Assembly (NCBI RefSeq): GCF_000382285.1 | Contig: NZ_KB907938.1 | Coordinates: forward strand, 1 to 64,000 | Reading direction: 5' to 3' | DNA length: 64,000 nt | Origin: Solimonas variicoloris DSM 15731 | GTDB taxonomy: Bacteria > Pseudomonadota > Gammaproteobacteria > Nevskiales > Nevskiaceae | Shown: positions 1-64,000 of the stretch, piece after piece | How the letters are laid out: every line of letters starts with the position of its first letter | Numbering within the stretch: position 1 is the first letter of the stretch | The notes under the pieces: model-generated | Told to the model about the DNA's origin: nothing | Seen by the model: only the letters and a program-made list of their open reading frames with translations | Database searches by the model: none | Program-made: the position numbers and the translations under genes

Positions 1-102
1 CTGGTCGGGATGCTTGAGCGGGTGGTCAGTGACGAGGGGGGCATGGCCGCCGGGTCGGCGGCTGGCGGCGGTGAATTGAATATTTCAGGACCGACGACTT
101 AA
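1..102 (+). CDS. possible C-terminal end of a gene cut by the window edge
   Basis: Frame 1 is open from the first base to a TAA at 100–102 and would encode 33 residues ending in ELNISGPTT. The stretch is too short to recognise a family. It is offered only because the frame is open to the edge and nothing else explains these bases; chance openness at this GC is quite possible. Confidence 0.2.
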   Translation: MVGMLERVVSDEGGMAAGSAAGGGELNISGPTT

Positions 103-174
103 CGAACGTCCACGGAAAGCTTTGAACTACGAAACACCAACTGAGCGATATCGACAAGCCGTTGCGTCGGTCGG

Positions 175-321
175 TTGACTCCGCATCCCTATTCCGTCAT
201 GGCGAGGAGCCGCAGGCGACGAAGCCATCCAGTAGCGCCCTGCGGAAGCGACGTTCCTGGATCGCCGCGGCCGCCGCGCGGCCTCGCGGCCTCGCGGATG
301 ACAGATTTACTCAGAAGTTCA
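175..321. repeat. degenerate copy of the IS5-type miniature element (copy A)
   Basis: This stretch carries the same core as the two elements near 27 kb: CCGTCATGGCGAGG at its left, a GC-rich imperfect palindrome in the middle, and CTCGCGGATGACAGATTTACTCAGAAG at its right (only the first and last few bases of each are diagnostic). The left terminal repeat is degraded or missing. It abuts the stop codon of the hydrolase fusion gene at 322, so it may serve as that gene's 3' hairpin. The 1–321 stretch otherwise shows nothing recognisable. Confidence 0.55.
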
Positions 322-2571
322 CTAGTAGTCGAGCCACTCCAGCGGTGCCACCAGCGGCTCGCCGCGGATGCGCTGCAGCGTCTCGGTGATGACCTCGATG
401 TTGGCGTCGAAGGAACCGTGCGTGGCCGGGATGCGGTCGCCGCGCCGCGTCGTCAGCACGGTCGGATCGCGCCAGGTCGCGCCCTGCCCGGCCGGCCAGC
501 GCGCCTGCCAGGCCTGCATCGACGCCAGCTCGGTCTCGGCCCAGTGATCGGTGCTGTGCGCGTAGCGCGAATCGAGCGCGCGTTCCATGCCGAGCAGCGG
601 CATCTTGCGCTGGTCGTCGAGCGCCCGCGAGACGAGGTACAGCAGCGACTTGCCGTAGGCCTCCCGCTTCGGCGACGGCAGCGCGTCGGCCTTCTCATTG
701 GCGTCCGAAAGGTGATGGAGGAACAGGCGTTCGAGCGGCAGCAGGCCGCTGTCGGCGGCCGGCAGATAGTGATCGACAGCGAAACGTACCGAGCAGGCCG
801 CAGCGTAAAGGCTGCAGCTCTGCACGGTCAGGCCGGCACCGGCCGCGCCCAGCTCGTTGAGCCGTGACAGCAGGTGACCGAGCAGGATTGAGCCGGCCGA
901 GTGGCCGATCAGATGCAGGCGCAGCGGCCGGCCGGCCTTGGCGGCACGCTGCGACAGGCGCAGCAGGTTCTGCGCGAGCAGGTCGAGGCCGCGCCCCGGC
1001 TGCGCGCCGAGCGCGGCGTTCTCGCGCATCTCGCTCCAGACGCCGCGACCGAACAGGCGCGCGAGCACTTCGACGGCACGATCGCGCACGTCGCCGAGCA
1101 CTTCGAGCGCACCGGCGGCGCGCTCCGGCGCCTCGCCGCCGAGCGCCTTGCGCGCCCAGTCCTGGACGATGTCGGCCAGCGTCTCGCCGGGGCCGGTGCG
1201 CCAGGTCAGGAACAGCGGATAGATGCCGTTGGCGGCGAACATCGGCGCCAGCATGCGGACGCGTCGGATCGAGTCGTCCTCGCTGTTGAGACCGCCGTGC
1301 GCGTAGATCGCCAGCACCGGCGCCCGCGTGCGGTCGGCGCCGAACTGCCGCCACGGCGAGTCGTAGGCGATCTCGCGCACGTAGTCCTGCGCGCCGGCGT
1401 CGACGCCGTGCGTGAAGTCGCGGACCATGATCTGGCCGTTGTTGCCGCTGACCAGCGTGTGCGCGTAGGCACGCGCCGTGCTCCACGGCTCGTACGGCGC
1501 GTAATCGTAGGGATGGTCGACCGGCCACGGATCATCCGGCGGATTGTTCGCGGCGCGCGTCGCCGGATCGAGCGCGCCGAGCGCCTGGCCACCCGGCACC
1601 GGCCAGCGCGCGCCGGCCAGCCGCGCGTCCGACGGCAGCACCGGCACGCCGAGCGCGACCGCCCAGGCATCGGTCGCGTGCGCGATCCAGTCCTCGTACG
1701 GCAGCAGGCCGAAGCCGCCGGCGCCCCAGATGCGGCCCCAGGAGTTCTGCACGACGAAGCCGCGCTCGTTGTAGCCGACCAGCGCGAAGGCGTGGCCGCC
1801 GAGCTTGTTCGGCTGCTTCGGCAGCGCGATCACGGGCAGGTCGCGATGCCGGCGCGGCGCCGCCCGCGGCCGCGCGCTGACCAGCGTCTCCCAGCCGTCA
1901 TGCACCTGCGCCGAGACGTAGACGGCGCCGATCTCGGCGATCGCCGCCTGCAGATCGACGACCGAGGCGCGCTCGACGCGGTAATAGACGCCGAGCGTGC
2001 GCGAAGCGGCGTCGGTCTCCCAGCCGTCGAGCGGCGGCACGAACAGCGGCTTGCCTTCGGCGTCGAAGCGGTACGGCCAGCGCGCCTCGCTGCAGACGCC
2101 GTGCTTGTGCCAGCCCTTCAGCGCGCCGCGGCAGCTGGAGCCTTCGTAGCGCTCGCCCGGCCACTCGTCGTAGCGTCGCGCCAGCTCGTAGAACATGCGC
2201 GGACTGACCGGCGCGAAGCGCGTGCGCAGCCCGGCGCCGACGTGACGGCGCCACAGCAGGTAATTGGCGACGCAGGCCAGGCCGAAGCCGGTGCAGGCGC
2301 CGTCGCGGCCCTGGTCGAGCACGAGGCCGGCGCGCACGTAGGCCGGCAACAGCCTGGCGACCATCGCATCGTCCGGAAAGCGCGGCGGCAGCGATTGCAG
2401 CGGCGGGCGGTACGGCAGGTCGCGGAAATCGAGGCGGTCCGGGCGCGCATCGAACAGTCGCGTGTTCAGCGCGGTCGGCGCGCGCTCCGCCTGCCGGGCC
2501 TGCACCGCGCGGGCGTGGCGCCCGTCGACCGGCTGGCGTGAACCCTTCTTCCCCGTCGCGGCTTTGGCCAT
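322..2571 (-). CDS. papain-like (C1) peptidase domain fused to an alpha/beta hydrolase
   Basis: A 749-residue protein with two enzyme halves. The N-terminal half (about 50–300) resembles C1 cysteine peptidases: Q87 in DQGRDGAC is spaced six residues before C93, as the papain oxyanion Gln and nucleophile are, H260 sits in GGHAFALVGY and N276 in QNSWG. The C-terminal half (about 415–749) has an alpha/beta-hydrolase elbow, GHSAG, with S558, preceded by an AIYAHGGLN strand that fits an oxyanion region. There is no signal peptide or membrane segment; the N-terminus is basic. It lies 85 bases downstream of the pentaheme cytochrome gene on the same strand and could be read from the same transcript, but nothing ties its function to it. 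Substrate unknown. The two domain calls are firm; the combined role is not. Confidence 0.8.
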   Translation of the reverse strand: MAKAATGKKGSRQPVDGRHARAVQARQAERAPTALNTRLFDARPDRLDFRDLPYRPPLQSLPPRFPDDAMVARLLPAYVRAGLVLDQGRDGACTGFGLACVANYLLWRRHVGAGLRTRFAPVSPRMFYELARRYDEWPGERYEGSSCRGALKGWHKHGVCSEARWPYRFDAEGKPLFVPPLDGWETDAASRTLGVYYRVERASVVDLQAAIAEIGAVYVSAQVHDGWETLVSARPRAAPRRHRDLPVIALPKQPNKLGGHAFALVGYNERGFVVQNSWGRIWGAGGFGLLPYEDWIAHATDAWAVALGVPVLPSDARLAGARWPVPGGQALGALDPATRAANNPPDDPWPVDHPYDYAPYEPWSTARAYAHTLVSGNNGQIMVRDFTHGVDAGAQDYVREIAYDSPWRQFGADRTRAPVLAIYAHGGLNSEDDSIRRVRMLAPMFAANGIYPLFLTWRTGPGETLADIVQDWARKALGGEAPERAAGALEVLGDVRDRAVEVLARLFGRGVWSEMRENAALGAQPGRGLDLLAQNLLRLSQRAAKAGRPLRLHLIGHSAGSILLGHLLSRLNELGAAGAGLTVQSCSLYAAACSVRFAVDHYLPAADSGLLPLERLFLHHLSDANEKADALPSPKREAYGKSLLYLVSRALDDQRKMPLLGMERALDSRYAHSTDHWAETELASMQAWQARWPAGQGATWRDPTVLTTRRGDRIPATHGSFDANIEVITETLQRIRGEPLVAPLEWLDY

Positions 2572-2656
2572 CGTCGTTCTCCCGTTAGCGCGGCGAGCAT
2601 GCTACGGCAGGCCGCGGCACGGTGTGACGGCGCGCTCAGGCGCAACCGGCACGCGC

Positions 2657-3889
2657 TCAGCGCTCGCGGCGCAGCGGCGCGCGCAGGCGCAGGGCTTCGT
2701 AGCGGGTCGCCGCCGCTTCGTCGCGCGCCTGCCGCAGCAGGTTCAGGGTCGCGGCGTCGAGCTGCGCGCCATCGCGGGCGAGCGAGCGTTCGAAGAGGCG
2801 CACATAGTGCTCGCGCGGCGCGACATCGACGCGCAATTCGACGACGCTGCCGTCCGCGGCGGCATCGAGCGGTGCGTCGAACTGCAGCGCCGCCCCGGGC
2901 GGCAGGCGCGTGTCGTCGATCTCGCGATCGAGATCGAGGCCGACGCGCCAGCCGATGACGCGCTGCGCCAGCGTGCGGATCTCCCGCCCGTCGGCATCGA
3001 CCAGCGTCAGCGTCGCGGTGACCTCCGGGACCATGTAGGTCGGGAAGAAGTGGCCGGCGCCGACGTTGCGCAGGCGGGCCTGCGCGCGCCAGCGGCCGTC
3101 CGCGCCCGGCTCCAGGTCGAGCCGCACGTCGAGCGCCTTGAGCACCATGTCCTTGCTGTGAATGCCCTGCCACTGATGCCGGCGATCCGGCATGTGGCAG
3201 CTCTGGCAGGACTGCCCCTCGGCGGCGTAGCGGCTCGCCTGCCACTGCGCGTAGGTGTCCTCGTGCAGCTTGCCGGCGGTGGCCGGGCCGTCCGGCGGAA
3301 ACTGATGGCAGGCGGCGCAGAAGCGGCTGTCCTCGAACGCGGCGGCGGCGACGAAGCCGCCGTGCGGCGCGCCTTGCGCGGCGCCGCCCGACCGCGGCGG
3401 CGGCCCGTAGCGCTGGTGCGCGCGCACATGGCAGGCCGCGCAGACCAGTCCGTCGTGCGCGAGCGTCTCGGGCACATGGTCCGGCGCCGCCGACGCCGGC
3501 CGCTGCGGCCAGGCGAAGGCCTGCGCGACGAGCGCCTTCTGCTCGGCGAGCGGCGCATGGCAGTCCATGCAGCGGTTGGCCTGCGCCTGCGTCATCAGGT
3601 GGAACTGCCACTCGATGCCCGGCCCCATCGCGCGGCTGTGCAGGCTGCGTCGCCAGTCCTCGTGCTGCTGCACATGGCAGCTGCCGCAGGCCGCCGGATC
3701 GAGCGAGCGCTCGAGCGCCGAGTACGCGGCCGGCGGCTCGCCCTGCGCCGGCAGCGGGCGCTGCCAGTGCTGGGCGAGGAACGCCGACGTCGCGTCGGTG
3801 TCGCGTCCGAACCCGTACCGCGCCGCCACGGCGACCGCCGCCGCGGCGAGCCCCGCGGCCGCGATCCGCAGCGGCAGTCGATGGCGCAC
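2657..3889 (-). CDS. pentaheme c-type cytochrome, periplasmic
   Basis: About 410 residues from the proposed GTG start at 3889, which lies 14 bases after the stop of the TusA-like gene. An N-terminal hydrophobic stretch (about 7–25) would act as signal or anchor. Five CXXCH haem sites are visible: CGSCH (68), CMDCH (107), CAACH (150), CAACH (191) and CQSCH (228); the spacing resembles cytochrome c554-like multihaem proteins. The C-terminal 150 residues are haem-free and beta-rich in appearance. It is last in the seven-gene sulfur-redox operon and presumably passes electrons between the inner membrane and periplasmic or outer-membrane partners. The start is uncertain because there is no clear ribosome-binding site; the frame is open further upstream. 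Confidence 0.85.
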   Translation of the reverse strand: MRHRLPLRIAAAGLAAAAVAVAARYGFGRDTDATSAFLAQHWQRPLPAQGEPPAAYSALERSLDPAACGSCHVQQHEDWRRSLHSRAMGPGIEWQFHLMTQAQANRCMDCHAPLAEQKALVAQAFAWPQRPASAAPDHVPETLAHDGLVCAACHVRAHQRYGPPPRSGGAAQGAPHGGFVAAAAFEDSRFCAACHQFPPDGPATAGKLHEDTYAQWQASRYAAEGQSCQSCHMPDRRHQWQGIHSKDMVLKALDVRLDLEPGADGRWRAQARLRNVGAGHFFPTYMVPEVTATLTLVDADGREIRTLAQRVIGWRVGLDLDREIDDTRLPPGAALQFDAPLDAAADGSVVELRVDVAPREHYVRLFERSLARDGAQLDAATLNLLRQARDEAAATRYEALRLRAPLRRER

Positions 3890-3903
3890 GCGGCCGCGTG
3901 CGC

Positions 3904-4155
3904 TCAGGCCTTGGCGATCGTCCAGGTGAAGGTCCCGCCCTGCTTGTCGCGTCCGACCAGTTCGTGCCCTTCGGTTTCGCACATGAAGAGGATCGATTCG
4001 CCGGACGACGGATTGTCGAAGCGCACCGTCAGCCGCTCGCCGCTGGCGAGGTCCTGCAGCGCCTTGTCGGTGTAGACCTGGACGTGCGGGCAACCGTATC
4101 CGGTGATGTCGAGCAGATAGGCGCCGTCGCCGACGCGTTCGAGTTTGTAGGCCAT
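3904..4155 (-). CDS. TusA-like sulfur carrier protein
   Basis: An 83-residue cytoplasmic protein of the TusA/SirA/YedF size. The conserved Cys-Pro sits at C22–P23 in GYGCPHVQVYTDKAL, followed by the family helix, and a second Cys is in FMCETEGHEL. TusA proteins relay sulfur as a persulfide on the Cys of a CPxP motif; here the second Pro is Val (CPHV), so it is a divergent member. It lies 17 bases after the YeeE-type transporter gene, and TusA–YeeE pairing is a well-known arrangement in which the carrier accepts sulfur entering through the transporter. Likely role: accept or deliver sulfur for the operon. Confidence 0.82.
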   Translation of the reverse strand: MAYKLERVGDGAYLLDITGYGCPHVQVYTDKALQDLASGERLTVRFDNPSSGESILFMCETEGHELVGRDKQGGTFTWTIAKA

Positions 4156-4172
4156 GCCGATGACTCCGATGT

Positions 4173-5606
4173 TCAGGCCGGACCGGCGGCGGCGAGCCGG
4201 CGGTCGATCCACCACTTGAATGCGCGCACGCCGCCGTAGCCGCCCGCCACCAGGCCGGCGAAGAAGATCCAGCCGCTCGGATCGCCGTTGGTGACGGTCG
4301 CGAAGAACGCGCCGATGTTGCAGCCCATGCCGATGCGCGAGCCGAGCCCCATCAGCGCGCCGCCGGCGAGCGCGAACACGGCGGTCTCGGCGCTCGGCAG
4401 CTTCCACTTGAACTCGCCGTTCAGATTGGCGATCACGGCGGCGCCGGCAATGATGCCGATCGACATCAGCCCCGGCGCGTTGAGCCAGGGCGCGGGCACG
4501 CCGTTGTCGAGGCCGAAGAACAGATTGTCGCGCATCGCCAGGCCCAGCTTGTCGAGCGCCCAGCCGGCCCACTGCGCTTCCTGCGTGGTGATGTACCAGT
4601 AGCCCGGATCAAACACCGTGTCCTGCAGCGACAGGCCTTCGCTGTGGCCCATCTGCGCCAGCAGCTCGCCGAAATTGAAGATGCCGTAGTGGTCGCGCAG
4701 CGCGCTGGTGATCCACATCTGCAGCCCCGCCAGCGCGCCCAGGCCGAGGCCGACCAGCGCCGTGCGCTTGGAGGCCGTCAGCATCACCCAGATGCCGCGC
4801 AGGTGGTCGCCGATCCGCGCCTGCGCGACCTTGGCGCGGCGCAGGTATCCCTTGCGCCAGGCCGTCGCGTAGAGCAGCGCCAGCAGCGCCGCCGCCGGCA
4901 GCAGCGCCGTCAGCAGGGCATTGGCGACGGCACCGGCCACCGCGCCCTGCACGCCGAGCGCCTGCGCAACGGTTTCCGCCGGCAACGTCCAGAGATAGCC
5001 GGCGGTGAACTGGTCGAACCAGCCATCGGTGATGCCGAGCGCGGCCGGCATGTCCTGTGCGGCAGCAGCTTCGGCCCAGGCCTTCGGCACCGCGCGGTTG
5101 CTCCAGCTGCTGGCGCTGACGAACAGCGCCTGCGACACCGAGATCGCCAGCAGCACCAGCATCGACGCCACGTTGCCCTCGCCGCTCTTGTACAGCGAAC
5201 TCGACGCGCAACCGCCGGTGAAGATCATGCCGAAGCCGAAGATCGCGCCGCCGATCAGCACGTGCCAGCCGAGCGGATGCGGCGCGAAGGTGTTGACGCC
5301 GGCCACGTGCACGATCGCGGCGATCAGTGCGTACAGCACGATCGCGACGATCACGCCGACCGCCATGCGCGGCACGCGCACCATGAAGAGGTCGCGTACC
5401 GCGGACGCCATGCAGAAGCGGCCGTACTGCAGCAGCAGTCCGTAGGCGACGCCGAACCAGGCGTAGACCAGCAGGTAGACGTAGCGCGTGTCCAGCGCCA
5501 GATAGACGCCGGAGACCAGCGCGACGGCGAGGACGATGCCCGCGGCGCTGGGCAGGCCCGCGCGTCCGCCGGCCGGCGACCACGCACCGGATTCGCTGAC
5601 AGCCAT
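4173..5606 (-). CDS. YeeE/YedE family sulfur-compound transporter
   Basis: A 477-residue polytopic membrane protein with two YeeE-type halves. The three cysteines known to be essential in thiosulfate-transporting YeeE proteins have clear counterparts: C65 in QYGRFCMAS, C133 in FTGGCASSS, and C429 in IGMGCNIG. These line the hourglass pore through which thiosulfate is relayed in the family. The ATG at 5606 follows the porin stop by 14 bases. Placement between an outer-membrane porin and a TusA-like carrier suggests a route from the outside (porin) through the periplasm into the cytoplasm (YeeE) onto TusA. The exact substrate, whether thiosulfate, another sulfane sulfur compound or a selenium analogue, cannot be read from the sequence. 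Confidence 0.88.
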   Translation of the reverse strand: MAVSESGAWSPAGGRAGLPSAAGIVLAVALVSGVYLALDTRYVYLLVYAWFGVAYGLLLQYGRFCMASAVRDLFMVRVPRMAVGVIVAIVLYALIAAIVHVAGVNTFAPHPLGWHVLIGGAIFGFGMIFTGGCASSSLYKSGEGNVASMLVLLAISVSQALFVSASSWSNRAVPKAWAEAAAAQDMPAALGITDGWFDQFTAGYLWTLPAETVAQALGVQGAVAGAVANALLTALLPAAALLALLYATAWRKGYLRRAKVAQARIGDHLRGIWVMLTASKRTALVGLGLGALAGLQMWITSALRDHYGIFNFGELLAQMGHSEGLSLQDTVFDPGYWYITTQEAQWAGWALDKLGLAMRDNLFFGLDNGVPAPWLNAPGLMSIGIIAGAAVIANLNGEFKWKLPSAETAVFALAGGALMGLGSRIGMGCNIGAFFATVTNGDPSGWIFFAGLVAGGYGGVRAFKWWIDRRLAAAGPA

Positions 5607-5620
5607 GTCGCGTCGGCTCC

Positions 5621-6814
5621 TCAGAGGATCAGCTGGAAGCCGAGCGTCAGCTGCCAGTTGTCCTGCGCGGCCTGGCTCGACGGATCGGCGCGGTGGTAAT
5701 CGACGTCGTCGTACTCCAGCGTCAGCTTCAGCTGCTGGCCGTCGATGTAGTAGTTGAGGCCGCCGCCGTTGAGCTGGTTGTCGAGGTAGCCGCTGTTCAG
5801 GTTGTAGTCCGAGCGGTCGTGGCGGGCGAAGACCTGCAGGCGGCCGATGCCGATTTTCTGCGGGAACAGATAGCCGCCCTTCACGTAGGAAGCGTGCAGC
5901 TCGGTGTTGCTCGGCAGATTCGCGTCCGGCGCCTGGTTGATGGCATCGCCGACGCCGTAGTGCAGATAGGCGCTCGACAGCGTCACCGTGCCGAAGCCGA
6001 ACGGATACTCGAAGAAGCCGTCGACGGTCCACGCCTTGTAGTCCTTGGCGTCGCTGCGCGTCGCGTAGTTCGCATAGGCGACGTCCGGCTGGTAGTCGTA
6101 GGCGGCGCCGATCGTGAGGATCTTGCGCGTGCCCAGATACGTGCCGCGATAGCCGTAGTCGAACTCGGGGTCCAGGGCGCTCCAGTGAACGCGCGCCGTG
6201 ACGCGCGGCGATTTCTTGGCAACCTCGTCGCCCTCGCGACCATCGGCCACCATCACGCGGTACTGCAGCGCCGCGTCGGCGAGATTGCCCCAGATCGCGA
6301 TGCCGTCGTCGCGCGTGCCGCCGAAGGGCGTGTACGACATCAGCGAGCGATCAAGCGTCAGCGGTTCCAGGCAGCCTTCCAGGTTCTCGCGCGAGAACGT
6401 GTTCTTGAAGCGCCCGAGGATGAAGCGCGCGCCGTCGGCGTAGTCGATCGTCACATAGGCGTCGCGGTAGTAGACCGACTTGTCGTTGTCGCCGTCCTTG
6501 CCTTCGTTGCCGGCTTCGAGCTGCGCGTAGAAGCCGATGAGGTCGTTGTACTGACCGCTGAACGTCAGGCGGTTGCGGCGCAGGAAGAAGTCGGTGCTGC
6601 TGCCGCCGTCGGTGGCCGACGTGTAGCTGCTCGCCTGCGCCCAGGCCTGCAGCGAATAGTCGAGCGTCAGATAGCGCTGATCGTCGACGTTGATCGTCAC
6701 GCCGGCCTGCGCGGTGCCGGCCCAGGCCATGGCGCCCAGCACGCAGGCCTTGACCGCCCACTGCGGCAGCGGGACGGCGTTCGACACCGGCTTCGGGGTG
6801 CTCGGGATGTTCAC
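5621..6814 (-). CDS. outer-membrane porin of the redox operon
   Basis: A 397-residue protein with a signal peptide ending near AQA-GVTINVDD and a beta-barrel pattern throughout: alternating aromatic strands, RRNRLTFSG near the N-terminus as in phosphate-selective (OprO/OprP-like) porins, and a C-terminal strand LTLGFQLIL ending in a hydrophobic residue. The GTG start at 6814 overlaps the stop of the triheme cytochrome gene in a GTGA junction, so the two are translationally coupled. Porin plus rhodanese lipoprotein plus cytochromes is the combination described for the ExtH–ExtI selenite/tellurite loci of Geobacter; orthology was not tested here. Confidence 0.85.
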   Translation of the reverse strand: MNIPSTPKPVSNAVPLPQWAVKACVLGAMAWAGTAQAGVTINVDDQRYLTLDYSLQAWAQASSYTSATDGGSSTDFFLRRNRLTFSGQYNDLIGFYAQLEAGNEGKDGDNDKSVYYRDAYVTIDYADGARFILGRFKNTFSRENLEGCLEPLTLDRSLMSYTPFGGTRDDGIAIWGNLADAALQYRVMVADGREGDEVAKKSPRVTARVHWSALDPEFDYGYRGTYLGTRKILTIGAAYDYQPDVAYANYATRSDAKDYKAWTVDGFFEYPFGFGTVTLSSAYLHYGVGDAINQAPDANLPSNTELHASYVKGGYLFPQKIGIGRLQVFARHDRSDYNLNSGYLDNQLNGGGLNYYIDGQQLKLTLEYDDVDYHRADPSSQAAQDNWQLTLGFQLIL

Positions 6815-7329
6815 GACTGCGGGCCTCCGTTCAGGACCTGCTGATAACGACGGGTAAAGGACTCGACCTGCGCCGGGTTGTGGCAGGTCGCGCAGGTTTT
6901 CTCGGGCGCGGCGAGCGGCTGGGCGACCAGCTTCTCGTGCGCGATTTCCTGCTTGAGGATGCGCGGATTGCCTTGATGGCAACCGGCGCAGGAGTAGTTC
7001 ACCGCCTGGTGATCGACGTGCCAGGGATGCAGCCTGGCGTCGAGCGACGGCGACGGCGCGCGCTTGCCGTTGTGGCACTTGAAGCAGCTCGAAGCGCCGA
7101 GTCCGCAGGCATTGGCGGGCGCGACCGGCGACAGCGCCGCGAGGTCTTCACCCCAGGCGTGCAGCGCTTCATCGCCCCAGGCGCTGGCCGGCGCTGCCGC
7201 ACGCGGCGACTCGCCCGCAGTCGAGAAGATCCAGCCGCCGGCACCGACCAGCAGCAACAGCAGCCACAGCAGCAGGCCGCGCCCGAGCCAGGCACCGACG
7301 CGGCGGCCGAGATGACGAAGCGCGTTCAC
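6811..7329 (-). CDS. membrane-anchored triheme c-type cytochrome
   Basis: A 172-residue protein with one N-terminal transmembrane segment (about 19–35) and a periplasmic domain holding three CXXCH sites: CFKCH (82), CAGCH (114) and CATCH (146). The layout, a single anchor and a small multihaem head, suits quinol-pool electron transfer as in NapC/NrfH-type or NrfB-type proteins, but it has too few haems for NapC. The GTG start at 7329 overlaps the TGA of the small Cys-Met-Cys gene, and its own TGA overlaps the porin GTG; both are GTGA junctions. Confidence 0.85.
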   Translation of the reverse strand: MNALRHLGRRVGAWLGRGLLLWLLLLLVGAGGWIFSTAGESPRAAAPASAWGDEALHAWGEDLAALSPVAPANACGLGASSCFKCHNGKRAPSPSLDARLHPWHVDHQAVNYSCAGCHQGNPRILKQEIAHEKLVAQPLAAPEKTCATCHNPAQVESFTRRYQQVLNGGPQS

Positions 7330-7637
7330 GGCGTCTCTCCGCGGGCCGCGCCGTGCGTGGGTTGAGCGCTATCCGCCGCGGCTGCGGTGGACGCTTGAAG
7401 CGGCGATTGCGCGACGCTGATGTCGGCCTCGCTCAGGCCGCCACTGCACATGCAGACCGGGCCCTGGCGGTACTTGAGCCGCGACGAGGGCGGCGGCGGC
7501 TGCGAACCGAAGCTGACGGTGTACTGCTTGACGGCGGCCGGCGCACGGGCGGCCGCTCGCGGCTCGTCGGCATGCGCGGCGGACAGGCCGGCGAGGAACA
7601 GGCAGAGCGCTGCCGCGGCGCGACTAGCATGGCGCAT
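7326..7637 (-). CDS. small secreted protein with a Cys-Met-Cys motif
   Basis: A 103-residue protein with a signal peptide (cleavage likely after AHA, about residue 23) and a mature part that is Ala/Pro-rich except for a dense segment, KQYTVSFGSQ followed by GPVCMCSGGLSEADI (C62 and C64). The Cys-X-Cys pair could bind metal, form a reactive disulfide or carry a persulfide; this is inference. The ATG at 7637 is preferred over the one at 7649 because GGAG lies six bases upstream of it. It is second in the operon. In Geobacter ext loci a small protein (ExtJ) accompanies ExtH and ExtI; whether this is its counterpart is untested. No family assigned. Confidence 0.7.
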   Translation of the reverse strand: MRHASRAAAALCLFLAGLSAAHADEPRAAARAPAAVKQYTVSFGSQPPPPSSRLKYRQGPVCMCSGGLSEADISVAQSPLQASTAAAADSAQPTHGAARGETP

Positions 7638-7665
7638 CGGATTCTCCATGAGAGAGCGAAAGAAG

Positions 7666-7687
7666 GGGCGCGGCGTCCGCCGCGCCC
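7666..7687 (-). promoter_or_regulatory. strong intra-operon hairpin between rhodanese gene and the rest
   Basis: On the minus strand GGGCGCGGC and GCCGCGCCC flank a four-base GGAC loop, giving a nine-base-pair all-G/C stem just after the rhodanese gene stop. It is followed by TTCTTTCGCTCTCTC, a poor terminator tract. It could attenuate read-through or protect the upstream message so that the lipoprotein is made in excess over downstream membrane proteins. Confidence 0.5.
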
Positions 7688-7702
7688 GTCGATACGGAAC
7701 GG

Positions 7703-9208
7703 TTAGCCGCCGCAGGGATTCGGCGGCGGCGAGCTGCCGCCGGTGGTGCTGCCGCCCGTGGTCGCACCGCCCGTCGAGCCGCCGTCGTCGACCGGATCGT
7801 TGGCGCGTGCGTAGGCCTTGTCGGCGAGGATGGCCTCGTCGGCATGCTCGGCGCCGGCATTGACCACGTAAGGCGTCGTGCTGGCGTCGTTGCGCGGCGC
7901 GATCTGCGCCTGCACCCCGGGCTTGAAGAACGACAGCACGTCGGTCCGCCACACCGACTTGGCCGGCAGGATGAAGTTGCCGTTCTTGTCGGCGATGTAC
8001 GACAGCGAGTTCCACTCGATCATCGACCCGTCGTAGAGGCGCGTCGGATGGCCGAGGATCACGGCGCTGGCGACGGTCGTGATCGCCGCGCGCACCGCCG
8101 TCTCGCAGTAGGTATAGACCACGTCCCCCGGCTGGTAGGCGTTGCCGGAGCCGACCGGCTGCAGCGTGCCGTCGCGGAAGCCCTTGCCCGCCGCATCGAC
8201 CTCGCCGTCGAAGTAGGCCTTGATCTCCGCCTTGGACTTGTAGCGTCCGTCCGCGCCGCCGTTCACCAGCACGTTGGTGTACTGCAACTGCAGCGCACCG
8301 CGCGGATGGCCCTGCCGCGAACCGCCGTTCTGGAAGCTGCTGGTGTAGTTGTAGCCCTCGGGCGGCGCGCCGCTCTCCAGCAGCTCGCCGGCGCTGAACT
8401 GATCCAGGCTGCGCGCATCCCACAGGAAGATGCCGTCCGTGCTGCGGTTGCCATCCTCCAGCGGCAGGACGTTGATGACGTCCTCGAGCGTGGCCTGCAG
8501 CGCCGTGTTGTCTTCCTTGAGGTCACGCACGCTGCCGGCGTACTTGTTCGTCACCGGGCTCGCGGTCGCGGCGAAATCGGTGGCGCTCCAGCCGCCTTCA
8601 CTCGAAGCCAGATACTGATTGCCGCCGTTGAGCACGGCGAGATGATCGGCGGCGACGCCCCAGTAGCGCAGCGTGTACCAGCAGCGACCCTGGATCATCG
8701 CGTTGGACGCGCTGCCCGTACCCGGCGCGCAGACGATGAGATCCTCGCTGGGATTGACGCCGTAGCGGCGCAGCAGCGCATCGATCTGCGCCCCGGAGAG
8801 CACCATGCCGGGCGTCTTGATCACGCCGTTCGAGCGTTCTTCCTGCCAGGCGTTCTCCTGGTAGGAGAAGACCGTTTCGTTGTCGGCCTTGATGAACTCG
8901 GCGCCGGCCGGACCCTTGCTGATCTGGAAGATCACCAGATTGCCCTTGATGCCGGCCGGGCGCTCCTGCAGCCAGTTGTCCTTCCAGCGCTTCAGGGTCT
9001 TGCCGGTGATGAGGCCGCTGCGGTTGTCGTCGTAGTCGTCCGCCGACTCCTGCGCGATCTGCGCCGGCGTGTTGACGATCCGGCTCGCCGCCGGCGTCGT
9101 CTCGGCGCCGGAGCGATCCTCTCCGCCGCAGGCCGCGAGCATCGCGATCACCATGCTGGCGGCAACAAGCCGCCCTGCCCCGCCGTCGCGGCGCCAGCTT
9201 CTCGACAT
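7703..9208 (-). CDS. tandem rhodanese-domain lipoprotein (ExtH-like sulfurtransferase)
   Basis: A 501-residue exported lipoprotein: basic N-terminus, hydrophobic core, lipobox LAAC with C27. Two rhodanese-like halves follow. The first (about 130–205) has the pattern ending GRCWYTLRYWG…VLNGG seen in N-terminal rhodanese domains. The second has LWDARSLDQF (262), GHPRGALQL (300) and the active-site loop VYTYCETAVRA with C368, the expected persulfide-forming cysteine. A Gly/Thr/Ser-rich tail ends the protein. The ATG at 9208 has GAGGAA upstream and heads the operon. Rhodanese lipoproteins beside porins and multihaem cytochromes are described as ExtH in selenite/tellurite loci; a thiosulfate or polysulfide role is equally compatible with the YeeE and TusA genes here. 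Confidence 0.88.
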   Translation of the reverse strand: MSRSWRRDGGAGRLVAASMVIAMLAACGGEDRSGAETTPAASRIVNTPAQIAQESADDYDDNRSGLITGKTLKRWKDNWLQERPAGIKGNLVIFQISKGPAGAEFIKADNETVFSYQENAWQEERSNGVIKTPGMVLSGAQIDALLRRYGVNPSEDLIVCAPGTGSASNAMIQGRCWYTLRYWGVAADHLAVLNGGNQYLASSEGGWSATDFAATASPVTNKYAGSVRDLKEDNTALQATLEDVINVLPLEDGNRSTDGIFLWDARSLDQFSAGELLESGAPPEGYNYTSSFQNGGSRQGHPRGALQLQYTNVLVNGGADGRYKSKAEIKAYFDGEVDAAGKGFRDGTLQPVGSGNAYQPGDVVYTYCETAVRAAITTVASAVILGHPTRLYDGSMIEWNSLSYIADKNGNFILPAKSVWRTDVLSFFKPGVQAQIAPRNDASTTPYVVNAGAEHADEAILADKAYARANDPVDDGGSTGGATTGGSTTGGSSPPPNPCGG

Positions 9209-9409
9209 CGTCTGTTCCTCGTGTTTTCCGGGAGCCGTCGCGTCTGCCGGATGACAGAACGCCCTGAGACGGCTCGTAGCGGCCGCGAGATTAGGAGCTC
9301 GCTCCGGCCCGAGGAAGGAATTCGTGAAGCTATGGTTATGCCGAGACTGCAGCGCAGCGCCGCAACGCGCGAAGCGCAGGGCGGCGCGAGCGCCGCGTGC
9401 AGGCTTGCC

Positions 9410-10840
9410 TCAGCGGCGCGCCTTGTCGATCAGGCTCGTGGTCGAATAGCCGTCGTGGAACGGCAGCACCAGCACGCGGCCGCCGTTGGCAGTGACGGCG
9501 TCGTAGCCGGCGATCTGCTCGGGCCGGTAATCGCCGCCCTTCACCAGCAGATCGGGCAGCACGCGGCCGATCAGGCGCGCCGGCGTGTCCTCGGCGAACG
9601 GCACGACCAGATCGACACAGCGCAGCGCCGCGAGCAGCGCCATGCGGTCGGCGGTCGCGTTCAGCGGCCGCGTCGGGCCCTTGAGGCGGCGCACCGAGTC
9701 GTCGTCGTTGACGGCGACGATCAGCAGATCGCCGAGGCGGCGCGCATCTTCGAGATAGCGCGCGTGGCCGACGTGCATGACGTCGAACACGCCGTTGGTC
9801 ATGACGATGCGCTTGCCGGCGGCGCGCGCGCGCGCCACGGCCTGCAGCAGCACGGCCTCGTCGACCACGCCGCCGTCGACGTCGCGGCGGCCGCTCAGCG
9901 CGGCGCGCAGTTCGTCGCGTGACACCGTCGCCGTGCCGAGCTTGCCGACGACGATGCCGGCCGCGGTGTTGGCGAGCCGGCACGCGGTCGCCAGCGTGCT
10001 GCCGGCGGCGAGCGCGGCGGCGAGCGTGGCGATCACGGTGTCGCCGGCACCGGTGACGTCGAAGACTTCGCGCGCCTCGGTCGGGATGTGCAGCGGTGCC
10101 TGACCGGGCTCGATCAGCGTCATGCCGTGCTCGCTGCGCGTGATCAGCAGCGCGTCGAGCCGCAGTTCCGCGCGCAGCTGCTCCGCCTTCGCCACCAGCT
10201 CGGCCTCGTCGCGGCAGCGGCCGGCGACGGCCTCGAATTCGGCGAGGTTCGGCGTCAGCAGCGTGGCGCCGCGGTAGCGCTGCCAGTCGCTGCCCTTCGG
10301 GTCGACGAGCACCGCCTTGCCCTGCGCGCGCGCCGCCGCGACCAGCGCCGCGACGTCGCGCAGCGTGCCCTTGCCGTAGTCGGACAGCACCACGACGCGG
10401 CACGCGCCGAGCGCTTCGGCATAGCGCGCCGCCAGCTCGGCGGCGTCGAAGGCGCCGACCGCTTCGAGCGCTTCCTCGAAGTCGAGGCGGATCAGCTGCT
10501 GGTTGCGCGACAGCACGCGCAGCTTGGTGATGGTCGGCGCCTGCTCGGTGCTCACGAACTGCGCGCGCACGCCGCGCGCCGCCGTCTCGTCGGCGAGCAG
10601 GCGCGCGGCCTCGTCGCGGCCAACGACGCCGAGCAGGCTCGCCTGCGCGCCGAGGCTGGCGATGTTGAGCGCGACGTTGGCCGCGCCACCCGGCCGCGTC
10701 TCGTCGCGGCGGATGCGCACGATCGGTACCGGCGCCTCCGGCGAGATGCGCGAGGTCGGCCCGATCCAGTAGCGGTCGAGCATCACGTCGCCGGCGACCA
10801 GCACGCGGGCCGCCGCGAAGTCGGGCAGCAGCGCGCTCAT
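9410..10840 (-). CDS. hldE: bifunctional heptose-7-phosphate kinase / heptose-1-phosphate adenylyltransferase
   Basis: A 476-residue HldE of normal length. It makes ADP-heptose for the inner core of LPS: the N-terminal ribokinase-like domain (about 1–320, with [11 protein letters not shown] near 49) phosphorylates D-glycero-beta-D-manno-heptose 7-phosphate, and the C-terminal nucleotidyltransferase domain (about 345–476, TNGVFD then HVGH) adds AMP to heptose 1-phosphate. Both active-site signatures are intact. It follows ilvE on the minus strand after 78 bases and may be co-transcribed from the ilvE promoter. Its product feeds the heptosyltransferase-type gene on the opposite side of ilvE. 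Confidence 0.96.
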
Positions 10841-10918
10841 CGCGCGACCCGGCCGGCGGCCATGGCGTATATGCGGATCGGCAGCGCCGGCAGGTCGGAC
10901 ATGCGCGCGTTCAGGCGC

Positions 10919-11842
10919 TCAGAGATGCGCCAGCCATTCCGGATAGTGGCTGCTCTGGCCGTTGACCAGCGCCAGGTACGCCGCCTGCAGCTTGGCGGTG
11001 ATCGGGCCGCGGCGGCCCTCGCCGATCGGACGGTTGTCGACTTCGCGGATCGGCGTGACTTCGGCGGCGGTGCCGGTGAAGAAGGCTTCGTCGCTGATGT
11101 AGACCTCGTCGCGCGTGATGCGGCGCTCGACGACCTTGTAGCCGAGGTCGCGCGCGAGCTGGATCACCGTGCGGCGCGTGATGCCGTCGAGCGCGCTGGT
11201 GACGTCCGGCGTGCTGATGACGCCGTTGCCGACGACGAAGATGTTCTCGGCGCTGCCTTCGGCGACGAAGCCGTCGGTGTCGAGCATCAGCGCCTCGTCG
11301 TAGCCGTCGCGCAGCACTTCATTGAGCGCCATCGACGAGGTCAGGTAGTTGGCGCTGGCCTTGGCGCGGCACAGCGAGGCGTTGACGTGCTGGCGCTGGA
11401 ACGAGCTGGTCTTGATGCGGATGCCGCGCTCCATGTTGTCGGCACCGAGGTACGCACCCCAGGTCCAGGCGGCGATGATCACGTGGGTGTTGAGGCCGGT
11501 GGCGCGCAGGCCCATGCCTTCCGAACCGTAGAACACCATCGGCCGGATGTAGGCGGACTCGAGCTTGTTGGCGCGCAGCACTTCCTTCTGCGCGGCGTTG
11601 AGCTGGTCCTGCGTCCACGGCATCTTCATGCCGAGGATCTTGGCCGAGTTGAACAGGCGCTTGGTGTGATCCTCGAGACGGAAGATCGCCGTGCCCTTCG
11701 GCGTCTTGTACGCGCGCACGCCCTCGAAGCAACCGACGCCGTAATGCAGCGAGTAGGTCAGCACGTGGGTCTGGCATTCGCGCCAGGGCTTGAGTTCGCC
11801 GTCGTACCAGATATAGCCGTCGCGGTCGGCAAAAGAAGTCAT
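10919..11842 (-). CDS. ilvE: branched-chain amino acid aminotransferase
   Basis: A 307-residue class IV (fold type IV) PLP aminotransferase. It carries out the last step of Leu, Ile and Val synthesis from the 2-oxo acids with glutamate as donor. Recognised by YIWYDGEL near the N-terminus, the PLP-lysine region CRAKASANYL, and DGFVAEGSAENIF. The ATG at 11842 has AGGA eight bases upstream. A very good sigma-70 promoter lies directly upstream. ilvE beside heptosyltransferase genes, with glnE at the far end of the LPS genes, is the Pseudomonas arrangement. Confidence 0.96.
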   Translation of the reverse strand: MTSFADRDGYIWYDGELKPWRECQTHVLTYSLHYGVGCFEGVRAYKTPKGTAIFRLEDHTKRLFNSAKILGMKMPWTQDQLNAAQKEVLRANKLESAYIRPMVFYGSEGMGLRATGLNTHVIIAAWTWGAYLGADNMERGIRIKTSSFQRQHVNASLCRAKASANYLTSSMALNEVLRDGYDEALMLDTDGFVAEGSAENIFVVGNGVISTPDVTSALDGITRRTVIQLARDLGYKVVERRITRDEVYISDEAFFTGTAAEVTPIREVDNRPIGEGRRGPITAKLQAAYLALVNGQSSHYPEWLAHL

Positions 11843-11885
11843 CGGTAATCCTGCCTTTGGGGGCGCATGGGTGACGAAGGCGCGC

Positions 11886-11913
11886 ATTATAGGCCCAGTG
11901 CCGGACCTGTCAG
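11886..11913 (-). promoter_or_regulatory. sigma-70 promoter for ilvE-hldE
   Basis: On the minus strand CTGACA (11913–11908), a 16-base spacer, and a perfect TATAAT (11891–11886), about 40 bases upstream of the ilvE ATG. This is among the closest matches to the sigma-70 consensus in the window. Confidence 0.75.
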
Positions 11914-11946
11914 GGCCGCTTGCGCGCGTCGCCGCCACACCGCAGC

Positions 11947-13056
11947 ATGCGCGCTCGACTTCGCCTGCCAGCTGCTGTGTCCGATTTCCTCATCGCCCCG
12001 CCCGCGCCCGCCACGGCCGATGCGCCGCGCATCCTGATCGTGCGGCTGTCCGCGCTCGGCGACATCGTTTTCGCCAGCAGCATGCTCGACGCGCTGCGGC
12101 ACCGCTGGCCGCGCGCGCACATTGCCTGGCTGGCGCAGCCGGGCTTCGCCGCGATCCTCGGCGACGATCCGCGCATCGACGAGCTGATCCGCGTGCCGGC
12201 CGAAATCTTCAAGTCGCCGGCGGCGCTGTGGCGGCTGCGCCGCGAGCTGCGCGCGCGCCGCTACGACTGGGTGTTCGAGGTCCAGGGGCTCGCCAAGTCG
12301 CGCCTGCTCGCCTGGCTCGCCGGCGGCTGGCGCGCCGGCTTTGCGTCGAAGGAGCCCGGCGCGTTCCTGATGCAGCGCCTGCTGCCGAAAGGCGGCGATA
12401 TCGCCGACATCGCCTCGGAGTACCGCTACTTCGCCGCGGCACTGAGCGGCGAGCGCGCCGGCCCGCCACGGCTGCCGGTATCCGACCCCGCCCGCGCCGC
12501 GATCGACGCGCAGCGCACCGCGCTCGGCCTGCCGGCCGGCTTCGTCGCGCTGTGCCCGTTCACGACGCGGCCGCAGAAGCACTGGATCGAATCGTACTGG
12601 CCGCAGCTCGCGCAGCGCCTGCACGAGGCCGGCCTCGGTCCCTGCGTGCTGTTCGGCGGGCCCGGCGACGTCGAAGCCGCCGCGCGCATCGCCGCGGCGA
12701 CGACGGCGCCGCTCGTGAACCTGGTCGGCAAGACCAGGCTCGGCGAGCTGCCGGCCTGGCTCGCGCAGGCGCGGCTGGTGGTCGGCGTCGACACCGGGCT
12801 CACGCACACCGGCATCGCCGTGCGCACGCCGACGGTCGCGCTGTTCGGCTCGACCTGCCCGTACCGGCAGGGCGCCGAATCGCCGCTGGCGGTGCTCTAC
12901 GACGCCCTGCCCTGCGCGCCCTGCCGCCGTCACCCGAGCTGCGACGGCCGCTACGACTGCATGCGCGGGCTGACGCCGGCACGCGTGGCGGCCACCGCCC
13001 GCCAGCTGCTCAATCTGCCACCGTCAAACCAAGCCGCCGCCCCGGAGCCCGCATGA
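11947..13056 (+). CDS. glycosyltransferase family 9, heptosyltransferase type
   Basis: A 369-residue GT9 enzyme, the family that transfers L,D-heptose from ADP-heptose onto Kdo or heptose of the LPS inner core at the inner face of the cytoplasmic membrane. N-terminal ILIVRLSALGDIVFA is the family hallmark, and VVGVDTGLTH followed by ALFGSTCPYR marks the C-terminal ADP-sugar domain. It fits WaaC (heptosyltransferase I) slightly better than WaaF, but I cannot decide. The start could be ATG 11947 or GTG 11977. It is divergent from ilvE, and its TGA overlaps the next ATG (ATGA). Confidence 0.85.
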   Translation: MRARLRLPAAVSDFLIAPPAPATADAPRILIVRLSALGDIVFASSMLDALRHRWPRAHIAWLAQPGFAAILGDDPRIDELIRVPAEIFKSPAALWRLRRELRARRYDWVFEVQGLAKSRLLAWLAGGWRAGFASKEPGAFLMQRLLPKGGDIADIASEYRYFAAALSGERAGPPRLPVSDPARAAIDAQRTALGLPAGFVALCPFTTRPQKHWIESYWPQLAQRLHEAGLGPCVLFGGPGDVEAAARIAAATTAPLVNLVGKTRLGELPAWLAQARLVVGVDTGLTHTGIAVRTPTVALFGSTCPYRQGAESPLAVLYDALPCAPCRRHPSCDGRYDCMRGLTPARVAATARQLLNLPPSNQAAAPEPA

Positions 13057-13403
13057 GCTACCTGCTGCTGATCGTCGAACCGCTCGGCCAGCGCGCCGAG
13101 CGCACGCCCGCCGAAGGCGAAGCCGCCTACGCCAGCATGCTGCGCTACACCGAGGAGCTGCGCGAACGCGGCGTGCTGATCGCCAGCCAGTCGCTGCTCA
13201 CCGCACGCAGGCGCCTGCAGGTCCGCGACGGCCGCACGACGGTGCTCGACGGCCCGTACGCCGAGGCCAAGGAAATGATCGGCGGCTTCTTCTACTTGAA
13301 CTGCGACAGCCTCGACGACGCGTTGGCGCTTTCTGCCAAGTGCCCGGCCGCGCAATGGGCGACCATCGAAGTGCGCGAGGTCGGTCCCTGCTGCGCGGAC
13401 TAG
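13053..13403 (+). CDS. YCII/DGPF-domain protein
   Basis: A 116-residue protein of the YCII-related (DGPF) family. The motif DGPYAEAKEMIGGFF (residues 69–83) is the family signature; these small ferredoxin-fold proteins often accompany sigma factors, and their activity is mostly unknown. It starts in an ATGA overlap with the GT9 gene, so the two are translationally coupled, although no functional link is obvious. The conserved His/Asp pair of YCII catalytic proteins is not evident. Confidence 0.82.
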   Translation: MSYLLLIVEPLGQRAERTPAEGEAAYASMLRYTEELRERGVLIASQSLLTARRRLQVRDGRTTVLDGPYAEAKEMIGGFFYLNCDSLDDALALSAKCPAAQWATIEVREVGPCCAD

Positions 13404-13499
13404 TGGGGCCGGCTTGCGCCGGTCCCGATTCTTGCTTGCGAATCGGCAGCGGACCTTGCGGCCGTCGCCTGGCGGCACCCTTTTGCATGGAGATTTGCT

Positions 13500-14996
13500 G
13501 TGGATGCCATCATCGGCGCAATCAATGACCTCATCTGGAGCCGGGCGCTGATCGTCCTGTGCCTCGGCGCGGGCCTGTACTTCTCGATCCGCACCCGTTT
13601 CATGCAGGTGCGCGGCCTGCCGGAGATGCTGCGCCTGACGATCCGCGGCCAGAAGTCCGAGGCCGGCGTGTCCTCGTTCCAGGCGCTGGCCATGTCGCTG
13701 TCCGGCCGCATCGGCATCGGCAACATCGCCGGCGTCGCCACCGCCATCGCCGTCGGCGGCCCCGGCTCGATCTTCTGGATGTGGGTGATGGGCTTTCTCG
13801 GCGCGTCGACCTCGTACATCGAATCGACGCTGGCGCAGATCTACAAGGTCAAGGACGCCGACGGCCGCTACCGCGGCGGCCCGGCCTACTACATCGAAAA
13901 GGCGATGGGCCTGAAGTGGTACGCGATGACCTTCGCGGTCGCCACCATCATCGCCGCCGGCTTCCTGATGCCGGGCGTGCAGGCCAACGCCATCGCCGAC
14001 AGCGCCGCCAACGTCTGCGCCGGCAGCTCGCTGTGCGGCGCGATGGACGGCCAGTGGTTCGGCCTGCCGGCGCGCGACGCGTTCAAGCTCGGCGTCGGCA
14101 TCCTGGTCGCCGTCATGCTCGGCGCCATCATCTTCGGCGGCGTCAAGCGCATCGCCAACTTCGCCGAGGTCGTCGTGCCGTTCATGGCCGGCGGCTTCAT
14201 CCTGATGGCGCTGACGGTCATGGTGCTCAACGCCGAGCGCGTACCGGAGATGTTCTCGATCATCTTCCAGAGCGCATTCGGCGCGCATGCCGCGTTCGGC
14301 GCGATGTTCGGCCTGGCGGTGGAATGGGGCGTCAAGCGCGGCATCTACGCCAACGAAGCCGGCCAGGGCACCGGACCGCACGCGGCAGCCGCGGCCGAAG
14401 TCTCGCACCCGGCCAAGCAGGGCTACGTGCAGGCCTTCGCGATCTACTTCGACACCATGCTGGTCTGCACCTCGACCGCGTTCCTGATCCTGGCGACCGG
14501 CAAGTACAACGTGCACGCCCCGGGCGGCGGCGCGGCGCTGTACGAAGGCGTGCCGGGCGTCGAAGAAGGCCCGGGCTTCGCGCAGGCGGCGGTGGAATCG
14601 GTGCTGCCGGGCTGGGGTTCGGGCTTCGTCGCGATGGCGCTGTTCTTCTTCGCCTTCACGACCATCATGGCCTACTACTACATGGCCGAGACCAACCTCT
14701 CCTACCTCAACGGCGACCGCCACCGCCCGCTGCCGGTGCTGCTGCTGCGCCTGGGCATCGTCGCGATGGTGATCTTCGGCGCCTTCCGCAACGCGCAGCA
14801 CGCCTGGGCGCTCGGCGACATCGGCGTCGGCCTGATGGCCTGGCTCAACATCATCGCCATCCTCATCCTGCAGAAGCCGGCGCTGATCGCGCTGAAGGAT
14901 TACGAGGCGCAGAAGAAGGCCGGCAAGGACCCGGTGTTCGACGCCGAGGCCGCCGGCATCCGCAACACCAGCCTGTGGAAGCGGGACAAGACGTAA
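13500..14996 (+). CDS. sodium:alanine/glycine symporter (AGCS family)
   Basis: A 498-residue polytopic membrane protein of the AGCS family, which imports alanine or glycine with Na+. Signatures include SLSGRIGIGNIAGVATAI near residue 64 and NEAGQGTGPHAAAAAEVSHP, both typical of the family. The GTG at 13500 is chosen because GGAG lies seven bases upstream. Ten or more membrane helices are visible. It has 96 bases of upstream sequence after the YCII gene; I looked for a glycine riboswitch there and did not see one. The C-terminus is soluble and charged. Confidence 0.93.
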   Translation: MDAIIGAINDLIWSRALIVLCLGAGLYFSIRTRFMQVRGLPEMLRLTIRGQKSEAGVSSFQALAMSLSGRIGIGNIAGVATAIAVGGPGSIFWMWVMGFLGASTSYIESTLAQIYKVKDADGRYRGGPAYYIEKAMGLKWYAMTFAVATIIAAGFLMPGVQANAIADSAANVCAGSSLCGAMDGQWFGLPARDAFKLGVGILVAVMLGAIIFGGVKRIANFAEVVVPFMAGGFILMALTVMVLNAERVPEMFSIIFQSAFGAHAAFGAMFGLAVEWGVKRGIYANEAGQGTGPHAAAAAEVSHPAKQGYVQAFAIYFDTMLVCTSTAFLILATGKYNVHAPGGGAALYEGVPGVEEGPGFAQAAVESVLPGWGSGFVAMALFFFAFTTIMAYYYMAETNLSYLNGDRHRPLPVLLLRLGIVAMVIFGAFRNAQHAWALGDIGVGLMAWLNIIAILILQKPALIALKDYEAQKKAGKDPVFDAEAAGIRNTSLWKRDKT

Positions 14997-15067
14997 GGCG
15001 GAGGACCCTCTCCGCTGGCATGGCGTGAGCGGCAGCATCGCGTTTTGCGACGACAACGGAACCGGCA

Positions 15068-15095
15068 TTCCGAACCTGCTGCGACGGAATATACT
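15068..15095 (+). promoter_or_regulatory. probable promoter of the Fic gene
   Basis: TTCCGA (15068–15073), a 16-base spacer and TATACT (15090–15095), followed after about 40 bases by the fic start with AGGA upstream. The −35 is weak and the −10 is good. Confidence 0.45.
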
Positions 15096-15135
15096 TTAGG
15101 CCCGTCAAGCAGATAAACCGGAACAGGAACCGGCA

Positions 15136-16344
15136 ATGCTGGCCGCGACGCGCCTGTCGTTCTACCTGCTGGAGAGCCCGGACATCCGGGAGCGGGAGAC
15201 TGCGCTCGCCCGCCAGAGCGGCGAACTGGCCGGCCGCCTGCCGCCCGCCACGCGCGCCGCGCTGGCCCGGTGCCTCGAAGGCATCAACAGCTATTACTCC
15301 AACCTGATCGAAGGCCAGGGCACGCGGCCGATCGAAGCCGAGCGCGCGCTGCAGCGCAGCCTCGCCGAACGCAAGCCCGGCAAGGCGGACGATCTGGCCG
15401 CGCTCGCCGTCGCCCACATCCGGACCGAGCGCTGGATGCGCCAGCGCCTCAAGGACGAGCTGGCGCTGGACGTAGCCAGCCGGGACTTCATCTGCGCGCT
15501 GCACCGGCACTTCGTCGGACAGCTGCCCGACTCGCTGCGCGTCGTCACCGGACACGACGGCGAAACGGCCGTGAACGTGCCCGGCGCATTGCGCACGCGC
15601 CACGTGGACGTCGGCGCGCATCGGGCGCCGGCTCCCGAGGACGTACCGGACCTGCTCGCCGCCTTTGCGGAAGGCTGGAGGCACCTGCCGAAAACGCCCG
15701 CGCACCTGCTGCTGGCGCATCACCGCTTCGCTTGGATCCACCCGTTCCTGGACGGCAACGGCCGCGTCGCGCGCCTGCTGAGCACGGCCATGCTGGCGCG
15801 CTACGGCTTCGAGGCCGACGGCCTGTGGTCGCTGTCGCGCGGCCTCGCCAAACGTCGCGATCGCTACTACGAACACCTTGCCCTCGCCGACTCGGAGCGG
15901 CAGGGCGATTTCGACGGGCGCGGCGCGCTGTCGCTGAAGGGCGCAACGCAGTTCGCGAACTTCATGCTCGATACCTGCGAGGACCAGATCGCCTTCATGG
16001 CGGCACGCCTGCAGATCGAACACGTGAAGGATCGCGTCGCGCGCTTCTGCGCCGAACGCAAGCTGGTGCTGGGCCGCGACGAGCGCGCCGCGCCGCTGCT
16101 GATCGAGGCCATGTTCATGGGCCGGCTGGAACGCGGCGCGGCGCCGCGCCTGCTCGACCTCGGCGAGCGCGCCGCGCGCGCCGTGGTGTCGGAATGCGTC
16201 GAGGATGGCTTGCTCACCGCGCCCAGTCATCGCGGCGATCTCACGCCGGTGTTTCCGGTCTACGCCGCCGCGTATCTGTTCCCGCATCTGTTCGAAATCG
16301 ACGATCCGCAGGCGGCGATGCGGGAAACGCTGCTCGTCGCATAA
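15136..16344 (+). CDS. Fic-family adenylyltransferase with its own inhibitory helix
   Basis: A 402-residue Fic protein. The catalytic motif HPFLDGNGRVAR is complete (H202 to R213), so it should transfer AMP, or another nucleotide phosphate, to a target hydroxyl. An inhibitory (S/T)xxxE(G/N) motif is also present N-terminal to the Fic core: S55-N-L-I-E59-G60. This makes it a class II, self-inhibited Fic enzyme, in which E59 blocks productive ATP binding. The C-terminal third (about 290–402) looks like a winged-helix domain, as in SoFic-type proteins. It has its own promoter, no antitoxin partner gene nearby, and no link to the flanking LPS genes. Target unknown. Confidence 0.92.
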   Translation: MLAATRLSFYLLESPDIRERETALARQSGELAGRLPPATRAALARCLEGINSYYSNLIEGQGTRPIEAERALQRSLAERKPGKADDLAALAVAHIRTERWMRQRLKDELALDVASRDFICALHRHFVGQLPDSLRVVTGHDGETAVNVPGALRTRHVDVGAHRAPAPEDVPDLLAAFAEGWRHLPKTPAHLLLAHHRFAWIHPFLDGNGRVARLLSTAMLARYGFEADGLWSLSRGLAKRRDRYYEHLALADSERQGDFDGRGALSLKGATQFANFMLDTCEDQIAFMAARLQIEHVKDRVARFCAERKLVLGRDERAAPLLIEAMFMGRLERGAAPRLLDLGERAARAVVSECVEDGLLTAPSHRGDLTPVFPVYAAAYLFPHLFEIDDPQAAMRETLLVA

Positions 16345-16499
16345 CCCGGCCACCTCACCCGCGCGCGCCCGGTCGCCGGGCACATCGCCGCACGCATGAG
16401 CCGGGCGACTCTGGCAGCGTCGGCCTCATCCGGCACGCTTCACCGCCGCAAGCAAGGTGGCGATGCAGCCGCCGACCGTTCCGCTTCCGCGACGCGACT

Positions 16500-17378
16500 T
16501 CAGACCAGCGCGCGGCCGGCGAGCCGTTCCAGCACGCGCAGCGGCGAGCGCTCCGGGTAGCGCTGCGCGGCGACCGGCACGTAGTAGGTCTGTTCCAGCA
16601 TGAAGCGGCCGGACAGCACGGCGTGCGAGGCCTGGTCGGAATAGACGATCCAGGTTTCGCCGGGCTGGAACTCGGCGGCGGTCTTGGCGACTTCGCGCTG
16701 GTAGTCGAGATCGGCCTTCATGGCGTCGTGCAGCGCCAGCATGTAGTGATCGTAGGCGCTGCGCTTCGACTTGGTGATCTTCACCAGCGCCATCAGCCGC
16801 GCCTGCAGCGGGCTGTCGGGCGGCAGGCGCGGGAAGAAGCGCGCGGCGACCTGATCGAACGGCTCGCCGACGTTCCAGCGGCGCGGCTCGCCGTGCGGGT
16901 TGACGTTGTTGAAAAAGCGCAGCAGGCGGCGGCCGTGCACCGGCGTGGCCGGAAAGGCGTCGACGTGCAGGCGCGTGTCGTCGTGGCGCCAGGACTTCGG
17001 CACGCGGCCGGCGATCTCGGCCGGGCGGTAGCTGGTACGTCCGTCGCGCATCTGGCCGGCGTACGGCGCGAACAGCTGCAGCGCCAGCGCCCGGGTCGAA
17101 GCGTGATAGCGGCCGAGCATGCCGCGCAGCAGCGCTTCGAGCGGGGCGTCGCCGTCGGCGCCTTTGACCGAATCGTCGGCCGGGTTGTAGCTGATGTTCT
17201 TGCGCGCGCCGCTGAGCAGGCGGTCGGACAGCAGGATCTGCTCGTCCGCGTTCACGACGAAGGGCAGCGGCAGGCGCAGCACGCAGCCGGCCTCCAGCAC
17301 GTCGAGCGCGTGCGCCGCCAGCTCGGGCGCCACCGGCGCGTGCCAGTCGCGGATCGCCAGCGTTTCGATCGGGTTCAT
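16500..17378 (-). CDS. kdoO: Kdo hydroxylase (Fe(II)/2-oxoglutarate dioxygenase)
   Basis: A 292-residue protein of the Kdo hydroxylase (KdoO) family, which converts a Kdo residue of the LPS inner core to D-glycero-D-talo-oct-2-ulosonic acid (Ko). The iron triad is visible: H138-V-D140 in RLHVDAFP, and H252 in DQASHAVLSG, followed by a downstream Arg (R258) for 2-oxoglutarate. FFNNVNPHGEPRRWNVGEPF is typical of the family. The ATG at 17378 is preferred over an upstream in-frame ATG at 17423 that would overlap the divergent promoter. It fits the LPS core context. Confidence 0.88.
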   Translation of the reverse strand: MNPIETLAIRDWHAPVAPELAAHALDVLEAGCVLRLPLPFVVNADEQILLSDRLLSGARKNISYNPADDSVKGADGDAPLEALLRGMLGRYHASTRALALQLFAPYAGQMRDGRTSYRPAEIAGRVPKSWRHDDTRLHVDAFPATPVHGRRLLRFFNNVNPHGEPRRWNVGEPFDQVAARFFPRLPPDSPLQARLMALVKITKSKRSAYDHYMLALHDAMKADLDYQREVAKTAAEFQPGETWIVYSDQASHAVLSGRFMLEQTYYVPVAAQRYPERSPLRVLERLAGRALV

Positions 17379-17408
17379 CGTCGGGTCCGGGACCAAAGAG
17401 GCGCCCAG

Positions 17409-17414
17409 TATAAT
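17409..17414 (+). promoter_or_regulatory. −10 element upstream of the GT4 gene
   Basis: A perfect TATAAT 30 bases upstream of the GT4 start at 17444, in the 65-base gap between it and divergent kdoO. No good −35 hexamer is seen at the usual distance, so an activator may be needed. Confidence 0.4.
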
Positions 17415-17443
17415 GGCCGGCATTCCCCGGCCCGCGGTTCAAA

Positions 17444-18544
17444 ATGTCCAAGCTCAAGGTGATGCACGTCGAAGCCGGCGAGAACTTCTACGGCGGCGCG
17501 CGTCAGGTCGCCTTCCTCGTCGATGGGCTCGCCAGACGCGGCGTCGACAACGTCGTCGTCTGCCCGCGCGGCTCGCTGACGGCGCGGCGCATCGCCGAGC
17601 TGCCGGTGACGCTGCGCGAGATTCCGATGCACGGCGATCTCGACCTGCTGCTGACGCCGCGCCTGCTCGGCCTGCTGCGCGCCGAGAAGCCCGATCTGCT
17701 GCACCTGCACAGCCGCCGCGGCCCGGAAATCCTCGGCGCGATCGCCGGCCGCCTGCACGGACTGCCGATCGTCTACTCGCGCCGCAACGACCACTACGAA
17801 TCGCCGCGCGTCACGCGCTTCAAGTACCGCCTCTACGACCGCGTCGTCGCGATCTCGGCGGCGATCGGCCAGGTGCTGCAGGACAGCGGCGTGCCGGCCG
17901 GCAAGATCCGCGTCGTGCGCAGCGCCTTCACGCCGGACCCGGTGACGCCGCTGTCGCGCGACGCGCTGCGCGAGACTTTCGGCCTGCCGCACGACGCGTT
18001 CGTGATCGCGATCGTCGCGCAGCTGATCCGCCGCAAGGGCCACGCCGTTCTGCTCGAAGCGATGCCGCGGCTGCTGCAGGCGATCCCGAACCTGCACGTG
18101 CTGTTCTTCGGCAAGGGCGGCTTGCAGCAGGAGCTCGAACAGCAGATCGTCGGCGCCGGCCTCGGCGCGCGCGTCACGCTCGCCGGTTACCGCGAGGATC
18201 TGCCGGCGCTGCTCGAAGGCCTCGATCTCATCATTCATCCGGCGTTCGCCGAAGGCCTCGGCGTGTCGCTGCTGCAGGCCTCGGCGAACGGCGTGGCGAT
18301 CGTCGCCTCGCGCGCCGGCGGCATTCCGGAGGCGGTGCGCGACGGCGTCAACGGCCTGCTGGTGCCGCCGCACGACGTGCAGGCGCTCGGCGACGCGATC
18401 ATCGCGCTCGCCGGCGACGATGCGCGCCGCCACGCGCTCGGCGCCGCCGGCCGCCGGCTGATCGCCGAGGAGTTCTCGGTCGACGTCATGGTCGACGGCA
18501 ACCTCGCCGTCTACCGCGAACTGCTGCCCGAGGTGCGCCCATGA
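17444..18544 (+). CDS. glycosyltransferase family 4
   Basis: A 366-residue GT-B enzyme. The N-terminal half has the nucleotide-independent fold start HVEAGENFYGGARQVAFL (a Gly-rich loop as in GT4), and the C-terminal half has the donor site, VAQLIRRKGHAVLLEA then AFAEGLGVSLLQASANG. In GT4 enzymes the latter region usually holds E-x7-E; here the second Glu is Gln (E…Q), a substitution worth noting. It should add a sugar to the LPS core or another surface glycan. Its stop overlaps the start of the deacetylase gene (ATGA), so the two are coupled. Confidence 0.88.
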   Translation: MSKLKVMHVEAGENFYGGARQVAFLVDGLARRGVDNVVVCPRGSLTARRIAELPVTLREIPMHGDLDLLLTPRLLGLLRAEKPDLLHLHSRRGPEILGAIAGRLHGLPIVYSRRNDHYESPRVTRFKYRLYDRVVAISAAIGQVLQDSGVPAGKIRVVRSAFTPDPVTPLSRDALRETFGLPHDAFVIAIVAQLIRRKGHAVLLEAMPRLLQAIPNLHVLFFGKGGLQQELEQQIVGAGLGARVTLAGYREDLPALLEGLDLIIHPAFAEGLGVSLLQASANGVAIVASRAGGIPEAVRDGVNGLLVPPHDVQALGDAIIALAGDDARRHALGAAGRRLIAEEFSVDVMVDGNLAVYRELLPEVRP

Positions 18545-19284
18545 GCGGCATCAGCATCTTCATGTATCACCAGGTCGGCCGCTTCGCGCCGATGCGCGAC
18601 CATCGCGCCAACTACTGCGACGTCGACCGCTTCCGCGCCCAGCTGCGCTATCTGAAGCTGATCGGCGCCAGCGTGCTGTCGATGAGCGATGCGCTCGCCG
18701 CGCTGCAGGGCCGCCGACCGCTGCCGCCGCGCGCCGTGGTCCTCAGCTTCGACGACGGCTGCGAGAACTTCCACGAGTACGCGCTGCCGGTGCTCGAAGA
18801 GTTCGGCTATCCGGCGATTGCCTACGTCATCGCCGGCATGACCGGCGGCAAGGCCGAATGGCTCGCCGCCGCCGGCCATCCGACGCCGCCGCTGATGGAC
18901 TGGTCGCGTCTCCGCGAGATCGCCGCGCGCGGCGTCGAGATCGGCAGCCATGCCTACCACCACGTGCGCCTCGCCGGCCTCGACGCGGCGACGCTCGCGC
19001 ACGAGGTGACGGACAGCAAGCGCCGCATCGAGGACGAGCTCGGCCAGGCCGTGCCGCACTTCTGCTATCCGTACGGCTCGCATGATCTGGCGACGATGGA
19101 CGCCGCCGCCGCTGCCGGCTACCAGTCGGCCGTCACCTGCCAGCGCGGCGCGGCGACGCCCGCCTTCGATCCGCTGGCGCTGCCGCGCAAGGGCATTTCC
19201 TACGGCGACAACGCCCTCGGCTTCGCCTGGAAGCTGCACACCAAGGACCGCCCGAAAGGCGCCGCGCTGCACCGCACCGCCTGA
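18541..19284 (+). CDS. polysaccharide deacetylase (NodB homology)
   Basis: A 247-residue NodB-domain protein. The metal-binding set is intact: FDDG (D71, D72) and SHxxxH (H137, H141), with HFCYPYGSHD further on. Such enzymes remove N-acetyl groups from sugar residues. No signal peptide is visible, so it may act on a lipid-linked or nucleotide-linked glycan in the cytoplasm. It is translationally coupled to the preceding GT4 gene, which suggests that it deacetylates the sugar that enzyme adds. Confidence 0.9.
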   Translation: MSGISIFMYHQVGRFAPMRDHRANYCDVDRFRAQLRYLKLIGASVLSMSDALAALQGRRPLPPRAVVLSFDDGCENFHEYALPVLEEFGYPAIAYVIAGMTGGKAEWLAAAGHPTPPLMDWSRLREIAARGVEIGSHAYHHVRLAGLDAATLAHEVTDSKRRIEDELGQAVPHFCYPYGSHDLATMDAAAAAGYQSAVTCQRGAATPAFDPLALPRKGISYGDNALGFAWKLHTKDRPKGAALHRTA

Positions 19285-19286
19285 AT

Positions 19287-19316
19287 CCGGCCGCCGCCGG
19301 CGGCGACCCGTTTTTT
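19287..19316 (+). terminator. probable terminator after the deacetylase gene
   Basis: A G/C palindrome (CCGCCG…CGGCGG) followed closely by six T residues, just after the deacetylase stop. The next gene has its own ribosome-binding site 85 bases on. Confidence 0.45.
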
Positions 19317-19400
19317 CACCTTCCATAGACGTGGCGCACCGCAGAGTGCGCGCCAGATCGCGCCCCGCTCCGGGCGCGTACCGTCGCGGGAGGTGCCGGC

Positions 19401-20531
19401 ATGCGCATCATCATGGTCGAACACAGCCACCTGCTGGGTGGCGTCGAGCGCCATGTCCTCGACCTGCTGCTGGCGCTGCGCGCGAACGGCCACACCGTCT
19501 GCTTCGCCGGACCGCTCGACGGCTGGCTCGGCGAGCAATGCCAGCGTCACGATCTGGCGACGCTGGCGCTGCCGATGCGCGGCATGCTCGACGTGCTGTC
19601 GGCCCTGCGGCTGGCGCGCTTCGCGCGGCGCTGGCAGGCCGACCTGCTGCATGGCCATACGCAGCGCGGCACGCGCTACGCGACCTGGGCCGGACGCTGG
19701 ACCGGCATCCCGGCGCTGGCGACCGCGCATTCCACGCATGCACACCGCCGCTTCGAGCGCGCCGCACGGACGATCTGCGTATCCGACGCGGTGCGCGCAT
19801 CGCTGCTCGCGCACGGCCTGCCGGCCGCGCGGCTGACGCGCATCCATTCCGGCATCGCCGATCCGGCGCCGCTGGCGCCGCCGCGCGGCGATGCGCGGCG
19901 GATGCTCGGCCTCGGCGACGACACGCTGGTGCTCGGCATGATTGCGCGCTTCGTGCGCGCCAAGGGGCATGAAGTCGCGATCGAGGCGCTGGCGCGGCTG
20001 CAGCGCGCGAACGCCGTGCTGCTGCTGGCCGGCGCCGACGACAACGATCAGGCCGAGGCCATGCGCCGGCTCGCGGCGGAGCGCGGCGTCGCCGGCCAGA
20101 TCCGCTTCCTCGGCGAGCGCAGCGACGTGCCGCGCATTCTCGCCGCCTGCGACCTGGTGCTGGCGCCCTCGCATCGCGAGGCGCTGTCGCTGGCGCTGCT
20201 CGAAGCGGCGGCGATGGGCGTGCCGGCCGTCGCCAGTCGCGTCGGCGGCATTCCGGAAGCGGTCGAGGACGGCGTCACCGGCCTGCTCGTGCCGGATCGC
20301 GACCCGGCCGCGTTCGCCGCCGCGATCGCCCGCCTCGCCGACGATCCGGCCGCGCGCCGGCAGATGGGCGCCGCCGCGCGGCAGCGCTTCCTGCTGCGCT
20401 TCGCGCGCGAGCGCATGTGCGAAGCGGTCGAGTCCGTGTACCGCGAAGTGCTCGACGCGCACGCACCGCGCCGGCTCGGCGCCGGCGCGCCGCTGGCGAC
20501 CTACTCCAGCAGCCCCATCAGCCGCAGATAG
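19401..20531 (+). CDS. glycosyltransferase family 4
   Basis: A 376-residue GT4 enzyme. VEHSHLLGGVERHVLDLL at the N-terminus gives the acceptor-side glycine loop. The donor half has GMIARFVRAKGHEVAIEAL and a complete E-x7-E, EALSLALLE, followed by GVPAVASRVGGIPE. A GGGAGG ribosome-binding site lies seven bases before the ATG. Its last 31 bases overlap the last 31 bases of the convergent GT4 gene on the minus strand. Sugar specificity cannot be read. Confidence 0.9.
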   Translation: MRIIMVEHSHLLGGVERHVLDLLLALRANGHTVCFAGPLDGWLGEQCQRHDLATLALPMRGMLDVLSALRLARFARRWQADLLHGHTQRGTRYATWAGRWTGIPALATAHSTHAHRRFERAARTICVSDAVRASLLAHGLPAARLTRIHSGIADPAPLAPPRGDARRMLGLGDDTLVLGMIARFVRAKGHEVAIEALARLQRANAVLLLAGADDNDQAEAMRRLAAERGVAGQIRFLGERSDVPRILAACDLVLAPSHREALSLALLEAAAMGVPAVASRVGGIPEAVEDGVTGLLVPDRDPAAFAAAIARLADDPAARRQMGAAARQRFLLRFARERMCEAVESVYREVLDAHAPRRLGAGAPLATYSSSPISRR

Positions 20532-21598
20532 CGCTGTGCGCTGGTCGTCGCACGGTATTCGTCGACGGCCTGCTGCAGCGTGGGCGCCGGCAGCGGCGCG
20601 CGCAGCGTCGCCGCCATCGCCGCCGCCAGCCCCTCGTCGTCGCCGATCCTGACCAGCGCGCCGTAGCGGCCGCGGTCGAGGATTTCGATCGGCCCGCTCG
20701 GACAATCGGTCGACACGCTCGGCACGCCGAGCGCCAGCGCCTCGGTCAGCGCATTCGGCGAACCCTCCCAGGCCGACGACAGCACGAACAGATCGGCGCG
20801 CGACAGCCAGGCATACGGGTTCTTCTGGAAGCCGGCGAGCAGCAGGCACTCGGCGACGCCGAGTTCGGTCGCGAGCTGCACGAGCGCCTCGCGATCCTTG
20901 CCCTCGCCGAGCAGGATCAGCCGGCTCGGCTGCTGCGCCTGCAGCCGCGCGAACGCACGCAGCAGCGTCGGGAAATCCTTCTGCCGCGTCAGGCGGCCCA
21001 TGCCGACCACCACCGGCAGCGTCTTGTCGGCGAGCCAGGCGTGCGGCACCGGCTCGGCCGCCTGCGCGGCGAGCCGCGCGGTGATGACCGGATTGCGGAT
21101 CACGTGCACGCGCGACTCGGGCAGGCCGGTGACACGCACGGTGTCGTCCTTGACGCCCTGCGAGACGGCGACGACGCCGGCGGCATGCGGATAGATGCGG
21201 CGCATCGGGAACACGCGCAGCCAGCGGCTGAACGCGTCCTTGCGCTCGAGCGCCGCCGACAGATTGGTGCCGAGGCGGATCCACACCGGCACCTCGCTGC
21301 CGCTGCGGCGCTTGGCCTTCAGCGCGGCGCGTCCGGCGCGGTCCTTGGCGACCAGCAGCGCATCCGGCCGCACCTCGCGCAGATAGCGCGCGATCTCCGG
21401 CACCGCGGTCCACGCGTGCCGCGCCTGGAGCTGGATCAGGTTTACCGTTGGCGGCACGCGCGAAGCGTGCCCGCCGGCCGACTTGATCGCCAGCAGGTCG
21501 ACCTGCACGGTGTTGGCGAACTCGGCGCAGAGGTTGGTGACCATGCGCTCGACGCCGCCGTCGCCGGAGAAGGAAATCAGTACACCCAGGCGCTTCAT
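20501..21598 (-). CDS. glycosyltransferase family 4
   Basis: A 365-residue GT4 enzyme, paralogous in style to its upstream neighbour: N-terminal SFSGDGGVERMVTNL, donor half VGMGRLTRQKDFPTLLRAF and E-x7-E in WEGSPNALTEAL, then the shared STDCPSGPIEIL. The ATG at 21598 overlaps the upstream stop as TGATG. It is last in a six-gene minus-strand run (GT4-like, broken GT4, sulfotransferase, asnB, GT4, GT4). Confidence 0.9.
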   Translation of the reverse strand: MKRLGVLISFSGDGGVERMVTNLCAEFANTVQVDLLAIKSAGGHASRVPPTVNLIQLQARHAWTAVPEIARYLREVRPDALLVAKDRAGRAALKAKRRSGSEVPVWIRLGTNLSAALERKDAFSRWLRVFPMRRIYPHAAGVVAVSQGVKDDTVRVTGLPESRVHVIRNPVITARLAAQAAEPVPHAWLADKTLPVVVGMGRLTRQKDFPTLLRAFARLQAQQPSRLILLGEGKDREALVQLATELGVAECLLLAGFQKNPYAWLSRADLFVLSSAWEGSPNALTEALALGVPSVSTDCPSGPIEILDRGRYGALVRIGDDEGLAAAMAATLRAPLPAPTLQQAVDEYRATTSAQRYLRLMGLLE

Positions 21599-22749
21599 CA
21601 AAGCTCCACGTCGGAAGCGCGCGGCGGCAGGCCGAACGCGCGCAGGTATTCATCGGTCGCCGCTTCGATCTCGTAGCGGCGCGCGGCCGCCTGCAGCGTC
21701 TCGCGCGGCAGCGGCGCGTCGAGCAGCTGCGCCAGCGCGGCGGCCAGCGCCGCGTCGTCGTCGACCGCCACCAGCGGGCCGTAGCGGCCGTCGGCGAGAA
21801 TCTCGCGCGGGCCGCTCGGGCAGTCGGTCGCCGCCGACGGCGTGCCGCAGGCGAGCGCCTCGATCAGCACGAAGCCCAGCCCTTCCCAGCGCGAGGCCAT
21901 CGCGAACGCGTCGGCGTGCGCCATGAACGCGTAGACGTCGCGGCGGAAACCGGGGAAATCGACGTCGGCGCCGACGCCGAGCCCGGCGGCGAGCGCCTGG
22001 AACTGCTCGCGCTGGCCTTCCTTGCCCTTGCCGACGATCACCAGTCGCGCCGCCCGCTGCGCGCGCAGCCGCGCGAAGGCGCGGATCAGCGTGTCGCAGC
22101 CCTTGCGATGCGACAGCTCGCCGACGGCGACGATCACCGGCACGGTCTGGCCGGCGCCGAACCACGGGTGCTCGGGCGGCGGCGGCTTCTGCGCGAACAG
22201 GCTCGCCGGCACGACCGGGCTGGCCACCGCGCGGATGCACGCGCGCGGCAAGCCGGTGTACGCGCTCATGTCGTCGGCGACCGCCTCGCAGGTGACGATC
22301 ACCTGATCGGCGTGGCGGTACAGATGGCCCATCGACCAGCGCTGCAGCGCGCGCTCGAACGCGCCGCGATGCTGCAGGTCGATCGAAATCGTCGTGCCCG
22401 AGCTGAGCACGAGGCGCGTGTCGCGCGCGCCGGCCAGCCAGCGCGCGGCGAGCGCGGTGCGGTTGACGCGATCCTTGTCGGCGAGCAGCGCGGCCGGCCG
22501 CTCGCGGCGCAGATAGCGCACCAGCGCCGGCAGCGCCGCGTAGGTGGTACGCACGCCGGTGTCGATGACCCGTACGTTCTCGGGAATCTCGGCCAGATTC
22601 GGCCCGTGCTTGCGCACCTTCAGCAGGTCGACCGCATAGCCGCGTGCGGCCAGCGCCGGAATCAGGTGCTGCATCGCGCGATCGACGCCGCTGTGCCCGG
22701 ACGTCGACAGGAAGATCGCGATGCGCCGGCGGTCGACGGCGCCGCTCAT
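21598..22749 (-). CDS. glycosyltransferase family 4
   Basis: A 383-residue GT4 enzyme with N-terminal STSGHSGVDRAMQHL, donor half VAVGELSHRKGCDTLIRAF and E-x7-E in WEGLGFVLIEAL followed by TDCPSGPREIL. Its similarity in layout to the downstream gene suggests an old duplication (inference). It starts in an ATGA overlap with asnB, so amidotransferase and glycosyltransferase are translationally coupled. Confidence 0.9.
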   Translation of the reverse strand: MSGAVDRRRIAIFLSTSGHSGVDRAMQHLIPALAARGYAVDLLKVRKHGPNLAEIPENVRVIDTGVRTTYAALPALVRYLRRERPAALLADKDRVNRTALAARWLAGARDTRLVLSSGTTISIDLQHRGAFERALQRWSMGHLYRHADQVIVTCEAVADDMSAYTGLPRACIRAVASPVVPASLFAQKPPPPEHPWFGAGQTVPVIVAVGELSHRKGCDTLIRAFARLRAQRAARLVIVGKGKEGQREQFQALAAGLGVGADVDFPGFRRDVYAFMAHADAFAMASRWEGLGFVLIEALACGTPSAATDCPSGPREILADGRYGPLVAVDDDAALAAALAQLLDAPLPRETLQAAARRYEIEAATDEYLRAFGLPPRASDVEL

Positions 22750-24563
22750 GCCAGCCACGCCAGCGGGTCCTGCTCGCTGCCGGGCACGGCGCCGGAGTTC
22801 TCGATGAAGAGGCGGTGCCAGATCGCGAACTGCATCAGGCTCCACAGCTCGCGCGTGACGTCGCCGCGCGCGCGCTGGCGATCGAGCAGCGCCTGCACCG
22901 CCGCCGGCTCGCACCAGGCTTCGATCGCCGCCGATTTCGGCAGGCGCCGGCCGAGCGCGTCGAGAAAGCCGGCGTCGCGCATCCAGGTGCCGACCGGCAC
23001 GTGGAAGCCGCGCTTGTGCCGCCACAGGTGATCCTTGGGCAGGAAACCCTCGGCCCAGCGCTTGATGAAGACCTTGCCGGCCTTGCTCGAAACCTTGAGC
23101 CGGCCCGGCAGCGTCAGGCCGAACTCGACGACGCGATGGTCGAGGAACGGCACGCGGCCCTCGATGCTGTAGGCCATCAGCATGCGGTCGGCCTTGACCA
23201 GCAGATCGTCGGGAAGATTGGTCTGCAGGTCGGCGTACTGGCGGCGCTGCAGATCGGTCCAGCTCTTCGGCGTCTCGCGCCAGGCGGCGATCACCGGTGC
23301 ACGGTAGCGCGCCAGCGCCGGCTGCAGCGCCGGCTTGAACAGCCGCCGTACCCACTGTTGATCGAGTTCGGCACGGACGCGGAAACCGCCGCTGCCCGGA
23401 TAGCGCAGCTGCTTGAACCAGCGCTCGAACGGATCGGGCCGGTAGCGGCCGTAGCCGGCGAAAGCCTCGTCGCCGCCCTCGCCGCTGAACACGACTTTCA
23501 GCTCGCGGCCGGCGGCTTCGGCCAGCGCCAGCGTCGGCAGGCAGGCGTAGTCGCGCATCAGGTCGTCGGCCGCCCACACCGCGCGCGGCAGGCGGTGGAA
23601 CACGGCGCGGCTGTCGAGACGGATCGCGCGGTGCTCGGTGCCGAACTGCGCGGCGATGCGGCCGGCGTCGTCGAGCTCGTCGCTGCCGCCGTCCTGCCAG
23701 CCGATCGAATAGGTCTTGATCGGCTGCGAGTGCAGGCGCTTGAGCTGCGCCAGCAGCACCGCCGAATCGACGCCGCCGGACAGGAACACGCCGTACGGCA
23801 CGTCGGAGCGCATGTGCTCGCGCATTACCTGCTCGAACAGCGGCTCCCACTCGGCGACCGCGTCCTCGTAGCTGCGCTCGCGCGGCGCGCCGACGTCACG
23901 CGCCGACCAGTAGCGGTGCGTTTCGGTCCTGAGGTCGGCGCTGATGCGCAGCGCCGTGCCCGGCAGCAAGCGGCGCACGCCGCGGATCACCGTGTCGGCG
24001 CCGGTCGAGAACTGGTTCTGGAAGAACTGCGCGAGCGGCTCCGGCGCGATCTCGCGCTGCGGCAGCAGCGGCAGCAGGGCCTTCAGCTCGCTGGCGTAGA
24101 GCACGCGGTCGCCGAGTTCGGCGACGTACAGCGGCTTGATGCCGAGCCGGTCGCGCACCAGCCACAGCTCGCGCTGCGCGTGGTCGTACAGCGCATACGC
24201 GTACATGCCGTGCAGGCGCTTGAAGCTCGACGGCCCCCACTGCGCGAAGCCGTGCAGCGCGACCTCGCTGTCCGAGCCGGTCAGGAAACGGTGGCCCAGC
24301 GCCTCCAGCTCGCGGCGCAGCTCGATGAAGTTGTAGATCTCGCCGTTGCAGACCAGCGCGTAGCGGCGCGCGGCATCGAACAGCGGCTGGTGGCCGCCGG
24401 CCAGATCGATGATCGCCAGACGCTGATGGGCGATGCCGAAGCTGCCCGAGACGTAGGTGCCGGCGTCCTCGGGGCCGCGGTGCTCCAGACACGAGGCCAT
24501 GCGCAGCAGCTCGGCCTCGGCGACCGGGCCGTCGCGGCGCACCATGCCGGCGATGCCGCACAT
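22746..24563 (-). CDS. asnB: asparagine synthase (glutamine-hydrolysing) type amidotransferase
   Basis: A 605-residue protein with an N-terminal class II glutamine amidotransferase domain (nucleophile C2, about 1–215) and a C-terminal ATP-pyrophosphatase domain with SGGVDS at 262–267. In the family ammonia from glutamine amidates a carboxylate activated by AMP, usually aspartate. Inside a glycosyltransferase operon such proteins often amidate uronic acid residues of surface polysaccharides, and its ATGA coupling to a GT4 gene favours that over free asparagine synthesis. GGAG lies upstream of the ATG. Confidence 0.92.
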   Translation of the reverse strand: MCGIAGMVRRDGPVAEAELLRMASCLEHRGPEDAGTYVSGSFGIAHQRLAIIDLAGGHQPLFDAARRYALVCNGEIYNFIELRRELEALGHRFLTGSDSEVALHGFAQWGPSSFKRLHGMYAYALYDHAQRELWLVRDRLGIKPLYVAELGDRVLYASELKALLPLLPQREIAPEPLAQFFQNQFSTGADTVIRGVRRLLPGTALRISADLRTETHRYWSARDVGAPRERSYEDAVAEWEPLFEQVMREHMRSDVPYGVFLSGGVDSAVLLAQLKRLHSQPIKTYSIGWQDGGSDELDDAGRIAAQFGTEHRAIRLDSRAVFHRLPRAVWAADDLMRDYACLPTLALAEAAGRELKVVFSGEGGDEAFAGYGRYRPDPFERWFKQLRYPGSGGFRVRAELDQQWVRRLFKPALQPALARYRAPVIAAWRETPKSWTDLQRRQYADLQTNLPDDLLVKADRMLMAYSIEGRVPFLDHRVVEFGLTLPGRLKVSSKAGKVFIKRWAEGFLPKDHLWRHKRGFHVPVGTWMRDAGFLDALGRRLPKSAAIEAWCEPAAVQALLDRQRARGDVTRELWSLMQFAIWHRLFIENSGAVPGSEQDPLAWLA

Positions 24564-24689
24564 GACTCAGCTCCGGGCCGGCAGCGCCGGCGGCGGTTCG
24601 ATGGGGCGACGGTCGGGGTTGCGCACGGCGATCGGGCTCATGCCGCGATTATTGCACGCGCTCCGTCGGCGCAAGACGACCGTCCTGTT

Positions 24690-25355
24690 TCAGGACTCCG
24701 GATCGAAGCGGTAGCCGAGCACGTCGATGTCGCGCGCGAAATAGCGGCCGACCAGCTCCGCGAGATCGTCGCTGTAGTAGCGGCGGTAGTCCTTGCTGCG
24801 ATCGGTCGCCTGGCGCTTGTGCGGCAGCTGCGGCGTCGGCACGCCGATGCGCTTGCAGATCACGTCGAAGTCGTCCTGCAGGCGTTCATAGCGGCCGAGG
24901 TAGTCGGTCAGCACCTTGCCGTGCAGGTCGATCAGATAGTCGGTCTGCACCGTGATCGCGGTGTCGAGGTGGTACTGGTACGGGCGCTGCGGATCGAGCT
25001 TCCAGCGCGTGAAGTCCTCGAACGACTCGTGCCCCTCCAGCAGATGCGGACGCTCGCGCTTGAGATGGTGATAGGAGCTGACCTGCAGATCCCAGGGATT
25101 GCGCACGAACGCGAACTTGAACAGCCCGTCGAAGAACTCGTGCGGCAGCATTTCCTGCGCGGCGATGATCTTGGCGTGGCGCGGCAGCTTGGCGGCGATG
25201 CGATGGCCGGTCAGGTGCGAAAGCCGCGAGCAGATGAACTGGGCGATGTAGTACGGGTCCTTCCACTGCAGCGACTTGAGCGCGGCGCGCACGCTGGTGC
25301 CGCCGGTCTTGGCGATATGGACGTAGAGGAAGTTGTAGCGGTTCGAAAGGATCAT
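24690..25355 (-). CDS. sulfotransferase (PAPS-dependent)
   Basis: A 221-residue protein of the carbohydrate sulfotransferase (Sulfotransfer_2) type. The 5'-phosphosulfate loop AKTGGTSVR (15–23) and the 3'-phosphate site FVRNPWDLQVSSYHHL are both present. Such enzymes move sulfate from PAPS to a sugar hydroxyl. Its ATG overlaps the stop of the broken GT4 gene (ATGA), so the sulfotransferase may now depend on translation through a decayed reading frame. It suggests sulfated residues on the LPS core or exopolysaccharide, which is unusual. Confidence 0.85.
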   Translation of the reverse strand: MILSNRYNFLYVHIAKTGGTSVRAALKSLQWKDPYYIAQFICSRLSHLTGHRIAAKLPRHAKIIAAQEMLPHEFFDGLFKFAFVRNPWDLQVSSYHHLKRERPHLLEGHESFEDFTRWKLDPQRPYQYHLDTAITVQTDYLIDLHGKVLTDYLGRYERLQDDFDVICKRIGVPTPQLPHKRQATDRSKDYRRYYSDDLAELVGRYFARDIDVLGYRFDPES

Positions 25356-25708
25356 AGATGCGAACTAGAGTTGAGGTTCGCCGGTAAGCGGCGCTTAAGG
25401 ATCTCGGTGATCGGTGGCTCGCCTGCAGCGCACACTTCGCCAGAATGCGACAGCGCCTCTCCGGCGATGACGCGCTCATAAAGCACCTGATAGCCGACAG
25501 CCATGTCGGCAACGCTGGTCACACGCTCGCGGCAGCGGCGCGCCCACAGAGAACGCTCTGCCGGCGACATCGCCAAAGCGCGCCGCGTCGCTTCCAAGGC
25601 TTCCTCATAGCTATGCACCATCCAGCCATTGACGACGATGCGTTCGGCTGCGCCATAGGTTGGTGGCGGCACTTGAAACGGCGTCGATGCGAAATGGACG
25701 ATATGCAT
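25352..25708 (-). pseudogene. glycosyltransferase family 4 remnant with large internal deletion
   Basis: The 118-residue frame joins two ends of one GT4-type protein. Residues 1–26 (MHIVHFASTPFQVPPPTYGA then AERIV) are a typical GT4 N-terminus with the glycine/glutamate loop. Residues 29–84 (NGWMVHSYEEALEATRRAL … YQVLYERVIAG) match the extreme C-terminus, where the stored-site loop and last helices lie. The roughly 230–280 residues between, including the whole donor site, are missing, yet the frame stays open. It is almost certainly inactive as an enzyme. It keeps a translational overlap with the sulfotransferase gene, which may explain why the frame survives. Confidence 0.75.
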
Positions 25709-25773
25709 GCGCTCAGCTCAGCCTGCGACCGGGGTGCAGACAGCGTCGGAGAAACAATGGCAATGTCGATGCT

Positions 25774-26967
25774 TCATGCTGAAGCCCCTTTCGCTGCACC
25801 GAATGCAACGGTGTCGCGCATGCGCTTCAACAACTCTCCAGCCAGATGCCGCGCTCCGTATTCACGCATGACGGCGAAACGCTCCTCATAGCGCTCGGGG
25901 GCGTCGTCAACGGCCATGGCGCTCTCCATCGCTTCGGCGAGCAAAACATCGGAATCCGGGGGAACCGCACGGGCAGTCGCGCCACAGCGCGCAAGCAGCT
26001 CGCAGTCCGGGCTTTCTGGCTTCGCAATCAGCAGATACGGCCGGTTAACCACCAGCGATTCCACCGTCTTGGTCAGCGAATAGACGGGCTCCTCGTTGAG
26101 ATTATCCATGGCTAGCAGCACATCAGCAGCCGCCATCAACGCCAGAACATCCTGGCAGTAACCAACGCGCTCGACATGCTCCGTCAAACCTAGTTCGGTG
26201 ACGGCGGCATCCAGCCTGCGGCTCGGCGGTCCAGCGAAGGTGAACCGCGCCTGCGGATGACGCGTAAGGTACCGCTGGAAGGCGCGCAGCAACAGCGCTG
26301 GATCACGCTTACTGTTAAACGATCCAATATAGGCGAAGCGGTGCGCGAACGGACGCGGCGCCAGAAAGATGGGATCGGGAGCAACATGAGGCACGATTAC
26401 GCCCCAGTCGGGATGAGGGAAACGCAGCCTTTTGCTCTGATAGTCGCGTGTCTTGGCATTGGTGAAGGTGCACGCTTGCGCACGGTCGGCAAGCCGCTGG
26501 AAGTCAGCCTGTCGCTGCCGATCCAGCGGCGGATCGGCAGGCGGCGGGAACGGATCGCTGAAGTGCAGCCATAGCGGCAGTCCATGCCGCACCGCGAGAC
26601 GGTAGCCAGCCATCAGGCTACTATCCGGCCAGGCACGGGCATAGACGAGATCGACAGGCCTGCGCAAACGGGCCGCCGCAACGCGGCGTGACCAAAGGTA
26701 GAGGTTGCAATCCAAGCCGTCGGTCAGTCGAGCCCAGGCACGGAAGAGCCATTTCGGATCGCGCGGCTGCACCGGAAAAACCTGCACCTCAAGCCTCGGG
26801 TGCGTATAACCCAGCTCCGCGCGGTCGGACGTTACGAGTGTGACGAAGGCACCCGCGTCGAGCATGCCGCGGACGAGGCGCCCCGTGCAGATGCCCTCGG
26901 CCTTGCGGTCGAACAGTGCGCTAACAACCAAGACATGCAAGGGTTGGTCACAGTTACCAATCGCCAT
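25774..26967 (-). CDS. glycosyltransferase (GT-B fold, GT4-like)
   Basis: A 397-residue protein. The N-terminus LHVLVVSALFDRKAEGICTGRL and the C-terminal half with FAYIGSFNSKRDPALLLRAF and VGYCQDVLALMAAADVLLAMD are those of a GT-B glycosyltransferase; the canonical E-x7-E is not clear. The ATG at 26967 is chosen because the frame upstream of it runs into the miniature mobile element. Base composition here is visibly less GC-rich than in flanking genes, and codons include more A/T endings, which suggests that this gene and the broken GT4 were acquired together. Confidence 0.8.
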   Translation of the reverse strand: MAIGNCDQPLHVLVVSALFDRKAEGICTGRLVRGMLDAGAFVTLVTSDRAELGYTHPRLEVQVFPVQPRDPKWLFRAWARLTDGLDCNLYLWSRRVAAARLRRPVDLVYARAWPDSSLMAGYRLAVRHGLPLWLHFSDPFPPPADPPLDRQRQADFQRLADRAQACTFTNAKTRDYQSKRLRFPHPDWGVIVPHVAPDPIFLAPRPFAHRFAYIGSFNSKRDPALLLRAFQRYLTRHPQARFTFAGPPSRRLDAAVTELGLTEHVERVGYCQDVLALMAAADVLLAMDNLNEEPVYSLTKTVESLVVNRPYLLIAKPESPDCELLARCGATARAVPPDSDVLLAEAMESAMAVDDAPERYEERFAVMREYGARHLAGELLKRMRDTVAFGAAKGASA

Positions 26968-27000
26968 AGAAGCCTGAAACAATTCGTTAGGAATCCCTAA

Positions 27001-27143
27001 GGAAGGTCTGAAAAACTCCGTCATTGCGAGGCCGCGCAGCGGCCGTGGTGATCCAGAGACGTCATCTGCCCCGTGCGCCACTAAATGGCTTCGTTGCCTA
27101 CGGCGCCTCGCCACGGCGATGGATGAGCTTTTTCAGAGGTTCC
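27001..27143. mobile_element. IS5-type miniature inverted-repeat element (copy B) with CTAA target duplication
   Basis: A 143-base element with imperfect terminal repeats: left GGAAGGTCTGAAAAACTCCG, right ending CTTTTTCAGAGGTTCC. It is flanked on both sides by CTAA (26997–27000 and 27144–27147), the YTAR-type target duplication of the IS5 family. The interior holds CCGTCATTGCGAGGCCGCGC and a GC-rich palindrome, with no coding capacity. It inserted 33 bases upstream of the GT-B gene start and may carry or disturb its promoter. Confidence 0.75.
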
Positions 27144-27147
27144 CTAA

Positions 27148-27322
27148 TATCTACATAAGGATAATGGAAACCGGAGTGGCAGAATTGGTCGTCCCGAAAT
27201 TTGCAGGGAGCCGCGGCGAGAACGCCAGTCATCGCTGCGGCTGCTGCGCCTATCGAACAGGTAGCCGATGAGCGGCACATCAACAGACCGCAGATGAGTA
27301 AAGCCGGCCAGGACTCGGCATA
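27148..27322. other. AT-richer stretch between two miniature elements, possible gene remnant
   Basis: These 175 bases are less GC-rich than the surroundings. On the minus strand they hold short open stretches (for example one reading FHYPYVDI), but no start, ribosome-binding site or recognisable family. They could be the leftover of a gene broken by insertion and deletion. Confidence 0.3.
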
Positions 27323-27466
27323 GGCAACCTCTGAATAACTCCGTCATTGCGAGGCCGCGCAACAGCCGCGGCAATCCAGATACGTCGCTGGCGCAGGGAG
27401 CTGCAGGATGGCTTCGTCGCTTCCGGCTCCTCGCAATGACGGAATAGGAACTTATTCAGATCTTCC
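27323..27466. mobile_element. IS5-type miniature inverted-repeat element (copy C)
   Basis: A 144-base relative of copy B. The left end reads GGCAACCTCTGAATAACTCC and then GTCATTGCGAGG; the right end reads CCTCGCAATGACGG and then TTATTCAGATCTTCC, so the arms pair better than in copy B. The length is the same within one base. No clear target duplication remains (left CATA, right CCGG). Confidence 0.7.
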
Positions 27467-27537
27467 CCGGGCTACGACGAACTCATCGTCGATCGGAGTG
27501 ATGAGGCGACGCACGCGCCCGTGGCGCCGCTCCAGCT

Positions 27538-28500
27538 TCAGCGCCGGTGCGGGCGCAGCGCGTCGAGCACGAGATGCCGTGCGTAGCGACGCAGCTCCGG
27601 CGCGTCGAGCAGGCCGCGCGCGGCCAGACCGGCGCGCAGATCGCGGACGTGACCGAGCAGGCGCGGCAGCGCGGCGGTGCGTGCGGATTGCTTCGGAAAG
27701 GCCAGGGCCGCCAGATCGGCGGGCGACGGCTCGACGCCGCAGTCGCGCCACAGCCGCGCCATCGCGTGCAGATGATGGCCGCGCATGGCGTCCGGCAGCC
27801 GCGCGATCGACTGCGCGGGGTGGCGCCGGTAGCGCACCAGCACCTCGGGCAGCATGTCGATGCGCGCCGCCAGCGCCGTCCGCGCCAGCAGTTCGTAGTC
27901 CTCGGCGCAGGCGAAATGCTCGTCGTAGCGCAGGCCGAGCGTCCGCAAGGCCGCGACGCGCAGCATCACGCTGCTGTGCAGGACCGGGTTGCGGAACGCC
28001 AGCCGCGTCGCCAGCCGCCGGTGGTCGAGCCGCTCGGCGCGCCGGTTCAGCACCTGTGCCGGAGATTCCGAGGCGAACACTTCGTAGCCGCTCGCGCACA
28101 GCGCGCAGTCCGGATGTCGTTCGAGGAACGCCACCTGCGTGGCGAGGCGCTCCGGCAGCGCGAGGTCGTCGGCGTCGAGGATCGCCAGATAGCGGCAGCG
28201 GGCACCGTCGAGAATGCGGTTGCGGCTCGCCGGGATGCCGCGCGGCGGCTGACGGAGCACCCGCAGCCGCGGCCAGTCCGCGGCCCAGCGCTCGGCGAGC
28301 GCCGCCGTGGCGTCCGTCGAACCGTCGTCGAGCAGCACGACATTGAAATCGTCGAAGCGCTGCGCGCGCAGCGACGCCAGCGTCGGTTCGAGATGGGCGG
28401 CGGCGTCGCGGGCGATGATCGCGACGGTGACCAGCGCTTCGGGGAAACGCTCGACCGGCGCATCGGACTCGGCGGAATCGTGGCGCAACGTGATCGGCAT
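27538..28500 (-). CDS. glycosyltransferase family 2
   Basis: A 320-residue GT-A enzyme. ALVTVAIIARDAAAHLEPTL starts the nucleotide-sugar fold, DDGST and LDADD give the metal and nucleotide binding Asp residues, and CAEDYELL is the usual ED catalytic region. The C-terminus (about 230–320) is helical and basic. The ATG at 28500 lacks a clear ribosome-binding site. It is divergent from the GT25 gene with 81 bases between starts. It presumably adds one sugar of the surface glycan. Confidence 0.88.
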   Translation of the reverse strand: MPITLRHDSAESDAPVERFPEALVTVAIIARDAAAHLEPTLASLRAQRFDDFNVVLLDDGSTDATAALAERWAADWPRLRVLRQPPRGIPASRNRILDGARCRYLAILDADDLALPERLATQVAFLERHPDCALCASGYEVFASESPAQVLNRRAERLDHRRLATRLAFRNPVLHSSVMLRVAALRTLGLRYDEHFACAEDYELLARTALAARIDMLPEVLVRYRRHPAQSIARLPDAMRGHHLHAMARLWRDCGVEPSPADLAALAFPKQSARTAALPRLLGHVRDLRAGLAARGLLDAPELRRYARHLVLDALRPHRR

Positions 28501-28581
28501 GCCAGAGGAGCGGAAGCACCCATGATAGCGTGCGCGGCGTCGCGACCGTCGCGGCGTCAGCCCCCTCCGCCATTGCCCGCC

Positions 28582-29349
28582 ATGCCCGTTTTCGTGATCT
28601 CGCTGCACGCCGCCGAACCACTCTGCACCCGGCTGCATCAGCAGCTCGGCGAAGCGCCGACGGTGCTCGGCATCGACGGACGGCCGATGCCGGCATCCCG
28701 CTACTTCGAGCTCAACCGCGCGCGCATTCGCCGCCGCCAGCGCCCGCTGACGCCGGGGGAAACGGGCTGCGCGCTCTCGCATCTGGAAGCCTGGCGCCGC
28801 CTGCTCGCCTCCGGCGCCGACGCCGCGCTGATCTTCGAGCACGACGTGCAGCCGGGCGCGGCGCTGGCACGCCTCGACACGCAAGGCTTCGCGCCGCATT
28901 TCGACGTCGTCGTGCTCGGCTGCCAGCAGGGGCTCGAAGGCGAGCAGCTCCTGTACGGGCGCCGCCTGCCGGCACCGGCCGGCGCGGCGGAACCGCCGCT
29001 GTTCGCGGTGCCGAGGCGCTTCACCCGCTATCTGTTCCGCAGCACCGCCTACTGGCTCCGCCGCGACGCCGCTGCGCGCCTCGTCGAAGCGCAGGAGCGC
29101 TACCTGCGCCCGGCCGACAGCTGGGGCCACTGGACCGGCGAGCTGGGCCTGCACCTCGGCTTCGTCGATGCCTGTGCGCACCCGCTCGATCTCCGCGACA
29201 GCCTGCTCGAAGGCGAGCGCCAGGCGATCGGCTACTCCCTGCCGCGCCCGTCGTGGAAACAGTGGCGCGCGCGCCTGCACGACCGTTACGCGCGCTGGCG
29301 CGGCGGTCTCGAACGCTGCTGCGCCGGGCCCGCGCTGTCAGGTCAATGA
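28582..29349 (+). CDS. glycosyltransferase family 25 (LPS type)
   Basis: A 255-residue GT25 enzyme, the family of lipooligosaccharide galactosyltransferases such as LgtB/LpsA. The hallmark LTPGETGCALSHLEAW is at 56–71 and the metal-binding EHD at 86–88. The ATG at 28582 follows from the family start (PVFVISLHAAE). It supports the view that the locus builds an LPS core or lipooligosaccharide rather than a capsule. Confidence 0.88.
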   Translation: MPVFVISLHAAEPLCTRLHQQLGEAPTVLGIDGRPMPASRYFELNRARIRRRQRPLTPGETGCALSHLEAWRRLLASGADAALIFEHDVQPGAALARLDTQGFAPHFDVVVLGCQQGLEGEQLLYGRRLPAPAGAAEPPLFAVPRRFTRYLFRSTAYWLRRDAAARLVEAQERYLRPADSWGHWTGELGLHLGFVDACAHPLDLRDSLLEGERQAIGYSLPRPSWKQWRARLHDRYARWRGGLERCCAGPALSGQ

Positions 29350-29512
29350 CCAGACGCCGCGCCCGCGCCACCCTAGCCTTCAGCGTGCAGCCAGCTGGCT
29401 GCGACACACTGCGCAGCGCAGCGCTTCACGGCCGTGTAGAAACGCGCTCGCCTGCCGCGTCGCGCCGCCCTGGACGGCCGCCGTGATCGCACGTTACGGA
29501 ATGATCTAGACC

Positions 29513-30736
29513 ATGAGCCCCTCCGACCTCGGCAACGGTGCCGAAAGCCCGGACCCCGCCACAATCCCCCCGCCGCTGCGCGTGGCGCTGCTCAGCAATC
29601 TGCTGCACCGGCCGTGCACCGGGCTCGGCGGCGTCGAGCGCTGGGGCGTCGAGCTCGCCAACGGCCTGCGCGCACGCGGCGCCGAGGTCTGGGTCCTCGC
29701 CAACGCCCCGCTCGGCAGCCGGCCGTGGGACGAGCGTCTGGATCCGCGGGTGCGCGTGCAGACCGTCGGCGGCTCGCGCGGCATGGCCATCTTCAACACC
29801 TGGCGCTGGGCGCTGCACCACCCGGACACGGTGCTGGTCTCGGCCTCGCCGCGCTACAACCTGATCGCCAGCGACGTGCGCCGCCTGCCGGGCCTGCGCC
29901 TGCACACGGTGCTGACCGCGCACGAGCACCTCACGTACGCGACCGGCCTGCAATCCGCGGCGCGCCAGCGGCGCCGCCGGCGCGAGCTGCGGCCGCGCTA
30001 CGCGGCCGCCGACGCGGTGGTCGCCGTCAGCGCCGCGATCGGCGCCGACCTGGTCGAACACTGGGGCGTGCCGCGCCAGCGCCTGCACCTGATCTACAAC
30101 CCGCTGTCGCCGATGCCGCCGCTCGGCGCCCCGCCGCACCCGTGGCTGCGCGAGCGGGCCACGCCGGTGGTCCTGGCCGCCGGCCGGCTGACCGATGCCA
30201 AGGGCTTCGACACCTTGCTCGCCGCCTTCGCGCGCCTGCGCGAGGTCTCGCCGGCACGCCTGCTGCTGTGCGGCGAAGGTCCGCTGCATGGCACGCTCGA
30301 AGCGCGCATCGCGCAGCTGGGGCTCGGCGAGCGCGTGCAGCTGCTCGGCCACGTCGAGCCGCTGCACGACTACCTCGGTCACGCCGATCTGTTCGTGCTG
30401 TCGTCACGCTACGAAGGCCTGCCCTATGTGCTGCTCGAGGCGCTGCAGGCCGGCTGCCCGGTGGTCAGCACCGATTGCCCGAGCGGCCCCGCCGAGATCC
30501 TTGAGCAGGGCCGCTACGGCGATCTGGTGCCGGTCGACGATGCGGACGCGCTGGCCGCCGCGATCGGCGCGGCGCTCGGCAGCGGACGCGCGGCCGTGCA
30601 GGCGCGCCTGCAGCAGCGCGCCGCGGCGTTCTCGGCGAAGCGCGCGGTATCCGCCTACGAAACGCTGTTCCGCAGCCTCGGCGGGCCGCGACCCGGCACC
30701 AGCGGTGCGGCGCCGGCGCGGTTGCCGGCGCATTAG
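29513..30736 (+). CDS. glycosyltransferase family 4
   Basis: A 407-residue GT4 enzyme with a Pro-rich N-terminal extension of about 20 residues. VALLSNLLHRPCTGLGGVERWGVEL forms the acceptor loop (key residues GGVER), VLAAGRLTDAKGFDTLLAAF and E-x7-E in YEGLPYVLLEAL the donor side, followed by STDCPSGPAEIL as in the two minus-strand GT4 genes at 20.5–22.7 kb. It is separated by 163 bases from the GT25 gene, a gap with a CAGCCAGCTGGCTG palindrome but no clear promoter, and is convergent with the next GT2 gene. Confidence 0.9.
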   Translation: MSPSDLGNGAESPDPATIPPPLRVALLSNLLHRPCTGLGGVERWGVELANGLRARGAEVWVLANAPLGSRPWDERLDPRVRVQTVGGSRGMAIFNTWRWALHHPDTVLVSASPRYNLIASDVRRLPGLRLHTVLTAHEHLTYATGLQSAARQRRRRRELRPRYAAADAVVAVSAAIGADLVEHWGVPRQRLHLIYNPLSPMPPLGAPPHPWLRERATPVVLAAGRLTDAKGFDTLLAAFARLREVSPARLLLCGEGPLHGTLEARIAQLGLGERVQLLGHVEPLHDYLGHADLFVLSSRYEGLPYVLLEALQAGCPVVSTDCPSGPAEILEQGRYGDLVPVDDADALAAAIGAALGSGRAAVQARLQQRAAAFSAKRAVSAYETLFRSLGGPRPGTSGAAPARLPAH

Positions 30737-30751
30737 GCCTGTTGCCGCCGT

Positions 30752-31753
30752 TCAGCTGCCGGCCGCGGCCGACGACGGCAGGCGCACGGCGGCAGCCGAG
30801 GGCGCCGGCCGGGCGCGGACGCTGCGCCACCAGTGGCGCCAGATCGAGACCCGGTGTTCGAGCTTCTTCAGCGGCCCCAGCGGCGCCCGGCGCAGCAGCG
30901 CGAGATAGAGATCGCGCTCGGCGGCGGTCGGCTGCGGTCGCGACTTGAACTCACCCTTGACCCGCGTCAGCCAGCTGGCGTCGATCTCCAGGCGGCGGCG
31001 CAGATGGGCGATCAGACGCCGGAGCCGGTAGTTCTCGCGCAGGCCGCGCGCGTAGTTCGATTCGCGCTCGACGCTGTCATTGTCGCCGTGGAAGCGGTAG
31101 TGCACGCTCGGATGATCGAGGAACAGCGTGCGCGCCGCGCGCAGCGCGGCGTTGCAGACCAGCACGGTGTCGGCCCCCATGCGCCAGTCGGCGGCGATCT
31201 CCGGGGCGATGTCGAGCGCGTGGCGCGCCCAGGCCCGACGCATCGAAATGCCGGACGTCGGCACGCCGATCCAGCGCTGTCCGAAGGCGACCGCCAGCAC
31301 CGACAGCCCCGCATCGTGGTCGCGTCCCTGCGGCAGCCAGTAAGCGAAGCGCGCCTTCCACGAGCCGCTGCGCCGGCCGCAATAGGCGAGATCGGCGTAG
31401 ACCACGTCGTAGCGCGCCGGTAGCGCGTAGGCCCGCCGCAGCCGTTCGAGGTGGTCGGGCGCCCAGTAGTCGTCGGCGTCGAGAAAGCAGACCACGTCGC
31501 CGCGCGCGACGTCGACCGCGGCGCGCATCGCCGCGTACTGCCCGGCGTTCTCATGCTGAAAGATCAGGCGCACGCGCGGATCGTGGCCGTAGGTCTGCTC
31601 GAGCCAGTGCGGCGAGCCGTCGGTCGAGGCATCGTCGACGACGATGACCTCGAGTGGCGCGTGCGTCTGCGCCAGCGCCGAGGCGATCGCCTCGGGCAGG
31701 AAGCGCCCGTAGTTGTAATGGTTGATCGCGACCGAGAACCGCAAGCCGTCCAC
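30752..31753 (-). CDS. glycosyltransferase family 2
   Basis: A 333-residue GT-A enzyme: VAINHYNYGRFLPEAIASAL, DDASTDG, and LDADDYWAP are the family signatures. The start is the GTG at 31753, decided by a perfect AAGGAGG six bases upstream; that ribosome-binding site lies at the very end of glnE, so the gene sits in a glnE-led transcript with a 13-base gap. The C-terminal 60 residues are basic and could associate with the membrane. Confidence 0.9.
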   Translation of the reverse strand: MDGLRFSVAINHYNYGRFLPEAIASALAQTHAPLEVIVVDDASTDGSPHWLEQTYGHDPRVRLIFQHENAGQYAAMRAAVDVARGDVVCFLDADDYWAPDHLERLRRAYALPARYDVVYADLAYCGRRSGSWKARFAYWLPQGRDHDAGLSVLAVAFGQRWIGVPTSGISMRRAWARHALDIAPEIAADWRMGADTVLVCNAALRAARTLFLDHPSVHYRFHGDNDSVERESNYARGLRENYRLRRLIAHLRRRLEIDASWLTRVKGEFKSRPQPTAAERDLYLALLRRAPLGPLKKLEHRVSIWRHWWRSVRARPAPSAAAVRLPSSAAAGS

Positions 31754-31766
31754 GACGAGCCTCCTT

Positions 31767-34571
31767 TCAAGAAGGCGCCGTCTCCAGGATGCGGCGCCAC
31801 AGCGCGGCGACGGCCTGACGCTCCGCCACGAAGCGCGAGGCCTCGACCAGCGAGCCCTGCGCCTGCAGCGACTGCGCATGCGTCCACGCGCGCAGGCTGC
31901 GATAGGCGGCGATCAGCGCGTCGCGGTCGGCGTCGTCGAGGCTGCCGGCCCGCGCCAGCGCTTCGAGCTGGCGCCAGTTGTCGCTCCACTCGACGATCGC
32001 CGCGTCGCGATGCGCGTCGCGCAGCACCAGGTACTGGGCGATGAACTCGATGTCGATCAGCCCGCCCTCGCCCTGCTTGACGTCCCAGCGGCCGCTGCCC
32101 GATTTGTCGAGGTTGGCACGCATCTTCGCGCGCATGTCGACAATGTCGTGACAGAGCGTGGCGGCGTCGCGCGTGCGCATCAGCACTTCGCGGCGCACGG
32201 CGGCGAAGCCGTCGGCGATCGCCGCCGTGCCGGCGACACAGCGCGCGCGCGTCAGCGCCTGGTGCTCCCAGGTCCACGCCGACTCGCGCTGATAGGCCGC
32301 GAAGCTGGCAAGACTGGTGACGAGCAGGCCCGATTTGCCGTTCGGGCGCAGCTCCATGTCGATTTCGTAAGCGCGGCCGGCCGGCGTCTGCGTCGCCAGC
32401 CAGTTGATCAGGCGCTGCGCGAGGCGCGCGTAGAACACGCCGTTGTTGATCGCGCGGGCGCCGCCGACGGTATCGCCCTCGAGCTGGTCGCAGTCGTGCA
32501 GGAAGACGAGATCGAGATCCGAGCCGTAGCCGAGCTCGATGCCGCCGAACTTGCCGTAGCCGATCACCGCAAAGCCGGCCGCCATGCCGTCGGCGCGGTG
32601 CGGCGCGCCGTATTGCTCGCGCATCTCCAGCCAGGCGCGCTGCAGCGCCTCGTCGACCAGCGCCTCGGCGAGCCAGGTCAGGCGGTCGCTGACCTGCACC
32701 AGCGGCAACTGCCCGGCGAGGTCGGCGGCGGCGATGCGCAGCGTCATCTCCTTCTGGTAGCGGCGCAGCAGGTCCATGCCGGCCTCGGTATCGGTCGGCG
32801 CCAGCTCGGCGGTGCGGCGCGCCAGCTCGCGGCGCAACTCGTCGCGGTCGGGCGGCGCGTACAGCGTGCGTGGATCGAGCAGCGTGTCGAGCAGCACCGG
32901 CGACTGCGCGATGAACGCCGTCAGCCACGGACTGGCGGCACACAGGCGCACGAGCTGGATGCGCGCCACCGCGTTGTCGTGCAGCAGCGCGATATAGGTC
33001 GAGCGTCCGGCCAGCGCCTGCACGACGCCGAGCGTGCGGCACAGCGCCGTCTCCGGCTGCGGCTGCTCGCGCGCCGCCGCCAGCAGCGCACCGAGCAGGA
33101 CCAGCAGCTTCTGCTGCGCGCCTTCCGACATGGCACGCACCAAGCGCACGCCGCGCAGTTCGTCGAAGGCCTCCAGCACGCGCTGCGGCTCGCGCCCGAA
33201 GCCGGCACCGGACAGCGCGTCGAGCGCCTCGTCCGCCTCGACGAGCCCGAACCACAGCGCGCGTACCAGGCGCGCGTCCGGACCGTCGGCCTCGCCGCCG
33301 CGCTCGGCGAAGATGCGGCCGAACTGCTGCTGCACGATGTCGCGCACTGCGCCGAGCCGCGCTTCGAGCGCCGCCCAGTCGGCGACGTCGAGCGCCGCGC
33401 ACAGCGCCGCGCGCGCCTCGTCCTGCCGCGGCAGCGCGTGCGTCTGCTGGTCGGCGTACATCTGGATCGCGTTCTCGAGCCGGCGCAGGAAGACGTAGGC
33501 CTCGTCGAGCTCGGCGGCGACTGCCGCGTCGAGATGGCCGGCTTCGCCGAGATAGCGCAGCACCGGCCGCAGGCGCGTGTCGCGCAGCGCCGCCTCGGCG
33601 CCGCCGCGCACCAGCTGGAACGACTGCACGATGAATTCGAGCTCGCGAATGCCGCCGTTGCCGAGCTTGACGTTGTCTTCCTGCCCGCGCCGCACGACAT
33701 CGTCGGCGATCAGGCGCTTGAGCTCGCGCAGGCTGCCGATCGCGCTGTAGTCGAGATAGCGGCGGTAGACGAACGGCCGCAGTGCCTGCAGCAGGCCGCG
33801 CCCGGCCTCGATGTCGCCGGCGACCGGCCGCGCCTTGATCAACGCATAGCGCTCCCACTCGCGGCCGTGCACCTGGTAATACTCTTCCAGCGCGGCGAAC
33901 GACGCCGACAGCGCGCCGGCCGAGCCGAACGGCCGCAGCATCAGGTCGACGCGGAACACGAAGCCGTCCTCGGTGACCGCGGCCAGCAGCTTCTGCACAT
34001 CCTGCGCGAGCTTGGCGAAATACTCGTCACTGCTCAGCGCGCGCGCGCCGTCGGTCTCGCCGGCGGCGCGATGGCAGAAGATCAGGTCGACGTCCGACGA
34101 AAAGTTCAGCTCGCGGCCGCCGAGCTTGCCCATGCCGAGCACGGTCGGGCGAATCGGCTCGCCCTGCGCGTCGCGCGGCACGCCGTGGCGTGCCTGCAGG
34201 CGCCGCTCGCTGGCGCCGAGCGCGGCCTCGATGCAGGCCTCGGCGAGGCCCGAAAGATCGGCCAGCGTCTCGTCGAGCGGCGCCAGACCGGCGATGTCGC
34301 GAAAGGCGATGCGCGCCATCTCGGCGCGACGGTAACGGCGCAGGGCGCGCATCAGCGCGGCGTCTTCGTCCAGCCTCGCCAGCGCGGCGAGCGCGTCGGC
34401 GTAGGTGCCGGGCGCATGCGGCGCGGTCCAGGCGGCGAACGACTCGCCGTCGTCGAGCAGGCGCGCGCAGGTCTCGCGCACGAAGCGGCTGGCCGCGAAC
34501 ACGCGCGGCGCGTCGATCGCGAGCGCCGGCGCGCGCGCGGTGAAGCGGTTTAGCAAATCGGAATCGGACAT
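31767..34571 (-). CDS. glnE: bifunctional glutamine synthetase adenylyltransferase / adenylyl-removing enzyme
   Basis: A 934-residue GlnE of usual length. It adds AMP to, and removes AMP from, glutamine synthetase in response to PII and glutamine, the main post-translational nitrogen control. Both nucleotidyltransferase domains are present: GMGKLGGRELNFSSDVDLIF in the N-terminal deadenylylase half (about 145–165) and GYGKFGGIELGYGSDLDLVF in the C-terminal adenylylase half (about 665–685). It marks the far edge of the LPS locus, as in Pseudomonas, where glnE, ilvE and waaFC are neighbours. Confidence 0.97.
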   Translation of the reverse strand: MSDSDLLNRFTARAPALAIDAPRVFAASRFVRETCARLLDDGESFAAWTAPHAPGTYADALAALARLDEDAALMRALRRYRRAEMARIAFRDIAGLAPLDETLADLSGLAEACIEAALGASERRLQARHGVPRDAQGEPIRPTVLGMGKLGGRELNFSSDVDLIFCHRAAGETDGARALSSDEYFAKLAQDVQKLLAAVTEDGFVFRVDLMLRPFGSAGALSASFAALEEYYQVHGREWERYALIKARPVAGDIEAGRGLLQALRPFVYRRYLDYSAIGSLRELKRLIADDVVRRGQEDNVKLGNGGIRELEFIVQSFQLVRGGAEAALRDTRLRPVLRYLGEAGHLDAAVAAELDEAYVFLRRLENAIQMYADQQTHALPRQDEARAALCAALDVADWAALEARLGAVRDIVQQQFGRIFAERGGEADGPDARLVRALWFGLVEADEALDALSGAGFGREPQRVLEAFDELRGVRLVRAMSEGAQQKLLVLLGALLAAAREQPQPETALCRTLGVVQALAGRSTYIALLHDNAVARIQLVRLCAASPWLTAFIAQSPVLLDTLLDPRTLYAPPDRDELRRELARRTAELAPTDTEAGMDLLRRYQKEMTLRIAAADLAGQLPLVQVSDRLTWLAEALVDEALQRAWLEMREQYGAPHRADGMAAGFAVIGYGKFGGIELGYGSDLDLVFLHDCDQLEGDTVGGARAINNGVFYARLAQRLINWLATQTPAGRAYEIDMELRPNGKSGLLVTSLASFAAYQRESAWTWEHQALTRARCVAGTAAIADGFAAVRREVLMRTRDAATLCHDIVDMRAKMRANLDKSGSGRWDVKQGEGGLIDIEFIAQYLVLRDAHRDAAIVEWSDNWRQLEALARAGSLDDADRDALIAAYRSLRAWTHAQSLQAQGSLVEASRFVAERQAVAALWRRILETAPS

Positions 34572-34647
34572 GGTCGTGGCGAATGCGCACGCCTCGCGGC
34601 GGCAGCAGCCGTGCGTGGCGGACAGCGATGGGAATGGGCGGCGCGCT

Positions 34648-36147
34648 TCACGCGGCGGCGTGCACCGGCGGCCGGCGCTGCGCCCAGGGTTGTGCCTGCT
34701 CGAGTTGCGCGGCGAGGCGGATCAGCAGGCCTTCGCCGCCGGGCGCGGCGCCGAACTGCACGCCGAGCGGCAGGCCGTCGGCGGTCCAGTGCAGCGGCAC
34801 CGACATCGCCGGCGTGCCGGTGAGGTTGGCGAGCTGCGTGAACGGCACCCACTTCAGGTTCTCCTGCACCATCTGCTCGACGATGCGGGTCTTCAGCACC
34901 AGGCCTTCGAGATGCAGCGCCATCAGCACGCGCAGTACCGCCTGCTGCCAGCCCGGCGTGCGGATCTCGCCGACGCGCGCCGGTGGCAGCGCCAGCGTCG
35001 GCGTCAGGAACAGGTCGTAGCGCTGGTGGAATTCGCCGAGGCGGCGCGCGTAGTCGTTCCAGCGCAGATAACCCTCGACGTAGGTGTTGGCGCGCGTCGC
35101 GCGGCCGAATGCCGCCATCGCGTGCGTATCGAGTTCGAAACCGTCGTTGCCGCTGCCGGTGCGGCGCTTGACCTCGTCCATGGTCGCCGCGCAGGTCGCG
35201 AACCACATGGTGATGAAGTCCTTGCCGAGCTGCATGCCGTCGATCTCCGGCTCGGCTTCCTCGACGTGGTGGCCGAGCGATTCGAGCAGCCGCGCGGTGT
35301 TGCGCACCGCCTGCATGGCCTCGGCGTCGACCGCCGTGCCGATCGGCGAGCGCGTCGAGAAGGCGATCGTCAGACGGCCCGGATCGCGGCCGACCTCGTC
35401 GAGATACGGTCGCTCCGGCGGCGCGATGTGGAACAGCGAGCCGACCTCGGGACCGTGCGTGGCGTCGAGCATCGCCGCGCTGTCGCGCACGCTGCGCGTC
35501 AGCACGTGGTCGATCACCGCGCCGTGCATGCGCTCCATGAAGTGCGGGCCCTGCGGCGTGCGGCCGCGGCCCGGCTTGAGGCCGAACAGGCCGCAGTGGC
35601 CGGCCGGGATGCGGATCGAGCCGCCGCCGTCGTTGGCGCCGGCGATCGGCACGATGCCGGCCGCGACCGCCGCAGCCGAGCCGCCGCTCGAACCGCCCGG
35701 CGTGTGCGCCGGATTCCACGGATTGCGGCACGGCCCCCAGGCCTGCGACTCGGTGATGCCCTTGGCGCCGAACTCCGGCACGTTGGTGCGGCCGAACACG
35801 ACGACGCCGGCGCGCAGCCAGCGCTCGACGATCTCGGCATGCTCGGCCGGCGCAAGGCGCGCGTTCTTCAGCGCGCGGCAGCCGTACGAGGCCGGCACGC
35901 CGGCGTATTCCTGGAAGATGTCCTTGGCCAGGAACGGCAGGCCGGCGAACGGTCCGCTCAGCGCCGTGGCGGCGCGCGCGCGCGCGATCTCGTGCATCGG
36001 CATCACCACCGCGTTGAGCTGCGGCTGCAGGCGCTCGGCGGCGGCGATCGCGGTCTCCAGCAGCTCCAGCGGCGTCACCTCGCGGCGCTGCACGAGCTCG
36101 GCCAGACCGAGTCCGTCGTAGCGCGCGTAGTCGGCGGCGGAAATCAT
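34648..36147 (-). CDS. amidase (amidase-signature family)
   Basis: A 499-residue amidase-signature enzyme. The Ser-cisSer-Lys triad is visible: K75 in FLAKDIF, S153 in the GGSSGGS motif, and S177 in DGGGSIRIPA. It hydrolyses carboxamides; the substrate is unknown. GatA is unlikely because no GatB or GatC gene adjoins. GGGGAGGAG lies just upstream of the ATG. It is divergent from the ICMT-like membrane protein. Confidence 0.92.
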   Translation of the reverse strand: MISAADYARYDGLGLAELVQRREVTPLELLETAIAAAERLQPQLNAVVMPMHEIARARAATALSGPFAGLPFLAKDIFQEYAGVPASYGCRALKNARLAPAEHAEIVERWLRAGVVVFGRTNVPEFGAKGITESQAWGPCRNPWNPAHTPGGSSGGSAAAVAAGIVPIAGANDGGGSIRIPAGHCGLFGLKPGRGRTPQGPHFMERMHGAVIDHVLTRSVRDSAAMLDATHGPEVGSLFHIAPPERPYLDEVGRDPGRLTIAFSTRSPIGTAVDAEAMQAVRNTARLLESLGHHVEEAEPEIDGMQLGKDFITMWFATCAATMDEVKRRTGSGNDGFELDTHAMAAFGRATRANTYVEGYLRWNDYARRLGEFHQRYDLFLTPTLALPPARVGEIRTPGWQQAVLRVLMALHLEGLVLKTRIVEQMVQENLKWVPFTQLANLTGTPAMSVPLHWTADGLPLGVQFGAAPGGEGLLIRLAAQLEQAQPWAQRRPPVHAAA

Positions 36148-36220
36148 GGTTCTCCTCCCCAAAGGTTCGTCCTGCGACATAGAGTAGCGGCTCGCCCGTG
36201 CGCACAGCGGAGATTCGACG

Positions 36221-36991
36221 ATGCCGAGCCCGACGACCGATCCTGCGACGGACTTCGTCGCCGCGACGCCCGCGCCGGCCTGGGCGCGCGCGCTGCGCCG
36301 CTTCAACGACTGGTGGCTGGGCGACATCGGCGGCGGCCCGCGCGTGCTCAAGTTCGCCTGGATCATCAACGCCCAGAAAGCCGGCACCTTCTTCTTCCTC
36401 GGCGCGCTGATGGCCTTCTATGCCGGACGCACGCCGGCCGCGACCTCGACGGCGGCGTGGATCTACCTCGCGCTGCACGGCAGCTACGGACTGGTCTGGC
36501 TGATCAAGGATCTCGCCTTCTCCGATCCCAACTGGCAGAAGCGCGTGACCTGGGGCGCGGCGGCGGCCGGCGCTTTCGGCCTGGCGATGTACTGGAGCTT
36601 CGGCTGGCTGCTGATCTCCGGCACCGCGCAGCCGCGCTATCCGCTGCCGGACGGCGCCTGGTACTGCCTCTGCATCAGCCTGTGCCTGCTCGGCAGCGTC
36701 ATCATGATCGCCGCCGACGCGCAGAAGTACTACACGCTGCGCCTGCGGCGCGGCCTCATCACCGACGGCCTGCACCGCTACGTGCGCCATCCGAACTATC
36801 TCGGCGAGATGATGCTGTACGCCGGCTTCGCACTGCTGGTCGGCCACTGGCTGCCGTGGCTATGGCTCGCCTACGTCTGGAGCACGCTGTTCGCGACCAA
36901 CATGGTGATGAAGGAAGCGAGCCTGTCGCGCTATCCCGGCTGGGCCGCCTACCGGCGCCGCAGCTGGTGGCTGATTCCCGGCCTGATCTGA
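36221..36991 (+). CDS. isoprenylcysteine carboxyl methyltransferase-like (DUF1295/PEMT type) membrane protein
   Basis: A 256-residue protein with about five membrane helices. The C-terminal LHRYVRHPNYLGEMMLYAG is the cofactor-binding region shared by ICMT, PEMT and DUF1295/steroid-reductase-like membrane enzymes, followed by KEASLSRYPGWAAYRRRS, typical of the end of this fold. It may methylate or reduce a lipid-like substrate; nothing in the context says which. Confidence 0.75.
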   Translation: MPSPTTDPATDFVAATPAPAWARALRRFNDWWLGDIGGGPRVLKFAWIINAQKAGTFFFLGALMAFYAGRTPAATSTAAWIYLALHGSYGLVWLIKDLAFSDPNWQKRVTWGAAAAGAFGLAMYWSFGWLLISGTAQPRYPLPDGAWYCLCISLCLLGSVIMIAADAQKYYTLRLRRGLITDGLHRYVRHPNYLGEMMLYAGFALLVGHWLPWLWLAYVWSTLFATNMVMKEASLSRYPGWAAYRRRSWWLIPGLI

Positions 36992-37011
36992 GCCGCGCGC
37001 GCTCCAGCACC

Positions 37012-37435
37012 GCCCGGGGCGCGCCACGAGTCAGGCGCCGGCGGCGCAGCCGCGGTTCGCCAGACGAGTCGGCGCGGACGACCTCCCGTCACCGCCGGCG
37101 TTCAGGAGCGGAAGATGAAATAGACGGCACCGCACATGTGTCAGCGCGGCCCAGAGGTGCGCCGCGAGTCACGCGCCGGCGGCGCAGCCGCGGTTCGCCA
37201 AGACGAGTCGGCGCGTACGACCTCCCGCCACCGCCGGCGTTCAGGAGCGGAAGATGAAGTAGACGGCACCGCACATGCGTCAGCGCGGCCCAGAGGTGCG
37301 CCGCGAGTCACGCGACAGCGGCGCAGCCGCGGTTCGCCAGGACGAGTCGGCGCGGACGACCTCCCGCCACCGCCGGTTTTCAGGAGCGGAAGATGAAGTA
37401 GACGGCACCGCACATGCAGAGCGCTGCCCAGAGGT
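37012..37435. repeat. tandem repeat, three units of 139 bp carrying the 3' end of the DUF486 gene
   Basis: TCAGGAGCGGAAGATGAA occurs at 37102, 37241 and 37380, exactly 139 bases apart each time. The third instance is the true end of the DUF486 coding region (minus strand), and the other two repeat its last dozen codons including the stop. Each unit continues through about 100 bases of shared non-coding sequence containing GCGCAGCCGCGGTTCGCC and GACGAGTCGGCGCG. Units differ by only a few substitutions, so the amplification is recent or maintained. Confidence 0.85.
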
Positions 37436-37733
37436 AGTCCAGCTTGATCGGCTGCTTCATGTAGAGCACCGCGAACGGCACGAACACGGTCAGCGTGATG
37501 ACCTCCTGCATGATCTTCAGCTGCGGCAGCGACAGCGTCGTGTAGCCGATGCGATTGGCCGGCACCTGGATCAGGTACTCGAACAGCGCGATGGCCCATG
37601 AAATCAGCGCCGCGACGTACCAGGCCTTGTCGCGCAAGTCCTTGAGGTGCGCGTACCAGGCGATGGTCATGAAGACGTTCGACAGCACCAGCAGTCCGGC
37701 CGCCTGCGCGGCCACGGCATAGTTGATCGGCAT
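37380..37733 (-). CDS. DMT-like small membrane protein, DUF486 family
   Basis: A 117-residue protein with four predicted membrane helices and the family's conserved NVFMTIAWYAHL and PANRIGY. DUF486 proteins are drug/metabolite-transporter-like half-size membrane proteins of unknown substrate. The ATG at 37733 fits the family start. Two extra copies of its 3' end lie directly downstream in a 139-bp tandem repeat; each ends with the same CGAVYFIFRS-stop reading. Confidence 0.88.
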   Translation of the reverse strand: MPINYAVAAQAAGLLVLSNVFMTIAWYAHLKDLRDKAWYVAALISWAIALFEYLIQVPANRIGYTTLSLPQLKIMQEVITLTVFVPFAVLYMKQPIKLDYLWAALCMCGAVYFIFRS

Positions 37734-37809
37734 GGAAGGTTTTCCGGAAACGACGCGCGAGTCTGCGGCGGCGGCCCGCGCCGGTGCAACGCACGCTACT
37801 GTCCGCCAC

Positions 37810-37842
37810 AAAAAAAGCCGGCGGGAATCCGCCGGCCTTTCT
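37810..37842. terminator. bidirectional terminator
   Basis: GCCGGCGG and CCGCCGGC pair around a short GAAT loop. On the minus strand the stem is followed by seven T residues, ending transcription of the DUF1134 gene; on the plus strand CCTTTCTT follows. Confidence 0.8.
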
Positions 37843-37859
37843 TCGTGGCGAGCTTCGCG

Positions 37860-38507
37860 TCAGAGCGGCAGGATCGACGCCTCGCGCGTGTAGTGCACGT
37901 AGCCGAGGCTGGCGCCGGCGCGCAGACCGACGCCGGTGCGAATCGGCGCGAGCACGATGTCGCCGCTCTTCTGGTAATTGACGCCGACGCCGGCGACCAC
38001 ATAGAGGCTGCCGTCGACGGCCGGAAAGCGCTGGAACAGCTGGCTCGACGAGCGCAGGTTGTAGACCAGCGTGAAGACCTTGGAGGCATTGCCGCCGAAG
38101 TCCCAGCCGATCGACGGTCCCTGCCAGTAGACCTTCTGGCTGTCGCCGCCTTTGAACTGCAGCGTGCCCTTGCCGTAGCGCAGACCGACGATCGCGGCGC
38201 CGCCGCCTTCGTTGCCGTAGATATAGGCGTTCGGGCGGCCGTAGTCGGAGAACGTGCGCTCGATCGCCTTGGCGAGACCCTCGCTGGTCGAGCCGAAGAA
38301 CTTCGACGCCGCCTGCGTGACCTCGTCGGCGCTGTAGGTCTGCGACTCGGACGACTGCGCCGGCGGCGCGCCCTCGGCGGGCTGCGGTGCCTGGATGTCG
38401 CCGGGCTGCGCGTCCTGGCCGATCGCCGCCTGCGCCGACAACAGGCCGGCGGCGAGCGCGAGGCCGCAAGCAATGCCGGCGAGCCACGGCTTGCGCGTGA
38501 TGTTCAT
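37860..38507 (-). CDS. DUF1134 (EipA-like) envelope protein
   Basis: A 215-residue secreted protein with a signal peptide (about 1–28), a Pro/Gln-rich spacer, and a DUF1134 domain: KFFGSTSEGLAKAIERTFSDYGRPNAYI, GLRYGKGTL, SIGWDFGGNASKVFTLVYNL. The Brucella member EipA is needed for envelope integrity and stress survival; the role here is inferred from family only. GGAG lies upstream of the ATG. It ends at a strong terminator. Confidence 0.88.
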   Translation of the reverse strand: MNITRKPWLAGIACGLALAAGLLSAQAAIGQDAQPGDIQAPQPAEGAPPAQSSESQTYSADEVTQAASKFFGSTSEGLAKAIERTFSDYGRPNAYIYGNEGGGAAIVGLRYGKGTLQFKGGDSQKVYWQGPSIGWDFGGNASKVFTLVYNLRSSSQLFQRFPAVDGSLYVVAGVGVNYQKSGDIVLAPIRTGVGLRAGASLGYVHYTREASILPL

Positions 38508-38605
38508 GGTCTGCTGCTCCTGATGAGGGCCAATAGTGTGCACTAGGCCACGGGGGCTCTTAATCGTGACTGAACTCGCCGCCGGCGCCGTGCGATCCCG
38601 CACCG

Positions 38606-39037
38606 TCAGCCGCCGGCGGCGATGCGCGCGCGCACGAAATCGGCGTGCGGCACGAACAGCAGGTCGGCGAGCTGGCGGATCAGCGCTTCCTCGCGCGGCT
38701 CGATGCGGCCGTCGGCGAGCGCGACGCGCCACAGCCAGCCCAGCAGCTGGCGCTTGCCGTCGGCGTCGAGCTCGGCATTGAGCGTGCTGACGAACTCGTG
38801 CAGCGAAACCGCGGTGCCGGCGCTGTCGAGCGCGCGCTCGATCAGCGCGTCGGTGTGCGCGGCGTCGAGGCCGAGGCCGTCGGCGAGCTGCGCGCGGATC
38901 AACGCCAGTTCCTCCGGGCCGCGCTCGAAGTCGGCACGCGCCGTCTCCAGCAGCAGCACCGCCATCGCCAGGCTGCGGTCGGGAACGGTTTTCGGCGGCG
39001 GCGAGAACGCCGCGGTCAGCTTGTGCAGCAGGCTCAT
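38606..39037 (-). CDS. TerB-family protein
   Basis: A 143-residue all-helical protein of the TerB type. Acidic helix-capping motifs ETARADFERGPEEL and ALADGRIEPREEALIRQLADLL are the paired metal-binding helices of the family. TerB proteins bind metal and occur with tellurite-resistance genes, but stand-alone copies like this one are common and their role is unknown. It lies downstream of an outer-membrane barrel gene on the same strand. Confidence 0.88.
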   Translation of the reverse strand: MSLLHKLTAAFSPPPKTVPDRSLAMAVLLLETARADFERGPEELALIRAQLADGLGLDAAHTDALIERALDSAGTAVSLHEFVSTLNAELDADGKRQLLGWLWRVALADGRIEPREEALIRQLADLLFVPHADFVRARIAAGG

Positions 39038-39052
39038 CGTCAGGGCAAGAGA

Positions 39053-39793
39053 TCAGAACGACAGACCGAGTCGCAGGTTATAGACATCGTTGCGGCCGAA
39101 GCGTTCGTACTCCGGCGTGAGGTCGAAGAAGAACATGGCGATGCGAACGCCGGCGAAGAAGCGGCCGGCGTCGACGCTTTCGTCACGCAGGTCGTAGGTC
39201 TGCTTGACGCCGTCGGCCGCCTTGGTGCGCGACGACACATAGCCGCCGCCGACGTACGGGGTCAGGAACGCGAAGCCCTTCGACAGCACCGCATCGACGC
39301 CCCAGGCGCTGTAGTCGAAATCGTCGATGTTGTTGGTCGAGGTGTAGTTGGCGCCGATCGCCAGTGCCGGCATCGCCACGCCGCCGTCGAGCACCGCGTA
39401 GCGCACCTGCGCGCCATAGGCCGCGGCGCCGCCGGAGCTCGGAATGCCGGTATAGAAGAAGCCGACGTCGAAGCCGAGCGGCAGGCCCGCGGTGACAACG
39501 CCGCCGGCCATGCCGATTTCGCTGATGTCGCGGCTGGTCAGCGTGCGCCAGGCGTCCTCGTTCTTGACCGGCGCGTAGCTGCCGATCGCGGCGACGCTGA
39601 AGCCGAGCAGGCCGGCCGGTTCGGCCGGACCGAGAATCTTGTAATTGACGAGCGCGGTGACGTCCTTGGCGACGTCGCGGAACGCCTCGGCGCAGCTCAT
39701 GCCGGCGGCCGGCGTGCAGTCGATGCGGAAATCGTCGGCCCAGGCCAGCGGCGCGGCGGACGACAGAGCGAGAACGGCGATGAGGCGGCGCAT
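39053..39793 (-). CDS. outer-membrane beta-barrel protein, unknown function
   Basis: A 246-residue exported protein: signal peptide to about residue 19 (AWA-DDFRIDC), two Cys residues (C26 and C34) likely forming a disulfide, and then alternating strands ending in YNLRLGLSF, the aromatic C-terminal signature for BAM insertion. GGGAG lies upstream of the ATG. It is followed by terB after 15 bases, so the two are probably co-transcribed. Family not recognised. Confidence 0.75.
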   Translation of the reverse strand: MRRLIAVLALSSAAPLAWADDFRIDCTPAAGMSCAEAFRDVAKDVTALVNYKILGPAEPAGLLGFSVAAIGSYAPVKNEDAWRTLTSRDISEIGMAGGVVTAGLPLGFDVGFFYTGIPSSGGAAAYGAQVRYAVLDGGVAMPALAIGANYTSTNNIDDFDYSAWGVDAVLSKGFAFLTPYVGGGYVSSRTKAADGVKQTYDLRDESVDAGRFFAGVRIAMFFFDLTPEYERFGRNDVYNLRLGLSF

Positions 39794-39867
39794 GATGGAA
39801 CTCCCTTGGATCTCTCAGGTGGTACCGGCGCGCGCCGAGCATAGCAGCAGCGCGCGGCCGTGAATTT

Positions 39868-40539
39868 CTAGTCGGCGAAATGCTCGCGGATGAACGGCAG
39901 CACAACCTCGTTCAGATCGGCGATGCGGTTGTGGAAGAAGTGGCCGACGCCGTCCATCGTCACCAGCTGCGGCGGCGGAGCGTAGGTCTCGAGGATCTGG
40001 CGCGTCGGTTCGTAAGCGACGACTTCGTCGTCGCGGCCGTGCACGACCAGCCACGGACAGCGCGGCCGCGGCGGCGGCGGCGCATCGGCGAAATACTTGG
40101 CGAACGGCGGCGCGATGCTGATCTGCGCGACCGGCGCCAGCCGCGCGGCGGCCGCGGTGCTGACCCAGGCGCCGAACGAGAAACCGGCCAGCAGCAGACG
40201 GCCCTGCGGCAGGCGCTCGCCGAGCCACTGCGCAAGGAACACGGTGTCGTCGGTCTCGCCGCGACCCTCGTCGTGCACGCCCTGGCTGCGACCGACGCCG
40301 CGGAAGTTGAAGCGCAGCGCGTAAAGCCCGGCATTCTGCGCGCACGAGGCGAGCGCATAGGTCACCTTGTTGCTCATCGCGCCGCCGTACAGCGGATGCG
40401 GATGGCAGACGACGGCATAGCCTGGCTGCGCCGAGGGCACGCGCGGCCCCGAGATCATCGCCTCGATCAGGCCGGCCGGGCCGGGAATCAGCACGGTCTT
40501 GTTGTCGCCGGCGGCGGGGAGATCGGGGTGCATGCGCAT
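39868..40539 (-). CDS. alpha/beta hydrolase, COG2945 type
   Basis: A 223-residue small alpha/beta hydrolase. HPHPLYGGAMSNKV near the N-terminus, FNFRGVGRSQG and the elbow GFSFGA (Ser nucleophile) are those of the dienelactone-hydrolase-like COG2945 group; a late Asp in VHGRDDEV and His in GVGHFFH complete the triad. Physiological substrate unknown. The start could be 40539 or 40533 (Met-Arg-Met); neither has a clear ribosome-binding site. Confidence 0.88.
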   Translation of the reverse strand: MRMHPDLPAAGDNKTVLIPGPAGLIEAMISGPRVPSAQPGYAVVCHPHPLYGGAMSNKVTYALASCAQNAGLYALRFNFRGVGRSQGVHDEGRGETDDTVFLAQWLGERLPQGRLLLAGFSFGAWVSTAAAARLAPVAQISIAPPFAKYFADAPPPPRPRCPWLVVHGRDDEVVAYEPTRQILETYAPPPQLVTMDGVGHFFHNRIADLNEVVLPFIREHFAD

Positions 40540-40625
40540 CGCAGGTTCGGTCGGGGGGCGCCATTTTGCCTCAATGCACGTTTTCGCTTGCCAAGGCTCC
40601 CGGCGACCGGTCAGCATCGGCGCCC

Positions 40626-42467
40626 ATGAACGCTCCGCCCGCCGATCTGACGTCGCGCTATCCCCGCCTCGCCGAGATGGTCGGCATCGACCTGCGCACG
40701 CTGGCGCTGTTCCGCGTCGTGCTCGGTCTGGTCCTGCTCTGGTGCGTGCTCAGCTCGTTCCGCGACCTGACGGCGTTCTGGACCGACGCCGGCGTGATGC
40801 CGCGCGCCTGGCTGATCGAAACCGACAGCCTCTGGCGGCTGTCGCTGTACCTGGCCAACGGTCAGGCCTGGTTCGCCGGCCTGCTGCTGCTGATCCAGGC
40901 GGCCTGCGCGCTGCTGTTCGCGCTCGGCTGGCGCACGCGCGTCGTCGGCATCCTGTCGTTCGTGCTGTGGGCCTCGTTCATCAATCGCAATCCGGTGGTG
41001 CTGATCGGCGGCGATCTGCTGCTGTGCTGCCTGATGTTCTGGTCGATGTTCCTGCCGCTGGCGGCGCGCTACTCGGTCGACGCGGCGCTGTCGACGAATC
41101 CGCCGCCGGCGCAGCACCTGCACGTGTCCTGGGCCTCGCTCGGCCTGCTGATGCAGGTGATGTCGGTCTACTTCTTCAGCGCGATCCTCAAGTCCGGCCG
41201 CGAGTGGTGGCCGGACTTCACGGCCGTCTACTACGCGCTGATGCTCGACCGCCACGCGCTGCCGCTCGGCCACTGGCTGCTGAACTTCCCCGGCCTGATG
41301 AAGTTGCTGTCGGTCTATGTCTACGTCCTCGAACTGCTCGGCCCGATCCTGATCTTCACGCCGTATTTCCTGCGTCCGGTGCGCTTCGCGCTGATGCTGG
41401 CGTTCATGGCGATGCACGTCGGTTTTCTGCTGTGCCTGCAGATCGGCCACTTTCCGTTCGTCAGCCTCGCCTCGCTGACGACGTTCACCGGCGGCTGGGT
41501 CTGGGACGCGCTGGCGCGCCGCCGCGCCGCACGCCAGACCAGCGGCGCGCTGCGCATCTATTACGACCGCGACTGCGGCTTCTGCCTGAAGTCGGTGCTG
41601 CTGATGCGCCAGCTCCTGCTGCTGCCGGACGCGCAGATCGCGCCGGCCCAGGACACGCCGCGCGCGCGCACCTTGCTGGAGGCGAACCACTCCTGGGTGG
41701 TCATCGACCGCGACGAGCAGGCCTACCTGAAATGGCCGGCGTTCACCGTGCTGCTGCACCGCTCGCCGCTGTTCGCCTGGCTGTGGCCGCTGCTGCGCCG
41801 GCCGGCGCTGGTCGCGCCGGGCAACGCCGTCTACCACTTCGTCGCCCGCCATCGCGGCGCCTTCGGCCGCGTCAGCGCCGCGCTGCTGCCGCAGCGGCCG
41901 ACCGCGTTCGAGGTCGGCGCGGTCTGGTACCGCGTCGCCGGCGCCTTCGTCGCGCTGGTGCTGATCTGGAACCTGCACACGATCCATGTGCTGCCGGGCG
42001 CCAGCTACCGCGCGATGATTCCGCTGTTCCGCGTGCTGCGCATCGACCAGCTCTGGAACATGTTCGCGCCGTTCCCGCTCAAGGACGACGGCTGGTGGGT
42101 GTTCCCGGCGCGCCTCGCCGACGGCACCGAGCTCGACCTGCTGCATCCGCGGCGCGGCGCACCGGACTACGACAAGCCGGACAACTACGCGCTCGACCAG
42201 GAGAACATCCGCTGGCTGACCTATCGCGGCCGGCTCTGGGACCGCGCCTACGCCGGCCATCGGCTGTGGTATGCGAAGTATCTCTGCCGGCAGTGGAACG
42301 ACCGTCTCGGCGCCACGCCCGAGGATCGCGGCCGGCGCCTGATGACCTTCAAGATGGTCTACATGCTCGAGCGCACGCCGCCGCCGGGCCAGGCCGCGAG
42401 CGTCGAGCAGCAGGTGGTCTGGCGCCACGAGTGTTATCCGGACGAAACCAAGGGCCAGATTCCGTGA
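40626..42467 (+). CDS. HTTM (gamma-carboxylase-like) membrane protein fused to DUF393 thiol-oxidoreductase domain
   Basis: A 613-residue protein. The N-terminal part (about 20–300) is a multi-helix HTTM domain related to vitamin K-dependent gamma-carboxylase membrane proteins. It is followed by a DUF393 domain, marked by YYDRDCGFC (D-x-D-C-x-x-C, cysteines at 317 and 320), which is the redox motif of DCC-type thiol-disulfide oxidoreductases. A further helix (about 435–460) and a soluble C-terminal domain of about 150 residues follow. Its GTGA overlap couples it to tatD. Activity unknown; HTTM proteins without the mammalian active-site set are common in bacteria. Confidence 0.85.
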   Translation: MNAPPADLTSRYPRLAEMVGIDLRTLALFRVVLGLVLLWCVLSSFRDLTAFWTDAGVMPRAWLIETDSLWRLSLYLANGQAWFAGLLLLIQAACALLFALGWRTRVVGILSFVLWASFINRNPVVLIGGDLLLCCLMFWSMFLPLAARYSVDAALSTNPPPAQHLHVSWASLGLLMQVMSVYFFSAILKSGREWWPDFTAVYYALMLDRHALPLGHWLLNFPGLMKLLSVYVYVLELLGPILIFTPYFLRPVRFALMLAFMAMHVGFLLCLQIGHFPFVSLASLTTFTGGWVWDALARRRAARQTSGALRIYYDRDCGFCLKSVLLMRQLLLLPDAQIAPAQDTPRARTLLEANHSWVVIDRDEQAYLKWPAFTVLLHRSPLFAWLWPLLRRPALVAPGNAVYHFVARHRGAFGRVSAALLPQRPTAFEVGAVWYRVAGAFVALVLIWNLHTIHVLPGASYRAMIPLFRVLRIDQLWNMFAPFPLKDDGWWVFPARLADGTELDLLHPRRGAPDYDKPDNYALDQENIRWLTYRGRLWDRAYAGHRLWYAKYLCRQWNDRLGATPEDRGRRLMTFKMVYMLERTPPPGQAASVEQQVVWRHECYPDETKGQIP

Positions 42468-43303
42468 GCGCGGTCGCCGCCGGCGCCGGTCTCGACCTCG
42501 TCGACATCGGCGCGAACCTCGCGCACGACAGCTTCCACGCCGACTTCGAGGCGATGCTCGAACGCGCGCGCGCGGCCGGCGTCACCCAGATCGTCGTCAC
42601 CGGCAGCTCGCTGGCCAGCGCCGAGCAGGCGCTGCTGCTGGCGCAGCGGCATCCGGGCCGGCTGTACGCGACCGCCGGCCTGCATCCGCACCACGCCGCC
42701 GAATGGAGCGATGCGCTCGGCGCGCGCCTGCGCGCGCTGGCGGCGGCGCCGGAACTGGTCTCGATGGGCGAATGCGGGCTCGATTACTTCCGCAACTTCG
42801 CGACGCACGATGAGCAGCGGCGCGCCTTCGCCGCGCAGCTGGCGCTGGCGATCGAGCTGCGCAAGCCGCTGTTCCTGCATCAGCGCGACGCGCACGCCGA
42901 TTTTCTGGCCATGCTCAAGGCGCATCGCGCCGAGCTCGGTGACGTCGTCGTGCACTGCTTCACCGACACGCGCGAGGCGCTGAACGACTACCTCGCGCTC
43001 GACTGCCACATCGGCATCACCGGCTGGATCTGCGACGAGCGCCGCGGCGCGCACCTGCTCGAAGCGGTGCGCGACATCCCGGACGCGCGCCTGCTGATCG
43101 AGACCGACGCGCCGTACCTCTTGCCGCGCAACGCGCCGAAGCACCTGACGCGCGACCTGCACCGGCGCAACGAGCCGGCCTTCCTTCCGTGGGTGCTCGA
43201 GGCCGTGGCCCGCGCCCGCGGCCAGACGCCCGCCGAGGTCGCGCAGCACAGCACGGCGAACGCGCGCCGCTTCTTCGGACTGCCGGAGCCGCCGCGGCAC
43301 TGA
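42464..43303 (+). CDS. tatD: TatD-family metal-dependent DNase
   Basis: A 279-residue TatD. Family blocks are all visible: GLHPHHAAEW, MGECGLDYFRNF, LHQRDAH, VVHCFTDTREAL, ITGWICDERRG and LIETDAPYLLPR. The metal ligands are Glu, His, His and Asp. E. coli TatD has 3'–5' exonuclease activity on DNA and RNA. The start is the GTG at 42464, overlapping the HTTM gene's TGA. It is stand-alone; tatABC are not in the window. Confidence 0.94.
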   Translation: MSAVAAGAGLDLVDIGANLAHDSFHADFEAMLERARAAGVTQIVVTGSSLASAEQALLLAQRHPGRLYATAGLHPHHAAEWSDALGARLRALAAAPELVSMGECGLDYFRNFATHDEQRRAFAAQLALAIELRKPLFLHQRDAHADFLAMLKAHRAELGDVVVHCFTDTREALNDYLALDCHIGITGWICDERRGAHLLEAVRDIPDARLLIETDAPYLLPRNAPKHLTRDLHRRNEPAFLPWVLEAVARARGQTPAEVAQHSTANARRFFGLPEPPRH

Positions 43304-43323
43304 AGCGGCGGCGACGGCGCCAT

Positions 43324-43355
43324 GCAAAAGGGCCGCCTCGCGGCGGCCATTTGCG
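43324..43355. terminator. bidirectional terminator
   Basis: GCAAAAGGGCCGCC and GGCGGCCATTTGC form a stem around TCGC between the convergent ends of tatD and the peroxiredoxin gene. Confidence 0.7.
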
Positions 43356-43369
43356 ACCCTCGATCCGGC

Positions 43370-44008
<639 letters not shown>

Positions 44009-44156
44009 GTCGGGTCTCCGTCCGGCGGTAAGGAAGGCCCGTATTAGGAACCGCGCCCGGGACGACTTCAAGGCATAAGCCAAGACCGCTTGGCGATAAG
44101 GCGCGCGCCCTGCCCGCGCGCCGACCGCGGCGCGCGGGCGCGGCCGAGATCGCCGT

Positions 44157-46082
44157 TCAGCGCACGACCGGCAGCAGCAGGCGGCTAGCGTGCGCGGCGC
44201 CGCGATGGACGCTCTGGGTCGCCGCCCGGTAATCGGCGGGCCGCGCGTCGAAGAGGTTGTCGACCCAGGTTTGCGGATTGCGGTCGTAGAGCGGGAACAG
44301 GCTGGACTGCACCTGCACGCCGATGCGATGCCCCGGCAGGAACACGTGATCGACGTTCGGCAGCGCGAAGCGGTAGGTCTCGACCTTGCCCGGCGTCAGC
44401 GCCCGCGGCGCGTCGAAGCCGTGCACGTAGCGACCACGGAAGATCTCGATGCCGACCGGCAGCTCGAAGCCGGCCAGGCTCGGCTTGGAACCTTCCCGGG
44501 CCGGTTCCGGCGAGTCGTCCGGATAGATGTCGATCAGCTTGACGACCCAGTCGCTGTCGCGGCCCGAGGTCGCCGCGTACAGCTCGACGCCCGGCGCGCC
44601 CATGATGTGCAGCGACGCGTCGAGCGGCGCGCTTTCGTAGACCAGCACGTCCGGGCGATCCGAGACGAAGCGCTGGTCGTGCACCAGCCACGGCTTCCAC
44701 TGGAACGGATCGCCCATGTGGATCGGCCGCGGCAGGAACGGCACCGGCTTGGCCGGATCGGAGACGTAGTCGTCGTGGCCGGCCTGCGCCGGCTTGTCGA
44801 AGCTGAGACCGAAGCCGGCGCTCAGGTACAGCGGCGTCGGCGTGCCCATCGGCCAGCGCGGCGATTCGTTCCAGCGATCGGCGCCGGTCGCGTAGCTCAG
44901 CGCCGCCGGCGTGCGCGGGTCCGCACCGTCCTTGAGGTAGTGGTCGAAGAACGGCTTGAGATAGCGCGTGCGGAATTCGGCGGCGGTGTCGCCGCGGAAG
45001 GTCAGCGCACCGAGCTCGTAGCCGTAGTGATTGACGCCGGAGTGGCGCCACGGGCCGATGACCAGCGAGACCGGCGCCCGGCGCCGCGGCGAATCCGCGA
45101 GCGCCCGGTAGACCGCCGGCGCGCCGTACGAATCCTCCTGGTCCCACTGGCCGACGATCAGCATCGTCGGCACCGTCAGCGGCCGCTGCGCCAGCAGCGC
45201 GTCGACCGCCTGCAGCGACCAGAACGGCGTGTACGCCGGGTTCTGCATTAGCTTCTGCACGAACGGGATCGCGTCGAGCCCCCATTGCCGCGCGAAGTCG
45301 CCGGCCGAACCGGCCTTGAGATAAAGCGTGTAGTCGTCGCCGGCACCGTGCGGAATCGCGCTGCCGCTGCCCTTGTCCTGGCTCATCTCCAGCGCGTAGT
45401 CGAAGCTGCTGACGCGAAACGCACCGTTGTGGAACCAGTCGTCGCCGCGCCAGCCGTCGACCATCGGGCTCTGCGGCGCGGCGGCCTTGAGCGCCGGATG
45501 CGGATCGATCTCGGCCATCAGCGCCGTGAAGCCGAGATAGCTCGAACCGATGATGCCGACCTTGCCGTTGCTCTCGGCGACGTTCTTCACCAGCCAGTCG
45601 ATGGTGTCGTAGGCGTCGGTCGACTCGTCGATGCCGCTGTCGTTGAGCGGCCCGGCGAGCGGGCGGTTCATGATCCACTCGCCTTCCGAGTGATGCAGGC
45701 CGCGGATGTCCTGGTAGACGCGGATGTAGCCGTCGTCGACGAACGGCGCGTCCATCGCCGGCAGCACCTCGGTGAGCTTCTGGCTGGCGACGCGCGCGGT
45801 CGACTTCTGGGCGTCGTACGGCGTACGCGACAGCAGGATCGGCGCGTCCTTCACGCCCTTGCGCATGAAGATCACGGTGTACAGCTTCACGCCGTCGCGC
45901 ATCGGCACCATCTCGACGCGCTTGATGAAGTCGGCCGACGGGCGCAGCTCGTCGTAGGCCGTCACGATGTCCGGCGTCATCGGCGTGACGCGCGCCGGCG
46001 CGGCGCCGGCGGCGGCAGGGGCGGCAAACGCGAGAGCGGCAGACAGCAGCAGTCCGGCAGACAGCGACGCGGCAGTTTTCAT
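44157..46082 (-). CDS. CocE/NonD-type esterase (peptidase S15 fold), exported
   Basis: A 641-residue protein with a signal peptide (about 1–28). The alpha/beta-hydrolase core has the nucleophile S181 in GIIGSSYLGF, an Asp in VGQWDQEDSYG and a His in IGPWRHSGVNH; the C-terminal jelly-roll (about 450–641) is typical of CocE/X-Pro dipeptidyl-peptidase enzymes. It hydrolyses esters, amides or acyl-amino acids outside the cytoplasm; substrate unknown. Confidence 0.92.
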   Translation of the reverse strand: MKTAASLSAGLLLSAALAFAAPAAAGAAPARVTPMTPDIVTAYDELRPSADFIKRVEMVPMRDGVKLYTVIFMRKGVKDAPILLSRTPYDAQKSTARVASQKLTEVLPAMDAPFVDDGYIRVYQDIRGLHHSEGEWIMNRPLAGPLNDSGIDESTDAYDTIDWLVKNVAESNGKVGIIGSSYLGFTALMAEIDPHPALKAAAPQSPMVDGWRGDDWFHNGAFRVSSFDYALEMSQDKGSGSAIPHGAGDDYTLYLKAGSAGDFARQWGLDAIPFVQKLMQNPAYTPFWSLQAVDALLAQRPLTVPTMLIVGQWDQEDSYGAPAVYRALADSPRRRAPVSLVIGPWRHSGVNHYGYELGALTFRGDTAAEFRTRYLKPFFDHYLKDGADPRTPAALSYATGADRWNESPRWPMGTPTPLYLSAGFGLSFDKPAQAGHDDYVSDPAKPVPFLPRPIHMGDPFQWKPWLVHDQRFVSDRPDVLVYESAPLDASLHIMGAPGVELYAATSGRDSDWVVKLIDIYPDDSPEPAREGSKPSLAGFELPVGIEIFRGRYVHGFDAPRALTPGKVETYRFALPNVDHVFLPGHRIGVQVQSSLFPLYDRNPQTWVDNLFDARPADYRAATQSVHRGAAHASRLLLPVVR

Positions 46083-46158
46083 CGATCGGTCCGGTGGTCG
46101 GCTATCAGGATTCCCGCACGGCACCCGTGCACCGATGGCGGGTGCCCCCAGGACGGCG

Positions 46159-46187
46159 AGCATAGGCACGGCGCCGGCCTGCGGCAA
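46159..46187 (-). promoter_or_regulatory. possible sigma-70 promoter of the CocE-type gene
   Basis: On the minus strand TTGCCG, a 17-base spacer and TATGCT, about 75 bases before the start codon. Both hexamers are four-of-six matches. Confidence 0.35.
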
Positions 46188-46315
46188 CGCATCGACTGCT
46201 GGCCGACGATCCTCCTGCCCTCGCGCATTCCTCGCGAGCGGTGCTCCCCGGCTCGCACGGCAACGGATACGCGGCCTCTGCCGTCAGCCGGATCGTGCGC
46301 GACGTACGGGCGCCG

Positions 46316-47692
46316 TCAGTGGCGCGCCGCGGCGACCGGCACGGCCGCCGGCGCCGTGCGGCGCAGGAAGCGCAGCGCCAGACCGATCGCCGCGACCGTC
46401 AGGCCGAAGATGAAGCCACACCACACGCCGGCCGGCCCGAGCTCCGTGCGCAGCGCCAGCCAGGCGGCGAGCGGCAGGCCGACGATCCAGTACGCGGTGA
46501 CGGTGATCAGCATCGGCAGGCGCGTGTCCTTGATGCCGCGCAGCGCGCCGTTCGCGGTCGCCTGCACACAATCGACGATCTGGAAGATCGCCGCGTAAAC
46601 GAGGAAACCCATCGCCAGCTTCGCGACCGGGGCGACGTTGGTGTAGAGTGCGACGATGGTATCGGGCAGCAGCAGCATCAGGCTCGCCGAGAACACGGCG
46701 AAGCCGACACCGATCGCCATGCCGACGCGGCCGCGCAGCGCGACCGCGGCGGCGTCGCCGGCACCGGCGGCAAGGCCGACGCGCACCGTCGCGGCCATGC
46801 CGACCGACAGCGGGATCATGAACATCACCGAGGTGAAGTTGATCGCGATCTGGTGCGCCGCCATGGTCTCGGAGCCGAAGCGCGCGACGATCAGCGCGCC
46901 GATCTGGAACAGGCTCGACTCGGCGAACAAGATCGCGGCGATCGGCAGGCCGAGCGGCAGGACCTGGCGCGTCGCGTCGCGCCACGGCCATGCGCCCGGA
47001 CCGAGGATGTGCAGCGCCCGCAGCACCGGCGTGCGCCAGTACTGCGCGGCGTAGACGAAGACCATCGAGCAGTCGGCGAGCGCCAGCGCGTAGCCGGCGC
47101 CGGCCGGGCCAAGCTCCGGCAGGCCGAGGCGGCCGTACATCAGCCCGTAGCCGAGCGTGCCGTTGACGACGAAGCCGACCAGCCCCGACACCAGCGACAG
47201 CCGCGTCAGGCCGTGCGCATCGGCGGCGTTGCGCTGGACGAAGTTGATGCAGGCCGGCACCGGCGCCAGCGCGATCGCGCGCAGATAGCCATCGGCGTAG
47301 GCGCGCGTATCGGATGCCAGACCGAGGAGGTCGAGCACCGGCTCACGCAGCAGCAACAGCAGCGCCGTCCACAGCAGGCCCATGACGATCGCCAGCAGCA
47401 GCGCGCCGCGCACGAAGCGGCCGATCTCGAGCGGATCGCGGCGCGCGCCGATCTTCTGCGCGACGATCGGCGACACCGCCATGAACAGACCGGAGAAGAA
47501 CACGAACAGCAAGAAGAAGACGTTCGCGCCGACCGCCACCGCCGCCAGCTGCGCGGCGCCGAGGCGCCCGGCGAGAATGGTGTCGACCGCGCCCATGCTG
47601 ACGAAGGACAGCTGAGCGACGACGATCGGCCAGGCGAGCTTGAAGTATTCGCGCGCCTCGGCGCGGAACACGTTTCGTTCGAGAGTGTGCAT
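46316..47692 (-). CDS. MATE-family multidrug/sodium antiporter (NorM type)
   Basis: A 458-residue polytopic protein with 12 predicted helices. FKLAWPIVVAQLSFVSMGAVDTILAGRLG and its second-half echo FAESSLFQIGALIVARFGSETMAAHQI are the MATE repeats. It exports cationic drugs in exchange for Na+ or H+. It is divergent from mntH. It is not a Wzx flippase: the sequence follows the NorM, not the PST, pattern. Confidence 0.93.
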   Translation of the reverse strand: MHTLERNVFRAEAREYFKLAWPIVVAQLSFVSMGAVDTILAGRLGAAQLAAVAVGANVFFLLFVFFSGLFMAVSPIVAQKIGARRDPLEIGRFVRGALLLAIVMGLLWTALLLLLREPVLDLLGLASDTRAYADGYLRAIALAPVPACINFVQRNAADAHGLTRLSLVSGLVGFVVNGTLGYGLMYGRLGLPELGPAGAGYALALADCSMVFVYAAQYWRTPVLRALHILGPGAWPWRDATRQVLPLGLPIAAILFAESSLFQIGALIVARFGSETMAAHQIAINFTSVMFMIPLSVGMAATVRVGLAAGAGDAAAVALRGRVGMAIGVGFAVFSASLMLLLPDTIVALYTNVAPVAKLAMGFLVYAAIFQIVDCVQATANGALRGIKDTRLPMLITVTAYWIVGLPLAAWLALRTELGPAGVWCGFIFGLTVAAIGLALRFLRRTAPAAVPVAAARH

Positions 47693-47868
47693 ATCGGCAA
47701 CCGCGAGAGGTGATCTCCCGCCGTCGGCGGGAACGAAGCGCCGCCGGAACCAGCGGGGCGCGTAGTCTGGGCATTTTCGCGCGGCGATGCCAGAGTACGA
47801 ACGACGCAGCCGCCACCGCAGGCGCGTCCGCCCGCCACGCCCGCCACCGCTTCGCCGCCGATCCCTCC

Positions 47869-49182
47869 ATGTTCAAGCTGCCGACGACCGCGACCGCACC
47901 GTTCTGTCCGTCCGAGGTGCGCGGCAGCGTCGCGATCCGTCCCGGCCTGCCGGCGTGGAAGAAGCTGCTGGCGTTCTGCGGCCCCGGCCTGCTGGTCTCG
48001 GTCGGCTACATGGACCCCGGCAACTGGGCGACCGACATCGAGGCCGGCGCCAAGTACGGCCATGCACTGCTGTTCGTGGTCGCCGCCGCCAGCCTCGCGG
48101 CGATGCTGCTGCAGACGCTGGCGATGAAACTCGGCGTCGCCACCGGCTACGATCTCGCGCGCCTGTCGCGCGAGCATTACGGCCGCCGCGCCAATACCGC
48201 GCTGTGGCTGCTCGCCGAGCTGGCGATCGTCGCCTGCGATCTCGCCGAGGTGCTCGGCAGCGCGCTCGCGCTGCATCTGCTGTTCGGCGTCAGCGTGCTG
48301 ACCGGCGTGGTGCTGACGGCGGCGAGCACGCTGGTCGTCATCGGTCTCAAGGGCAAGGGCTTCCGCCGGCTCGAAGCGATCGTGCTGGCGCTGGTGGCGA
48401 CGATCGCGTCGTGCTTTCTCGTCGAACTGCTGCTGGCCGGCCCCGAATGGAGCGCGGTGCGCGAGGGCCTGATGCCGCATGCCGGACTGGCGACCGACCG
48501 CGAGGCGGTGTACCTGGCGATCGGCATCGTCGGCGCCACGGTGATGCCGCACAACCTCTACCTGCACTCGTCGATCGTGCAGACACGACGCCTCGGTGAA
48601 GGCGAGGCGGCGCGGCGCGAGGCGATCCGCTTCCTGCGCGTCGATACCGTCGTGTCGCTGGCACTGGCGATGCTCGTCAACGGTGCGATCCTGGTGCTGG
48701 CGGCGACCGCGTTCCACGGCACCGGCTATGCCGACGTCGCCAGCATCGAGGACGCCTACCGTCTGCTCGAACCGGTAGTCGGCACCGCCGCCGCCGCGCT
48801 GCTGTTCGGCATCGCCCTGCTCGCCGCCGGCCAGAGCTCGACCTTCACCGGCACGATCGCCGGGCAGATCATCATGGAAGGCTTCCTCAACCTGAAGATC
48901 CCCTGCTGGCGGCGGCACCTGATCACGCGCGCGCTGGCGCTGGTGCCGGCCTTCATCGGCGTCGCCGTGCTCGGCGAGCACGCGGTCGGCACGCTGCTGG
49001 TGCTGAGCCAGGTCGTGCTGAGCCTGCAGCTGCCGTTCGCGCTGTACCCGCTGCTCCGCTTCACCGGCCGGCGCGACATCATGGGCAGCTTCGCCAATGG
49101 TCCGCTGACGCGCATCGCCGGCTGGAGCCTGTTCGTCGCAATCAGTGCGGCCAATCTGTGGCTGCTCGCGCAATTCCTGTAG
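47869..49182 (+). CDS. mntH: Nramp divalent metal transporter (Mn2+/Fe2+)
   Basis: A 437-residue Nramp protein that imports Mn2+ or Fe2+ with protons. The metal-site motifs are intact: MDPGNWATDI (DPGN 49–52) in helix 1 and VMPHNLYLHSS (MPHN) in helix 6. Eleven helices are expected. The ATG at 47869 is followed by the family N-terminus. A CCCGCCG–CGGCGGG hairpin sits in the 176-base gap to the MATE gene; I see neither a yybP-ykoY manganese riboswitch nor a clear MntR box. Confidence 0.93.
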   Translation: MFKLPTTATAPFCPSEVRGSVAIRPGLPAWKKLLAFCGPGLLVSVGYMDPGNWATDIEAGAKYGHALLFVVAAASLAAMLLQTLAMKLGVATGYDLARLSREHYGRRANTALWLLAELAIVACDLAEVLGSALALHLLFGVSVLTGVVLTAASTLVVIGLKGKGFRRLEAIVLALVATIASCFLVELLLAGPEWSAVREGLMPHAGLATDREAVYLAIGIVGATVMPHNLYLHSSIVQTRRLGEGEAARREAIRFLRVDTVVSLALAMLVNGAILVLAATAFHGTGYADVASIEDAYRLLEPVVGTAAAALLFGIALLAAGQSSTFTGTIAGQIIMEGFLNLKIPCWRRHLITRALALVPAFIGVAVLGEHAVGTLLVLSQVVLSLQLPFALYPLLRFTGRRDIMGSFANGPLTRIAGWSLFVAISAANLWLLAQFL

Positions 49183-49210
49183 CCGTCGCGGAATCGGTAA
49201 GCTTGCGCCG

Positions 49211-49570
49211 ATGAATCCTTCCGCCGCCACCGGGCCGCAGCCGGCCACCGCGCCGGCCGCCGCGCTCGCAATCACCCTGGTCAGCTGTCCGCCGGACGCC
49301 GCCGAGCGCATCGCCCGGCACCTCGTCGACGCGCGTCTGGCGGCCTGCGTCAGCGTGCTGCCGCAGCTGCGCTCGATCTACCGCTGGCAGGGCGCCGTCG
49401 AGCAGGCGGACGAAGCGCTGCTGCTGATCAAGCACCCGGCCGCGGGCTTCGAAGCGCTGCGCGCGGCGGTCCTGCGCGAGCATCCGTACGAACTTCCGGA
49501 AATCGTCGCGGTCCCTGTCGGGGCCGTTCACCCGCCCTATCTCGACTGGATTCTCGCCTCGTGCGCCTGA
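49211..49570 (+). CDS. cutA: CutA divalent-cation tolerance protein
   Basis: A 119-residue CutA, a small trimeric ferredoxin-fold protein. It has the family's ITLVSCPPDAAERIARHLVDARLAACVSVLP, IYRWQGAVEQADEALLLIK and HPYELPEIVAVP (shortened here to recognisable blocks). Linked to copper tolerance in E. coli; the molecular role is unsettled. It starts the cutA–dsbD-like–tlpA–aroQ–accBC run, and its stop overlaps the next start (TGATG). Confidence 0.94.
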   Translation: MNPSAATGPQPATAPAAALAITLVSCPPDAAERIARHLVDARLAACVSVLPQLRSIYRWQGAVEQADEALLLIKHPAAGFEALRAAVLREHPYELPEIVAVPVGAVHPPYLDWILASCA

Positions 49571-50028
49571 TGCCTGCCCGCGGCTTCGCCGCCCTCGCCC
49601 TGCTCGCCTGCACCAGTGCCGGCGCCGCGCCGGGCAATGCCCTCGAGCGCCGCGCCAGCGTCGACGACTTGCTGCCGGCGGCGCAGGCCTTCGACCTGAT
49701 GCCGATCGAGCGGCGCGGCGCGCAGCTGCATCTGAGCTGGAACATCGCGCCGGGCTACTACCTGTACCGCCAGCGTATCCGCGTCGAGCTGCTCGGTCCG
49801 ACCGCGGCCGGCCTGCGGCCGATCCGCCTGCCGCAGGGCATCGACCACGTCGACGAGCATTTCGGCGCCGTGCAGATCTACCGCGGCCTGCTCGAAGCCG
49901 AGGTGCCGCTGAACCTGCCGGCGGCCGCGGCGCAGCAAGCGCTGCGACTGCGCGTCAGCTTCCAGGGCTGCGCCGACGCCGGCGTCTGCTATCCACCGCA
50001 AACCCTCACGCAAACGCTGAATCCCTGA
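49570..50028 (+). CDS. stand-alone DsbD N-terminal domain (nDsbD), full-length protein missing
   Basis: A 152-residue exported protein equal to only the periplasmic alpha domain of DsbD. The active-site pair is C134 and C140 in FQGCADAGVCYPP, as in E. coli nDsbD, and WNIAPGYYLYRQR is the preceding family block. The eight-helix membrane part and the C-terminal thioredoxin domain are absent; the frame stops and a TlpA-type gene begins at once. In the same gene order elsewhere a complete dsbD stands here. LLAC at C14 may be a lipobox. GTG 49561 is an alternative start. Confidence 0.85.
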   Translation: MPARGFAALALLACTSAGAAPGNALERRASVDDLLPAAQAFDLMPIERRGAQLHLSWNIAPGYYLYRQRIRVELLGPTAAGLRPIRLPQGIDHVDEHFGAVQIYRGLLEAEVPLNLPAAAAQQALRLRVSFQGCADAGVCYPPQTLTQTLNP

Positions 50029-50029
50029 C

Positions 50030-50554
50030 ATGCGCAAGCCTGCCGTCTTCATCGCCCTCGCCCTGCTCGGCGCCGCCGCCGGCGCGCTGTCGTACCGGCA
50101 CTTCGCGCAGCCGAAGGTCGAGCGCGCGACGACCATCGCCCCGGCGCTGAGCTTCGCGACGCTCGACGGCAAGACGCTGGCGCTGTCGTCGCTGCGCGGA
50201 CGCTGGGTGCTGATCAACTTCTGGGCCTCGTGGTGCGCACCGTGCATGGACGAGCTGCCGCATCTGGTCGCCGCACAGAGCAACTACGGCTCGCTGGGCC
50301 TGCAGATCATCGGCCCGGCCCTCGACGAGCCGGCCGCGGTGCAGCCGCTGCTGCGCCGCTTCCAGATCAACTATCCGGTCGCCGCCAACTTCAGCGCCGG
50401 CGACGCCGCGATGCGCGAGCTCGGCAACGACCGCGGCGCGCTGCCGTTCTCGGTGCTGATCGATCCGGACGGCTTCGTCGCCGAACGCGTGCTCGGCGGC
50501 ATGAGCGCCGAACAGCTGCAGCAGCTGCTGCAGCGGCATCTCGGCCGCTCCTGA
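50030..50554 (+). CDS. TlpA/ResA-type membrane-anchored thioredoxin
   Basis: A 174-residue protein with an N-terminal signal-anchor (about 5–22) and a thioredoxin fold of the TlpA/ResA class: FWASWCAPCMDELP gives the WCxxC pair C69–C72, and GALPFSVLIDPDG the cis-Pro loop. It starts one base after the nDsbD stop. Such proteins act on periplasmic disulfides, for example in cytochrome c maturation; with nDsbD they could form a small redox relay, but neither can bring electrons across the membrane. Confidence 0.92.
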   Translation: MRKPAVFIALALLGAAAGALSYRHFAQPKVERATTIAPALSFATLDGKTLALSSLRGRWVLINFWASWCAPCMDELPHLVAAQSNYGSLGLQIIGPALDEPAAVQPLLRRFQINYPVAANFSAGDAAMRELGNDRGALPFSVLIDPDGFVAERVLGGMSAEQLQQLLQRHLGRS

Positions 50555-50589
50555 GCCCGGACCGCCAAACGCACCGAAATGCCGCGATC

Positions 50590-50619
50590 TTGTAGGTAAC
50601 TGCCTGTAAATCCTATTTC
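50590..50619 (+). promoter_or_regulatory. possible promoter for aroQ-accBC
   Basis: TTGTAG (50590–50595), an 18-base spacer and TATTTC (50614–50619), in an AT-richer stretch between tlpA and aroQ. Confidence 0.3.
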
Positions 50620-50683
50620 GCGCTTGTTTTCGGCGACAGGGCTGCGGCAGAATCGGGCCATACCAAGAACGCGAGCACTCTGC

Positions 50684-51127
50684 TTGAGCCACCTGCTGCT
50701 GATCAACGGGCCCAACCTGAACCTGCTGGGCACCCGTGAGCCGGGCGTGTACGGGCACCAGACCCTGGCCGACATCGAGCGAGAGCTGGGCACCGAGGCC
50801 GCACGGCTCGGCCACCAGCTGTCGAGCTTCCAGAGCAATCATGAAGGCGCGCTGGTCGACCGCGTCCAGCAGGCCCGTGCCGACGGCGTCGCCTTCATCC
50901 TGATCAACCCGGGCGCGTACACGCATACCAGCGTGGCGCTGCGCGACGCGCTGCTGGCCGTCGCCATCCCGTTCATCGAAGTGCATCTGTCGAACGTCCA
51001 CGCCCGCGAGCCGTTCCGCAAGCACTCGTATCTGTCCGACATCGCTTCGGGCGTCATCGCTGGCTGCGGCGCGCTGGGTTACCGGCTCGCACTGCAGGCG
51101 GCGCATGCACGCCTTTCGCAAAACTGA
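50684..51127 (+). CDS. aroQ: type II 3-dehydroquinate dehydratase
   Basis: A 147-residue AroQ, third step of the shikimate pathway. [21 protein letters not shown] with the catalytic Tyr, [17 protein letters not shown] and [14 protein letters not shown] with the catalytic His are present. The family N-terminus begins at LSHLLLING, so the start is taken as TTG 50684; no better start codon lies nearby. The aroQ-accB-accC order is a gammaproteobacterial hallmark. Confidence 0.93.
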
Positions 51128-51152
51128 CAAGCGCATCCCTGAGGAGGGAGCA

Positions 51153-51596
51153 ATGGATTTACGCAAGATCAAGACGCTGATCGATCTCGTCGAGCAGTCC
51201 GGCATCTCGGAGCTGGAAGTGCGCGAGGGTGAGGAATCAGTGCGCATCAGCCGCCAGATGGCGGCGCCGGTGCAGCCGGTCTATGCCGCGCCGCTTCAGG
51301 CGCCGGCAGCGCCGGCCGCCGTGGCCGCGCCTGCAGCGCCGGCCCCGGTCAAGGCCGACAACCGTCACATCGTCAAGGCGCCGATGGTCGGCACCTTCTA
51401 CCGCGCGCCGTCGCCGGGCGCCAAGCCGTTCGTCGAGATCGGCCAGACCGTCAAGGCCGGCCAGGTGCTGTGCATCATCGAGGCGATGAAGATGCTCAAC
51501 CAGATCGAGGCCGACAAGGCCGGCGTCGTCGTCGAGGTCCTCGCCGAGAACGAAAAGCCGGTCGAGTTCGACCAGCCGCTGTTCGCCATCGAGTGA
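51153..51596 (+). CDS. accB: biotin carboxyl carrier protein of acetyl-CoA carboxylase
   Basis: A 147-residue BCCP. The biotin is attached to K113 in [14 protein letters not shown]; an Ala/Pro-rich linker (about 38–68) joins the N-terminal dimerisation helix to the biotinyl domain, and the thumb (FYRAPSPGA) is present. It carries CO2 between AccC and AccAD in fatty acid synthesis. GAGGAGGGAG lies upstream of the ATG. Confidence 0.97.
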
Positions 51597-51618
51597 ACCG
51601 GAACAGCCCCTTCCGGCC

Positions 51619-52980
51619 ATGAAAGAGATCAAGAAAATCCTCATCGCCAACCGCGGTGAGATCGCCCTGCGCATCCTGCGCTGCTGTCGCGAGCTCGGCA
51701 TCAAGACGGTCGCCGTCTATTCGACCGCCGACCGCGAGCAGAAGCATGTCGCGCTCGCCGACGAGGCCGTCTGCATCGGCCCGCCGCAGGCGGCGCGCTC
51801 CTACCTGAACATGGCGGCGATCATTTCCGCCGCCGAAGTGACCCAGGCCGACGCCATCCATCCGGGCTACGGCTTCCTGTCCGAGAATGCCGACTTCGCC
51901 GAGTCGGTCGAAAAATCCGGCTTCATCTTCATCGGCCCGCGTGCGGAGACGATCCGCCTGATGGGCAGCAAGACCAACGCCAAGGCCGAGATGATCGCCG
52001 CCGGCGTGCCCTGCGTGCCGGGCAGCAACGGCGTGCTGCCGGACGACGACGACGAGTGCATCCGCATCGCCGCCGAAGTCGGCTATCCGGTGCTGATCAA
52101 GGCTGCCTCCGGCGGCGGCGGCCGCGGCATGCACGTGGTGCGCGCGGAAGGCGATCTGATCCAGAAGATCCAGCTCGCGCGCACCGAGGCGCAGGCCGCG
52201 TTCAAGGACGGCTCCGTGTTCATGGAGAAGTACCTGGAGACGCCGCGCCACATCGAGTTCCAGGTGCTGTCCGACGGCCAGGGCAACGCGATCCATCTCG
52301 GCGAGCGCGACTGCTCGATGCAGCGCCGCAACCAGAAGGTCGTCGAGGAATCGCCGGCGCCGGGCATCACCGAGGAGCAGCGCGAGGAGATCGGCACGCT
52401 CTGCGTCGAGGCGTGCAAGCGCATCGGCTATCGCGGCGCCGGCACCTTCGAGTTCCTCTACGAGGACGGCCGCTTCTACTTCATCGAGATGAACACCCGC
52501 ATCCAGGTCGAGCACCCGGTGACGGAGATGGTCACCGGCGTCGATCTGATCAAGGAAATGATCCGCATCGCCGACGGCAAGCCGCTGAAGAAGAAGCAGG
52601 GCAACATCCGCATGCGCGGCCACGCGATCGAGTGCCGGATCAACGCCGAGAACGCGCGCACCTTCGTGCCCTCGCCCGGCGAGATCAAGAAGTACCACGC
52701 GCCGGGCGGCCCGGGCATCCGCCTCGACTCGCACTGCTACGCCGGCTACAAGGTGCCGCCGCACTACGACTCGATGATCGGCAAGCTGATCGCCTACGGC
52801 TCCGACCGCAAGAGTGCGATCGCGCGCATGCGCCAGGCGCTGGCCGAGATGGTGATCGAGGGCATCCAGACCAACATCCCGCTGCAGCGCCGCATCATGG
52901 CGGACCCGGTGTTCAAGGAAGGCTCGCACCACATCCACTACCTCGAGAAGATGCTCGAGCAGTGGGCGACGGAGGAGTGA
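51619..52980 (+). CDS. accC: biotin carboxylase subunit of acetyl-CoA carboxylase
   Basis: A 453-residue AccC with ATP-grasp fold: [16 protein letters not shown] at the N-terminus, the Gly-rich lid [27 protein letters not shown] and [16 protein letters not shown]. It carboxylates the biotin on AccB using bicarbonate and ATP. It follows accB after 22 bases. In many relatives prmA comes next; here it does not. Confidence 0.98.
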
Positions 52981-53293
52981 GCAAAGCGAGAAGGCCTTGA
53001 AGGGCAAGCTCGCCTTGCGAACGCCCGGCCGGTATTTGCCCATGGCGAGGCACGACGCAAGGTCCTGCCGAGTCGGGCAAGGACGGCCGGGCCGGCGGTC
53101 GATTCGGCTGGACCGTCGCGCCAGTGGCGGTCGCGCAGCAACAGGAAAAGCCCCGGCCCGCCGGGGCTTTTTCGCATCTGCAGCGCATGATCAAATGCCC
53201 GCGCCATGTGGCGGTGCAGCAATAGTCAGCCCGAGCCCCCCTCACTAAGCTCGCCGCCATTTCCGGTTTTCCATTGCATTGCAGGAGAGACAG
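52981..53293. other. gap after accC, no gene seen apart from a terminator
   Basis: This 313-base stretch contains no convincing gene. The only recognisable element is the terminator at 53146–53172. An 83-codon open frame from 52997 is Arg-rich without family resemblance and crosses the terminator, so it is discounted. The prmA gene often found here is absent. Confidence 0.6.
53146..53172 (+). terminator. rho-independent terminator of the accBC transcript
   Basis: AAAAGCCCCGG and CCGGGGCTTTTT pair around CCCG, with a run of five T residues on the plus strand. Confidence 0.85.
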
Positions 53294-54583
53294 ATGAAGC
53301 CCTACGGCCGCAAGGTGGCGATCCTCGGCGGATCGCGCATTCCGTTCGCCCGTTCGAACACGGCGTACGCGACGAAGTCGAACCAGGACATGCTGACGAC
53401 GGCCTTCAAGGGCGTCGTCGACAAGTTCCAGCTGCATGGCGAAGCGCTCGGCGAAGTCGCCGCCGGTGCGGTGCTGAAGCACTCGCGCGACTTCAACCTG
53501 TGCCGCGAGTCGGTGCTGTCGTCGGGCCTGGCGGCCGAAACGCCGGCCTATGACCTGCAGATGGCCTGCGGCACCGGCCTGCAGGCAGCGATCAACATCG
53601 CCAACAAGATCGCGCTCGGCCAGATCGAGTCGGGCATGGCCGGCGGCACCGACACCACCTCGGACGCGCCGATCGCGGTTGGCGAGAAGCTGCGCAAGAT
53701 CCTGCTCGAACTCAACCGCGCCAAGACCACCGGTCAGCGCCTCGCGGCGCTCGCCAAGTTCCGTCCGGCGATGCTGGCGCCGCAGATTCCGACCAACGGC
53801 GAGCCGCGCACCAAGATGAGCATGGGCCAGCACACCGAAGTGATGGTCAAGGAATGGAAGATCCCGCGCGAAGCGCAGGATCAGCTCGCCTACGAGTCGC
53901 ACAAGAAGGCCGCCGCCGCCTGGGAAGCCGGCTTCTTCGACGATCTCGTCGTGCCGTTCTCGGGCCTGTCGCGTGACAACAATCTGCGCGCGGACATCAC
54001 CCTGGAAAAGCTGGCGTCGCTGTCGCCGGCCTTCGACCGCAAGTCGGGCCAAGGCACGCTGACCGCCGGCAACTCGACGCCGCTGACCGACGGCGCCTCG
54101 GCGGTGCTGCTGGCGTCGGAAGACTGGGCCAAGGCGCACGGCTACAAGCCGCTCGCCTACATCACGCACGCCGAGACCGCCGCCGTCGACTTCGCCGGCC
54201 GCAAGCACGAAGGCCTGCTGATGGCGCCGGCCTATGCCGTCGCGCGCATGCTCAACCGCGCCGGCCTGAAGCTGCAGGACTTCGATTTCTACGAAATCCA
54301 CGAAGCTTTCGCCGGCCAGGTGCTGTGCACGCTGAAGGCCTGGGAAGACCCGAAGTTCTGCCGCGAGAAGCTCGGCCTCGATGCGCCGCTCGGCGCGATC
54401 GACCGCGCCAAGATGAACGTCAAGGGCGGCAGCCTCGCCGCCGGCCATCCGTTCGCGGCGACCGGCGGCCGCATCCTCGCCTCGCTGGCGAAGATCATCG
54501 ACGAGAACAACGGCGGCCGCGGCCTGATCTCGATCTGCGCGGCCGGCGGCCTCGGCATCACCGCGATCGTCGAGCGCGCCTGA
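53294..54583 (+). CDS. acetyl-CoA C-acyltransferase (thiolase, FadI-like)
   Basis: A 429-residue thiolase. The acyl-accepting Cys is C92 in LQMACGTGLQAA; the second-site residues are in EIHEAFAGQV (His), GHPFAATGGR (His) and ICAAGGLGI (Cys). The length and the insertion after the first third resemble the FadI/trifunctional beta-subunit type more than biosynthetic AtoB. It acts in fatty-acid beta-oxidation or, in reverse, in condensation. GGAGAG lies upstream of the ATG. No FadJ-like partner is adjacent. Confidence 0.93.
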   Translation: MKPYGRKVAILGGSRIPFARSNTAYATKSNQDMLTTAFKGVVDKFQLHGEALGEVAAGAVLKHSRDFNLCRESVLSSGLAAETPAYDLQMACGTGLQAAINIANKIALGQIESGMAGGTDTTSDAPIAVGEKLRKILLELNRAKTTGQRLAALAKFRPAMLAPQIPTNGEPRTKMSMGQHTEVMVKEWKIPREAQDQLAYESHKKAAAAWEAGFFDDLVVPFSGLSRDNNLRADITLEKLASLSPAFDRKSGQGTLTAGNSTPLTDGASAVLLASEDWAKAHGYKPLAYITHAETAAVDFAGRKHEGLLMAPAYAVARMLNRAGLKLQDFDFYEIHEAFAGQVLCTLKAWEDPKFCREKLGLDAPLGAIDRAKMNVKGGSLAAGHPFAATGGRILASLAKIIDENNGGRGLISICAAGGLGITAIVERA

Positions 54584-54642
54584 GGCTCCGGGCGATCGCC
54601 GGCAGCTCCGCTGCCGGCGTCGCCTGCGCACCATAGCGATAT

Positions 54643-54669
54643 GAAAAGCCCGGTTCGCCGGGCTTTTCG
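54643..54669 (+). terminator. rho-independent terminator of the thiolase gene
   Basis: GAAAAGCCCGG and CCGGGCTTTTC form a perfect stem around TTCG, with T residues after it. Confidence 0.85.
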
Positions 54670-54746
54670 TTTCTGGTGGTCTTTCCGCTCGGGCGCGGAG
54701 CAGGCTTTGTGCATAATCGACCGATCCTCATCGGGAGTCCCGCTTC

Positions 54747-56156
54747 ATGAGCCTGCTGCGCACCAAAGCCATCGATCCGAACGCCCATACCGGGTTGCGC
54801 CGCTGCCTGACGGCCTGGGATCTGACCCTGCTCGGCATCGGCTGCGTGATCGGCACCGGCATTTTCGTGCTGACCGGCGTCGCCGCCGCCGAGCACGCCG
54901 GTCCGGCGATCGTGCTGTCGTTCGTGATCTCGGGATTGGCCTGCGCGTTCTCGGCCCTGTGCTACGCCGAGCTGTCGAGTGCGATCGGTGGCAGCGGCAG
55001 CGCCTACGGCTACGCCTATGCCGGCATCGGCGAGTTCCCGGCCTGGATCATCGGCTGGCTGCTGCTGCTGGAATACACGGTCGCCACCGCCACCGTGTCG
55101 ATCGGCTGGTCGGGCTACTTCGCCAAGATCCTGTCCGGCTTCTTCGGTTTCGAACTGCCGGCGGCGTGGACGTCGTCGCCGTCCGAAGGCGGCATCTGCA
55201 ACGTGCCGGCGATGGCCATCGTGCTGGTGCTCGCCCTGCTGCTGTCCTGGGGAGTGAAGGAATCGGCGCGCTTCAACGGCGTGATGGTGATCGTCAAGCT
55301 GGCGACGATCCTGATCTTCATCGCGATCGCCGCGCCGCACGTCGATCCGGACAACTGGTCGCCGTTCATTCCCGAACGCGTCGTCGACGCCAACGGCCAG
55401 TCGCATTACGGCATGATGGGCATCGCCACCGCCGCGGCGCTGATCTTCTTCGCGTACATCGGCTTCGACGCCGTCTCGACCGCCGGCGAAGAAGCGATCA
55501 ATCCGCAGCGCGATCTGCCGATCGGCATCCTGGCGTCGCTGGCGGTCTGCACGCTGCTCTACATCGTCGTGTCCGGCATCCTGACCGGCGTCGTGCCGTA
55601 CCAGCAGATCGACCTCAAGGCCCCGATCGCCGCGGCGATGGGCCGCCTCGGCATCAGCTGGGCGCAGGGTCTGGTCGCGACCGGCGCGATCTTCGGCATC
55701 ACCACCGTCATGCTGGTGCTGTACTACGGCCTGACCCGCATCGTGCTGGCGATGAGCCGCGACGGCCTGCTGCCGTCGGCGATGGCGACGCTGCATCCGC
55801 GCACGCAGACACCGGTCAAGCTGATCTTCAGCAGCGGCATCGTCATCGCGCTGATCGCCGGCCTGTCGCCGATCGGCAAGGTCGCCGAGCTCGTCAACCT
55901 CGGCACGCTGGGCGCGTTCTTCCTCGTCTGCCTCAGCGTCATCGTCCTGCGCCGCACGCGTCCGGACATGCCGCGTCCGTTCCGGGTGCCGGCCGTACCG
56001 CTGGTGCCGATCCTCGGCATGGGCTTCTGCGGCTGGCTGATGCTGAGCCTGCCCGGACTGACCTGGGTAGCGTTTTCGATCTGGATGGCGCTCGGCCTGA
56101 CGCTCTACTTCGCGTACTCGCGCCGGCACAGCGCGCTCGCTCCGAAGATCGCCTGA
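54747..56156 (+). CDS. amino acid permease, APC superfamily (cationic amino acid transporter type)
   Basis: A 469-residue protein with 12 membrane helices. GIGCVIGTGIFVLTGVAA in helix 1 is the substrate-binding unwound region; FFAYIGFDAVSTAGEEAINPQRDLP in helix 6–7 is the APC/CAT consensus block (key residues GFD…AEE-like and NP). It imports an amino acid, probably cationic or broad range. No linked enzymes indicate the substrate. The preceding terminator separates it from the thiolase gene. Confidence 0.92.
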   Translation: MSLLRTKAIDPNAHTGLRRCLTAWDLTLLGIGCVIGTGIFVLTGVAAAEHAGPAIVLSFVISGLACAFSALCYAELSSAIGGSGSAYGYAYAGIGEFPAWIIGWLLLLEYTVATATVSIGWSGYFAKILSGFFGFELPAAWTSSPSEGGICNVPAMAIVLVLALLLSWGVKESARFNGVMVIVKLATILIFIAIAAPHVDPDNWSPFIPERVVDANGQSHYGMMGIATAAALIFFAYIGFDAVSTAGEEAINPQRDLPIGILASLAVCTLLYIVVSGILTGVVPYQQIDLKAPIAAAMGRLGISWAQGLVATGAIFGITTVMLVLYYGLTRIVLAMSRDGLLPSAMATLHPRTQTPVKLIFSSGIVIALIAGLSPIGKVAELVNLGTLGAFFLVCLSVIVLRRTRPDMPRPFRVPAVPLVPILGMGFCGWLMLSLPGLTWVAFSIWMALGLTLYFAYSRRHSALAPKIA

Positions 56157-56196
56157 GCGTCCGCGCCGATCTTCAACGCGGGCGGTCGGCCCGCGT

Positions 56197-57291
56197 ATGA
56201 TCGCGGCGATGCCGAACCCGCCTTCCACTCCGAACGTCGACGCGCACGCCCGCGCACTGCGCAGCGGCGTGCTGCTCGTCAACCTCGGCACGCCGGATGC
56301 GCCCGAGGCTCCGGCGATCCGCCGCTACCTCGCCGAGTTCCTCAGCGACCGGCGCGTCGTCGAACTGCCGCGCCCCTTGTGGTGGCTGATCCTGCACGGC
56401 TTCATCCTGCCGTTCCGGCCGGCACGCCTCGCGCATGCATACCGCAGCATCTGGACGCCCGACGGTTCGCCACTGCTGGCGATCAGCCGCGCGCAGCAGG
56501 CCGGCCTGCAGGCGCGCCTCGGTGCCGACATTCCCGTCGCGCTCGGCATGCGCTACGGCACGCCGTCGATCGCCGGCGCGATCGATCAGCTGCTGGAGGC
56601 CGGCGCGCGCCGCATCGTCGTGCTGCCGCTGTATCCGCAGTATTCGGCGACGACCACGGCCTCGGTGTTCGACGCCGTGCTCGCGCACGTGCAGCCGATG
56701 CGCTGGTGGCCGGAACTGCGCCTGGTCAACGGCTATCACGACCTGCCCGACTACATCGACGCGCTCGCCGACTCGGTGCGCGCGCACTGGCAGCTGCACG
56801 GCCGCGGCGAGCACCTGCTGATGTCGTTTCACTCGATCCCGCTGCAATACCTGACGGCCGGCGATCCGTACTACTGCTTCTGCCAGAAGACCGCGCGCCT
56901 GCTGGCGGCGGCGCTGCAGCTGGCCCCGGAGCAATGGAGCCTCAGCTTCCAGTCCCGAATCGGCCGCGCCAAATGGCTGTCGCCGTACACCGACCAGACC
57001 GTCGAGCGCCTCGCCCGCAGCGGCGTACGCACGCTCGACGCGATCTGCCCCGGCTTCTCCGCCGACTGCCTGGAGACGCTCGAGGAGGTGGCGCTGCGCT
57101 ACGCGGAGCAATTCCGTGCCGCGGGCGGCGAGGCCCTGCGCTACATCCCGGCGCTGAACGCCGGCGAACGGCACCTCGACGTGCTCACCGAACTCGCCCG
57201 GCAGCATCTGGCCGGCTGGCCCGACGTCAGCCGCCCGGACCCGGCCGCGGCCGCCCCCGAGCGCATCGCGCGCCTGCAGCGCGGCTTCTGA
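56197..57291 (+). CDS. hemH: ferrochelatase
   Basis: A 364-residue HemH that inserts Fe2+ into protoporphyrin IX, the last step of haem synthesis. GVLLVNLGTPDAPE, MRYGTPSI, VLPLYPQYSATTTAS and the catalytic His in LMSFHSIP are present, with SFQSRIGRAKWLSPYT. The start may be ATG 56197 or 56209; neither has a clear ribosome-binding site. It is relevant to the eight c-type haems encoded at 2.6–7.3 kb. Confidence 0.96.
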   Translation: MIAAMPNPPSTPNVDAHARALRSGVLLVNLGTPDAPEAPAIRRYLAEFLSDRRVVELPRPLWWLILHGFILPFRPARLAHAYRSIWTPDGSPLLAISRAQQAGLQARLGADIPVALGMRYGTPSIAGAIDQLLEAGARRIVVLPLYPQYSATTTASVFDAVLAHVQPMRWWPELRLVNGYHDLPDYIDALADSVRAHWQLHGRGEHLLMSFHSIPLQYLTAGDPYYCFCQKTARLLAAALQLAPEQWSLSFQSRIGRAKWLSPYTDQTVERLARSGVRTLDAICPGFSADCLETLEEVALRYAEQFRAAGGEALRYIPALNAGERHLDVLTELARQHLAGWPDVSRPDPAAAAPERIARLQRGF

Positions 57292-57426
57292 CTTCAGCCG
57301 CCGGCTCGCCGGCACCGCCACGGGCCCCGTGCCGCCGGCAATCCTCCGCGCGGCAGGCCGGCGCCTGCACGCGCTGCACGGCGCGACGGCCCTGCCCGCT
57401 CAGCACGCCACCACGGCCCCGACACG

Positions 57427-57463
57427 AAAAAAACCCCGCTGCCTCTCGGCAGCGGGGTTTTCC
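57427..57463. terminator. bidirectional terminator between hemH and the OmpA-like gene
   Basis: AAAAAAACCCCGCTGC and GCAGCGGGGTTTT pair around CTCTCG; T-runs on both strands serve both convergent genes. Confidence 0.85.
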
Positions 57464-57485
57464 TGAAGCGACGTCCTGAGCCGGC

Positions 57486-58643
57486 TTATTCGCCGCGAGT
57501 GCGGGTTTCCGCACGGCGGTTCTGGGCGCGACCTTCAGCGGTATCGTTCGTCGCCACCGGCTTCGACTCGCCGTAAGCGTACGTGTTCAGACGGCCCGGC
57601 TCGACGCCCTTGCGCAGCAGGTACTGCTTGACGGCGTTGGCGCGGCGTTCCGACAGACCCTGGTTGTAGCCTTCGGTGCCGACCGAGTCGGTGTGACCGG
57701 AGACGTCGACCTTCAGGGCCGGATACTTCTCGGAAACCTGATTGATGACATTCGCCGCATCGTCGAGCATTTCCTTCGAGTAATCCGACAGATCGGACTT
57801 GTCGAACTCGAAGTGCACGTCCTCGAAGCGCAGGTCGGCGCCGGAACCGATGATCTTGAAGCGGCCGGAACCGAGCGTCGTCGGGCAGCCCTTGTCGTCG
57901 ACCGCGACACCAGGCGGCGTACCCGGGCACTGGTCCAGACCATCCGGCACGCCATCGCCGTCCGAATCGATCGGGCAGCCCTTGGCATCGACCTTCACGC
58001 CCTTGGGCGTGCCCGGGCACAGATCGGCGTCGTCCGGCACGCCGTCGCCATCCGAGTCCTTGACCTCGAGCACCGGCTTGGCCGGCTTGTCGCCGAGCGC
58101 GGCAACCAGGCCGACCTTGACGACCGGCTCGCCGAAGGCGCTGACACCCGGAATGTCGCCGGCGTCGAGCCAGCGGTAGCGGACGTCGGCGCGCATGCCG
58201 AGGTGATCGCTGAAATACTTGAAGAAGCCGACGCCGGCGTCGACGAACGGATCGGTCGACTTGTTACCGGTGGTCTTCAGCTCCGTCCGCATCGCGCCGA
58301 CGCCGAGGCCGACGTACGGCGAGAACTTCGGATCGCGCGAATAGAAGAACATGCCGTCGAGCTTGGCACCGTACTGGCGCCAGTTGTTCGGATTGGCGGC
58401 GCCGTCCTTGTCGAACTGGTCCCAGGATCCGCTGAACTCCCAACCCCAGTACTGGTTGATGGCCTTGCCTGCGCCGATGTACCAGCCGTTGCCGTTGTCG
58501 GAGTTGCGGTCACCGTCCTCGAACGTATAGGTGTAACCGCCACTGATGTACGGCCGCATTTCCTGCTCCGCTTCCTGCGCCAGAACCGGCATGGCGACAG
58601 CGGCGAGCAGTAACGCAAGTCCGGCACGGTGCATTTTTTTCAT
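57486..58643 (-). CDS. OmpA-like outer-membrane protein with thrombospondin type 3 repeats
   Basis: A 385-residue protein: signal peptide (about 1–22), an eight-strand beta-barrel (about 25–195), two Ca2+-binding thrombospondin type 3 repeats (DSDGDGVPDDADLCPGTP and a second copy), then an OmpA-type peptidoglycan-binding domain (about 270–385) with VDVSGHTDSVGTEGYNQGLS. This is the OprF-like arrangement, linking outer membrane to peptidoglycan. GGGAG lies upstream, and a perfect −10 box 62 bases before the ATG predicts strong expression. Confidence 0.95.
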   Translation of the reverse strand: MKKMHRAGLALLLAAVAMPVLAQEAEQEMRPYISGGYTYTFEDGDRNSDNGNGWYIGAGKAINQYWGWEFSGSWDQFDKDGAANPNNWRQYGAKLDGMFFYSRDPKFSPYVGLGVGAMRTELKTTGNKSTDPFVDAGVGFFKYFSDHLGMRADVRYRWLDAGDIPGVSAFGEPVVKVGLVAALGDKPAKPVLEVKDSDGDGVPDDADLCPGTPKGVKVDAKGCPIDSDGDGVPDGLDQCPGTPPGVAVDDKGCPTTLGSGRFKIIGSGADLRFEDVHFEFDKSDLSDYSKEMLDDAANVINQVSEKYPALKVDVSGHTDSVGTEGYNQGLSERRANAVKQYLLRKGVEPGRLNTYAYGESKPVATNDTAEGRAQNRRAETRTRGE

Positions 58644-58704
58644 TGCCGAATCTCCCAACCTCTTGTTTATCCAGAACAGCCCGAAAGCGTGTGCAGCCTG
58701 AAAC

Positions 58705-58710
58705 ATTATA
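58705..58710 (-). promoter_or_regulatory. −10 element of the OmpA-like gene
   Basis: A perfect TATAAT on the minus strand, preceded by TTGCG. It sits in an unusually AT-rich stretch (AATAAATTTACG upstream) that could be an UP-element. The −35 is not clear. Confidence 0.65.
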
Positions 58711-58847
58711 CGCAAGCCGTTTTGCACTGCAGCGTAAATTTATTGGAGGCTTGCCAAGCACGCGGCGCTTGCGCACCCTCCGCTTCTGCGGCGATTCTGC
58801 CCCGTAAACTAGAAGTTTTCCAGCAAGTTGGACTCTCCGGACCCCGC

Positions 58848-59891
58848 ATGAGCGAATTCCTGACGGCCTATGGCCTGTTCCTTGCCAAGACTGTGACCTG
58901 GGTCGCGGCCCTGGCGGTCAGCGGCCTGTTGCTGGCGATCGTGATCCGCGCCGCGCGCGGCGGATCGGCCGGCGGCGAACGACTCGAGGTGCGTAACCTC
59001 AACGAGCGCTACGAGGATCTGGCCGACGCGATCCGCGATCAGACGTTCAGTGACGCGGAACGCAAGCTGCTGCTCAAGGAGCGCAAGCGCCACGAGCGCG
59101 AACGCCGCAAGGCCCGTCCCCAGGCCGACGACGGCAAGCCGCGCGTCTACGCGCTGCAGTTCCACGGCGACCTGCAGGCCTCGGCGGTCGACGCACTGCG
59201 CGAGGAGATCAGCGCCGTCTTGCAGGTGGCGCGTCCGGGCCGCGACGAGGTCCTGCTCCGGCTCGACAGCGAAGGCGGCATGGTGCACGGCTATGGCCTC
59301 GCGGCCTCCCAGCTGGCGCGCCTGCGCAGCGCCGGCGTGCACCTGACGGTCGCCGTCGACAAGGTGGCGGCCAGCGGCGGCTACTTGATGGCCTGCGTCG
59401 CCGACCGCATCCTCGCCGCACCCTTCGCGATCGTCGGCTCGATCGGCGTGGTCGCCCAGCTGCCGAACTTCAATCGCCTGCTCAAGCGCCTCGACGTCGA
59501 CTACGAGCTGCACACGGCCGGCGACTACAAGCGCACGCTGACGCTGTTCGGCGAGAACACCGAGGCCGGCCGCGAGAAATTCCGTTCCGAGATCGAGGAA
59601 ACGCACGCGCTGTTCAAGCGCTTCGTCGGCGAATACCGTCCCAAGCTCGACATCGCGCGCGTCGCGACCGGCGAGCACTGGTTCGGCAGCCAGGCGCTCG
59701 AACTGCAGCTCGTCGACCAGCTGCAGACCAGCGACGACTACCTGCTCGCACGGACCCGGGACGCCGAACTCTACGGCCTGCGCTTCCGGCGCCGGCAAGC
59801 GCTCGCGCAGCGCCTGTCGGACGGCCTCGTCAAGCTTGGCCTCGGCCTGCGGCGCAGCGTCGAGGAAACCGCGCTGTCGCAGCGCTATTAG
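58848..59891 (+). CDS. sohB: SohB inner-membrane peptidase (S49 family)
   Basis: A 347-residue SohB-type signal-peptide-peptidase-like protease. One N-terminal membrane segment (about 12–34), a charged coiled region (about 48–92, LKERKRHERERRKAR), and the S49 domain with nucleophile S176 in KVAASGGYLMAC and general base K228 in TAGDYKRTL. It degrades peptides at the periplasmic side of the inner membrane. The ATG at 58848 is preferred to an upstream in-frame start. Confidence 0.94.
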   Translation: MSEFLTAYGLFLAKTVTWVAALAVSGLLLAIVIRAARGGSAGGERLEVRNLNERYEDLADAIRDQTFSDAERKLLLKERKRHERERRKARPQADDGKPRVYALQFHGDLQASAVDALREEISAVLQVARPGRDEVLLRLDSEGGMVHGYGLAASQLARLRSAGVHLTVAVDKVAASGGYLMACVADRILAAPFAIVGSIGVVAQLPNFNRLLKRLDVDYELHTAGDYKRTLTLFGENTEAGREKFRSEIEETHALFKRFVGEYRPKLDIARVATGEHWFGSQALELQLVDQLQTSDDYLLARTRDAELYGLRFRRRQALAQRLSDGLVKLGLGLRRSVEETALSQRY

Positions 59892-59938
59892 TGCCCTCAC
59901 CGGGCCTGAACCGTTCACGCACGATTCGGAGAAACTGC

Positions 59939-60571
59939 ATGAAGCTGTCCAGCCGCAGCCTGTCCGCCAGCGGTCGCATCCCCGGCCGTTGCGCCTTCGC
60001 CGAGAAGGCGCCGTTCGGCCACGTCCGCCTCGCCCGGAACCGCAGCCCACACCTGCGCTGGAGCGGCGCGCCCGCCAGCACCCAGAGCTTCGTCGTGACC
60101 GTCATCGACGCCGACGCGCCGACACGTCCGGACGACGTCAACCGCGACGGTCGCGTGGTGCCGGCCGCGTTGCCGCGCGCCGAGTTCGTGCACTGGCTGC
60201 TCGCCGACCTGCCGCCGTCGCTGAACGAGCTTGCCGAAGGCGCCTGCAGTCAGGGCGTCGCCGCGCACGGCAAGACGCAGCCGGCCGGGCCGGAAGGTTC
60301 GGTGCAGGGGCTCAACGACTACACCGGCTGGTTCCAGGGCGACGCGGCGATGGAAGGCCGCTACCTCGGCTACGACGGCCCCTGCCCGCCGTGGAACGAC
60401 GCACGCGTGCATCGGTACACCTTCGAGGTGCTGGCCCTCGATGTGCCGTCACTCGGACTGGCGCCGGGCTTCAGCCTCGCCGATCTGCGCCGCGCGGCGG
60501 ACGGACACGTGCTGGCGCGCGCCGCGATCGTCGGCCGCTACAGCCTGAACCCGGCGCTGCGCCTGCGCTGA
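59939..60571 (+). CDS. YbhB/YbcL-type PEBP (Raf kinase inhibitor-like) protein
   Basis: A 210-residue PEBP-fold protein. SPHLRWSGAPASTQSFVVTVIDADAP (recognised by SPHLRW and DADAP), FVHWLLADLP and the late PPWNDARVHRYTFEVLAL are the ligand-pocket blocks. It differs from the commonest bacterial members by a longer C-terminus. There is no signal peptide. Function is unknown in bacteria. It begins 48 bases after sohB. Confidence 0.9.
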   Translation: MKLSSRSLSASGRIPGRCAFAEKAPFGHVRLARNRSPHLRWSGAPASTQSFVVTVIDADAPTRPDDVNRDGRVVPAALPRAEFVHWLLADLPPSLNELAEGACSQGVAAHGKTQPAGPEGSVQGLNDYTGWFQGDAAMEGRYLGYDGPCPPWNDARVHRYTFEVLALDVPSLGLAPGFSLADLRRAADGHVLARAAIVGRYSLNPALRLR

Positions 60572-60659
60572 GCCGACGGCCCGACCCCGGAAACTATTGA
60601 ACGACGCGGCGGTCTTACCGCCGCTGCCTATCCGCAGCCTGATCCCGAGACTTTCTTCG

Positions 60660-62081
60660 ATGTCAAAAGAATTCGCCGTCAAGCTCATCGCTCCGCTCGC
60701 AGTTTCGGCGTCCATCCTCGGCGCCGCCCTGATGATGTCCTCGGCGCCGCGCTCGGCGCACGCCGACATCCCGGTCACCACCCAGCCGCAGCAGCAGTTG
60801 CCCGTCCAGGGCGGCGTGCCCTCGCTGGCGCCGATGCTCAAGCCGGTGATGCCCGCCGTCGTCAACATCTCCGTGACCGGCGAGGTCGAAGTCCGCAATC
60901 CGCTGATGGACGATCCGTTCTTCCGCCGCTTCTTCGACGTGCCCGACCAGCCGCAGGAGCGCGAGTTCCAGTCGGTCGGCTCCGGCGTCATCGTCGACGC
61001 CGCCAAGGGCTATGTCATCACCAACAACCACGTCGTCAAGGACGCCAAGGAGATCAAGGTCCGTCTCAACGACGATCGCGAGTTCGAGGCCAAGCTGATC
61101 GGCCGCGACGACGGCACCGACGTCGCCGTGCTGCAGATCAAGGCCGACCAGCTCACGGCGCTGCCGCTCGGCAACTCCGACGCCCTGCAGGTCGGCGACT
61201 TCGTCGTCGCCATCGGTTCGCCGTACAACCTGCGCCAGACCGTCACCAGCGGCATCGTCTCGGCGCTCGGCCGTACCGGCATCAGCGACGGCCTCGGCGA
61301 TTTCATCCAGACCGACGCCTCGATCAACCCGGGCAACTCCGGCGGCGCGCTCGTCAATCTCAAGGGCGAGCTGGTCGGCGTGCCATCGATGATCTACTCG
61401 CAGTCCGGCGGCAACGTCGGCATCGGCTTCGCGATCCCGGTCAAGCTCGTCAAGAACATCATGACGCAGCTGATCGAGCACGGCTCCGTGGAGCGCGGCC
61501 GCATCGGCGTGGTCGGCGGCCAGGAAGTCACGCCGGAGCTCGCCAAGGCCCTGAACCTGCCGAGCAGCCGCGGCGCCCTGATCGGCCGCGTCGTGCCCGA
61601 CTCGCCGGCCGCCAAGGCCGGCCTCAAGGCGGGCGACCTGATCGTCGCCGCCAACGGCAAGGACATCACCGACTTCCCGCAGCTGCGCAGCATCGTCGGT
61701 CTGATGCGCGTCGGCGACAAGGTCGACTTCAAGCTCTACCGCGACGGCAAGCTCAAGAACGTCACCGTCACCATCGGCAAGGACACGCAGCAGACGGTCG
61801 CCGTCACCAAGGACGTCTCGCCGCGCCTGGCCGGCGCCACGTTCGCGGTGGTCGACGACAGCATGCGTGACGAGGACATCGACAGCGGCATCGTCGTGAA
61901 GTCGGTGCAGCAAGGCTCGCCGGCGGCCAAGGCCGGCCTGCGCCCGAACGACGTCATCATCGCCGTCAACCGCCAGCCGGTGACGACGATGGAAGACTTC
62001 AACAAGCTGATCGCCGGCAAGGGCCAGCTGCTGCTGCAGCTGCGCCGCGGTCCGGGCGCGCTGTTCCTTCTTCTGCAGTAA
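60660..62081 (+). CDS. HtrA/DegP-type periplasmic serine protease
   Basis: A 473-residue HtrA protein: signal peptide (about 1–35), trypsin-like domain with H124 (ITNNHVV), D154 (GTDVAVL) and S227 (NPGNSGGAL), and two PDZ domains (about 285–375 and 390–470). It degrades or refolds misfolded envelope proteins. It is closer to DegQ/MucD in lacking a long LA loop (the loop after residue 75 is short). Regulation by sigma-E is likely from the family, but no consensus promoter was recognised. Confidence 0.94.
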   Translation: MSKEFAVKLIAPLAVSASILGAALMMSSAPRSAHADIPVTTQPQQQLPVQGGVPSLAPMLKPVMPAVVNISVTGEVEVRNPLMDDPFFRRFFDVPDQPQEREFQSVGSGVIVDAAKGYVITNNHVVKDAKEIKVRLNDDREFEAKLIGRDDGTDVAVLQIKADQLTALPLGNSDALQVGDFVVAIGSPYNLRQTVTSGIVSALGRTGISDGLGDFIQTDASINPGNSGGALVNLKGELVGVPSMIYSQSGGNVGIGFAIPVKLVKNIMTQLIEHGSVERGRIGVVGGQEVTPELAKALNLPSSRGALIGRVVPDSPAAKAGLKAGDLIVAANGKDITDFPQLRSIVGLMRVGDKVDFKLYRDGKLKNVTVTIGKDTQQTVAVTKDVSPRLAGATFAVVDDSMRDEDIDSGIVVKSVQQGSPAAKAGLRPNDVIIAVNRQPVTTMEDFNKLIAGKGQLLLQLRRGPGALFLLLQ

Positions 62082-62103
62082 GCGACACGCCCGCCGTTGC
62101 GGG

Positions 62104-62152
62104 CCGGCGGCGGCGCCAGTAGACGATATACTGGGCCGCCGCCTTTTTTGTC
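62104..62152 (+). terminator. terminator-like stem with a −10-like hexamer in its loop
   Basis: GGCGGCGGC and GCCGCCGCC form a nine-base-pair stem followed by seven T residues, right after the HtrA gene. The long loop holds TATACT (62127–62132), a good −10 hexamer 28 bases before the next start codon, though without a −35 at the usual spacing. Confidence 0.5.
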
Positions 62153-62159
62153 CGCCGCA

Positions 62160-62354
62160 ATGATTGAATCCGAACTCCAGCAGCTCGAGGATCGCGTGCA
62201 GCGCCTGATGGCCGCTTACCGCGAGGCCCGGCTCGAGCAGAAACGCGCCCTGCAGGAGCGCGACCGCTTGCTGGCACTGAACGCCGAATTGCGTCGCCGC
62301 ATCGAAGGCATCGTCGAGCGCGTGCGCTCGCTCGAATCGGAGCAGGAACCATGA
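62160..62354 (+). CDS. small coiled-coil protein, ZapB-like (TIGR02449 type)
   Basis: A 64-residue protein that is one continuous coiled coil (IESELQQLEDRVQRLMAAYRE to the end; heptads visible). Such proteins precede zapA in many gammaproteobacteria and resemble ZapB, which works with ZapA to organise FtsZ at midcell. Its stop overlaps the zapA start (ATGA), so the two are coupled. Confidence 0.88.
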   Translation: MIESELQQLEDRVQRLMAAYREARLEQKRALQERDRLLALNAELRRRIEGIVERVRSLESEQEP

Positions 62355-62671
62355 CTGTCGACAAGGACGCCGCCGAGCCGCTCAGCATCACCGTGCGCAT
62401 CATGGGCAAGGAGTACGCCGTCGCCTGCCCGCCCGACGAGCACGAGGCGCTGATCAAGTCCGCCGACTACCTCAACGAGCGCATGACCAGCATCCGCAAG
62501 CGCGGCAAGGCGCTCGGCGCCGAGCGCATCGCGGTGATGGCAGCACTCAACATCGCGCGCGAGCTGCTCGAGCTCAAGGGCGTCGACGGCGTTGCGCAGG
62601 CCGATCCGCAGGCCGTGCAGCGGTTGCGCCAGCTCGCGCTCGACATCGACTCGACGATGTCGCTCGAGTGA
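62351..62671 (+). CDS. zapA: cell division protein ZapA
   Basis: A 106-residue ZapA that bundles FtsZ protofilaments. SITVRIMGKEYAVACPPDE in the N-terminal beta part and AALNIARELLELKG in the C-terminal coiled helix are the family marks. It lies directly before the 6S RNA gene, the order found across gammaproteobacteria. Confidence 0.95.
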   Translation: MTVDKDAAEPLSITVRIMGKEYAVACPPDEHEALIKSADYLNERMTSIRKRGKALGAERIAVMAALNIARELLELKGVDGVAQADPQAVQRLRQLALDIDSTMSLE

Positions 62672-62702
62672 CGAGCGGTCGAGCCGCACGAAGCACCCGT
62701 GA

Positions 62703-62708
62703 TATCCT
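62703..62708 (+). promoter_or_regulatory. −10 element of the 6S RNA gene
   Basis: TATCCT seven bases before the predicted 5' end of 6S RNA at 62715. The −35 region is weak. Confidence 0.5.
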
Positions 62709-62714
62709 TTGCTC

Positions 62715-62898
62715 GTGTCTCCTGCGGTGTTCGCGAATCGGTTTGGTACCCTTGAGCCTATTTGCAAAACCCCGGGAACCCTAACCACGCCGGGCGTGCA
62801 GGCCCACCACGCAGTGGGAAGCCCAATGGCATGGCGAGGTGCCCACTTGAGACTACGTCTCAAGGTCGAAGACCGATGACGGCACAGGCGGGAGACAC
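62715..62898 (+). ncRNA. ssrS: 6S RNA
   Basis: About 184 nt between zapA and the 5-formyl-THF cyclo-ligase gene. The ends GTGTCTCCTGC and GCGGGAGACAC pair to close the molecule. The 5' half contains TGTTCGCGAA and CCTTGAGCC, and the 3' half AAGCCC and CTTGAGACTACGTCTCAAGG, both matching landmarks of gammaproteobacterial 6S RNA. It binds sigma-70 RNA polymerase and mimics an open promoter in stationary phase. Its 3' end overlaps the start of the next coding region by 23 bases. Confidence 0.92.
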
Positions 62899-63475
62899 CT
62901 ATACACGCAAGCAGGCGCTGCGCCGCGAACTCCGCGCGCGGCGCCTTCTCGTTTCCGGCGCCTGCAGCCGCCGCGCGTCGCGGCAGGCGGCACGCCACGC
63001 GCTGGCGCTGCTGCGTGCGTTGCGCGCGCGCCGCGTCTGCGTCTACCTCTACTACGGCAGCGAACTGCCGACCGGCAAGCTGATCGCCGTGCTGCGCGGC
63101 GCAGGCGTGCGCGTGGCCGTGCCGCGCATCCTGGGTCCGGGCCGGATGCGCTTCGAGTGGCTGCGCCATGACGCGGCGCTGCGCCGCAACCGCTACGGCA
63201 TCGCCGAGCCGGCGCGCCACGGCGCGCGCGTGCGGCGCGCCGAACTCGACGCCATCATCCTGCCGCTGCTCGGCTTCGATGCGCGCGGGGCCCGGCTCGG
63301 CACCGGCGGCGGCTATTACGACCGCTGGCTCGCGCGCCCGCGCATCGGGCGCCGGCCGTGCTATCTCGGCTACGCTTACGCGATCCAGCAAGTCGACCGT
63401 CTCCCGCGCGATCCGTGGGATGTACCGCTCGACGCCGTGATTACCGAACAGGGAGTGAAATGGCCTATTGGCTGA
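62876..63475 (+). CDS. fau: 5-formyltetrahydrofolate cyclo-ligase
   Basis: A 199-residue protein of the 5-FTHF cyclo-ligase (YgfA/Fau) family, which converts 5-formyl-THF to 5,10-methenyl-THF with ATP. The ATP/metal loop GTGGGYYDRWLARP and the N-terminal KQALRRELRARR are present. The ATG at 62876 lies inside the 3' arm of 6S RNA; no other start codon is available before the conserved N-terminus. Co-transcription of ssrS and ygfA is known in E. coli. Confidence 0.93.
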   Translation: MTAQAGDTYTRKQALRRELRARRLLVSGACSRRASRQAARHALALLRALRARRVCVYLYYGSELPTGKLIAVLRGAGVRVAVPRILGPGRMRFEWLRHDAALRRNRYGIAEPARHGARVRRAELDAIILPLLGFDARGARLGTGGGYYDRWLARPRIGRRPCYLGYAYAIQQVDRLPRDPWDVPLDAVITEQGVKWPIG

Positions 63476-63927
63476 TGAAGTCCGAGCCCGACGTCTTCTC
63501 GATCGACGATCTCGCGGCCCGCCCGAAACAGACCGAACCGTGGAACGGCGTGCGCAACTATCAGGTGCGCAACATGTTCCGCGACCAGTTCGAGATCGGC
63601 GACGAGGCGTTCTTCTATCACTCCAACGCCAAGGTGCCCGGGATCTACGGCGTGATGAAGGTTGCCTCCAAGGCCTATCCCGATCCGACGCAGTTCGATC
63701 CGAAGTCCGAGTACTACGACCCGAAGGCCACGCCCGAAGCGCCGCGCTGGCTGCTGGTCGACGTGAAGTTCGTGCGCAAGCTGGCTGCGCCGGTGACGCT
63801 GGCGACGCTGCGCGCGCATGAGCCCAACCTCAAGGGACTCGCCTTGCTGGCGCCCGGTACGCGCCTGTCGGTGGTGCCGGTGCGCCCGACACACTGGCGC
63901 TACATCCTCGGCCTCGAAGGCCGCTGA
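63460..63927 (+). CDS. EVE-domain protein
   Basis: A 155-residue EVE (PUA-like) domain protein, full length for the family. WLMKSEPDVFSIDDL, WNGVRNYQVRNMFRD (the aromatic cage region), FYHSNAKVPGIYG and LRLHP-like end PTHWRYIL are present. EVE domains bind modified bases in DNA or RNA. It overlaps the cyclo-ligase gene by 16 bases and has GGGAG upstream of its ATG. The remaining 73 bases of the window show nothing recognisable. Confidence 0.94.
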   Translation: MAYWLMKSEPDVFSIDDLAARPKQTEPWNGVRNYQVRNMFRDQFEIGDEAFFYHSNAKVPGIYGVMKVASKAYPDPTQFDPKSEYYDPKATPEAPRWLLVDVKFVRKLAAPVTLATLRAHEPNLKGLALLAPGTRLSVVPVRPTHWRYILGLEGR

Positions 63928-64000
63928 GCACACTGCGCTCGGCGCCCGTCGCGCGAATCGATGCGCCGTCGCGCGAGCGCGGCGAACGCCCTGGCGGCGG

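Follow-up and report, generated by a model that had tools for sequence, protein, structure and literature searches.

Gene content and organization of the locus

We analyzed a window of 64,000 nt of DNA from Solimonas variicoloris DSM 15731 (contig NZ_KB907938.1, positions 1 to 64,000). An earlier reading of the letters alone (the sequence-only reading) had described a run of seven minus-strand genes joined by overlaps or short gaps and encoding eight haem sites. All seven open reading frames were recovered, as were the eight haem motifs, three in the trihaem and five in the pentahaem cytochrome (motif count). The features of the unit are as follows.

9208-7703, minus strand: ExtH-like lipoprotein, 501 aa, with lipobox C27 and C368
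codon 9130-9128, minus strand: lipobox C27 of ExtH, invariant in aligned relatives
codon 8107-8105, minus strand: catalytic C368 of ExtH, invariant in the alignment (65/65)
codon 7714-7712, minus strand: C499 of the ExtH C-terminal arm (...PPPNPCGG), invariant in aligned relatives
7666-7687, minus strand: 9-pair G + C hairpin followed by a short T-rich tail, in the ExtH–CxC spacer (consensus scan)
7637-7326, minus strand: small secreted Cys-Met-Cys (CxC) protein, 103 aa; signal peptide judged by eye
7329-6811, minus strand: trihaem cytochrome c, 172 aa; N-terminal anchor judged by eye
6814-5621, minus strand: ExtI porin, 397 aa
5606-4173, minus strand: YeeE, 477 aa, with C65/C133/C429
4155-3904, minus strand: TusA-like carrier, 83 aa
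3889-2657, minus strand: pentahaem cytochrome c, 410 aa

According to these coordinates, 4-base overlaps join the CxC gene to the trihaem gene and the trihaem gene to the porin gene, gaps of 14–17 bases separate the porin, YeeE, TusA and pentahaem genes, and the ExtH and CxC genes are spaced by 65 bases. The hairpin in this spacer is a possible partial terminator; the consensus scan returned 7 sites in the region vs. 2.8 expected from shuffles. A transfer signal from base composition was rejected, the G + C content being 69.7% in the cluster vs. 69.8% in the remaining window. None of the seven proteins scored above the cut-offs of the NCBIfam models for ExtM-ExtS (the best match being a weak one to ExtS, 19.8 bits vs. 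100), and none passed the ExtO, ExtP or NapC/NirT models (NCBIfam/Pfam), the result that bears on the quinol link put forward in the sequence-only reading.

Protein families and conserved cysteines

The porin is well above the cut-off of the NCBIfam ExtI model NF040900 (346.1 bits vs. 150), and the model of its barrel comes nearest to OprP/OprO and general porins. Its single invariant cysteine, C148 in loop 3, is present in 79/79 aligned ExtI homologues, compared with a cysteine at this position in 0/34 homologues below the ExtI cut-off. In a sample of 398 genomes of the phylum, the class included, ExtI was found at E ≤ 1e-40 in a single genome, that of the window itself. Viral contigs contained no relatives of ExtI, and five plasmid records, all with <30% identity, were discarded.

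The lipoprotein matches the NCBIfam ExtH model NF040901 over residues 23–426 with 103.4 bits, below the cut-off of 200. The tandem rhodanese architecture claimed in the sequence-only reading rests on the AlphaFold model, which has a two-domain thiosulfate sulfurtransferase (TST) fold (Foldseek, best match with a probability of 1.00; E ≤ 0.001 for 40 matches), whereas Pfam finds one rhodanese stretch, at 21.5 bits just below the cut-off of 22.2. By analogy, persulfide formation and transfer is the predicted activity of C368. The C-terminal arm is glycine-rich and predicted to be disordered. A cysteine is found among the last five residues of all 65 ExtH proteins, 62 of which have the form NPCG(G)(G); as a control, a cysteine in the last six residues is encoded by 45 of the remaining 974 genes of the loci. 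The '…NPCGG' arm is reminiscent of SoxY, with its C-terminal cysteine arm motif.

The small CxC protein, with C62 and C64 forming the motif, had no NCBIfam match in searches up to E 10 and nothing above cut-off in Pfam, and is ExtJ-like by size and position only; its cysteines are kept in 71/72 and 72/72 aligned homologues. The trihaem cytochrome contains an extra non-haem cysteine, C75 (ANACGLGASSCxxCH), which is present in 73/73 homologues and is a possible haem ligand; a relationship of this protein to SoxA was dropped (E 0.047). The pentahaem cytochrome scores 55.9 bits against NCBIfam ExtKL (NF040886), below the cut-off of 250, and its profile matches PDB 9wt8 at 9.3e-12; judged from these matches, it is a remote homologue of ExtKL/MccSep. 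The selenocysteine position (325 in 9wt8) corresponds to M286 in the window's protein. Across 71 pentahaem homologues, this column, which lies in a region of remote alignment, contains M in 52, L in 14 and V in 5, and neither Sec nor Cys in any.

YeeE matches Pfam Sulf_transp with 152 bits (cut-off 27), and its profile matches the thiosulfate transporter structures 6leo and 8k1r of StYeeE. The three key cysteines reported by the sequence-only reading are present and invariant in aligned relatives (C65, 61/61; C133, 62/62; C429, 62/62). Against the model of the thiosulfate transporter TsuA (NF052577), YeeE reaches 104.3 bits, below the cut-off of 400. In the genome of the window, the Pfam YeeE cut-off is exceeded at this unit only; on another contig, two stretches reach 26 and 20 bits vs. 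27. Six genomes of the class carry a related YeeE in another context, without ExtI above cut-off. The TusA-like protein exceeds the cut-off of Pfam PF01206 (55.3 bits vs. 28.6) and is below that of the equivalog TusA model (31 bits vs. 78). Its C22 is kept in 64/64 aligned sequences, and its motif is CPHV in place of CPxP. Taken together, these assignments support the earlier proposal that the operon merges an Ext-type envelope module with a YeeE-TusA importer, in that the porin is an ExtI by score and the ExtH-like and ExtKL-like proteins show a relationship to their families without reaching the cut-offs.

Recurrence of the unit in long and compact forms

The porin ExtI led to 78 loci, 44 of at least 19 kb and 34 shorter. 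The comparison of gene neighborhoods on which the sequence-only reading had staked its proposal beforehand revealed a recurring unit: all 44 loci of at least 19 kb contain ExtI and the other six genes, and therefore the grouping is not due to chance. Gene calls alone account for TusA in 43, ExtI in 43, the trihaem cytochrome in 42, the CxC protein in 13 and the kinase in 36 of the 44 loci; six-frame searches raise the first four to 44 and the kinase to 37 (for the CxC protein and dH, the models were built by iteration with a permissive E threshold, 0.01). The unit is common to loci labelled Thiobacillus, Thiohalobacter, Thiogranum and others. In L072, L092 and L108, which belong to the 44, the YeeE-TusA block is divergent. 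Among the shorter loci, a full YeeE is missing in 16/34, mostly on short contigs or contigs cut on the relevant side, L089 has no ExtH call, and L111, apparently from the same organism as L050, carries YeeE as a split pair together with an additional rhodanese.

In 37 of the 44 loci there is a two-component system, and in 37 a DsrE-like gene, dE, is accompanied by a second small gene, dF; a third, dH, is found in 36. Together with YeeE-TusA, these genes complete the published 'YTD' cluster in the published order. The dE protein aligns over its full length to canonical DsrE, with C61 opposite a DsrE cysteine (probability 67% vs. 0.5% for DsrF). Pfam gave no DsrE match for dE, dF or dH of L060, dF and dH matched no known family by sequence, and profile searches of the PDB with dE and dF returned nothing credible. 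Sigma-54-like sites precede YeeE of the long form in 20/54 cases vs. 1.1 expected and ExtH in 17/55 vs. 0.6, the expectations coming from shuffles that preserve single-base composition only, and 3 of the 17 ExtH sites lying >500 bases upstream. An NtrC-type regulator lies alongside; together, the sites and the regulator speak for co-regulation of the long form.

The compact branch, consisting of the window and seven other loci (among them those of Solimonas flava DSM 18980 and Hydrocarboniphaga effusa AP103), has neither the DsrE-like trio nor the two-component system. The TusA motif is CPHV in 7/8 of its members. In compact L122, which has the usual CPHP, TusA directly follows ExtH and ExtI is split into two calls.

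The genomes around the two forms also differ: DsrA is above cut-off in 37/42 long-form vs. 0/8 compact genomes, a contrast that follows a single branch of the tree and could go back to one event. SoxB is above cut-off in 0/8 compact genomes. A CCG-domain protein is absent in 2/8 compact genomes, which therefore speaks against sHdr as the sink in those two. Selenium assimilation via TusA is weakened as a candidate, there being no SelD above cut-off in the genome of the window and in 7/8 compact genomes.

A proposed sulfur relay and its alternatives

What is new here, judged from the alignments, is an (almost) invariant non-haem cysteine in every protein of the unit except the pentahaem cytochrome. 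Because six of the seven proteins share this feature, we somewhat favor a sulfane-sulfur relay across both membranes that is linked to c-type cytochromes. The joint recurrence of the genes in many sulfur bacteria likewise suggests a chain of proteins passing sulfur from the outside to the cytoplasm. A sulfur species of extracellular or periplasmic origin (elemental sulfur, polysulfide or thiosulfate) would cross the outer membrane by ExtI, past the cysteine of loop 3; the fold is predicted and the cysteine observed, and from these we infer transport. ExtH would form a persulfide on C368, from which the sulfur would move to the cysteine in the flexible arm; the residues and the predicted disorder of the arm are observed, and the chemistry would follow that of SoxY by analogy. 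The small CxC protein and/or the ExtH arm would then offer the sulfur to YeeE, the three observed cysteines of which would carry it to the cytoplasm by analogy with StYeeE and SoxT1A, and the TusA-like protein would receive it as a persulfide. The two cytochromes would carry electrons to or from the periplasmic sulfur carriers.

Several observations weigh against this relay. The presence of a porin, a rhodanese and a transporter in the same operon is no proof of sulfur transfer among these proteins. To judge from the DsrA and SoxB counts, no dissimilatory sulfur-oxidizing destination is known for the compact form, whose TusA mostly has the CPHV motif; dF and dH are without a known family. Loss of extHIJKL reduces the growth of Geobacter on Fe(III) citrate to 66% (PMC6148476), and the genetic data considered here for a homologue of ExtI deal with selenite and tellurite, the reduction of both being weaker in the Geobacter extI mutant (PMC5877670). 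The last result, together with a porin above the ExtI cut-off, favors the substrates that the sequence-only reading had connected with the Ext loci of Geobacter: selenium or tellurium oxyanions would enter via the porin and be reduced or detoxified by the periplasmic cytochromes, with YeeE-TusA as a side branch. We consider this unlikely as the main function. Sulfur fits better than selenium or tellurium because most long-form genomes (37/42) have DsrA, the Sec position is occupied by Met, Leu or Val, and SelD is not above cut-off in the genome of the window; the long-form relatives also carry the DsrE-like gene, and a natural substrate need not show in the phenotype of a mutant.

If sulfur is the substrate, the unit could instead be the outer-membrane front end of a TsuAB-like YeeE-TusA pair that takes up thiosulfate or polysulfide for assimilation or scavenging, feeding cysteine synthesis or thiolation. 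This alternative is most plausible for the compact form, in which neither DsrA nor SoxB was detected above cut-off, and it agrees with the thiosulfate transporter structures matched by YeeE, with the sole above-cut-off YeeE place of the genome being that of the unit, and with the cleavage of thiosulfate by YeeD, a TusA-family partner (PMC11073785). It appears improbable, however, as the TsuA score is far below cut-off (104 vs. 400), eight haems, a rhodanese lipoprotein and a dedicated porin exceed the needs of TsuAB assimilation, and the long-form relatives indicate dissimilatory use. That the unit serves chiefly to conduct electrons at the outer membrane, its sulfur proteins acting as redox partners or sensors, is very unlikely: although it contains eight haems and Geobacter extHIJKL is among several putative electron conduits (PMC6148476), it has no outer-surface multihaem cytochrome and no protein passing a quinol-oxidase-type model, the barrel resembles OprP/OprO and general porins, and the invariant cysteines are non-haem.

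The sulfane-sulfur relay can be extended, tentatively and with less than even confidence, to a complete sulfur wire through the envelope, in which sulfur would stay protein-bound as persulfide from the surface to the cytoplasm: from the thiol in the porin eyelet to the SoxY-like swinging arm of ExtH, possibly reaching into or through the porin, to the CxC shuttle and on to YeeE-TusA, with a cytochrome with a possible Cys haem ligand loading or unloading the carriers. If so, the selenite phenotype of Geobacter would be a by-product of a chalcogen conduit related to this one, and bacteria lacking Dsr and Sox would have acquired the compact form as a module. The route by which extracytoplasmic sulfur reaches the cytoplasmic oxidation machinery has been called poorly understood, SoxT1A being the one importer that experiments have demonstrated in dissimilatory sulfur oxidizers (PMC11582611). 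The unit is a specific candidate for sulfur import, with named residues to mutate.

Comparison with known systems

The unit resembles extHIJKL(MNOPQS) of Geobacter sulfurreducens, as described in PMC5877670 and PMC6148476, in its rhodanese lipoprotein, ExtI porin above cut-off, small periplasmic protein and pentahaem cytochrome of the ExtKL/MccSep kind. In contrast to that system, it adds YeeE-TusA and a trihaem cytochrome, lacks ExtM-ExtS and the selenocysteine, and has ExtH and ExtKL proteins below the family cut-offs; the C-terminal NPCGG arm of the window's ExtH may be a further difference.

With the YTD cluster, or yeeE-tusA-dsrEFH type II, of sulfur disproportionators and cable bacteria (PMC13293266, PMC13047784, PMC12998232), the unit shares YeeE and TusA and, in 37/44 relatives, the DsrE-like and small genes. 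It differs in that the cluster of the relatives is joined to an Ext-type envelope module and that the DsrE-like trio is absent from the window; none of the three papers uses the word 'porin' in its main text.

The statement of the sequence-only reading that no characterized system has the full set needs a caveat, as a porin gene adjoining genes for rhodanese lipoproteins and YeeE has already been noted in Desulfurivibrio dismutans, and import through the porin proposed (PMC12142623). A conserved unit, a cysteine chain and cytochromes are not mentioned in the description of these genes on which our comparison is based (section 16), and 'ExtI' is absent from the main text of that paper.

The proposed relay would also work like SoxYZ/SoxXA, of which it is not a member, through c-type cytochromes and a C-terminal cysteine arm as sulfur carrier, as described for SoxY in PMC11237559. 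In the unit, it is a rhodanese lipoprotein that bears the arm, and the proposed likeness is a functional one. The unit would tie together three puzzles: the ext genes of Geobacter, the YTD cluster and sulfur import.

Composition and recurrence of the unit

All seven genes lie on the minus strand where the sequence-only reading had placed them (2657..9208), and the two cytochromes c carry three and five CxxCH motifs. Membership in the Ext families was upheld for the porin, which at 346 bits exceeds the cut-off of the NCBIfam ExtI model (150), and not for the rhodanese lipoprotein, which is ExtH-like (103 bits; cut-off, 200), and the ExtKL-like pentahaem protein (56 bits; cut-off, 250), both related but below the cut-offs. 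The transporter YeeE and the carrier TusA are above the Pfam cut-offs and do not pass the TsuA and TusA equivalog models; the small secreted CxC protein has neither an NCBIfam match nor a Pfam match above cut-off. Between the ExtH and CxC genes, a G+C hairpin with a T-rich tail (7666-7687) could reduce expression of the genes downstream of it. Directly downstream of the unit, the protein encoded at 322-2571 (749 aa) contains a stretch of the papain family (Peptidase_C1), and locus L054 has a 749-aa gene at the equivalent place. Elsewhere in the window, a run of glycosyltransferase-like genes with an asparagine-synthase-like gene (17444-34571), judged by sequence look only, perhaps serves surface polysaccharide synthesis.

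Scanning genome contigs with an eight-sequence ExtI alignment yielded 78 loci. Counts were made on the 44 that reach 19 kb or more; the other 34, many of them truncated at contig ends, were kept separate (YeeE visible in 18). The neighbourhood comparison proposed earlier shows that the seven genes form a recurring unit: all six partners stand beside ExtI in 44/44 loci, with ExtH, pentahaem and YeeE found in gene calls, and TusA, trihaem and CxC by six-frame search. Because the scan patterns were taken from unit members, this sample leans towards close relatives. Genome searches with the ExtI family model are free of that bias and agree with the scan, although the two sets are not independent, since some genomes are identical to named loci. 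Among the nine other genomes above the ExtI cut-off, seven have YeeE and TusA with ExtI; in G267, one of the remaining two, YeeE is a split pair and TusA matches weakly, and in the second, G026, the unit is spread over two contigs.

ExtI above cut-off is rare, occurring in 6 of 274 genomes of the class and 5 of 85 of the order, the window's own counted in each, and in 2 of the 11 genomes of its genus in the order set. At E <= 1e-40, the window's own genome was the only one of 398 in the phylum sample. Among named relatives, Solimonas flava comes closest (98% identity to the ExtI of locus L055; YeeE, 98%).

Long and compact forms

The long form has the order (TusA')-YeeE-TusA-dE-dF-dH-ExtH-pentahaem-CxC-trihaem-ExtI-kinase-regulator, where dE (DsrE-like), dF and dH are small genes. 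Among the 44 loci, dE and dF are present in 37, dH in 36, and the kinase and the regulator in 37 each; the YeeE block is divergent in three. The compact form, ExtH-CxC-trihaem-ExtI-YeeE-TusA-pentahaem, comprises the window, L055, L062, L073, L088, L123 and L124; L122, a long branch, groups with it, with TusA placed after ExtH. None of these eight loci has dE, dF, the kinase or the regulator. They form one side of a branch with support 99/98 in both the YeeE and the ExtI tree (L056 was omitted from the latter). Their spread over Nevskiaceae, Cellvibrio and Rubrivivax suggests transfer as a module, and the compact form of the window may have a different cytoplasmic use. Loci L111 and L050, apparently from one organism (Bacterium BMS3Bbin13), are hybrids: next to the Ext block and the DsrE-like trio, they have YeeE as a split pair and a further rhodanese protein of the ExtH-like kind.

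Sigma-54-like sites precede YeeE in 20 of 54 long-form loci and ExtH in 17 of 55, against 1.1 and 0.6 expected from mononucleotide shuffles; in compact loci there are none (0/8 for each gene). The L060 regulator contains a sigma-54 activation domain. The placing of such sites ahead of both blocks, next to a single regulator, would speak for a joint function of the YeeE and ExtH blocks. The long-form histidine kinase (L060:11309-12736 and relatives) has up to six cysteines, whose considerable conservation suggests thiol or persulfide sensing. In several long-form loci the regulator is followed by a secreted-looking protein (L060:14202-14930, L048:2478-3194, L049:5959-6753, L050:2-697), the L060 copy of which has no Pfam family above cut-off.

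Conserved cysteines and predicted structures

Cysteines (window numbering) were counted in long-form or unassigned short loci and, separately, in compact loci, where each of the following is kept in 8/8. In the former, ExtH retains the lipobox C27 (52/52), the catalytic C368 (57/57) and C499 of the C-terminal arm (56/56; rows with a residue at that position, in both sets), ExtI C148 (71/71), the CxC protein C62 (63/64) and C64 (64/64), the trihaem protein C75 (65/65) and TusA C22 (56/56). The three key cysteines reported for YeeE were likewise borne out (C65, 53/53; C133, 54/54; C429, 54/54). The TusA motif is CPHP in the 56 rows of the first set and in L122, and CPHV in the remaining seven compact rows.

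A cysteine lies within five residues of the C-terminal end in 65/65 ExtH proteins, 62 of which end in NPCG(G)(G), mostly after a Gly/Ser-rich stretch; as a control, among 974 other genes from the same loci, all at least 100 aa long, 45 have one among their final six residues. The position of C148 holds P (32), H or S in 34 homologues that score below the ExtI cut-off. The AlphaFold model of the porin (mean pLDDT 85; best PDB matches, OprP and OprO) has 16 long strands and a short one (39-42), and C148 falls in a low-confidence patch between long strands 5 and 6, which is loop 3 by the numbering used for other 16-stranded porins. For ExtH (mean pLDDT 86), the model is similar to tandem thiosulfate sulfurtransferases, with residues 475-501 below pLDDT 50. 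We infer that a sulfur relay may run through the unit.

Sulfur and selenium context

DsrA was looked for in the genomes of 49 of the 78 loci and in G000; dE and dF occur in all 42 long-form genomes among them. Of these 42, 37 have DsrA above cut-off, against 0/8 compact genomes; two more long-form genomes (G382, G389) hold fragments, and G378, G385 and G396 nothing convincing. SoxB was found in 9/9 long-form genomes tested and 0/8 compact ones, and SelD in 6/9 and 1/8; these patterns amount to correlations on a single tree. MccSep, a selenocytochrome of the ExtKL kind whose structure is solved (PDB 9wt8), is matched by the profile of the pentahaem protein (E 9.3e-12); the MccSep Sec325 aligns with window M286, in a column of M (52), L (14) and V (5) among 71 sequences. 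Gene context and the missing Sec favour sulfur rather than selenium as the putative substrate. MccSep is not mentioned in the papers among the matches listed; selenoproteomes are reviewed in PMC13188914.

Comparison with known systems

Among the matches listed, in a literature that leaves out most subscription journals, the unit is undescribed beyond a porin-rhodanese-YeeE neighbourhood in Desulfurivibrio, noted in PMC12142623, and ExtI is absent from the papers listed for YeeE, YedE, TusA, DsrEFH or YTD. Related work covers Geobacter ExtI mutants (PMC5877670), Ext conduits (PMC6148476), YeeE/YeeD and SoxT (PMC11073785, PMC11582611), the SoxY arm (PMC11237559), and D. alkaliphilus iron/sulfide and Thiohalobacter genomes (PMC12545173, PMC6504805).

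Six loci (L144-L149, in G001, G126, G045, G194, G264 and G033) hold a clade sister to this YeeE (about 465-611 bits), without ExtI above cut-off. In gene calls near it we found dE in 5/6, TusA in 4/6 and dF in 3/6, a secreted 325-351-aa protein, rhodanese-like by eye, in 5/6, and a membrane-like protein of ~550-600 aa in most; perhaps these loci represent a second envelope module for YTD, the published yeeE-tusA-dsrEFH type II cluster.

The dE protein aligns over its full length with canonical DsrE (67% probability in hhalign; E 5e-5 for the single comparison), and its C61, kept in 57/57, faces a DsrE cysteine; there is no alignment of dE with DsrF (hhalign 0.5%), and dF and dH have no match by sequence. 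Canonical DsrE-like and DsrF-like genes are additionally present in 8/8 long-form genomes tested. In cable bacteria, structural evidence and assays identified the last three YTD genes as DsrEFH type II (PMC13293266); the gene order also appears in PMC9751629, and the cluster is further treated in PMC13047784 and PMC12998232. The YTD cluster has genes of the kinds found in the YeeE-TusA-dE-dF-dH part of the long form, in matching order; the likeness is one of gene kind and arrangement.
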